Positions 1-30,934 of a stretch of 30,934 bases of DNA are shown here, piece after piece. The translations under genes were made by a program, and so were the position numbers. Below the pieces are notes generated by a model. It saw nothing but the letters and a program-made list of their open reading frames with translations. It made no database searches and was not told the DNA's origin. Within the stretch, counting starts at the first letter, position 1; each line of letters opens with the position of its first letter. This DNA comes from a virus: positions 1-30,934 of IMG/VR virus record IMGVR_UViG_3300020439_000044; one strand, given 5' to 3'.

Positions 1-611
1 ACTGCTGCAGAGTTGTCAGCGTTCTTGTTTAATGTAATCCATACATCAAGACCATACATTTCTCTTGTTCCTGACCCTGGTGTGGTGTTAGCACCATCAG
101 AGAAAGAACCATTGAATGCGAACCACTCAACTTCTCTTGCCACTTTTTCCATAGCTTTTTCAAGCTGTAATGCAAATTCATCATTTACTGGGTTACCACC
201 AAATAATCCTAATTTATCTGCTGCTGTTGTTGTTCCATCTCCATCAGATGTGTTAACAATGTTAGCTGACAAGTCAAAAGGATTTTGGTTACCTGTTGAA
301 GCTAAAGCTGTATAGGTCATTTGTACACCTTTATGGAAGATTTGTGTTACATAAGTATATGCAGCTCTATCTCTTCCTAAATATTCTGTAGGTGTAGAAC
401 CTTCTTGTCCTTTAGTTGGTTCTGAAGAAATGGTTGCATTATCTTCTACTTGGACTTGCCAAAATGTAGAGTTTAATACTTTACCACCATTCAAACCACC
501 AACTGATGACAATAAAGGTGTTCTTTGACCACCAACTTTAAACAATTCACCAGTAAAGTTATTGATATTTTGTGCATAAATCGTATTGTTAGTTAACGAA
601 ATACTTGCCAT
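1..611 (-). CDS. Major capsid protein (SU10/DUF5309-like), 3' part outside window
   Basis: Coding on the minus strand from the ATG at 611, preceded by AGGAGA (621-626), and open to the left edge, so only about the first 203 residues are visible. The reading begins MASISLTNNTIYAQNINN and contains segments typical of phage major capsid proteins: a charged stretch with GRDRAAYTYVTQIFHKGV, and further on VAREVEWFAFNGSFSDG, which resembles the E-x-A-x(n)-G pattern of SU10-like (DUF5309) major head proteins. It follows a scaffold-like gene on the same strand, as expected for an assembly module, and would form the icosahedral shell. The family call is from remembered motifs; the fold of the missing C-terminal part cannot be judged. 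A head decoration protein is the less likely alternative. Confidence 0.72.
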   Translation of the reverse strand, partial: MASISLTNNTIYAQNINNFTGELFKVGGQRTPLLSSVGGLNGGKVLNSTFWQVQVEDNATISSEPTKGQEGSTPTEYLGRDRAAYTYVTQIFHKGVQMTYTALASTGNQNPFDLSANIVNTSDGDGTTTAADKLGLFGGNPVNDEFALQLEKAMEKVAREVEWFAFNGSFSDGANTTPGSGTREMYGLDVWITLNKNADNSAA

Positions 612-665
612 TTTTTATCTTCTCCTATATAAATTGTCTAAATTGTTAGAAGAAGTTTAGAAATT

Positions 666-1130
666 CTATTTAGAGTTTTTCTTCGCTTCCTCTATAACAG
701 ATAACTTGGCAGCTATTGATTGTCTTGTATTTCCAGTTTTTTCTATCTCACGAACTTGCGATATTACATCTGTGTTGTATAAATCTACAACTGAATTTTG
801 TTGTATGTTGTTTAGTCTATCCTGACTTTGTTCTGTAGCTTGTACAGTATCTTGTAATCTGTCTTGATTCCCAAACTCAACCCCAAATTCTTCTGATGCG
901 TATTGCTGTATTCCTTCAACAGTCATATCACCTTCGTACATCATCTCAACTGCTTTTCCAACACCTTTAGTAGTGTCAAGACCTGCTTTGTTAAAAACTT
1001 CTTGTCTTTCTTTACCTTCGTATTCTGCGATTTTCGCCTCGTAGAGATTAAGTTTTTCTCTCATCTCTTTCCAGTTCTTTTCGCCTGTGTCAGAATTGTT
1101 TAGTTCTTCTGTCATTATTCTATTGTCCAT
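666..1130 (-). CDS. Probable head scaffolding protein
   Basis: A 154-aa, highly charged, Gln/Glu/Lys-rich and largely helical protein with no Cys or Trp-rich core and no membrane segment. It lies directly upstream (in transcription) of the capsid gene with about 54 bases between them. Size, acidic coiled-coil character and position fit tailed-phage scaffolding proteins, which organise capsid subunits during procapsid assembly and are then removed. An internal Met five codons in (1115) could be the true start; neither start has a good Shine-Dalgarno, although AAAGA lies next to the first ATG. The gene is the first after the promoter at 1288-1315, from which it is separated by a ~150-nt leader. 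A role as a capsid protease is not supported because no catalytic motif is visible. Confidence 0.6.
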   Translation of the reverse strand: MDNRIMTEELNNSDTGEKNWKEMREKLNLYEAKIAEYEGKERQEVFNKAGLDTTKGVGKAVEMMYEGDMTVEGIQQYASEEFGVEFGNQDRLQDTVQATEQSQDRLNNIQQNSVVDLYNTDVISQVREIEKTGNTRQSIAAKLSVIEEAKKNSK

Positions 1131-1207
1131 TCTTTATACGATATTTTTACAAGTGGTGTATAAGTAACCACTGACTTTTAGTCTTACACTACTGTTTTTA
1201 TTTGACA

Positions 1208-1232
1208 GGTCTTGTCAGTAGGCATCAAGACC
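1208..1232 (-). other. Leader hairpin before scaffold gene
   Basis: Perfect 7-bp inverted repeat (GGTCTTG at 1208-1214, CAAGACC at 1226-1232) in the untranslated leader between the promoter at 1288-1315 and the scaffold start. It has no U-tract on either strand, so it is not an intrinsic terminator. A second 6-bp inverted repeat (AGTGGT/ACCACT, about 1151-1172) follows nearer the gene. A role in mRNA stability or processing is inference. Confidence 0.4.
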
Positions 1233-1287
1233 GATTACAAAATTGAAGTCATATTATCCTGCAGACTTACAAACGCAGCTTGATTTG

Positions 1288-1315
1288 ATTATACCATATA
1301 TTGTGGTTGTGCAAG
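1288..1315 (-). promoter_or_regulatory. Extended -10 promoter for scaffold/capsid
   Basis: Read on the minus strand there is a perfect TATAAT (complement of 1288-1293) preceded by TGG, giving the extended -10 TGGTATAAT. A CTTGCA/TTGCAC -35-like element lies 15-16 bp further upstream (1309-1315). Transcription would start near 1281 and enter the scaffold and capsid genes. It lies in the only sizeable gap of the virion gene cluster (1131-1335), which supports its being real. Confidence 0.65.
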
Positions 1316-1335
1316 TATATATACTAGATATTGTA

Positions 1336-2616
1336 TTATGCTTCTTCTAGTCCTGTAACAGCACCTTGTTGTGTACGTACTGCACCAAGTATTGCAGAAC
1401 TTTCAGTTTCTACTTGTTGTAATACATTTTGTAAACGTTGTAATTCTTGTGCAGCACCTAGTTGTGTAGCTTCTACATATTCTGTAGCTGTAATATCTTG
1501 TCTACCTTGTCTTGCAGCAGCACCTTGTATTCCTCTAAGACTAAGTTGTGCTTGACCAAATCCTTTTCTAGCACCTTCTTGTGTTAATCCTTGCTGTACT
1601 AACGACTGTGCTACTAATTTATTTACACCAAATCCTGCAGATTCTGCTTCACCAATAACTTGTGATGCTCTAATGTTTCCTTCTAATATTTTTGTAGCTA
1701 CATTAGGTGACACAAACATAGCAAATATAGATTCATCAGGTAAATCTACACCAAAGTTTTGTAGGTATGCTTCTTTAACTTGTGGAATATTATTAACAAC
1801 ACCTTCGTAACCTGCATCTAATCTTTGTCTAAACTCTAATGGAGATACATCACCACTAATTGCACCTACTATGTCATCTTCAAACTCATTAGGATTTAAG
1901 TTATAGTTACGCAAACTAGCTTTCATATTGTCTATAGCAGCAACGTATTCTTGTTCTGTCATTCTAAGAGTTCCATCTGTTCTCTTTATGCCAGGATATA
2001 CTTCTGCCATAACAGGGTCTGCTCTCATCTCTGCTAAAGCTAAACGTTCATTACCTGATTCTGCATACTTATCTAAATACAATCTGATAAGTCTGTCATC
2101 TAAATAAGGAAATAAACCTTTAGCTTGTTCGTATGTAGATGCACCTGTTTGTGCAACTTCTTGTACTTGTTGTTGTTGTGCATATGTACCAAGTATGTCA
2201 GATAAAGTATCTGTATCTACGCCACCACCTTCACCACTTGGTGGTGATGTTAATGTAAAACCTTGACCTCTGTATATAGCTTCTTGGTCAGCACTATTAA
2301 CTAATATTGCTACACCATTTTCGTTGTATAAATAAAATGGTGTAAATTCTTCCTCTATATTCTCTGTAACTTCTTCTTCATCATCATCTTCTACTTCAGG
2401 TTCAGTTGTAACATCTACAGTATCACTACCTCTTACAAGTCCTTCAGTATTTGCTACAGCACCAAACTTTTCTGCTTGTGCTTGTGCTTCTGCAATAGAC
2501 CTTGAACCTTGTATCTTTGCTTCTGCAGCAGCTCTAGTTATAGGTCCAATAATTCCATCAGGAGTAACACCTAGTTCTCTTTGTAACGCTTTTATCTCTT
2601 CTGTAGTCATATCCAT
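1336..2616 (-). CDS. Virion protein with N-terminal peptidoglycan-binding-like motif
   Basis: A 426-aa protein. Residues ~7-30 read IKALQRELGVTPDGIIGPIT, the short signature of PG_binding_1 domains (L-Q-x-x-L-G-x-x-P-D-G-x-x-G-P-x-T). These domains bind peptidoglycan and are common in lysins and cell-wall-contacting phage proteins. An acidic linker (~75-95, rich in Glu/Asp) follows, then a helical region and a Gln/Ala/Glu-rich C-terminus suggestive of a coiled coil. No catalytic domain is recognised, so it is not an obvious endolysin. It sits last in a run of virion genes, two bases after the stop of the preceding gene, and probably belongs to the particle, perhaps contacting the host wall during entry. 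The distal position before the scaffold promoter suggests transcription from the upstream operon. Confidence 0.6.
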   Translation of the reverse strand: MDMTTEEIKALQRELGVTPDGIIGPITRAAAEAKIQGSRSIAEAQAQAEKFGAVANTEGLVRGSDTVDVTTEPEVEDDDEEEVTENIEEEFTPFYLYNENGVAILVNSADQEAIYRGQGFTLTSPPSGEGGGVDTDTLSDILGTYAQQQQVQEVAQTGASTYEQAKGLFPYLDDRLIRLYLDKYAESGNERLALAEMRADPVMAEVYPGIKRTDGTLRMTEQEYVAAIDNMKASLRNYNLNPNEFEDDIVGAISGDVSPLEFRQRLDAGYEGVVNNIPQVKEAYLQNFGVDLPDESIFAMFVSPNVATKILEGNIRASQVIGEAESAGFGVNKLVAQSLVQQGLTQEGARKGFGQAQLSLRGIQGAAARQGRQDITATEYVEATQLGAAQELQRLQNVLQQVETESSAILGAVRTQQGAVTGLEEA

Positions 2617-2618
2617 AA

Positions 2619-3836
2619 TTAACCTACCAAACTTTGTCCTGTAAATACACCTGATACATCTTGTTTAAATACACCAGTCATATCCCCTAATACTTTATCT
2701 TGATATGTAGGGTCATTTTCATAAGTCTTTCTAATCTCTCCTGCAAACAGTGTCATATCTCCACCAACCTTTTGTGATATAATGTCTACGTTTTTCTTAT
2801 CTTGATTAGATAACGCAGCTTTACCAGTTATTGTTTGGAATGTTCTATACAATGGTGCAGACCATAATGCGTGTTGACTACCTGCATAATTAGGAAACAT
2901 TGTATCGTGTGCTTTTTGCAACTGGTCTATAATTGTTTCTCTGTTTGTAGTAACACCTTCACCTTGTGCAGCATCTGCTCTAAGAAGTGCAGCATACTTT
3001 TCTATAACACCATTACCTTCAAATGCTATTGCAGAATCTAAACCTAAATATTGTGTAACTAAATTTTTAGCATCTGCAACACCACTCTGTGTAGCGTTTA
3101 TTCTGTCTGTATATTTTGTGTAGTCTTGATTCATAGCACTCGTGCCACCTGCCATAGCTAATCTGTATGGGTCAATAAGATAAGATATAGTCTGTGCTGC
3201 TTCTGCAGTAGTCACGTTACCTTGTGCTATATCTGATGCAAGTTCTCTTACTAAATCATCTACACCTTCACCTGATATACCCATTTGTGTAATTTGTAAT
3301 TTAAGTGCTGTGTAATTATCTTTTACTAACTTAGCTGCTTTGGTTGGATTAGTATATACAAGCTCTATCCAGTTTCTTTGTTCTGCTGTATGGTCTTTAA
3401 ACCATGTAAGGTTTTCTAGGTATGGTGCTATATCCTCACCAGTAATAGCACCATATGCAAACAACTGCTGTACTTCATCATCTAAATACCAAGTCTTACC
3501 AAATATTGTTGCTTTCTTTTGTAAGTCATTCTCTACATTTTCTAGCAACCAATCTATATCTGTCTTAGGATTTTTAGGGTCAACAACTTTAAGGTCTGAT
3601 AAATTAAATAAAGGAAAAAATGCATAACCATAATTGTCTGCAAATGTATCTACTGTGTACTCTGTTGCTTGTTCTAACGCACCTTCTGCAAAACTTTCAG
3701 GTAAATCAATATCTACTACTAATGGCATAGTTGCACCACTAGATGCAGTGTAATTATATACAGCATAGTATTCATTATTTACAACTATTAATTCATCAGG
3801 TGTTTGTAGTAAGCTACCTTCTTTAAATATTGCCAT
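2619..3836 (-). CDS. Virion-associated protein of unknown function
   Basis: A 405-aa soluble protein starting MAIFKEGSLLQTPDELIVVN, not recognised. The first ~75 residues look beta-rich with many Tyr/Val; the rest is helical and Ala/Asp-rich. There is no signal peptide, membrane segment or catalytic motif. The ATG overlaps the TAA of the 1597-aa gene by one base, with AGGAA about 7 bases upstream, so it is translationally coupled within the virion operon. Its place between the giant virion proteins and the scaffold/capsid genes suggests a particle component such as an internal, neck or tail protein. This is inferred from position only. Confidence 0.5.
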   Translation of the reverse strand: MAIFKEGSLLQTPDELIVVNNEYYAVYNYTASSGATMPLVVDIDLPESFAEGALEQATEYTVDTFADNYGYAFFPLFNLSDLKVVDPKNPKTDIDWLLENVENDLQKKATIFGKTWYLDDEVQQLFAYGAITGEDIAPYLENLTWFKDHTAEQRNWIELVYTNPTKAAKLVKDNYTALKLQITQMGISGEGVDDLVRELASDIAQGNVTTAEAAQTISYLIDPYRLAMAGGTSAMNQDYTKYTDRINATQSGVADAKNLVTQYLGLDSAIAFEGNGVIEKYAALLRADAAQGEGVTTNRETIIDQLQKAHDTMFPNYAGSQHALWSAPLYRTFQTITGKAALSNQDKKNVDIISQKVGGDMTLFAGEIRKTYENDPTYQDKVLGDMTGVFKQDVSGVFTGQSLVG

Positions 3837-6800
3837 TATCTATTCCTATTATATACATTATTAGCTAACTCTACTGTTCTATTTACAAATGCATTAGCAT
3901 CAGGTCTATTGTTATAATATCCTGTTAATACCTTATCATAATCAATGTTATCTTGCATTAGTTGTACCCTGTATTCATCAGGTACTCTTGCATCCCATAA
4001 ATCCTGTCTAATATCTATTTCTTCACTATCATCTATTAACGCATCTTCAAACACTTCACCTTCTGATTGTCTGCGTAAATTATCTAAAGTAAAACTCCAT
4101 ATTGCATTACCTAATATTTCTGATGGTGACCTTTCTCCTGCTTCTTGTAGTATTTCTAATAATTCAGGTCCATAATCTTGCCAAAAAGTTTCTTCAACTA
4201 TTTGTTTTTCCCATTCTTCACCATTCAATAATATTTCATTTCTTTTTTTAAATACATTATGTAGTTCAGGAATGCCTTGCATAGCAGATACAATTAAATT
4301 ACCAATCTCGTATATTGCCCACACAGTTGCTGCTGTTGCTGCAACTCCACCAAGACCTACTGCACCTGCTGCTATTGCTGTTTTTTGTGCTTGTTGAAAT
4401 GCTTTGCTTATAAGTGTTTCACCTATGTCTATAGTTTTCCAAGCGTAACCTAATGTCTTACCTGTTTTAGTTTGTGCAAATGCTTTACCAAGTTGTCTTA
4501 ATGTTTTTTTATCAGGATTTAAATTTGTTGGAACTCTATCAGCATTAAATGGTACTCCATAAAATTGACCTGCATCTCTTGTTGAATATTGTGATAAAGA
4601 ATAATTTGAATATATACGTGGCAAATTATCATCATTAACTAATACTGTGTCGTAACTCTGTCTTATGTCATACTGCGTACCACTTTGCAATTCTTTATCT
4701 TGATAATTGATTACAGAATCACCAAAAGAATCTAAGTCAGGTATTATTCTTTTTAAATTACTTTCTACTACACCATTGTAAAAATCTACATCAGGTGCTA
4801 ACAATTCTATATAGTTTACTATTGCTGTATCAGGTAAATTAGAAAATTTTACTCCATCAAATTCTATGCCACGTAATACCATACCTTCTTGACCTCTAGT
4901 TATTTCTGCTACTCCATTTGTTCTGTTTGTAACATCTATATATAATGGCATTTCATCACCAGGTGTAGGAGGCAATTTAATTTGTAATCTTACTGCACCA
5001 TCTATATTTTTATCAACTAAATTAAAAAAATCAGATAATGTTTCATTTACATCTACTCTCATAATATCTAAATCTATTTGGTTATACAGTGGTTGTGGAG
5101 ATACATCTGTTGGCACTCTACGAACTTGTGTATCTTGCTGTTGACGTTCCATTTCTTCATCAATAAAATTACCTTGTTCAACAATTTCATCTATAGTTTT
5201 TGTTGTTTCATTGTATCTTAATATATCCCCTTCTCTTGTACCAAAAGATACAGTAGAATCACTAATAGTTCCATCAGTAATTCCCATACTATACGCTACT
5301 CTACCAACAGGATGCATCCTGCTATCAGACATAAATGAAAAATCTCTACCAGTTTGTGAAGGAAAAATGTCTATACCTTGTTCTTTAAACATTTTAACAA
5401 ATGCAACATTTATTATTGTTGTTTGTGTATTTCCAAATGATATATTAGAAGTAATATTATGCACCATACTATTAGTTGCACCCATTTTTGATTTAACTTC
5501 TATAGTTGTAAAATCTTTGTGTAATTTTATAGTTCCATCTGCATCTGTAGTTGTATAAATCATACCTGCTTCGTAATACTGTACAGGCATAACATCACCC
5601 CTACTGCTTTCTGTTCCTACAAATTCAATGTCTGCTGAAAGTAATACATTTTCATTTGACCTTGTGCCAAGTTGGTTTTTTATTGCCCATTCTAAATTTT
5701 TTACAAATAAATGTTTTGATTTATCTGATAATCTATTTCTACCTGTATCATATCCATGTGTAGTTTGCGTAAATATATTGTCAATTATGCCACGATTTTC
5801 TACTTCGTATAATTCTTCTAAAAGTTTTAATTGGTCATTACCACTTCTATAATTCATTACACGACCTGACCCCATATTATCTAACACATAAGAACCTTCA
5901 GGATAATAAGTTCCTGATGTTTCTTGCAAAAGCACTGAACCATCTTGTATATCATCAAAAGTTTGTTCTACACCAAAGTTTCTTATTCTTCGTTGTAATT
6001 GTCTTGAACCTTCTGCAGCAGCTCTATCTTCAGGTGTTTGCACAGTGTCAGGTGTTTGCACAGTGTCAGGTGTGTCTGTATCATCTACTTCAAATGAACC
6101 GACTTCTGCATAGTTTTCTATTCTTCTTCTTAAATATTCATTTAAAGAATCTGTATCATTTACATCTACATCTGCATCATCAGGTATATTTGAACCTAAT
6201 TCATTTATTACATCAGGTAAATATTTTATCCCCATATCTTCTAAAAAATTTGGTCTTACATTTACATCTGACATCATTAGTAAATTATTAAATATGTTTA
6301 GTTGTCCTGGATTTCCTGTAGATAAATCTAATAAAGAACCTGTACTTATAACAGGTTTACCATCTTTATTAGCTATTACTCCTACATCAAATCCCATTTC
6401 TGACAAACTAGCTTTGGTTATTCCTAAATCATCTGCAACTTCTTGTGGCACATCAATTATATTTATACCTGTAGCTTCAACAAATCCTTCTGTTCTAAAT
6501 AACAAATCCATAAGAATTTTTGGTTCATAGTTTTCTAACATTAACTGTGAAATAACGTTGTAATCTTGTTTTGGAAATATGAAACCATTTTGTGTTACAT
6601 TATTGTTGGAGTTAATAACAGATTCTACAAATGTTTCTTTCATTAATGTAGTAATTGCTGATTCATCCCATCTACCACCTAAAGCTATATTTAACATTTG
6701 TATATTTATTTGTTTTCTATATGCAGAATTATTAAGCATGTTACTGTGTCTGTCTATAAGTTTTGATAAAGCTATTAGTTGTTTATGTCTAGGTGATTTT

Positions 6801-8629
6801 GTAATATCTGTAAATTTTTGTTTAGTTGCCATACCTGAAGTTATTGATGGAGAACCCCATAAATAATCAATTTTTTCAATATTATATTTAAATTCTTTAT
6901 TTGCTAATTTAGCCATCCAACCATTTACTAATTCATTACTTTCATTAGGAAATCTAATCATAGAACTTTGCAATCCAGGTACTTCACCACCAGGATTTGC
7001 AGTAATTGCGTTTTCATTTTCAGTTATAAATTCACCTAATTGGTATATATCTGCAACATATTCATTAACAGGACTTTGTACTAAAATAATTCCATCAGCA
7101 TCAGCTACTGCTAATAAACCTCTAAACCAGTTAATTGCACTTCTTACAGAAAGTCCTTTTAATATTTTAACTTTATCTCCCATAGGATTTGGGTAATAAC
7201 CATTTGTAACTACTGGGTCAAAAGTAACAAAACTTGTTGCTATACCTGTTTTTTTATTATTTACAACATCAGTCACATCACCAATGCTATGACCATAATC
7301 TGCAGTAGTTTTATGGTCAGCTTCTGCAATATTAATAATATGACTAACACCATCAACATCCACGTATTCTAAAGCTATAAAATATCTTTGTTTTTTCATT
7401 AATGCTAAATATCTTTCACCATCAGATTTGTTTAATATTTTTTTAAAAAATGCACCCATACCATTTTTTTCTACTACTAAAGAATGTATAGTTGACCCAT
7501 GTCGTGATGAAGTTGAAGTATACCTTACATCTTTAGGTCCACCACCTAGAAACCTAAAAGACATAGAACCTACTACTCTATCTAATGCTGCTCTTACTTG
7601 TGGATTTCTATATATTCTTAAAGCATCTTCAAAATTTGTATGTGTACTTTTTGTAGTAGTAAACAATGGACCATTACTACCATCTGTATTTTTTAAAAAA
7701 TCTAATCTATTAGAATCAGCTAAACTGCTTTCATGTGCATTCATTAAATCTGCTAATTTTTTTTCAACTTCTGAAAAATCTTCAGGAAATATTATTCTTC
7801 GTGTACGTTGATTATTTTTGTAATCAAAATCAAAATCTTGATTAATCTTATATTGGTTTTCAGGTTGCAACATACCACTTTCGTTATCAAGAAAAAAATC
7901 ACTATTACTTCCTGCATCAAATAATAGATTTAATGTGTACATTTTTTCTTTGCAGAATTTTTGTAATACTGGTATTAATTCATCAAAGTCAACTAACATA
8001 TCACCTGAAGGTACTACTTCTTTTAATTCAATACTTGGATATAAAGCATCATCTAATTTAACTCTTATAAATACTTCATCTATAGCTTTTTGTATTCTTG
8101 CTTTTGCATCTTGTATGCTTGGATAATCTGTAGGATTAGTTTCTTGTAAATACTTTGCCATTTCATCTAGTTCTTCAGGAAATCTATTTAATCTAGCTGC
8201 TATATCTTCAGGTGTATCAACATTTGATTCTACAGCTTCTATAGCTTCATCTATCGCATCTGTAGAAGGTGCATCATCAGGAGATATATCATCAAAAGTA
8301 TTTTCTCTATACATATCTCGCATAGCATCATCACTGTATAATTGTTCTAAATTTTCAGATAAATTAGCAACAAAATTTGATGTAACTGATATGTTATTTT
8401 CTCTTAATGCACGAAATACTTTACCTGCTATATCTTGTCTATAAGCTAACGCAAAATTATTACTATCATAAGAACTTGCAGCGTTTACTACTGATTCTCT
8501 AATTGTTCTGTTTAATAAATCTAGGGTATCGCTATCTAAATCAGCAATACTACTATCAGTATTATTATTTATAAATCTTAATATACGCCTTTGAGTTCTT
8601 TGTGCAAAGTAATTTATAGATACAGGCAT
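3836..8629 (-). CDS. Giant virion protein (1597 aa), probable internal/ejected protein
   Basis: A 1597-aa open frame, Asn/Asp/Ile-rich with little recognisable domain sequence. A Pro/Thr/Asp-rich linker near residue 855 carries a duplicated DTVQTP hexapeptide. Residues ~1415-1450 form an Ala/Gly/Val-rich hydrophobic stretch (AIAAGAVGLGGVAATAATVW and on) long enough to cross a membrane, followed by a soluble helical tail. Size, one membrane-compatible segment and adjacency to a transglycosylase-like gene resemble the internal core or ejection proteins of podovirus-like phages. A tail-tip or tape-measure role is possible. The start has GGAG six bases upstream, inside the stop region of the small gene at 8633-8806. 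Confidence 0.55.
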   Translation of the reverse strand: MPVSINYFAQRTQRRILRFINNNTDSSIADLDSDTLDLLNRTIRESVVNAASSYDSNNFALAYRQDIAGKVFRALRENNISVTSNFVANLSENLEQLYSDDAMRDMYRENTFDDISPDDAPSTDAIDEAIEAVESNVDTPEDIAARLNRFPEELDEMAKYLQETNPTDYPSIQDAKARIQKAIDEVFIRVKLDDALYPSIELKEVVPSGDMLVDFDELIPVLQKFCKEKMYTLNLLFDAGSNSDFFLDNESGMLQPENQYKINQDFDFDYKNNQRTRRIIFPEDFSEVEKKLADLMNAHESSLADSNRLDFLKNTDGSNGPLFTTTKSTHTNFEDALRIYRNPQVRAALDRVVGSMSFRFLGGGPKDVRYTSTSSRHGSTIHSLVVEKNGMGAFFKKILNKSDGERYLALMKKQRYFIALEYVDVDGVSHIINIAEADHKTTADYGHSIGDVTDVVNNKKTGIATSFVTFDPVVTNGYYPNPMGDKVKILKGLSVRSAINWFRGLLAVADADGIILVQSPVNEYVADIYQLGEFITENENAITANPGGEVPGLQSSMIRFPNESNELVNGWMAKLANKEFKYNIEKIDYLWGSPSITSGMATKQKFTDITKSPRHKQLIALSKLIDRHSNMLNNSAYRKQINIQMLNIALGGRWDESAITTLMKETFVESVINSNNNVTQNGFIFPKQDYNVISQLMLENYEPKILMDLLFRTEGFVEATGINIIDVPQEVADDLGITKASLSEMGFDVGVIANKDGKPVISTGSLLDLSTGNPGQLNIFNNLLMMSDVNVRPNFLEDMGIKYLPDVINELGSNIPDDADVDVNDTDSLNEYLRRRIENYAEVGSFEVDDTDTPDTVQTPDTVQTPEDRAAAEGSRQLQRRIRNFGVEQTFDDIQDGSVLLQETSGTYYPEGSYVLDNMGSGRVMNYRSGNDQLKLLEELYEVENRGIIDNIFTQTTHGYDTGRNRLSDKSKHLFVKNLEWAIKNQLGTRSNENVLLSADIEFVGTESSRGDVMPVQYYEAGMIYTTTDADGTIKLHKDFTTIEVKSKMGATNSMVHNITSNISFGNTQTTIINVAFVKMFKEQGIDIFPSQTGRDFSFMSDSRMHPVGRVAYSMGITDGTISDSTVSFGTREGDILRYNETTKTIDEIVEQGNFIDEEMERQQQDTQVRRVPTDVSPQPLYNQIDLDIMRVDVNETLSDFFNLVDKNIDGAVRLQIKLPPTPGDEMPLYIDVTNRTNGVAEITRGQEGMVLRGIEFDGVKFSNLPDTAIVNYIELLAPDVDFYNGVVESNLKRIIPDLDSFGDSVINYQDKELQSGTQYDIRQSYDTVLVNDDNLPRIYSNYSLSQYSTRDAGQFYGVPFNADRVPTNLNPDKKTLRQLGKAFAQTKTGKTLGYAWKTIDIGETLISKAFQQAQKTAIAAGAVGLGGVAATAATVWAIYEIGNLIVSAMQGIPELHNVFKKRNEILLNGEEWEKQIVEETFWQDYGPELLEILQEAGERSPSEILGNAIWSFTLDNLRRQSEGEVFEDALIDDSEEIDIRQDLWDARVPDEYRVQLMQDNIDYDKVLTGYYNNRPDANAFVNRTVELANNVYNRNR
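6031..6073 (-). repeat. 18-bp tandem repeat inside the 1597-aa gene
   Basis: Two exact copies of an 18-bp unit (6031-6048 and 6049-6066) plus a partial third (6067-6073). It encodes a duplicated DTVQTP in a linker of the 1597-aa protein. The unit is in frame, so its copy number can change by slippage without breaking the gene. Confidence 0.85.
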
Positions 8630-8632
8630 ATT

Positions 8633-8806
8633 TTACTCCAACACAGTTACATCAATAAATAAACTAACTTCATCTACATAACTAGGGTTTGTACGTTTTT
8701 CGTATTCTAAATCTATACCCATAGCATTCCAATTTATTTGCCCATCAACAATATATTTTTTGTGTTGTGGGTTTTCTTCTAAATACTCTGTTAATCTATC
8801 TGTCAA
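8633..8806 (-). CDS. Small TTG-start protein (57 aa), unknown
   Basis: A frame of 57 codons starting with TTG at 8806 and ending in TAA at 8633. It overlaps the last codons of the transglycosylase-like gene by 11 bases and fills the otherwise empty gap before the 1597-aa gene. AGGAGA lies six to seven bases before the TTG. The product starts (M)TDRLTEYLEENPQHKKY and is acidic and soluble, without a recognisable domain. Its C-terminal codons contain the Shine-Dalgarno of the 1597-aa gene, so the two are probably coupled. Tight packing, a good ribosome-binding site and protein-like composition support it. The function is unknown; a chaperone or small virion component is speculation. Confidence 0.6.
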   Translation of the reverse strand: MTDRLTEYLEENPQHKKYIVDGQINWNAMGIDLEYEKRTNPSYVDEVSLFIDVTVLE

Positions 8807-10139
8807 ACATATCTCCTATTGCATTTCTTTCTCTAACTTGTGGAGGTTTATTGCCTTGTGGTTTTACTCTTAATATTTTTTCTAAGTTATTTAAAAACGT
8901 AGGTGCAGCTTCTTGTGGTGCTACTCCTTCACCAAGATTTTGTCCAGGTCTTTTTGGAAATCTTGTATTGTTAAATTCTTCTAAAAACTGTCCTCTGTTT
9001 ACTGGAAATCCAGTTGCAGGAGTTCTAATAGTAGTGTCAGGTGTATTACCTATTTCACTAACAAAATCATCTGAAACTTTTATATATGGTTGTGCTATTT
9101 TAAATATATATTCATAAACACTATTAAGTTGCTCTAGTGGTTCTTGTGATTTTTTATTTAAATAATTTAGATATGTGTATGTTTTAATTGCATTTAATCT
9201 TTGATTAACTACTTTGCCACTAATAACTTTTCCAGTAGCTGTATCATAATAATTTTCTTTTTCATTAACATTTTTATTTTGTAACAAATCAACAATATTT
9301 TGACCACCTTCTTGCATTGGCACACCTCTAAAATTAACTTCAAGAGGTAAATAAATATTTATATTCTTTGCATACATATCTATTAATTCTCTTGCAGACA
9401 TATCTTTTGGTTCTACACCAACAAGCATATTTTTTGTCATTTCATTTATTTTGCTACCTTCAATTTGTTGTATTCTATTTCCATTTTGTTTTACATATGT
9501 TTCATCATTTTTAAAATATGTACCATGCCTAGCTTGTTCTATAATTGAAGCTAATGATTTTTTAGTTTGTTCATTTACTTCTAATATTTCAGGTGCTTTA
9601 CTTCTTTCAAAACCTTCTACAGTTGGGTCTGCAGGTATTTCTTGTATAGTTCCATCTGCTAACTGTATTTGTTCAGGGTTTTCTATTAACTGTGTGTCAT
9701 ATTGTTTAGCAGCATCTAAAAATTCTTGTTGTCCTGATATTTCATTTGTAGTCCAATTATTAATACCAGTTCTATCACCTACATCATATTGACCAACAAT
9801 AAGTGCAGCTATAGCATTAAGTCCAGGGTCATCTAAAGCATCATTAATATTGTCAAAAGATTTAAATACATCATATTTACGTAATTCACTTTCCCATGTG
9901 CTTCCATATATTTGCCATGGTCCTCTTGACCTACCTTGGTCACCATGAACATTTTGTGCAAATCCTGATGGCTTATCACCATCTCTATGTTCTGCTAATG
10001 CTATAGATATTAACCTAGTAATATCTTCTTCATTATTAGGGTTTAATAATGTGTCACCATTCTTAAATTCAAAATCTTCTGTTTCTAAATATTGTTTTGC
10101 ATATTGCAAAAATTGATAAAGTTGTTGTGGACTATACAT
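8796..10139 (-). CDS. Virion-associated lytic transglycosylase-like protein
   Basis: A 447-aa protein whose N-terminal ~110 residues resemble a lysozyme-like SLT fold. Helix ISIALAEHRDGD places a candidate catalytic Glu at residue 50, followed by the loop GDQGRSRGPWQIYGSTW (~66-82), matching the G-x-S-x-G-x-x-Q-I block of soluble lytic transglycosylases. The rest is helical and unrecognised. The enzyme would cleave peptidoglycan glycan strands; in a virion operon and without a signal peptide it most likely opens the cell wall locally during genome entry. The ATG follows GAGGAGAACTTTTA, a strong ribosome-binding site, and shares a base with the stop of the upstream gene. An endolysin role is less likely given the large extra domain and distance from the holin. 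Confidence 0.7.
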   Translation of the reverse strand: MYSPQQLYQFLQYAKQYLETEDFEFKNGDTLLNPNNEEDITRLISIALAEHRDGDKPSGFAQNVHGDQGRSRGPWQIYGSTWESELRKYDVFKSFDNINDALDDPGLNAIAALIVGQYDVGDRTGINNWTTNEISGQQEFLDAAKQYDTQLIENPEQIQLADGTIQEIPADPTVEGFERSKAPEILEVNEQTKKSLASIIEQARHGTYFKNDETYVKQNGNRIQQIEGSKINEMTKNMLVGVEPKDMSARELIDMYAKNINIYLPLEVNFRGVPMQEGGQNIVDLLQNKNVNEKENYYDTATGKVISGKVVNQRLNAIKTYTYLNYLNKKSQEPLEQLNSVYEYIFKIAQPYIKVSDDFVSEIGNTPDTTIRTPATGFPVNRGQFLEEFNNTRFPKRPGQNLGEGVAPQEAAPTFLNNLEKILRVKPQGNKPPQVRERNAIGDMFDR

Positions 10140-11581
10140 TAAAAGTTCTCCTCAAATACCATAAAGTTACGTTTAAAATCTTGTGCTGCTGCAGTTCTAG
10201 CAAGTATCTCTTGACTTGCATCTATTCTACCTGCTTCTAAATCATCTATAATCTTTCCTAGTTCTGTTGTTACATCTATCTGTTGTAGTAATGGTTTACC
10301 TAGTTTTTCTCTAGCTTCTTCTGCAGAAGGTACTGATATACCAAAACCACCATATGTATATGGACCTATCTCTGTTGTATTGTCATAAGATGTAGATAAT
10401 CCAATAATGTCATTTAGTGATAACTTATTATCTTCTATCTCTGCTGCTCTAGCTGCTGCATCTTTCTGCAAGTTACCAAATATAGTTGCATATTTTTGAT
10501 AATCATTAGCTGTAGGATTTATACCACGTTCTATAAACAACTGGTCTATAGCAGACTTTACTTCTGCCTCTGTAGGTGGCACTACATCTGCTGCAAACTC
10601 TCTTTGCAAACTTTCTACAAATACATTTGTTTGTTCATCTACACCTTTTTTCCATTCCATATATGGTCTTAGTTGACCTAATATTGTATTTGCATTTCTA
10701 TCTACTAGATTTAATTCAGGAAACATAGCTATTGCATCATTAGCTTCTGTCATAAGTTGACCTATAAAATCTATTTCACCACCACGTAATGTAGGGTCAA
10801 CAACACCAGGAACAAAATTATAACTACCAATGTCTAATCCAAGACTTGATAATTCTTGTTGTATCTCAAATATTGCTTCCTGACTTAATCCTGAAAACAC
10901 TTCTGTTGCTGCACCAAGTCTAAAATGTGGTGATAATACTTTTCCATTTAATTTTTTAGTTTCACCTGTTCTAGGGTCTATGTATTGATTAGCAGCATTT
11001 AGTGCTACATTAGGACCTGAATAATAATCATTAGAACCAAATCTTGTTTCACCTGTTTCAGGGTCTGTACCTTTAGATGTTACTGGTGCTAAACCTTGTA
11101 TTTTAGGTTCATCAATACTGTATGTTCTTACATCAGTATCTTGTTCATTCCAATTAAATATAGTACTAGATATAGAGCTAATTAAATCTACATTAGCTAA
11201 AGAACTGTACGTTATGTTTTGTTCATTTGGTCCAGGCATACCAAACGTTGATTCTGTTTCTGATGCCTCTGTTTCTAAATAAGCAGTAAGAGCTGTAATG
11301 TATTCATCTAGTGATTCAGGTTCTAATAATTGTTGTCTATAGTCAAGAATATTATCTCCATAATTAAAACCTATAGCACCTACTCCAGGTAAAGCTAATA
11401 AGTAACTAAGTTTGTAATCTTTTGCTGATATTTCACCATCTTCTTTTTGTATACGTATAGGTATAAATATTCTTGTGTTTAATTCTTTTATAAACTCACT
11501 AAAACTAGCAGGATAATCTCCACTTTTATCTAAATCATTTAAATACTTGTCTATTTGTTTTACAGATTTTTCTGTACTCAT
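10139..11581 (-). CDS. Virion-cluster protein of unknown function (480 aa)
   Basis: A 480-aa soluble protein starting MSTEKSVKQIDKYLNDLDKS, not recognised. It is acidic, Asn/Thr/Ala-rich and mostly helical, with no membrane segment, Cys motif or catalytic signature. Its ATG overlaps the stop of the 2005-aa gene in an ATGA arrangement, and its own stop overlaps the start of the transglycosylase-like gene. This strict coupling suggests the three are made in fixed proportions and may form one virion substructure. A Gln/Pro-containing middle region (~150-210) with repeated PETGE/PRTGE-type turns resembles structural proteins, but this is weak evidence. Confidence 0.5.
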   Translation of the reverse strand: MSTEKSVKQIDKYLNDLDKSGDYPASFSEFIKELNTRIFIPIRIQKEDGEISAKDYKLSYLLALPGVGAIGFNYGDNILDYRQQLLEPESLDEYITALTAYLETEASETESTFGMPGPNEQNITYSSLANVDLISSISSTIFNWNEQDTDVRTYSIDEPKIQGLAPVTSKGTDPETGETRFGSNDYYSGPNVALNAANQYIDPRTGETKKLNGKVLSPHFRLGAATEVFSGLSQEAIFEIQQELSSLGLDIGSYNFVPGVVDPTLRGGEIDFIGQLMTEANDAIAMFPELNLVDRNANTILGQLRPYMEWKKGVDEQTNVFVESLQREFAADVVPPTEAEVKSAIDQLFIERGINPTANDYQKYATIFGNLQKDAAARAAEIEDNKLSLNDIIGLSTSYDNTTEIGPYTYGGFGISVPSAEEAREKLGKPLLQQIDVTTELGKIIDDLEAGRIDASQEILARTAAAQDFKRNFMVFEENF

Positions 11582-14500
11582 TTAATATACCTTCTATTAT
11601 CTAACTCTTTCCAAAAACTTGATAGATATATACTTATCCATTCAGTATCTTCGTACTGTAAAGCTAACTCTCTAGCATAAGCATCTAGTTCAGTTCTTAT
11701 ACTACTTATGTTACCACTTGTTCCTGCAAGTGTTGCTGCAGTTTTATTTGGTATTCCACCTGTTGGTATTGTAACACCTCTAAATGTACCACCATTTAAC
11801 ACAACATCTATAGCTCTGTCATACTCTTTTAAAAACTTTTGTAATGGTGGAAACGCAGGTGATTCTCTTAGTAATGGTTCATTCTTCCAATCTCTAAGCT
11901 CTTGTATAATCTGATACTTGTCTGCTTGTTCTACAGCATCACCTAATCTACCATATGCTATAACACCATACTCATCTTGTTTCTTTGCTTTGTATGATGA
12001 GTACATTTCGTTTCTAGCTTTAGTAGTTAGTGTCTTATCTGCATTTAATTCTTCTTTATAATTTTCTAATTCAAACTGTAACAATGACTGGTTTACTGCT
12101 CTTGCATATGCATTAGGGTCTAACACCTCACCACCTGCCATAAATGCAGGTAAAGAAAACTCATCATCTACTCTGTCAGGCATAAGATGTATTGCTGTAT
12201 ATGGTTTTCTTGCTAACAACTCTTTGTTTTCGTTTAAACTCCAAAACGCATACGAATCTTTTTTAACAGGAAATCTACCTTTTTTAACTGTAGAAGATTG
12301 CCTTAATGGTATTGGGTTCATACCAAATTTCTGTGTAAATTGTTGTGTTGTTAAATAATAATCAAACTGGTTAGCTTCTAACATTTGTTGATACTTTTGA
12401 CCTAATACTTGTATTGTCCACCATGCACCATTCTTATCTTTGACTTCGTATCTAGGTTGTATAGCAGTAGGAAACGCAGCTTGTGCAGCACCTCTAACTA
12501 ACCAGTGTACAGCTGCTGCTCTCTCTGCTTCTTGCATAGCAACTTTAATTGATTGTTCATCATCAGGTGTCCATTTACCTGCGTAGTAATACAATGTAAA
12601 TATATCCATAACACTTTTAGCATACGAAGCATTTATTTCTTCTGTAACTTCTTGTGTAAATGGTATTGCTTTGAAAAAACCTTTTGCCCAAGCAGGTAAT
12701 TCATCTATTGGATTAGGAGTTGTACCTGGTGCTTCAAAGTTACCTAATATAAAATTAGATATGAATTTAGGAACTGTAGCTATCTTTGTAAGAATTTTAA
12801 ATGGAAATGTCAGTATTGGACCAAAACCAGGAGAAAAACCATTTGCAGATATTAAGTTAAGTCCTTCTAAGAAACCATATGGTCTTACACGTACACCATC
12901 ATCTTCTAAGTTTTCTCCTAACAATCCTGTTTGCAGTGGTGCGAAACCAAACGCACCTGGTATTGCAGTAAGACCAAATGTCATCATATGCATAACATCT
13001 ACGTAATTAAATAACAATTCGCCTGTTACAGGGTCAGATGTAAAAAATGCATTATCTGTATCCCAAGGTTTTGCTTCTTTACCTCTATCAATACCTATAC
13101 GTGTTCTGTTAAATTTCTGTGGATTTTCTACAAGTAATTTACCCCAAGTCTTTATAACCTCTTGCCATATTTCAGGAAATGGTACATAAGATGCCATTAC
13201 ATCAGATAACACGTGTCTATCAGAACTAGCGTATAACAAGTTCTTTACTTCATCCATAGCTTTATATTTAAGTAATGTTTCTGCTTGTTCTAGTGTGACA
13301 ATACTATTTTCTTCTGCAGGTAACTTAGATAATCTAAGTATGTCATCATATAAATCACTACCATCTATCCAAGTTTTAGCACCTACAATAAATTCTTTTT
13401 TAACTTCTTCTGTCATAAAAGGTATAAGGTCTGTTGCTAATGTATAAAATGACCATCTAAACATAGGGTCACGATTTAAGTAATCTGATGGTTTTGCTAA
13501 TAAGATACTATAACCTGAACCTAAAGCATCATCTAATTTACTTAAAGCTGTATCTATAGGTTGTCCTGCAGGTGTAAGATATGGATTGTTGTTAAATGCC
13601 TGTACTCTTGGTCCTAAATCTAATTGTCTTATATCTTCATCAAACACTTTTTTAATTTTGTCATAAAACTCACCAAAGTATTTTTCTGTTTTAGCAGACA
13701 ATACAGAGTATTTTTGTGCTAACTCTAAGTAATCATCACCATCTATAAATCCACCATTAGCAATAAACTCTCTTACCTTTGCAGCACCTACAGATAAATC
13801 TACTTCGTAATCAGGAAAATTAATCTTACCACTGCTATCTATCAATAACTCTCTTGCTTGTTCTTCTGTTATTTCTTGTCCATCTCTTAATATTCTTCTT
13901 GTAGCATTACCTTGCAATCTACCTATTTCATATTCTGTACTTTTAAGATACTTTAATAAGTCATCACTGTTTTCTAATACAGAACGTATTTCAGGGTCAT
14001 CACTTCTTGCTATAAGTTCTTTTATGTATTTTTTACCTGATGTTGTATTACTAAAAAAATCAAATGCTTTATCTGCACCATCTCTAGCAACAATAACAAA
14101 CAAAGGGTCACCTGCTTTATTTATAATGTCGTGAATCCAACCACGCCAATATTGTGGATTTATTGTTCCATCAGGTTCGTATTTATCTACCATAATGTAA
14201 AAATCTTCTGCAGAACTAATTTGTTTACCTGTAGGTTTAAGTGCTTTTACTAATGATTGTTCTGACATAGTTTGTATGTAATGTTTGTCTGTATTAAAAA
14301 ATGAACCTGAAGGTGCAGCTTGTGCATATCCACCTTTTTTATCTATTATCTTTTTAGCTGTTTGAAAGTTTGCATTAAACAAATATTCCATTACGTTTTT
14401 TACTACAGGTGTATTTATATCTACATTATCTATACGTGGGTCAGCTTGTGCATATACACGCACTTCAAATACATCACCATCTTCTATATACCTAGCACTG

Positions 14501-17500
14501 TTTTTTATAGGGTTACTATCAGGTAATAAACTAAATGCTTCTTGTCTTATATATATTTTTGATTGATGTGATTTAACAGCAATACTTAATGCATTTTTTA
14601 ATGCTGTATCTGCTTCTGTTGCTGTGCTACCACTGTTTAGTTGTACAGTAACATCAAGTATTACAGAATTGTCTTTTACTTGTATAGACAATCCATGATT
14701 TAATTTTTTTAGTTGCATTTGTATAGATGGATTATTTGCATAGTTTTGTATTGCTTGTCTTAATTCTTCATTAGTTTCTACTTCTACTATTTGTTTATAT
14801 TTTTTATTAGGTATTACAGATATATTATTTTGCATTCCTGATAAATTAGCAAAAGGTCTTACTGTGTCACGTAACTCTAGTGAATTACCAAGATTACCAA
14901 CTGGGTTAACTTTTTGTGTTTTAAGTTGTTTTAGTTCACCAACTATTTCATCAAACGCAAAGTCTGTAGCATTATTACCATCAATAGCATACTGTAAAAA
15001 CGAATCACCTACTTGACCATTAACATTAGTGTTAAGTCGCATAACTTTCATAATCTGTTGTATGTCATCATACTTTAAAGTTTCTAAACCTTTTTGCATA
15101 TCTATGTTGCCTAGTAACTCTGCAGTTGTTTCTATCTCATCTTCATCTATACGTGAAGAAAGCAACTGTTCACCTAAGCTACTAACAAGTTGTACGTTTG
15201 TAGGGTCACCTTGTCTGAAATTAGATTTTAAACTAGCAAGTAATAATGGATGAGAAAATACATTAGGTCCACCATACATAGCAATACGTACTGCTTCTTC
15301 AGGTGGTACACGTAATGCTAATGCAGGTCGTAACATCCACATTGGTTTTAATGCACGTTGCATTATGTAATCAGAATAAATATATTCTAACCATGTAGTA
15401 GGTGCTAATGTTTTTTTCTTTTTAGCATAATTTGTTTTTAGTCCTCTAGTAGGAATTTTCATATATTGTAATATTTTTTCACCTAAATCTCTATTAGGGT
15501 CTGACCATACTTCTTTAACTATTTTTTTATTGAATCTACTATTACTAGGTCCTATTAATCTTCTAAAACTATTTAATGCTCTACCTAACTCTCTGTAATC
15601 TATAAGTGGTGTAAAGTTATCTGCAAACTGCCCCATAGAAAAAGCAGTAGGTACAGCTACATTTATGCCTTCTATAATTTCACCTGTTTCATCAACACTT
15701 TGTGGAACGTATTTATATTTCGTACCTGGAAATGCTACAGGTTTACCATCTTTGTCATAAAAATATTTTCTTTTTTCTGATATTTCATTATTAACAAAAT
15801 CTATTACAGCGTTAACCATATCTTCTTCACCTTGTAAATCAGGATTATCTTTTATAACTTTGTTTTGTATTCTTTTATTTACTGTCTTAACAACATCTAC
15901 AATGTCATCTTGTGTTTTAGCTGTAAGTAATTTACCTATGTAAAAATCTCTAGTCTTTTGATTTTCACCTAATGTAACCATAATGCTATCAATGTTTTCT
16001 ATAGTTTCACCTATGTAATTTATTGCAGCAAATCTACTAGGTGCTAAATCAAAATATCTTTTTACTTTTTGTGGTATTGCATTTTTTAACGAACCACCTA
16101 AACCAATTACACCTCTAAATGGGTCATCACTCATTTTGCCTAATAAAGCACCTATAGTATTTCTAAGTGGTGCAACATCTATAGATTGACCTGCAAACTT
16201 CTTAGCTAATTCATTTGCCATATCTGCAACAACTGATTGTCGCATAGGTAATTTAGTCAATGGTGTTTGTATTGCAGCTTCTGCTATCTCTTGTCCTACA
16301 AATGCACCTGTGTATGGTGCAACCATCAAATCAGATAAATCACCATGTTTAAGTAATGACAATACTATTTCACGCATAGATTGTTTGTCTTTTACTTGTG
16401 CTAATAGGTTTAATACTTTAGGGTCTACTTTTGATAACGTAGGTATGTCTTTAAGTCTTGATACAGAGTTGTTTTCTGTCAATGCATTTACAAACTTATC
16501 TCCCCATTTGCTATCCATAATCTGTTCAGCAGTTTTACCAAACGTTAATCTTCTAGCTTCTGCACCTTTTTTTGTAGGAGAAAATGTTTTTAATGCTCTT
16601 GTCATAAATGCAGCATCATCTACATACTGTGCTACTTCTGCTTTAGATACAATCTTTCTACCTGCAGTTTTAGCAGCACCACCATAACCTAGTAATAAGT
16701 TTATAGGGTCTGCACCTAATCTAAATGCACCATCAATAATCGTAGATGCTAGTGCATACTTAATATCACCTTCACGAGAAAACTGTGCAGCTACAACTCT
16801 ACCTGGTGATATAGGTATTCTCTCACCATACTTTGTTAAGTATGTATTTTCATACTCATCTCTTTCAAACTCCTCTGTAATAGGTCTACCATATACCTCT
16901 GCTGCAGCTTCATATGCTTCTGTAGGTGTTTTACCTAGTTTTATCTGTTTCACATACACATCAGTTTCTTCTAATGGTAATGAATTAGGTAAAAGACCCA
17001 CACCTAAGTTAAGTGGTCTACCTGCTTGTACCTCTCCTAAAGCTCTACGAAATTCGTTTTCTCCATATGCTTCTTTTGTTTCTTCATACTTATCGTTAAA
17101 CTCTTTGCCTAATGTAGCTTTACGTATATTTTCTGTAAGTTGTTCTCCAGGTACTAATCCTGCTAATGTGTTGCCAACTACAGCACCTGTAAGTGATGTA
17201 CCTGTTTCTTGTGCAGCAACAATAGATGATTTAAAGTTACGTGATATATTTTGAAACGCAGAATCCATAGCTAAGAAAGATAGTTGTGTGCCACGCTTAA
17301 AAAAATTGACTTGTGTATTTACTTTTGCACGTTGTTTTTTCTCCATAGCTTTTTCTTGTGTTTGTGCAAGTTTTAACATAGCATCATCATCTGCTTGTAA
17401 TCCTGACAATGCACCATAGACTACTAATCGTTTATCTAATGATGGATATGTTCTAGTAATATCTGTCATTGTCTTAGCTAAGTCAGGTGTAATAGCTCTT

Positions 17501-17595
17501 TCAAACGCAGCTATCTCTTGTAAGTTTTGTGATGTCTTAGCTGCTAATCCTTCTTTAGCTTGTGAAGGCAGATAGAAATTAGGTCTAAAATCCAT
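11578..17595 (-). CDS. Giant virion protein (2005 aa), probable internal/ejection protein
   Basis: The largest gene of the window at 2005 codons. The first ~120 residues are helical and charged, followed by stretches with moderately hydrophobic Gly/Ala-rich segments (e.g. near 140-155 and, late in the protein around 1560-1620, GLTAIPGAFGFAPLQTGLLG). I recognise no enzymatic domain; it lacks the heptad-only, low-complexity look of a siphovirus tape measure. Size and its place after the portal and near a transglycosylase fit a protein stored in the head and injected with DNA, comparable in size to T7 gp16 (about 1300 aa) but much longer. The start lies right after the stop of the small gene at 17597 with a weak AGGT upstream. 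A multidomain tape measure or a polyvalent-type injected protein are alternatives. Confidence 0.55.
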   Translation of the reverse strand: MDFRPNFYLPSQAKEGLAAKTSQNLQEIAAFERAITPDLAKTMTDITRTYPSLDKRLVVYGALSGLQADDDAMLKLAQTQEKAMEKKQRAKVNTQVNFFKRGTQLSFLAMDSAFQNISRNFKSSIVAAQETGTSLTGAVVGNTLAGLVPGEQLTENIRKATLGKEFNDKYEETKEAYGENEFRRALGEVQAGRPLNLGVGLLPNSLPLEETDVYVKQIKLGKTPTEAYEAAAEVYGRPITEEFERDEYENTYLTKYGERIPISPGRVVAAQFSREGDIKYALASTIIDGAFRLGADPINLLLGYGGAAKTAGRKIVSKAEVAQYVDDAAFMTRALKTFSPTKKGAEARRLTFGKTAEQIMDSKWGDKFVNALTENNSVSRLKDIPTLSKVDPKVLNLLAQVKDKQSMREIVLSLLKHGDLSDLMVAPYTGAFVGQEIAEAAIQTPLTKLPMRQSVVADMANELAKKFAGQSIDVAPLRNTIGALLGKMSDDPFRGVIGLGGSLKNAIPQKVKRYFDLAPSRFAAINYIGETIENIDSIMVTLGENQKTRDFYIGKLLTAKTQDDIVDVVKTVNKRIQNKVIKDNPDLQGEEDMVNAVIDFVNNEISEKRKYFYDKDGKPVAFPGTKYKYVPQSVDETGEIIEGINVAVPTAFSMGQFADNFTPLIDYRELGRALNSFRRLIGPSNSRFNKKIVKEVWSDPNRDLGEKILQYMKIPTRGLKTNYAKKKKTLAPTTWLEYIYSDYIMQRALKPMWMLRPALALRVPPEEAVRIAMYGGPNVFSHPLLLASLKSNFRQGDPTNVQLVSSLGEQLLSSRIDEDEIETTAELLGNIDMQKGLETLKYDDIQQIMKVMRLNTNVNGQVGDSFLQYAIDGNNATDFAFDEIVGELKQLKTQKVNPVGNLGNSLELRDTVRPFANLSGMQNNISVIPNKKYKQIVEVETNEELRQAIQNYANNPSIQMQLKKLNHGLSIQVKDNSVILDVTVQLNSGSTATEADTALKNALSIAVKSHQSKIYIRQEAFSLLPDSNPIKNSARYIEDGDVFEVRVYAQADPRIDNVDINTPVVKNVMEYLFNANFQTAKKIIDKKGGYAQAAPSGSFFNTDKHYIQTMSEQSLVKALKPTGKQISSAEDFYIMVDKYEPDGTINPQYWRGWIHDIINKAGDPLFVIVARDGADKAFDFFSNTTSGKKYIKELIARSDDPEIRSVLENSDDLLKYLKSTEYEIGRLQGNATRRILRDGQEITEEQARELLIDSSGKINFPDYEVDLSVGAAKVREFIANGGFIDGDDYLELAQKYSVLSAKTEKYFGEFYDKIKKVFDEDIRQLDLGPRVQAFNNNPYLTPAGQPIDTALSKLDDALGSGYSILLAKPSDYLNRDPMFRWSFYTLATDLIPFMTEEVKKEFIVGAKTWIDGSDLYDDILRLSKLPAEENSIVTLEQAETLLKYKAMDEVKNLLYASSDRHVLSDVMASYVPFPEIWQEVIKTWGKLLVENPQKFNRTRIGIDRGKEAKPWDTDNAFFTSDPVTGELLFNYVDVMHMMTFGLTAIPGAFGFAPLQTGLLGENLEDDGVRVRPYGFLEGLNLISANGFSPGFGPILTFPFKILTKIATVPKFISNFILGNFEAPGTTPNPIDELPAWAKGFFKAIPFTQEVTEEINASYAKSVMDIFTLYYYAGKWTPDDEQSIKVAMQEAERAAAVHWLVRGAAQAAFPTAIQPRYEVKDKNGAWWTIQVLGQKYQQMLEANQFDYYLTTQQFTQKFGMNPIPLRQSSTVKKGRFPVKKDSYAFWSLNENKELLARKPYTAIHLMPDRVDDEFSLPAFMAGGEVLDPNAYARAVNQSLLQFELENYKEELNADKTLTTKARNEMYSSYKAKKQDEYGVIAYGRLGDAVEQADKYQIIQELRDWKNEPLLRESPAFPPLQKFLKEYDRAIDVVLNGGTFRGVTIPTGGIPNKTAATLAGTSGNISSIRTELDAYARELALQYEDTEWISIYLSSFWKELDNRRYIK

Positions 17596-17596
17596 C

Positions 17597-18001
17597 TTAA
17601 CCTATGTCTATATCAGCTTCTAATAACTCATCCCATATTGGGTCAGGAAAATTACGTTTACCTGCAATTAAAAAGTTTCTAATAGTATCTGTTTGTATAG
17701 GTGCAGGACCATTATCTCCTAGACCTATTGGTATTCCTGCAGTGTTAGGTTCTGCTACTTTGTTAGTTGGTGCAGCTAAATTCATAGGTGATACAGGCAT
17801 AGGTGGTCTTGCCATTTGTGGTCCACCACCTTCTTGCATAGGACTTATAGCACCTGCTTGTTCTTCTAACATTGTTGTTTGTCCTGTTGGGTCGCCTTCT
17901 TTTCTTGGAGGTGCAACAATGTCAGCAAATGCACCACCTTGTGTTAGGTCAGTTGCTTCTTGTAACGCCTTACTTTTTCTACCCCTGTTATATTTCGCCA
18001 A
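17597..18001 (-). CDS. Small Pro/Gly/Met-rich protein downstream of portal
   Basis: I place the start at the TTG at 18001 (product (M)AKYNRGRKSKALQEATDL, 134 aa) rather than the ATG at 18010. AGGAG abuts that ATG but is nine bases from the TTG. The N-terminus is basic; residues ~40-105 are a disordered Pro/Gly/Gln/Met linker (e.g. MARPPMPVSPMNLAAP); the C-terminus is acidic and helical. The gene overlaps the end of the 68-aa gene and precedes the 2005-aa gene by one base. The composition resembles the disordered C-termini of portals. A head-completion or connector-associated role is possible but unsupported by motifs. Confidence 0.55.
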   Translation of the reverse strand: MAKYNRGRKSKALQEATDLTQGGAFADIVAPPRKEGDPTGQTTMLEEQAGAISPMQEGGGPQMARPPMPVSPMNLAAPTNKVAEPNTAGIPIGLGDNGPAPIQTDTIRNFLIAGKRNFPDPIWDELLEADIDIG

Positions 18002-18194
18002 ATAAATCATCTCCTAACTTTGGATTATATTCGTACTCAAATGTGAGATTTATAAAAAAGTGTGGATGTGGTGTAGGTATTGTAATAAAGTTTTTCATAA
18101 CAATACTGCCTTCTTCTTCTGTACCTGTAAATACATCTTCAGACCAATCTTCTTGATTAATCATGTCAAAAAAAGTTTTATTTATATCAGGCAA
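17988..18194 (-). CDS. Small TTG-start protein (68 aa) after portal
   Basis: A 68-codon frame starting with TTG at 18194, with AGGAG six bases upstream, so the non-ATG start is well supported. It overlaps the last codons of the portal gene and its own end overlaps the next gene, giving a chain of three coupled frames. The product is acidic with an aromatic-rich middle (PTPHPHFFINLTFEYEYN) suggestive of a small beta structure. There is no known domain. It may be a head-tail connector accessory, inferred from position only. Confidence 0.55.
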   Translation of the reverse strand: MPDINKTFFDMINQEDWSEDVFTGTEEEGSIVMKNFITIPTPHPHFFINLTFEYEYNPKLGDDLFGEI

Positions 18195-19968
18195 CTGGTT
18201 CTCCTTGTGGTGGTCCTTGACCTATAGCACCTAATACTTGTTCTATACCTGGCAATCCACCACCTGGACCTGCAGGTATCTGTGGTCCACCTTGACCAAG
18301 TAATGCTAACTCTTCTTCGCTAGGTTCTTCACCTTCTGCTGTATAAAACTTATCTAGTATCTCTGACATCTTTTGTGGATTTTTTCTTATCTCTATAGCA
18401 GCAATAGTTGCTTTAGGATTACCTTGTGCAGCTTGTGACATAAGAGATTCAAACAATACTGTTTCTGCTTTTTCTGCATTTATACGTTGTTGTATCTTAG
18501 TAATGTTATCTAATCCATCCATGTTTTCTTGTAGTGTCTGTGTATCAATAATGCCTTGTTGTTTTAATTGCAACCCTGTAATAATTTTCTGTGGCTCATC
18601 AAAACCTGCCATTACGCCATATACTCTTCTTGTTTCATAAACTTCTGATATGTCAGATGATGGTGTATAAGATTCTTTGTAAGATGTTCCTTTGTGCCTA
18701 CCTGCAATAGGTTTACGTTTATTAGGAAACATAACCTCATCATATTCTAATCTTTTAGCATCTAACTCTTGTAATGCTTCTTTAAGAACTGTTTGATATT
18801 CTCTTACATGCAGTGATGCAGATTGTCCTAGTTCTTCTAAACCTCTACCAGTAACAAATGCATTAGGAGATTGTCCATCATCAGACACAGGATATGCAGC
18901 ACCAAGTCGCAGGTGTCTTTCAAGTCTATCTACTTGTTGAAATAATTGGTATGGTAGATTATTGACTGGCTTAGACACTTGCGAACCAGGTGTTAAATAG
19001 TTAACAGCAAATCTGCCTTTTCTATATTTTCCTGATTCTATCTCTCCAACAATGTTTGTTTCTGTAAACACTGCATCTTCCATAGCAATAGTTCCAAGAA
19101 TGTTAATCTTTGCCATGTTTGCCATAAGACCTGTAATGTGTTGAAACTGTGATTGCATTTGGTCAAACGCATATCTTTTAGCTATAACAAAACAAGGTCC
19201 TGACTTTAATACGTTAGGCATAAAATCTATTATCTTTTTGTTTTCAGGTAGGAATACATAAGTTCCTTCTTCATCTTTATACTCAACTACAACTTTGCCA
19301 TGTCCTGTAGAGTTAGCCCATCCACCTGCTCTATCTGTACTATCCATAAGTGCAGAGTATGGGTTTTGAAATCCATTATTGTTTTCTTCTTTTTGAAATA
19401 TGTACTGTTTAGCTTCAGGATATTGTTCTGCCAATATTGTATGTGGCACTCTACGAATTATCGCTAATTCTTTAGGTTGTTGGTCGTTACCAAATATTCC
19501 AGGGTAACAACTAAATGGGTCTTGTAGTTCAGCATAAGGATAAGCGTTTCCATCTTTATCTCTTTTGTGTCCTATAGTCCATACTATAAATCCATAACCA
19601 GGTAACCATCTTGCAGCTTGTGGTAACTGCATGTGTAATTTTTGAAACTTGTCATATGATGTAACTATCCTTTCTATTTTTTCTGATTTTTTTCTAGCTC
19701 TTTCGCTATCTTTTTCATTTATAATATCAACTTTTAAATCAGGACTTCTACCTAGTTTTTGTGCAAATCTTTCTAGTGCTGTTAAAAATAAGTTAGGTGC
19801 AGGTAGTTCGTGATATTCTACATTAACTGAATTACCAAGAAGTGCTTTTACTGCAGCTTCACCACCATTCATAATGTCACGAATCCTAGACCTATCAATC
19901 ATTTGTTCTTGATTAATTACTCTTAGGTAATCTATCTTGTCGTATAACTTTTCGCTATCTAAAGGCAT
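18187..19968 (-). CDS. Portal protein
   Basis: A 593-aa protein immediately downstream of the terminase gene with GGAGTTAA before the ATG. Portals form the dodecameric vertex through which DNA is packaged by terminase and leaves the head. Supporting features: typical length; an N-terminal helical region (YLRVINQEQMIDRSRIRDIM) followed by beta-rich segments with conserved aromatic/Gly turns (RWLPGYGFIVWTIGHKRDKD, AELQDPFSCYPGIFGN); a long helical clip/stem region near 310-420; and a disordered Gly/Pro-rich C-terminus. Order terminase-portal is standard. The exact portal family cannot be named by eye. Confidence 0.8.
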   Translation of the reverse strand: MPLDSEKLYDKIDYLRVINQEQMIDRSRIRDIMNGGEAAVKALLGNSVNVEYHELPAPNLFLTALERFAQKLGRSPDLKVDIINEKDSERARKKSEKIERIVTSYDKFQKLHMQLPQAARWLPGYGFIVWTIGHKRDKDGNAYPYAELQDPFSCYPGIFGNDQQPKELAIIRRVPHTILAEQYPEAKQYIFQKEENNNGFQNPYSALMDSTDRAGGWANSTGHGKVVVEYKDEEGTYVFLPENKKIIDFMPNVLKSGPCFVIAKRYAFDQMQSQFQHITGLMANMAKINILGTIAMEDAVFTETNIVGEIESGKYRKGRFAVNYLTPGSQVSKPVNNLPYQLFQQVDRLERHLRLGAAYPVSDDGQSPNAFVTGRGLEELGQSASLHVREYQTVLKEALQELDAKRLEYDEVMFPNKRKPIAGRHKGTSYKESYTPSSDISEVYETRRVYGVMAGFDEPQKIITGLQLKQQGIIDTQTLQENMDGLDNITKIQQRINAEKAETVLFESLMSQAAQGNPKATIAAIEIRKNPQKMSEILDKFYTAEGEEPSEEELALLGQGGPQIPAGPGGGLPGIEQVLGAIGQGPPQGEPVA

Positions 19969-21897
19969 TTAACTCCAATTATCTAAATCCATACTACTAG
20001 GTTCGTACCCCTCAAAGCTAGGATTATAATCGTACCCTAACTCTGCAAAGCGTTCCTTTTGCATTCTTCTTATGGCTCTCATTGGAAACCAACTAGCCAT
20101 AACTATATCAGTCTTTGTGCCTACGCTCTTGCTTTTATTTTTAGCAGAACTAAAATACACCAACTGACTTGTATATAAGTTTACCTTCTCTTGTGCCTCA
20201 AAGCTAAGATATGGCAAAGAAATATTTTGTTCTTGAAACATTGGTCGCATAGCTGTCACACCATAGAGTGGGTCAAACTTGTTCTTAAATGTTTCGTGTC
20301 CTTCTAAAAATATACCATGTCCTGATGCAAACTCCCTAATACTTTTATCTTGTCGTATTGCTTTCTGAAAACCATTTTCTTCTATAACCCAGTGTGACAA
20401 GTTATACTTCATCCACCATTCTTTTATAATGTCTAATGCTTGTGGAATACCACCACCTAAATTGTTATTCATATCTACCATATGTAATTTATTTTCTATA
20501 GGTTCGTATGCCCACAAGAAAGCTGCTTGATAACCTGTAGATGCAGGGTCTAATCCTGCAATAAGTCTTGTACCATGTGGTATGTGTCCTATGTCACGTT
20601 TTTGGTCACGACACGCTTCTATCTCTACTCTGTCAAACAATGCAAGTCCATCAGGCATAGCAACGTTAAGATAAACCATTTCGTATATAGCTCTACCACC
20701 TGTAGTTTCTGCTGCACGTTTTCTATCCATTAACCATTTGTATGTACGTTTACCTGACCAAAGCATACAATCTACATGTTCATCTTCGTTCCAGTCAGGT
20801 AAGTTACAAGCTGTATCGTGTGCTTCTTCTACTGTTGTAGTCCAAGATTCGTTATCTAATAGGTGTGAATATAAATCATCATAGTGTTGCCTAGAACCAA
20901 TAACCACCATAGCTGTGTGTTCCTCTTTACGACTAGACAATGTTGTTGTCCACCAACTTCTTGTGTTTTCTCTTGATGATGGTTGCATAGTAGAGTTGTG
21001 GTCCTCAATGTCATCAGCAATAATTATGTCACAGTCACGAGATAGTATCTTACCACCACGACCAATACCAACCATTGTCGGTGACTTAATACCTGTAACT
21101 GTTCTAGTGCCTACAGTAAAACCATTTTGTGACCAAGACTTACCTGTACGTGATGTAGGTTTAAATTTTGCACCAGGTCCACATATTTCTTCTATAAGTA
21201 ATTCGTTACTTTCTAGTTGGTCAAGTACAGAACCTATTGCATTCTTTGCAATCTCTTCATTACCACCAACCCACAAAATACGTATGTTAGGATTTTTACA
21301 AATAAGCCACACAGCAAAATGTATTAACAAATCTGTTTTGCCATGTCTAGGTGGTGATAATATCATGTGCTGTCCACCATTGTCTATAGCATCCATAATT
21401 TGTTCTATCCACTGTTTGTGAAATTTAGGTGTTTCGTATGCTACACCTTGTTCTGTTTGAAAATATCTTTGTCTAAAATCATCAAAATCTACTAATGTTT
21501 TTTCTGCTACTTGTGGTAATGACCACTCATCTTGTTCTGCTTTTGTTTTTAAATCTTCTACATATGCAGAGTACGCCATAGATACTGCACCTTGTGTTGT
21601 GCCTAATACTTCTGCTACTTCTGTTATTGTAATTTTTTCTGTGTATATATCTGCAGCTAAACCTGATTCTACAATGTCGTTATAGACCTGACCTCTACGT
21701 GACTGTACATTAGTTTTTTTGCTAGGTATTTCAAGTACATCATCTTCTTGTGACCATTCTTTACCTGCTTTTCTAGCACGTTTTTTCTGCATATTAATTC
21801 TGTTGTAACAACGTTTACTACAGTATTTTTTTGCTCTAGGTGGAAGTGGTCTATGACAACCTGCTGCATAACAAAGTTTTTTATTTGTTGTATCCAT
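19969..21897 (-). CDS. terL: Terminase large subunit with N-terminal zinc finger and HTH
   Basis: The DNA-packaging motor ATPase/nuclease. With the ATG at 21897 (642 aa; AGAG four bases upstream) the order is as follows. A Cys4 zinc finger has C9, C14, C26 and C30. A helix-turn-helix of small-terminase or sigma-like type lies at ~88-110 (ITITEVAEVLGTTQGAVSMA). Walker A is SPPRHGKT (181-188). Walker B is CDIIIADDIED (289-299). The RNase H-like nuclease begins at GLDPASTG (D450), with later acidic motifs. A GTG three bases earlier (21900) is a possible start. The start overlaps a 31-aa zinc-ribbon frame. No separate small terminase gene is seen upstream, so the N-terminal Zn/HTH region may take over DNA recognition; that is inference. 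Confidence 0.9.
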   Translation of the reverse strand: MDTTNKKLCYAAGCHRPLPPRAKKYCSKRCYNRINMQKKRARKAGKEWSQEDDVLEIPSKKTNVQSRRGQVYNDIVESGLAADIYTEKITITEVAEVLGTTQGAVSMAYSAYVEDLKTKAEQDEWSLPQVAEKTLVDFDDFRQRYFQTEQGVAYETPKFHKQWIEQIMDAIDNGGQHMILSPPRHGKTDLLIHFAVWLICKNPNIRILWVGGNEEIAKNAIGSVLDQLESNELLIEEICGPGAKFKPTSRTGKSWSQNGFTVGTRTVTGIKSPTMVGIGRGGKILSRDCDIIIADDIEDHNSTMQPSSRENTRSWWTTTLSSRKEEHTAMVVIGSRQHYDDLYSHLLDNESWTTTVEEAHDTACNLPDWNEDEHVDCMLWSGKRTYKWLMDRKRAAETTGGRAIYEMVYLNVAMPDGLALFDRVEIEACRDQKRDIGHIPHGTRLIAGLDPASTGYQAAFLWAYEPIENKLHMVDMNNNLGGGIPQALDIIKEWWMKYNLSHWVIEENGFQKAIRQDKSIREFASGHGIFLEGHETFKNKFDPLYGVTAMRPMFQEQNISLPYLSFEAQEKVNLYTSQLVYFSSAKNKSKSVGTKTDIVMASWFPMRAIRRMQKERFAELGYDYNPSFEGYEPSSMDLDNWS

Positions 21898-21976
21898 CAC
21901 ACTCTTTGTTTTTGCACTTCATTTCATCCTTTGGTCTTAATACCACCCCACACTTAGGACATGGTATGTCTATCAA
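21881..21976 (-). CDS. 31-aa zinc-ribbon peptide overlapping terL start
   Basis: A frame of 31 codons beginning with TTG at 21976 and ending in TAA inside terL. The product (M)IDIPCPKCGVVLRP plus CKNKEC near the end holds two Cys pairs (C6/C9 and C21/C26), enough for a minimal zinc ribbon. It starts three bases before the stop of the 49-aa gene ends and overlaps terL by 17 bases, so it fills a gap in a densely coupled operon. The Shine-Dalgarno is weak (AAGAAA). Function unknown; nucleic-acid binding or a terminase accessory is plausible. Confidence 0.45.
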   Translation of the reverse strand: MIDIPCPKCGVVLRPKDEMKCKNKECDGYNK

Positions 21977-21978
21977 AA

Positions 21979-22128
21979 CTATTTCTTTTTTTTAGGTTTC
22001 CACCCACGCTTCATTTCAGCGTATGCTTTTTTAGAAATAGTAGAATTTTTTTTAGACCTAGATTTACCTTGGACTTTTCTTCTATGTATGTTTCCTACTA
22101 AGCTATTTTTACCTGAACCATGTGGCAT
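21979..22128 (-). CDS. 49-aa basic protein
   Basis: ATG at 22128 with a strong AAGGAG seven bases upstream; 49 codons. The product starts MPHGSGKNSLVGNIHRRKVQ and is extremely rich in Lys/Arg, ending in a poly-Lys tail, with little hydrophobic core. Such peptides usually bind DNA, RNA or acidic proteins. Similar tiny basic genes precede it in the same operon just before terminase. No family is recognised with certainty. Confidence 0.65.
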   Translation of the reverse strand: MPHGSGKNSLVGNIHRRKVQGKSRSKKNSTISKKAYAEMKRGWKPKKKK

Positions 22129-22137
22129 AATATCTCC

Positions 22138-22395
22138 TTACCACATCTTGCAAGACCAATATCTTGCAGATGTTTTGTCTGTTGCTGTATCGCATTTATG
22201 CCTTGCACGAAATGATTTACGTGCTGCAGCATTATCTTTTCTAATTTCCATGTTAGGGTCACCGAACATAACTTTCTTTACTTTGTCGCCATCCTTAACA
22301 TAGACCTTAAACTTTTTACGACCATGACCAGGTTCACCTTTACTAATCCTAGAAGGTTTATTAAGTGTGACTGATTTACCCTGGTACGTTGCCAT
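22138..22395 (-). CDS. Conserved 85-aa phage protein (DUF5754-like), unknown
   Basis: 85 residues. The N-terminal half is basic with a GRKKFKVYVKDGDKVKKVMF beta-hairpin-like segment. The C-terminal half carries the pattern MEIRKDNAAARKSFRARHKC (49-68) and RYWSCKMW at the end, with conserved Cys68 and Cys82. I recognise this C-terminal pattern from a widespread family in marine phages and large viruses, recalled as DUF5754; the function is unknown to me. Its ATG overlaps the stop of the 44-aa gene (TAATG). Position before terminase suggests a late or packaging-linked role. Confidence 0.7.
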   Translation of the reverse strand: MATYQGKSVTLNKPSRISKGEPGHGRKKFKVYVKDGDKVKKVMFGDPNMEIRKDNAAARKSFRARHKCDTATDKTSARYWSCKMW

Positions 22396-22529
22396 TACAT
22401 TCTCTTTGGTTTTCTTTTATATAATTTTTTACTACTAGCTGTATGCTTTGCACCACTATGTACAGTGCCATCAGACATCTTGTGTGTCTTGCCTTTATAT
22501 ACTTTACCTGATGCAGTGTAGTAAGCCAT
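22395..22529 (-). CDS. 44-aa basic protein
   Basis: ATG at 22529 overlapping the stop of the 40-aa gene (TAATG) and ending in TAATG with the 85-aa gene. The product MAYYTASGKVYKGKTHKMSD continues His/Lys/Gly-rich with a basic tail KLYKRKPKRM. Only a weak purine-rich ribosome-binding site is present, so translation is likely coupled. No domain is recognised. It looks like the small basic proteins common near phage terminase genes. Confidence 0.6.
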   Translation of the reverse strand: MAYYTASGKVYKGKTHKMSDGTVHSGAKHTASSKKLYKRKPKRM

Positions 22530-22651
22530 TAAAGTTTTTTTCTTCTTTTACTATCTCTTAGCTTTTTTAAATCTGCAGCAGTTATCTTATTAAAAGGTGG
22601 TGCAACAGCAGCTAACTTTTTTTGTTTAGGTGAGTAGTCTTTGTAAGGCAT
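22529..22651 (-). CDS. 40-aa basic protein, MPYKDYSPKQKK type
   Basis: ATG at 22651 overlapping the TAA of the 20-aa frame; 40 codons. The N-terminus MPYKDYSPKQKKLAAVAPP and middle KITAADLKKLR form a compact pattern that I recall from many uncultured marine phage genomes, where it is uncharacterised. It is Lys-rich with a short amphipathic helix (24-35). Probably a small nucleic-acid or virion-associated protein; no function can be assigned. Confidence 0.65.
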   Translation of the reverse strand: MPYKDYSPKQKKLAAVAPPFNKITAADLKKLRDSKRRKKL

Positions 22652-22713
22652 TAGTAACCTTTCTTTTTCCTACGACCTTTTACTGATTTTTTCTTTTTGT
22701 ACATTTTTTTCAT
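22651..22713 (-). CDS. Possible 20-aa poly-basic peptide, leaderless start
   Basis: A frame of 20 codons from the ATG at 22713, composed almost only of Lys, Arg, Gly, Tyr and Met, ending TAATG with the next gene. It has no Shine-Dalgarno, but an extended -10 element lies so close that transcription would begin at or next to the ATG. It could be a real leaderless gene or merely a coupled leader for the 40-aa gene. Short length keeps confidence low. Confidence 0.4.
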   Translation of the reverse strand: MKKMYKKKKSVKGRRKKKGY

Positions 22714-22719
22714 AGCATC

Positions 22720-22728
22720 ACTATAACA
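22720..22728 (-). promoter_or_regulatory. Extended -10 promoter of the small-protein/terminase operon
   Basis: On the minus strand the sequence reads TGTTATAGT (TG-n-TATAGT), five of six matches to the consensus -10 with the TGn extension. No good -35 is seen; the region 15-20 bp upstream is instead the hairpin at 22733-22750. The predicted start falls about at the ATG at 22713. Confidence 0.45.
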
Positions 22729-22729
22729 C

Positions 22730-22750
22730 AAAACTGCACCGAAGTGCAGT
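22730..22750 (-). terminator. C(UUCG)G hairpin with short U-tract
   Basis: On the minus strand ACTGCAC-TTCG-GTGCAGT forms a 7-bp stem closed by the very stable C(UUCG)G tetraloop, followed by TTT then GTGTT. It would stop or slow transcripts arriving from the right before the late operon, or serve as an mRNA processing point. The U-tract is short, so termination strength is uncertain. Confidence 0.5.
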
Positions 22751-22845
22751 CTTGCTGTACAGTGTCCAAACTGTTATGAAAGAAAATGAATTACACAAAT
22801 CACCTGACTACAAAGTCTTATATGATTAAGCATATTTCTTTTCTA

Positions 22846-22886
22846 ATCGTGTACCCCTACACGATACCTAAGACTTTCTTAGGTAT
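22846..22886. other. Two abutting perfect hairpins
   Basis: ATCGTGTA-CCCC-TACACGAT (22846-22865, 8-bp stem) is followed at once by ATACCTAAG-ACTTT-CTTAGGTAT (22864-22886, 9-bp stem); they share two bases. Neither is followed by a U-tract. Such back-to-back stems suggest a structured RNA or protein-binding DNA rather than terminators. Confidence 0.6.
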
Positions 22887-22960
22887 GTGTAGTATAGCTG
22901 TTCCCCCCCATAACTAGCTGTGCGTAAAAAAATTTTTTTTGTATTTAGGTATTGTCTATA

Positions 22961-22995
22961 CAGCTCACCCTCTATTGCTAGAGGGATGTTGCTGT
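22961..22995 (+). other. Nested hairpin upstream of a strong Shine-Dalgarno
   Basis: Outer ACAGC/GCTGT (about 22960-22964 and 22991-22995) and inner CCCTCTA-TTGC-TAGAGGG (22968-22985). The CCCTC arm is complementary to GAGGG in its partner arm, and a related GGAGGG lies at 23006-23011, so an alternative pairing that masks that ribosome-binding site is possible. Confidence 0.5.
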
Positions 22996-23014
22996 CAATC
23001 AGAAAGGAGGGCTA

Positions 23015-23065
23015 ATGAATAAAGAAATCATAAAACCCAATATCACTATATCACATAGTTGCTAG
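23015..23065 (+). CDS. Possible 16-aa leader peptide
   Basis: ATG at 23015 preceded by AAGGAGG (23004-23010), the best Shine-Dalgarno of the region, four bases away. The frame MNKEIIKPNITISHSC ends in TAG after 16 codons. No plus-strand gene follows before the convergent minus genes, so a leader role lacks an obvious target. It overlaps the minus-strand promoter-like element. Confidence 0.3.
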   Translation: MNKEIIKPNITISHSC

Positions 23066-23100
23066 TTAGTGAAACTTGTAATTAAATAATTTATGTGATA
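23045..23100 (-). promoter_or_regulatory. Minus promoter flanked by 9-bp inverted repeat
   Basis: On the minus strand TTCACT (complement of 23068-23073), 17 bp, TATAGT (complement of 23045-23050) with TGA in front, i.e. an extended -10. TATCACATA (23049-23057), overlapping the -10, and TATGTGATA (23092-23100), upstream of the -35, form a perfect 9-bp inverted repeat that could be a pair of operator half-sites. It would drive transcription leftward toward the small-protein/terminase operon. Confidence 0.45.
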
Positions 23101-23353
23101 CAGTAACAAAACAATCAGAGGATTCTTCCTGCTTTTAGAAAAGGATTCTTGATAAAAACATCAATAAAGTGGACTAGCAGGACCATGGTAACTGGGGTCA
23201 AAGCCCATTATTCCACATTGAATTATTAGCTACTAAACAGAATAGCACTCGGTTGGGATGGGAGTGGCACAGGGTTAGCTGTACTCTCTATGTTTACTTT
23301 ACTTGACTAACACTAACTTAAAAAAAACACTTTACTAGCTATTATGGTACACC

Positions 23354-23383
23354 ACTATATATAGTACCACTACATCTAGTACC
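23354..23383. repeat. Tandem 15-bp repeats (iteron-like)
   Basis: ACTATATATAGTACC (23354-23368) is followed directly by ACTACATCTAGTACC (23369-23383). Related copies occur at 23512-23526 (ACTATATGTTGTGTG) and 23543-23559 (ACTACATGTAGTGTACC). The core ACTAYATNTAGT is palindromic or nearly so. Directly repeated, dyad-containing units suit binding of a repressor or replication initiator. Confidence 0.6.
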
Positions 23384-23511
23384 ATACTTAACAGCATATT
23401 TTTAGAGGGTGTACACATATATAAAGCCGCCCCCACATTTAACCCCCCTATGTAAAAGCCCACATAATTCCTGTGTTTTGCGACATAGACCTAACGCATT
23501 ATGTAGCACAT

Positions 23512-23559
23512 ACTATATGTTGTGTGTGTGTTTTGTACGCATACTACATGTAGTGTACC
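23512..23559. repeat. Two further copies of the ACTAYATNTAGT motif
   Basis: CATACTATATGTTGTGT and CATACTACATGTAGTGT, 31 bp apart, differ at two positions. The second contains the 12-bp perfect palindrome ACTACATGTAGT. A GT-rich run (TGTTGTGTGTGTG) lies between them. Confidence 0.5.
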
Positions 23560-23653
23560 CCTTTTGTTTTAATACTGGGGATAGTTAGTTAACTTACATC
23601 ATTGAAGGATTACCTGCTTGTAAAGTGTGAAGGATATACAAACAAACGAAGGA

Positions 23654-23687
23654 CAAAAAGAAAAGACACCTGCAATAAACAAGTGCC
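23654..23687 (-). terminator. Intrinsic terminator of the small minus-strand genes
   Basis: On the minus strand GGCACTTG-TTTATTG-CAGGTGTC forms an 8-bp stem with two G-U pairs (arms 23680-23687 and 23665-23672), followed at once by TTTTCTTTTTG. It lies 23 bases past the stop of the 102-aa gene, the expected place. Confidence 0.75.
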
Positions 23688-23709
23688 TTCCCTTCGGTTA
23701 GTTAGATGA

Positions 23710-24018
23710 TTAAACTGTTACTTCATATTTAGATTTAATCTTGTAATTCTTTTTACGTATCTTATCAATCATCAATTCACTTTCCAATATCCTAATGCTA
23801 TGCTCTGCAATCTGTATATCATTACGTAATACATCTCTGCTACTTTCCATTAAGTTCAATGTATATGCATAGTCTTTGTGTTTGTTCCAACCCTTACTAG
23901 CAATACTGTCATTAATTTCTTGGACTTGCTTTTTGTATCTAGTAATTGTATCTTTCCAACTTTCAATACGTTTTAATTTCCTGTCAATCTGTTCTTGACT
24001 ATGACCTTGCTTACTCAT
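23710..24018 (-). CDS. Coiled-coil protein (102 aa), unknown
   Basis: A 102-aa, very basic and Gln/Ser/Lys-rich protein starting MSKQGHSQEQIDRKLKRIES. Nearly the whole length is predicted by eye to be helical with heptad-like Leu/Ile spacing (KRIESWKDTITRYKKQVQEI, and later IRILESELMI), so it is probably a dimeric coiled coil with a Lys-rich tail. The start is preceded by GAAAGGTTGGTTAG, a sequence shared exactly with the gene at 24148-24306. It is last in a small minus operon and followed by an intrinsic terminator. Function unknown; phage early genes of this sort are often host-interfering proteins. Confidence 0.65.
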   Translation of the reverse strand: MSKQGHSQEQIDRKLKRIESWKDTITRYKKQVQEINDSIASKGWNKHKDYAYTLNLMESSRDVLRNDIQIAEHSIRILESELMIDKIRKKNYKIKSKYEVTV

Positions 24019-24020
24019 TT

Positions 24021-24035
24021 CTAACCAACCTTTCT
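24021..24035 (-). repeat. Duplicated ribosome-binding cassette, copy 1
   Basis: Exact 15-bp repeat; on the minus strand AGAAAGGTTGGTTAG, placed just before the 102-aa gene start. The second copy is at 24307-24321, directly before the 52-aa gene start. Each supplies AAAGG as Shine-Dalgarno. Confidence 0.7.
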
Positions 24036-24155
24036 TTTGTTTTCTTTAATGTATTTTAACTTTTCTTTGTATGTCATTTGGTCCAAGATGTCTATTGCTT
24101 GGTCCAAACTCTCTGCATTAACAACAAAAGTTAGTTTATATGTTCCTTTATTCAT
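24021..24155 (-). CDS. 44-aa protein, unknown
   Basis: ATG at 24155 overlapping the end of the 52-aa gene (8 bases), 44 codons, ending in a TAG that is part of the next gene's ribosome-binding region. The product starts MNKGTYKLTFVVNAESLDQA; a short beta strand then helix (SLDQAIDILDQM) gives a small alpha/beta look. The C-terminus is very basic. Not recognised. Confidence 0.6.
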   Translation of the reverse strand: MNKGTYKLTFVVNAESLDQAIDILDQMTYKEKLKYIKENKRKVG

Positions 24156-24306
24156 ATTCTGGAACATCTAACCCTAGTTGTTCTTGTAGTTTGTCATAAC
24201 TCTTTTGTATCTCTTTAGGAAAGTTTAAGTATTCATTTCCAATATGAGTTATACACTCGCCTAAATTAATATTATATTTAGTATCTAATATTTCGTATAA
24301 TTTCAT
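24148..24306 (-). CDS. 52-aa protein, unknown
   Basis: ATG at 24306 following GAAAGGTTGGTTAG, 52 codons. The product starts MKLYEILDTKYNINLGECIT and is acidic and soluble with one Cys. No domain is recognised. It is coupled to the next gene by an 8-base overlap. Its place in an early-type operon of small proteins suggests host take-over or regulation, which is only inference. Confidence 0.6.
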   Translation of the reverse strand: MKLYEILDTKYNINLGECITHIGNEYLNFPKEIQKSYDKLQEQLGLDVPEYE

Positions 24307-24321
24307 CTAACCAACCTTTCT
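24307..24321 (-). repeat. Duplicated ribosome-binding cassette, copy 2
   Basis: Identical to 24021-24035. The repeat ends immediately before the ATG at 24306, whereas in copy 1 two more bases intervene, so the spacing of AAAGG to the start is about 8 versus 10 bases. Confidence 0.7.
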
Positions 24322-24369
24322 AATTGTTATAACTATCTTACTAGCTTGTAGTTTTATGCAAACTACTAT

Positions 24370-24531
24370 TTACAAATTAATTGTATCTATCAAATGATTA
24401 TGTTGTTCTAATCTACTAGGAATAACTTTTGTATAGTTACACCAGTTACAACACACACCACTTGCTACTGGCTCTGCATTGTGCCTGTCATCTACGTTCC
24501 TGATAACCTGACCACAAATTGTGCAAATCAT
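24370..24531 (-). CDS. Small zinc-binding protein (53 aa)
   Basis: I choose the ATG at 24531, five bases after AAAGG, over an upstream ATG at 24588 that lacks a ribosome-binding site. The product MICTICGQVIRNVDDRHNAE has a CxxC (C3, C6), then HNAEPVASGVCCNWC with C27, C28 and C31, then a VIPSRL tail. This C-x2-C...HNAxP...G-x-CC-x2-CN...VIPxR pattern is familiar from a widespread small phage zinc-finger family of unknown role. It probably binds one zinc. It is first in a minus operon with a TATAAT element upstream. Confidence 0.7.
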   Translation of the reverse strand: MICTICGQVIRNVDDRHNAEPVASGVCCNWCNYTKVIPSRLEQHNHLIDTINL

Positions 24532-24573
24532 ATCTGCCTTTCGTTTCTTATAATTAAGAGTACTGCATGTAAG

Positions 24574-24602
24574 ATTATATGTAAACAACTGCTTACTTAA
24601 AA
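24574..24602 (-). promoter_or_regulatory. Promoter for small minus genes
   Basis: Perfect TATAAT on the minus strand (complement of 24574-24579), 17 bp after a poor -35 (TTTTAA, complement of 24597-24602). The start near 24567 gives a ~35-base leader. Direct repeats of AATTAAGAGT at 24552-24561 and 24601-24610 flank it and might be operators for this divergent region. Confidence 0.45.
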
Positions 24603-24640
24603 TTAAGAGTGTAGTAATGTGTAAGAAAGGAAAGGAAACT

Positions 24641-24787
24641 ATGAGTACATTAGAAATATACTTTTGGTTATTGTTGCCTGTGTATCTAGTAGGTGCATTA
24701 ACTATTGCTAACTGGTTAGCTAGTTGGACAGACTATTACGTAAGATTATATAAAGAAAAAAAAGTTAGAGAAAAAGACAACATATAA
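24641..24787 (+). CDS. 48-aa single-pass membrane protein
   Basis: ATG at 24641 after GAAAGGAAACT, 48 codons. Residues ~6-29 (IYFWLLLPVYLVGALTIANW...) are a clear membrane helix, followed by a positively charged tail (KEKKVREKD), predicting the C-terminus in the cytoplasm. It is divergent from the zinc-protein operon and is the first plus-strand gene. Candidates are a small inner-membrane toxin, an exclusion protein or a holin-like accessory. Position far from the lysis genes disfavours a holin. A promoter-like TGGACA...TATAAA lies within its 3' half (24725-24754). Confidence 0.65.
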   Translation: MSTLEIYFWLLLPVYLVGALTIANWLASWTDYYVRLYKEKKVREKDNI

Positions 24788-24820
24788 TTACAGTTATGTT
24801 AATGTAAATTTAGAAAGGAA

Positions 24821-25009
24821 ATGATGAAAGGAACGCATAAGGTTGGAAACACTATCAATAGCAATAGTGATGTTAAATACCATATAAACAATGTAATTCC
24901 AGTTTGGTACGCTAACTTTCATCTTTCTTTCAAGCTACTTACACGCTGTAGCCCTTTACTTCATATACGTATGAATAGTGTAGGTAGCTTGAAGATATCG
25001 GCAGAATAG
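24821..25009 (+). CDS. Possible leader ORF overlapping structured RNA
   Basis: Tandem ATGs at 24821/24824 follow AGAAAGGA, a usable Shine-Dalgarno, and open a 62-codon frame ending in TAG at 25009. The first ~35 residues look ordinary, but the second half is simply the translation of the paired arms at 24931-24999. If translated, the ribosome would unwind those arms, as in an attenuator leader. It may equally be an incidental frame or a remnant. No known domain. Confidence 0.3.
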   Translation: MMKGTHKVGNTINSNSDVKYHINNVIPVWYANFHLSFKLLTRCSPLLHIRMNSVGSLKISAE

Positions 25010-25381
25010 TCTTAGATTAAGTTCGGACAACGCCTTGTACTTTATAGAAATATAAAGACTGCTAGCAGGTAAGCCCAAAACTTTGCAGGTGGGAAAGTAA
25101 GCTAGATATCTTCAAGCTATCTATAAACGATAGTAGATAATCCTGTAAAAACAGCTTGTGGTTGAAAATCCACGCAGGTATTTGAGCTACTTAGTGTGTT
25201 GCCTAAGTTAACAAGGTTATCCATAGGATAAAAAACACATTGTAGGTAGCTTGTAGCACATAGGTTATGTCTGCCTTGCAGTCAAGATTAAAGTTACGCC
25301 TGTGTGTTACAAGCTATCTAGTTAGTAAGAGTTCTTTTCAATGCCCTGTTTTGAACTACCGAAAGCTAGATAGTTTTTTTT
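24928..25381 (+). ncRNA. Large structured RNA with two tandem switch-like units
   Basis: No gene fits here, but pairing is extensive. Unit 1: 24928-24944 pairs with 24978-24994 (17 bp), or 24981-24999 pairs with 25105-25123 (19 bp, one G-U). Unit 2: 25185-25200 pairs with 25234-25251 (9+7 bp, two-base bulge), or 25243-25264 pairs with 25299-25320 (22 bp, three G-U). In both units the middle arm carries TAGGTAGCTTG and can pair with either neighbour. The third arm of unit 2 also forms the terminator stem (25311-25321 with 25366-25376). Internal hairpins include TTCATA-TACG-TATGAA, CTTTATA-GAAA-TATAAAG (25040-25057), CTGT-AAAA-ACAG and TTATCC-ATA-GGATAA. Either an attenuator leader for the operon at 25433 or a free ornate phage RNA (GOLLD/ROOL-like in size and setting). 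The 5' end is uncertain. Confidence 0.7.
25311..25381 (+). terminator. Intrinsic terminator ending the structured RNA
   Basis: AAGCTATCTAG (25311-25321) pairs with CTAGATAGTTT (25366-25376): 11 bp with one G-U. It encloses a 44-nt loop that has its own AGTTC/GAACT stem (25330-25334, 25353-25357). Eight T's run from 25374 to 25381. The first arm also belongs to the 22-bp helix of unit 2, so the two are mutually exclusive. Confidence 0.75.
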
Positions 25382-25401
25382 GTAGATATATATTTACAAT
25401 A

Positions 25402-25410
25402 TGCTACAAT
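25402..25410 (+). promoter_or_regulatory. Extended -10 promoter for plus-strand operon
   Basis: TGCTACAAT (TG-n-TACAAT, five of six consensus bases) lies 23 bases before the SGNH gene and just after the terminator. No clear -35. If active, the operon has its own promoter and need not depend on read-through from the structured RNA. Confidence 0.5.
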
Positions 25411-25432
25411 ACATATTGACAGAAAGGATAAT

Positions 25433-26215
25433 ATGTCTAAAGGAATAGATGATATAGACAACAGTTGGTTTGTTGATGAACAGTTTGACAATCGTGGAAT
25501 TGACAACGAAATATCACAACTGCAATTTAACAAGCCATACACGTTTAATCATAGAAAAGTAAATAACAAAGCTGATATAACTTTTATTGGCGATAGTGTT
25601 ATTGATTGCAAAGCATATACAGGAACAGGTAAAGGAACTGTAGAATACTTCGCAGAGTATCACGCAAACCCTACATACATGGCGAGAATAAACGACCAAA
25701 GTGTAGATGGATTTACTATCTATGATTGCATTGACAATGTAAGCAAAGTTGTTGGTAATAACGTTGTGATTAGTGCAGGTGGTAACGACTTACTAGCTAA
25801 GATGAACTTGCTAACTGTATCTGATGACAACAATATGACAATGGGATTGATGAACACAGAGTTAGACAAACTTATGTTCGCATACGAAACTATGTTGCAC
25901 CAACTACGCAAGAGAAACAGATACTTCTTATTGCTTACTTGTTATGATGGTAACTTAGCTTACAACCCACAACGTTTTGATGGTGTTGATAATGTTGCAC
26001 ACTCTATTGTTTCTATGTGGAACGACAGATTGTATAGATTAGCTAACGATTATCAAAACAGACACGACAACATTGGACAAACGTTTGATGTTCTTGACTT
26101 ACGCAACTTTATGGGAACTACTTGTTATTACAACGAGATAGAGCCAAACAAACAAGGTGCGAAACGTATTGCAAAGAACATTAGCAAACGACTACAACAT
26201 AGAGGTGTATTGTAA
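25433..26215 (+). CDS. SGNH/GDSL-fold hydrolase-like protein
   Basis: A 260-aa protein with SGNH-hydrolase blocks in order: block I ITFIGDSVID with nucleophile Ser55; a middle Gly region; block III VVISAGGNDLL with Asn118; and a C-terminal block V. SGNH enzymes are esterases or lipases acting on ester or acyl groups of lipids, polysaccharides or peptidoglycan. In block V the usual D-x-x-H-P is replaced by N-E-I-E-P (234-238), so the expected catalytic Asp and His are absent. It may be inactive, use other residues, or bind rather than cleave. There is no signal peptide. AAAGGA lies four bases before the ATG. It heads an operon of early-type genes, an odd place for a structural hydrolase. Confidence 0.65.
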   Translation: MSKGIDDIDNSWFVDEQFDNRGIDNEISQLQFNKPYTFNHRKVNNKADITFIGDSVIDCKAYTGTGKGTVEYFAEYHANPTYMARINDQSVDGFTIYDCIDNVSKVVGNNVVISAGGNDLLAKMNLLTVSDDNNMTMGLMNTELDKLMFAYETMLHQLRKRNRYFLLLTCYDGNLAYNPQRFDGVDNVAHSIVSMWNDRLYRLANDYQNRHDNIGQTFDVLDLRNFMGTTCYYNEIEPNKQGAKRIAKNISKRLQHRGVL

Positions 26216-26457
26216 TGCCTAATGTAAAAACAAATAAAGATGTTTGTGTAAATTGTAAAGCTGATGGAATTGACACACTTGCAGAGTGTAATGTATCTAA
26301 AAAAGCTAGTGAGTTGTGGGATTTAAAAGAGAACGATAAATATTGTTGGACTTGTTGGGATAACATACATTGGGAATACCAAGACTTAGCAAGAGATGGC
26401 GATTGTTATTGTGATTTATGCGAACACAATAGAAATAAAAAAATAGGTGTATTGTAA
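26215..26457 (+). CDS. Cys-rich zinc-binding protein (80 aa)
   Basis: 80 residues with eight Cys: C11/C14 (CVNC), C25, C44/C47 (CWTC) and C64/C66/C69 (CYCDLC). This is enough for two zinc sites. It is acidic with many Trp. The ATG overlaps the preceding stop (TAATG), and the same C-terminal GVL plus TAATG junction occurs in both genes. No family is recognised; small zinc proteins of phages often bind host polymerase or nucleic acid. Translation is coupled to the SGNH gene. Confidence 0.65.
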   Translation: MPNVKTNKDVCVNCKADGIDTLAECNVSKKASELWDLKENDKYCWTCWDNIHWEYQDLARDGDCYCDLCEHNRNKKIGVL

Positions 26458-26654
26458 TGAGCGATACACCTTTATTGTTAGCAATACACGAACTAAACAA
26501 ATGGTTAGATGAACAGAAAGAACTTAAATCTAATTTATCTGAACGTGATGAAAGCGATATGTTAGATAGAGAGATAGAAGTTCTTACTGGTGCAATAACA
26601 ATATGCAGAAAGTTTACTAACCATGACAAGCCAACAGAAAGCGAGGTGCAGTAA
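26457..26654 (+). CDS. 65-aa acidic helical protein
   Basis: 65 residues, nearly all helical by composition (LLLAIHELNKWLDEQKELKS, then MLDREIEVLTGAITICRKF), acidic, without a Cys motif. The start overlaps the previous TAA and the end overlaps the next ATG (TAATG), so it is part of a coupled series. Possibly a small coiled-coil dimer. Function unknown. Confidence 0.6.
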   Translation: MSDTPLLLAIHELNKWLDEQKELKSNLSERDESDMLDREIEVLTGAITICRKFTNHDKPTESEVQ

Positions 26655-26830
26655 TGGGCAGAGATATTACTGAACACATAGATGAATTTGTAGAGGACAA
26701 TTATGGACACACTAATTGGGGATATACAAGCACATACTCTAAAGAGGAACTAGCTGATACATCAAAGTATGAGCTAGAAATAAATGACAGTATTGTAATT
26801 TGGTATGAGCCATTAGAGGAAGATGCATAA
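26654..26830 (+). CDS. 58-aa acidic protein
   Basis: ATG at 26654 overlapping the preceding TAA; 58 codons; its own TAA overlaps the next ATG. It exactly fills the gap between neighbours. The product starts MGRDITEHIDEFVEDNYGHT and is acidic and aromatic-rich with a short beta-like end (SIVIWYEPLEEDA). No domain known. Strict TAATG coupling on both sides makes it credible. Confidence 0.65.
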   Translation: MGRDITEHIDEFVEDNYGHTNWGYTSTYSKEELADTSKYELEINDSIVIWYEPLEEDA

Positions 26831-27129
26831 TGGACTATCAATATTTTAGAGATAAGCCAGTGCCTAAATTAAAGCAACGTGAGAGAGTTGAGTGGATATT
26901 GACAACTGCGAGAGAGAGCAGTGAGCCAAAGGTATCAAGCAACACTTTCATCTACGACTTTCGCATACCAAGAATATCTGCACACATATTTAATATGCGT
27001 GAAGACTTGTGGGAAATAGAAACTATAAAAGAAAACAATGAGTTCTTTTATAAGTTGTTGCTTACACCACAAGAAATATTAGAACAAGCAAAGAAAGGAC
27101 AAACGTATGAGCAGACCACAATTATCTGA
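26830..27129 (+). CDS. HTH_39-like winged-helix DNA-binding protein
   Basis: 99 aa. Residues ~15-75 contain RERVEWILTTARES, then a strand-turn, then FRIPRISAHIFNMREDLWEIETIKENNEFFYKL. The pattern R-I/V-x-x-I-L ... F-x-I-x-R-I-S-A-x-I-x-x-L/M-R-x-x-x-W-x-I-E-T matches the small winged helix-turn-helix family (HTH_39) found in phages and prophages, with the recognition helix at RISAHIFNMR. It would bind DNA as a regulator. The last 23 bases overlap the next gene. Confidence 0.6.
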   Translation: MDYQYFRDKPVPKLKQRERVEWILTTARESSEPKVSSNTFIYDFRIPRISAHIFNMREDLWEIETIKENNEFFYKLLLTPQEILEQAKKGQTYEQTTII

Positions 27130-27451
27130 TACTGATTATGGATTTAATGGATTAGTAAGGATATTCAATGAAAAAGAAATAGAGATGAACGAGTGGGTTA
27201 TTGAAAGATTAGACAAAGAACGTGGTGGTATTAAGTTTGTATTACCAAATGCAGAGGGAAAAATATATCTTACATGGGGAGATTTATACCAAGTTGATGT
27301 TGTATTTGTTACATCACAAAAAAGATACAATCAAACTGTAATGTTAGGAGAACTCTATGAAATCATTGATGCACTGGAAAAATCAAGACTAAGAGTTAAA
27401 AAAACTATTGCAGATATGTTAATGAAAGCATTTAAAAGTGAGGAAGAGTAA
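27107..27451 (+). CDS. 114-aa protein, unknown
   Basis: Starts at ATG 27107 within the end of the HTH gene; GAAAGGACAAACGT precedes it, a good ribosome-binding site. The centre (GGIKFVLPNAEGKIYLTWGD, then YQVDVVFVTSQ) looks like a beta sheet; the C-terminal third is a charged helix ending in Glu. No known domain. It is co-transcribed with DNA-binding genes. Confidence 0.6.
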   Translation: MSRPQLSDTDYGFNGLVRIFNEKEIEMNEWVIERLDKERGGIKFVLPNAEGKIYLTWGDLYQVDVVFVTSQKRYNQTVMLGELYEIIDALEKSRLRVKKTIADMLMKAFKSEEE

Positions 27452-27648
27452 TGCAGGATAACTGGAAAAGATTAGCACAAGCACTGCTTGATGAGGAAGA
27501 TTACCTTAACAAGCAGACACGTGCATTTAGAAAAACAAGATTAGCAACTATTAAAATGATGAGAAATGAATTGTCAATACAAGAGATTGCTAAGTTACTT
27601 AAACTTTCAAGACAGAGAGTTTATAAGATAATTGAGAAAGGGGAGTAA
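27451..27648 (+). CDS. Small HTH protein (65 aa)
   Basis: 65 residues. The C-terminal half LSIQEIAKLLKLSRQRVYKI (41-60) is a clear helix-turn-helix of the sigma-70 region 4/resolvase type (S-x-x-E-I-A-x-x-L-x-L-S-x-x-R-V-Y). The N-terminal part is a charged helix that may dimerise. ATG and stop overlap the neighbours by one base. It probably regulates phage transcription or assists replication; the length is too short for a sigma factor. Confidence 0.65.
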   Translation: MQDNWKRLAQALLDEEDYLNKQTRAFRKTRLATIKMMRNELSIQEIAKLLKLSRQRVYKIIEKGE

Positions 27649-28544
27649 TGCCTAATTTTAATTTAGATAATTACGAAACAGTAGAAGATAGACTAAAAGT
27701 TTTTTGGAAAGAAAATCCAAAAGCAAGAATTAATACAGAGATTGTGCATATGACTGATGATGGAACTTGCGTAACTGTGAGAGCAGAGATATATAAAATG
27801 GAAGTAGATGCAAGACCAGTTACTACAGGTATAGCACAAGAAACTAAAGGGCAAGGTGGCTTTGCTAACAAAGATGCATGGGTAGAGAACTGTGAAACAT
27901 CTGCTATTGGTAGAGCTTTAGCTAACTGGATATATCAAGGTAGTAATAAAGCAAGACCTAGTAGAGAGGAAATGTCTAAGGTAGGTAACCAAGATGATAG
28001 AGTTAAGGTAGAGAAAAAGAGAGTGCAAAGACCTACTAAGGAACAGAAAGAAGCTATGAACAAAGTTGTTGATGAAATGGTTGCAGAGCCAAAGACAAAG
28101 AACAATGCATCACAACTTAAAGCACTGATGTCGGCAACTGTATCTGATGCAGAAAAATTAAAAGAGTATCAGAGAGATGCTTATGTTGAATGTGTAAGCG
28201 AACTTAAACTGCCCGAAGAAGTAGAAGATTGGGATAACGAACAGATGACTACGTTTCTTGATGTATTCCATAAACTTGTAGAGAAAGATAAAGGTTTAGG
28301 TGACCTTAACGAAGTCTTTGTAACAGAAGATATTACTGACAAAGGGGGTGATGACATGGGAGATGAGTGGAAAAGCAATCCTGCTACCGAAGCACAACTT
28401 AAATGGTGTAAGGATATAGTCGCTAAAGCTACTGACAAGAACATTGATGGACTTGCAGAACTAAAAGCACTATACAATGGTGGCGATATAAATGGCGAAA
28501 CTGCTAGTAAAATCATATCTAACTGGAACGATAAGGTTAAGTAA
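27648..28544 (+). CDS. ssDNA-binding/annealing-like protein
   Basis: A 298-aa protein. The N-terminal ~110 residues start MPNFNLDNYETVEDRLKVFW and contain the beta-rich segment EIVHMTDDGTCVTVRAEIY and then VENCETSAIGRALANWIYQG (79-98) followed by ARPSREEM. The E-N-x-E-T-S-A-x-G-R-A-L-A block is one I associate with actinophage proteins annotated as ssDNA-binding or Erf/Sak-like annealing proteins. A charged linker follows, then a C-terminal domain with PATEAQLKWCKDIV (~244-257). It would coat or anneal single strands in recombination or replication. Alternatives are a replication accessory of unknown type. Confidence 0.6.
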   Translation: MPNFNLDNYETVEDRLKVFWKENPKARINTEIVHMTDDGTCVTVRAEIYKMEVDARPVTTGIAQETKGQGGFANKDAWVENCETSAIGRALANWIYQGSNKARPSREEMSKVGNQDDRVKVEKKRVQRPTKEQKEAMNKVVDEMVAEPKTKNNASQLKALMSATVSDAEKLKEYQRDAYVECVSELKLPEEVEDWDNEQMTTFLDVFHKLVEKDKGLGDLNEVFVTEDITDKGGDDMGDEWKSNPATEAQLKWCKDIVAKATDKNIDGLAELKALYNGGDINGETASKIISNWNDKVK

Positions 28545-28849
28545 TGGAAGAGCTAGAACAAGCTAGTATCAATGTGCAAAGGTTGGTTGAAAGATTACAG
28601 AAACGTTTTCCTAACTATGACTTTAGCCAACCTGCACAATTAGATAGAAGATGTAAGAAAAGCACAACAGGTGTATGTCCTGTATCAAAACATTTAGAGT
28701 ATGCAACTGACATTGATGGTAATGATTTTTGTATTAAACAAATAAAGTTAGCTGATGAAAGCAACCCATACGCACATACAGTTGTTACTTGTAATGCAAT
28801 AATTAAAACTAAAGAAGAAAAAGAATTAGCAAAGAAAGGAATATTTTAA
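28544..28849 (+). CDS. 101-aa protein with four Cys
   Basis: A 101-aa basic protein with a helical N-terminus (INVQRLVERLQKRFPNYDFS) and four spaced Cys (37, 45, 63, 83), possibly one zinc or redox site. Start and stop overlap neighbours by one base. It follows the ssDNA-binding-like gene and may work with it in DNA metabolism, inferred from position only. Not recognised. Confidence 0.6.
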   Translation: MEELEQASINVQRLVERLQKRFPNYDFSQPAQLDRRCKKSTTGVCPVSKHLEYATDIDGNDFCIKQIKLADESNPYAHTVVTCNAIIKTKEEKELAKKGIF

Positions 28850-29058
28850 TGCCTAATATATTTGATGACCCTAAAACACTAAAGACATGGGCAATTAAGT
28901 TAGCAAATGCCTGTGGTGGTCAAAAGGTAGAGAAATCTATTATGCTTACCAAAACAAACCCACAAAGAATTAGAGAACTAATGGATGAGTTTGTATCAGA
29001 CCACAATGAAAACACAATTAAGATTGCTAATGAGATAGAGAAGCAAGAAGAAGAGTGA
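28849..29058 (+). CDS. 69-aa protein, unknown
   Basis: 69 residues beginning MPNIFDDPKTLKTWAIKLAN, helical and charged, ending in Gln/Glu repeats. The beginning MPN and the TAATG junction mirror other genes of this operon. No domain is recognised. Last full-length gene of the plus operon. Confidence 0.6.
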   Translation: MPNIFDDPKTLKTWAIKLANACGGQKVEKSIMLTKTNPQRIRELMDEFVSDHNENTIKIANEIEKQEEE

Positions 29059-29120
29059 TTTGTAAGAAGCATGACCTTCAGTATCGCAAGACTTGTTTGT
29101 ATTGTGAGCTAGGGCTTTAA
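29055..29120 (+). CDS. Possible 21-aa zinc-knuckle peptide
   Basis: A GTG at 29055 overlapping the stop of the 69-aa gene (GTGA), with AAGAAGA just upstream, opens 21 codons: (M)ICKKHDLQYRKTCLYCELGL. C3, H6, C14 and C17 could bind one zinc. Its TAA overlaps by four bases the end of the convergent metallophosphoesterase gene. Short, so uncertain. Confidence 0.35.
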   Translation: MICKKHDLQYRKTCLYCELGL

Positions 29121-30310
29121 AGTATTTTTAAATTATCCCAACCTTTTTTGTTAACTGTGAAAGTGAGAACACCAGGATGCGACCACAACCCACTGCGTTC
29201 TGTAAAGTCTATGCTTTTATCTAAACTAGGTGATTGAAACCAAGTACGATTGCCTTGTTGTTTACCACGAAAATGGTGGTAGTGACCTGTAATAAGTATC
29301 TCACAATTACCTGCAGGTAGGTGTCCATACATCTGACCCTTCCACCAATTCTCTATTTTGTTTTCAGGATTACCACTGCCACCTGTCATATGACCATGTG
29401 TCCACCCACAAGTCTTACCCTTTATATCTAATACTTGATGAAAACCATCAGGTATTTCTACCTTAACTGACTTATACCTTTGTTTGTTTGCACTCATAAT
29501 TTCTTGACAAATTTGTAAGTGCATTGTGTCACTGTTATCTAATCTGTTTGTATATACCTGACCCTTACTGGACCTAGACATTTCTCCATGATTTCCTGGA
29601 CACCCTGCAAGGACTAGCTTATCTGCTAAAGGTAAGAAGGTGTCTATTGTTTTCATAATCATAGACCTAGCTAGTGCATATTGTTCAATGAGTGAGAGTT
29701 CTACATTGAAAGGTTGGCTATCATAAAAAGCTGCAGTACAGTTTTCTGTCAAGTCACCTAGTCCTATCATGTAAATCTCATCTATATTGACACCAAGTTT
29801 ACGTAAATCTTTTATCCTATTAACTGCATCTTGTAGTGCTACATCATAACGTTTTATTGTATTCTCTACGCCAAAGTCACGCTTACCTAGTTGCCAATCT
29901 GCCATAAAAAATAAGAATGCTGTATCCCCACCTAGTGTTTTCTTTTTAATTGGTGGTTTTTTCTTAGCTTGTTTGAATAGTTCTTGAAAATACTTGTCGT
30001 GTCCAGGATTTTTCTTACGTACAACGCCTTTAAATGCGTAAAATGTTTCTGTTGTGCCACCTTTTAGCTGCACATTCCATGAAGATGCACGTACTGACCC
30101 TTCAATGTAATATAATTTAGGGTCAAACCCCCAATCACGCAGGATAGTATCAAACTTATTTCTGTAATTAGGGTCTGTTCCTACGTGTGTTATCTCACCA
30201 AGACCAGTTTGTTCGTTTACTTCTAGTCCAGGTTGCCATCCTGATTTATAAAAGTTATTACCCCACTCTTCAGGTATAGGTTTTTTTCGTGTAATACTAT
30301 CTCCTGTCAA
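29117..30310 (-). CDS. Calcineurin-like metallophosphoesterase
   Basis: About 397 aa. Dimetal phosphoesterase motifs appear in order from residue ~137: ADWQLGK (D138, the usual D-x-H being D-x-Q), GLGDLTE (D186), PGNHGE (N240, H241), HGH (305-307) and GHYHH (342-346). The N-terminal ~125 residues are extra and unrecognised. The motif set with Q in block I and the following FYDSQPFNVEL recall metallophosphoesterases common in actinophages, of unclear substrate; nuclease or phosphatase activity is expected. The frame opens with TTG at 30310, which lacks an upstream Shine-Dalgarno. A strong AGGAG lies inside the frame, five bases before an ATT codon (residue 6), so the true start may be ATT. Overlaps the convergent 21-aa frame by four bases. 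Confidence 0.8.
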   Translation of the reverse strand: MTGDSITRKKPIPEEWGNNFYKSGWQPGLEVNEQTGLGEITHVGTDPNYRNKFDTILRDWGFDPKLYYIEGSVRASSWNVQLKGGTTETFYAFKGVVRKKNPGHDKYFQELFKQAKKKPPIKKKTLGGDTAFLFFMADWQLGKRDFGVENTIKRYDVALQDAVNRIKDLRKLGVNIDEIYMIGLGDLTENCTAAFYDSQPFNVELSLIEQYALARSMIMKTIDTFLPLADKLVLAGCPGNHGEMSRSSKGQVYTNRLDNSDTMHLQICQEIMSANKQRYKSVKVEIPDGFHQVLDIKGKTCGWTHGHMTGGSGNPENKIENWWKGQMYGHLPAGNCEILITGHYHHFRGKQQGNRTWFQSPSLDKSIDFTERSGLWSHPGVLTFTVNKKGWDNLKIL

Positions 30311-30335
30311 TATAAGTATACAGGAGAATAGTATT
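30293..30335 (-). promoter_or_regulatory. Inverted repeat enclosing metallophosphoesterase RBS
   Basis: AATACTATCTCCTGT (30293-30307) and ACAGGAGAATAGTATT (30320-30335) are complementary over 15 bp with one extra base in the second arm, around a 12-base loop. In minus-strand mRNA the hairpin buries AGGAG and the candidate ATT start, so it could limit translation or be an RNase III-type processing site. There is no U-tract, so it is not a terminator. Confidence 0.65.
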
Positions 30336-30342
30336 TACTGTG

Positions 30343-30633
30343 TTATTTAGATATTTGTTTTTTAGCGTATGTCTTAACTACAGCTAAAGCAGCACCACCA
30401 CCTGCTAATGCAGCAAGTTGCACAGTATCGGCATCTACAGATACCAATGGGGCAACGACTAACGCACCAAGAAATGCCTCAACGAAAGTCCAAAAGGTTC
30501 TTTCTAGCATATCTTTAAGTTCTTCACTCATTTTATAACTCCATGCATCATTCCAAGGTGTCCACCATAAGTCCTTCTTGAACTTCCCCTCTTGGTTTCT
30601 TCTTCTATTATTCTTCTCGAATAAATCTGACAT
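30343..30633 (-). CDS. Holin (r1t-like, two membrane segments)
   Basis: 96 aa. A charged, Trp-rich N-terminus (1-45) is followed by two hydrophobic segments, ~47-66 (TFWTFVEAFLGALVVAPLVS) and ~71-88 (VQLAALAGGGAALAVVK), and a Lys-rich tail. Length, two helices and the pattern LERTFWTFVEAFLGAL...LAAL resemble class II, r1t-type holins of phages of Gram-positive bacteria, which permeabilise the inner membrane at lysis. The N-terminal extension of ~40 residues is longer than usual. The ATG overlaps the upstream TAA. No endolysin is seen next to it in the window. Confidence 0.7.
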   Translation of the reverse strand: MSDLFEKNNRRRNQEGKFKKDLWWTPWNDAWSYKMSEELKDMLERTFWTFVEAFLGALVVAPLVSVDADTVQLAALAGGGAALAVVKTYAKKQISK

Positions 30634-30934
30634 TATTGTATTACCCTTCCACTAAGTTTTGATTTAATTGTTAAAACATTTCCATTTATTTCCTGCAATT
30701 TATCATAAACTGTGGTAGCTAAAACTGTGTGGTCTTTACTTGCATTGTCTATATCTTTTTCTAACAATTTATTTATTGTTGTATATTCTATAGATACATC
30801 TTTACCTTGAAGTAATTGACTTGCTACTTTTGCATACATTTTTTTGTATGCCACTGTGCTACTACCAATAAACCCATCCTTAGATACTTCTAAGTCTTGT
30901 TGTGTTTCTCCTACAATCAAACAACCTGATGTAT
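30633..30934 (-). CDS. Unknown protein, 5' end outside window
   Basis: The frame remains open to the right edge (upstream codons read T-S-G-C before the TTG at 30920), and the AGGAG near 30905-30909 is not at a useful distance from any in-frame start, so I treat it as 5'-truncated. The visible part includes GFIGSSTVAYKKMYAKVASQ and a helical C-terminal half. No domain is recognised. It is coupled to the holin gene by TAATG, so it could belong to the lysis or tail-end region. Confidence 0.5.
   Translation of the reverse strand, partial: TSGCLIVGETQQDLEVSKDGFIGSSTVAYKKMYAKVASQLLQGKDVSIEYTTINKLLEKDIDNASKDHTVLATTVYDKLQEINGNVLTIKSKLSGRVIQ

What the first reader, a model, noticed from the sequence alone, without database searches (positions are those of the whole stretch)
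24928..25381. Tandem two-unit structured RNA with mutually exclusive helices ending in a terminator
Directly visible: sense cores (CAAGCTACTTA, CAAGCTATCTA) occur four times and the antisense core TAGGTAGCTTG twice. In each unit the middle arm can pair upstream (17 bp; 9+7 bp) or downstream (19 bp; 22 bp). The last downstream arm also makes the 11-bp U-tract terminator. This is the 1:2, 2:3, 3:4 logic of an attenuator, duplicated. Alternatively the sense/antisense cores allow pairing between molecules, as in oligomeric large phage RNAs such as GOLLD and ROOL. I do not recognise it as a known class.
Basis: partly seen in the sequence, partly recalled or inferred. Interest (0 to 1): 0.8.

Follow-up and report, generated by a model that had tools for sequence, protein, structure and literature searches.

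The report
Phage RNA array with swapped cassettes
A family of uncultured aquatic viruses of bacteria carries a noncoding RNA locus built from constant stems that hold interchangeable structured RNA cassettes, and near-identical viruses carry completely different cassettes, which matters because exchange of RNA domains on this scale does not appear in the RNA-family library or the papers searched here.

Summary
The two "units" at 24928-25381 belong to a modular noncoding RNA array. An arm TAGGTAGCTTGTAGCACATA pairs over about 20 bp with TGTGTGTTACAAGCTATCTA around a loop "cassette". I found 267 distinct units in IMG/VR phage contigs. The stem covaries, and its G-U pairs show that the + strand is the RNA. 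The loops fall into 125 families (66 singletons).

The loops are swapped. Of 234 loop pairs at least 80% identical, 197 have unrelated flanks on both sides. Of 85 unit pairs with homologous flanks, 74 carry unrelated loops. Sister phages with 97% identical flanks carry different cassettes. Single cassettes show covarying structure and occur in unrelated stems. No Rfam family matches, no cellular genome or named phage holds the arms, and no tyrosine integrase was found.

The attenuator reading is only partly supported. Alternative pairing of the middle arm persists even where its sequence has been replaced, but sharing of the last arm with the terminator is lost in three relatives. Architecture and shuffling are well supported. 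The function (possibly trans-acting RNA effectors) is inferred only.

The parts
24795..24809 (+). putative promoter (TATGTTAAT, extended -10 like) directly before the RNA
   Evidence: conserved at the same place in all seven aligned clade members; consensus resemblance only, and no such motif is enriched before arrays in general
24823..24923 (+). 5' cassette (family F5) closed by GATGAAAG/CTTTCATC; the same cassette sits inside the standard arms in L015, L128 and L129
   Evidence: absent from L001 and L006
24929..24945 (+). S0, first sense arm; pairs with A1
   Evidence: 16-17 bp inverted repeat with 24978-24993
24978..24999 (+). A1, antisense (middle) arm of unit 1; pairs with S0 or S1
25000..25104 (+). 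cassette of unit 1 (family F7, 5 members: L139, L206, L088, L081, window)
25105..25123 (+). S1, sense arm closing unit 1 (19 bp with A1)
25124..25240 (+). spacer module with a T-arm-like hairpin (25158-25173) and a degenerate sense arm (25183-25193); related spacer in L130
25241..25262 (+). A2, antisense (middle) arm of unit 2
25263..25300 (+). cassette of unit 2 (family F10; also in L181, L186, L100)
25301..25320 (+). S2, sense arm closing unit 2 (about 20-22 bp with A2); also supplies the 5' arm of the terminator
25313..25381 (+). terminator: CCCUGUU module hairpin (25313-25374) plus T8 tract
   Evidence: covariance model R1 match, 56.7 bits (the window sequence is in its training set); stem compensated in L063, L126, L040
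25400..25410 (+). putative promoter TATGCTACAAT of the following gene
   Evidence: conserved in the clade; consensus resemblance only

Best explanation
It is a modular noncoding RNA array of a family of uncultured aquatic phages. Shown by sequence comparison: the RNA is a chain of hairpins. Constant arms (A...S) form a helix of about 20 bp that presents a small structured RNA cassette as its loop. Neighbouring arms are alternately sense and antisense, so each middle arm can pair upstream or downstream. Cassettes and spacer modules, of which the best sampled have covarying structures of their own, are gained, lost and swapped as units between positions and between phages. Inferred: homologous recombination through the conserved arms exchanges the cassettes; the upstream hairpin forms first during transcription and is displaced by the longer downstream helix; in the window's clade the array is its own transcript of about 570 nt, from about 24810 to the terminator at 25381; the cassettes act mainly in trans as a repertoire of RNA effectors or decoys against changing host factors, which would explain their fast turnover, while the terminal hairpin sets read-through into the downstream genes. 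I put anatomy and shuffling at about 0.9, recombination through the arms at about 0.6, and the trans-acting effector role at about 0.35.
For: 267 distinct units. Stem: G-U pairs fix the strand, and in units chosen by the cores alone the next positions outward pair in 98-100% with many pair types. Shuffling: 197 of 234 similar-loop pairs have unrelated flanks on both sides; 74 of 85 pairs with homologous flanks have unrelated loops. Six sister phages with the same flanks carry different cassettes. Filled and empty site of one unit: L266 against L267/L268. Modules covary: CCCUGUU, F0, F1. F1 occurs in unrelated stems. Middle-arm sharing is kept with other arm sequences in L288 and L261. The array lies at a similar place near a homologous terminase. 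No tyrosine integrase.
Against: No transcript or functional data. The trans role rests only on turnover. An own promoter is not seen before arrays in general, and 62 of 159 array ends lie within 30 nt of a start codon with a ribosome-binding site, which also fits leaders. Loci were fetched through the arms, so their constancy is partly ascertainment. The three pseudoknot pairs of F1 never vary.
Confidence: 0.5

Rival explanations
1. Cis-regulatory leader: the array is a tandem attenuator or riboswitch-like leader in which cassettes are sensors and the alternating arms plus terminator are the expression platform for the downstream gene.
For: Shared arm S2/terminator in the window and seven relatives; predicted switch during transcription; arms sharing kept under sequence replacement; 62 of 159 array ends lie within 30 nt of a start.
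Against: Terminator independent of the arms in L063, L126 and L040; putative promoter after the terminator; the same cassette precedes unrelated genes and sister phages with the same downstream gene carry different cassettes.
Confidence: 0.25
2. Structural RNA: the array is a large ornate phage RNA that folds and perhaps oligomerises through the sense/antisense cores, like GOLLD or ROOL, with cassettes as variable peripheral domains.
For: Phage-borne, long, many covarying modules with a probable bulged-G type loop and pseudoknot.
Against: No match to any Rfam family; unit number varies from none (L262) to several; no conserved global core was found beyond the arms and the CCCUGUU module.
Confidence: 0.12
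3. Processing or stability elements: the 20-bp stems are RNase III sites or mRNA protectors and the loops are incidental.
For: Stem is about the length of an RNase III substrate (established knowledge); array ends often lie just before genes.
Against: Loops have conserved, covarying structure and travel between unrelated flanks and stems.
Confidence: 0.08
4. Mobile or site-specifically recombining DNA element (integron- or MITE-like) whose arms are DNA recombination sites, with RNA structure a by-product.
For: Precise unit gain and swapping.
Against: G-U pairs make the arms perfect only as RNA of one strand; no tyrosine integrase in 28 records; cassettes also move without the standard arms; no inverted cassettes.
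Confidence: 0.05
5. Assembly chimeras between repeated arms produce the apparent shuffling.
For: All data are metagenome contigs and the arms are repeated.
Against: Arms are only about 20 nt and units mostly 60-180 nt, so single reads usually span them; 34 of 198 exact arrangements recur in more than one locus, mostly on separate contigs from different metagenomes.
Confidence: 0.03

Closest known systems
GOLLD, ROOL and OLE ornate RNAs (PMC12286853)
   Same: Large structured noncoding RNAs; GOLLD and ROOL lie in phages and prophages; GOLLD has a conserved part and a variable part
   Different: No sequence or structure match; here constant stems carry exchangeable cassettes and unit number varies; no tRNA genes found in the 34 loci scanned
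Extended start-associated sequences (ESAS) of Cluster K mycobacteriophages (PMC3203893)
   Same: Inverted repeats of about 17 bp with a variable spacer upstream of early-type genes, possibly also actinophages
   Different: ESAS spacers are mostly 4-13 bp, with a 13-bp start-associated repeat, and the authors found little support for an RNA hairpin; here loops are mostly 30-120 nt, structured and exchanged, and the stem covaries
Integron gene cassettes with attC sites
   Same: A shared pool of cassettes exchanged between constant elements
   Different: Cassettes are RNA domains without genes; no tyrosine integrase found; the arms are perfect only as RNA. Comparison from general knowledge
Transcription attenuators with 1:2, 2:3, 3:4 pairing
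   Same: Mutually exclusive helices and, in part of the window clade, a terminator that shares an arm
   Different: Sharing with the terminator is not conserved; unit number varies; cassettes between the arms are swapped

Membership tests
GOLLD / ROOL / OLE / HEARO or any other Rfam 15 family | Covariance model match at the gathering score | tested here: not met
   No match in the window or in 11 array-rich loci, 130,547 bases
GOLLD / ROOL / OLE | Homo-oligomeric RNA complex | not testable with these tools
   Needs cryo-EM or native mass measurement
Transcription attenuator | Mutually exclusive helices with a shared middle arm | tested here: met
   Present in the window; kept with other arm sequences in L288 and L261; few independent cases
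Transcription attenuator | The antiterminator arm overlaps the terminator stem, conserved in relatives | tested here: not met
   Overlap in eight of the clade, absent in L063, L126 and L040
Transcription attenuator | Regulated termination of a downstream gene | not testable with these tools
   Needs transcription assays
ESAS of Cluster K mycobacteriophages | 17-bp imperfect inverted repeats with a spacer mostly of 4-13 bp | tested here: not met
   Arms of about 20 nt with loops mostly of 30-120 nt; ESAS features from PMC3203893
Integron | Tyrosine recombinase near the cassettes | tested here: not met
   PF00589 in 0 of 28 array-bearing records; records may be incomplete
TIGR-Tas guide arrays (PMC12045711) | Associated Tas protein and a tandem interspaced guide RNA array | not tested
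   Seen only as a search hit; the unit anatomy here looks different

The most novel reading that the evidence does not exclude
A phage RNA-domain shuffling system: constant stems serve as an exchange platform on which a large shared pool (at least 125 families) of small structured RNA effectors is traded among phages, an RNA counterpart of integron cassettes or of anti-defence islands.
Probability: 0.38. Interest if true: 0.95.

Novelty: categorically new. Interest (0 to 1): 0.86.

Why it matters
Exchange of protein genes and protein domains is common in phages. Exchange of small folded RNA domains as cassettes on constant stems, at this rate and scale, does not appear in the Rfam library or the literature searched here. 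If the cassettes are effectors, the arrays are a catalogue of at least 125 unknown RNA folds in a phage family with at least 456 relatives in IMG/VR, each delimited by recognisable arms and so easy to collect and test. It also opens a question that can be tested directly: which selection makes near-identical phages carry entirely different RNA cassettes at one locus.

Tried and rejected
Known RNA family: no Rfam match; the weak yjdF, snoRNA and microRNA matches are far below the gathering scores. Named phages and plasmids: no real relative; the 42-nt hit in Marine virus AG-345-E08 has no arms. Cellular genomes: 0 hits to the 19-nt arm. tRNA genes: none by ARAGORN in 34 loci; a few T-arm-like hairpins in cassettes (4 against 0.5 expected) were not followed further. 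Antisense targeting of these phages' own genes: coding-sequence 13-mers antisense 161 against 141 +/- 16 shuffled, so not supported; the sense excess near start codons probably reflects units that adjoin genes. An earlier count without gene orientation was discarded because array copies were not fully masked. A general promoter motif before arrays: 35 of 177 against 16% background, so not supported. Inverted cassettes: the hits are palindromic units counted twice. Recombination annotation of the 298-aa ORF: nothing in Pfam, NCBIfam or PDB. Matches of the 16-nt probe inside genes (such as L014, L016, L030) look like chance and were set aside.

Full report
What is there. The stretch 24928-25381 is intergenic and folds better than all of 100 shuffles, z = -4.0. 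The terminator's 11 pairs run into the T8 tract at 25374-25381. The window is an IMG/VR virus record of 30,934 bases.

It is one case of a widespread element. Nearly all non-coding hits continue as TAGGTAGCTTGTAGCACATA, a loop, and TGTGTGTTACAAGCTATCTA, although the probe covered only part of the left arm. With further scans I extracted 267 distinct units. Named phages, plasmids and one genome for each of 84,980 cellular species hold no relative.

It is an RNA helix. On the + strand 163 of 267 units pair at 18 of 18 positions but on the other strand at only 16, because conserved G-U pairs become A-C. That set was filtered on pairing. With units chosen only by the 11-nt cores, the next six positions outward pair in 98-100% of 179 units; five of the six exceed every shuffle (the third, mostly G-U, does not). 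The exchanges include CACA/TGTG, CCTA/TAGG, AGGTAT/GTACTT and AAGATA/TATCTT.

The loops are cassettes. They fall into 125 families, 66 of them singletons. Of 234 loop pairs at least 80% identical, 197 have unrelated flanks on both sides; of 85 unit pairs with homologous flanks on both sides, 74 have unrelated loops. In the window's clade, seven aligned phages share the upstream sequence, and six of them also share the last S arm, the terminator and the promoter-like site after it, yet the window, L001, L002, L004, L006 and L007 carry different cassettes. The terminase of L002's record is 99% identical to the window's and its upstream DNA 97.7%. L266 against L267 and L268 shows one unit present or absent at the same place. 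Exact arrangements recur in more than one locus in 34 of 198 cases, mostly on separate contigs, so assembly error is unlikely.

Single modules are structured RNAs. The spacer and terminator module, consensus AGUARGAG-stem-GCCCUGUU-stem-ACYGAAAG, has 10 of 15 pairs with double changes and a covariation score of 0.408 against 0.201 shuffled. R15 and Y58 covary too, which resembles a sarcin-ricin type internal loop (my reading, not tested). Family F0 has compensatory changes in six of eight outer pairs. Family F1 has 12 pairs with double changes and a score of 0.385 against 0.145. Its invariant GGU:ACC pairs cross a short helix in which two pairs change in concert, so a pseudoknot is probable, but its own three pairs never vary. 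F1 occurs in unrelated closing stems, for example GGAGAGAG/CTCTCTCC in L305 and TTACAACGAA/TTCGTTGTAA in L157, so the cassette is independent of the standard arms.

Phage family and place. Forty of 50 array-bearing records carry a clearly homologous terminase, 52-99% identical to the window's (two further matches are too weak to count). In the records compared the array lies about 3-6 kb beyond it. At least 456 relatives of this terminase exist in IMG/VR. The nearest named terminases are Streptomyces phage proteins at about 24% identity, and two array-bearing records without this terminase encode WhiB, so actinobacterial hosts are a guess. Some relatives without the standard arms still carry the CCCUGUU module at this place (L288, L262, L261, L266-L268). 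L262 shows a minimal form: a TATAAT-like promoter, one module hairpin, a terminator.

Is it an attenuator? The middle arm can pair upstream or downstream, and this survives replacement of the sequence: in L288 AGATGTCTATT pairs with AGTAGACATCT, part of which also pairs with CTAGATGT. Predicted folding during transcription switches from S0:A1 to A1:S1, and at the end from A2:S2 to the terminator. But in L063, L126 and L040 the terminator has its own compensated stem, a putative promoter follows the terminator, and many arrays end directly at a ribosome-binding site (62 of 159 within 30 nt). I therefore take attenuation as a possible local use, not as what the element is.

How it probably works. 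Shown: stems, cassettes, exchange, alternative pairing. Inferred: homologous recombination through the arms (no tyrosine integrase in 28 records); an independent transcript in the window clade; a role of the cassettes in trans. The argument for the last step is indirect: structured, conserved cassettes under fast exchange between near-identical genomes resemble arms-race loci. Antisense action on these phages' own genes was tested and not supported.

Known relatives. The RNA works somewhat like a large ornate phage RNA (PMC12286853) and looks somewhat like the extended start-associated sequences of Cluster K mycobacteriophages (PMC3203893), but fails the defining features that could be tested. 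Literature searches found no description of it; only open-licence papers were searched.

Limits. All evidence is comparative; no expression data were available; loci were found through the arms; host and function are unknown.

Noticed in passing
window 25433-26215 (+): Gene directly after the array encodes a GDSL/SGNH-hydrolase-like protein, below the Pfam cut-off, with relatives at 61-93% identity in 11 IMG/VR loci.
   Followed up: partly
window 19969-21900 (-): Terminase marks a large phage family (at least 456 relatives in IMG/VR) with no cultivated member found; nearest named are Streptomyces phages at about 24% identity.
   Followed up: partly
L138 and L149 (records G029, G030): Two array-bearing records without this terminase encode WhiB, an actinobacterial regulator, hinting at actinobacterial hosts.
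   Followed up: no
window 23500-23560: TATGTAGCACATACTATATGTTGTGTGTGTGTT resembles the inner part of the array arms (TAGCACATA ... TGTGTGTTA) in another intergenic place.
   Followed up: no
window 27648-28544 (+): 298-aa protein (phrog_11717, unknown function) next to a small HTH protein; it could be a single-strand annealing protein by its ETSAIGRALA stretch, but nothing in Pfam, NCBIfam or PDB supports this.
   Followed up: partly
L155 near 3225-3330 and L110 near 3650-3790: Cassette family F20 contains a T-arm-like hairpin (GTAGGTTCAAATCCTAC in L155) but ARAGORN calls no tRNA.
   Followed up: partly
window 3836-8629 and 11578-17595 (-): Two very long ORFs (1597 and 2005 aa) in the leftward block beside the portal-position and terminase genes, probably virion proteins; the 1597-aa one has no NCBIfam match.
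   Followed up: no
window 23657-23695 (-): 17-bp terminator-like hairpin on the minus strand.
   Followed up: no
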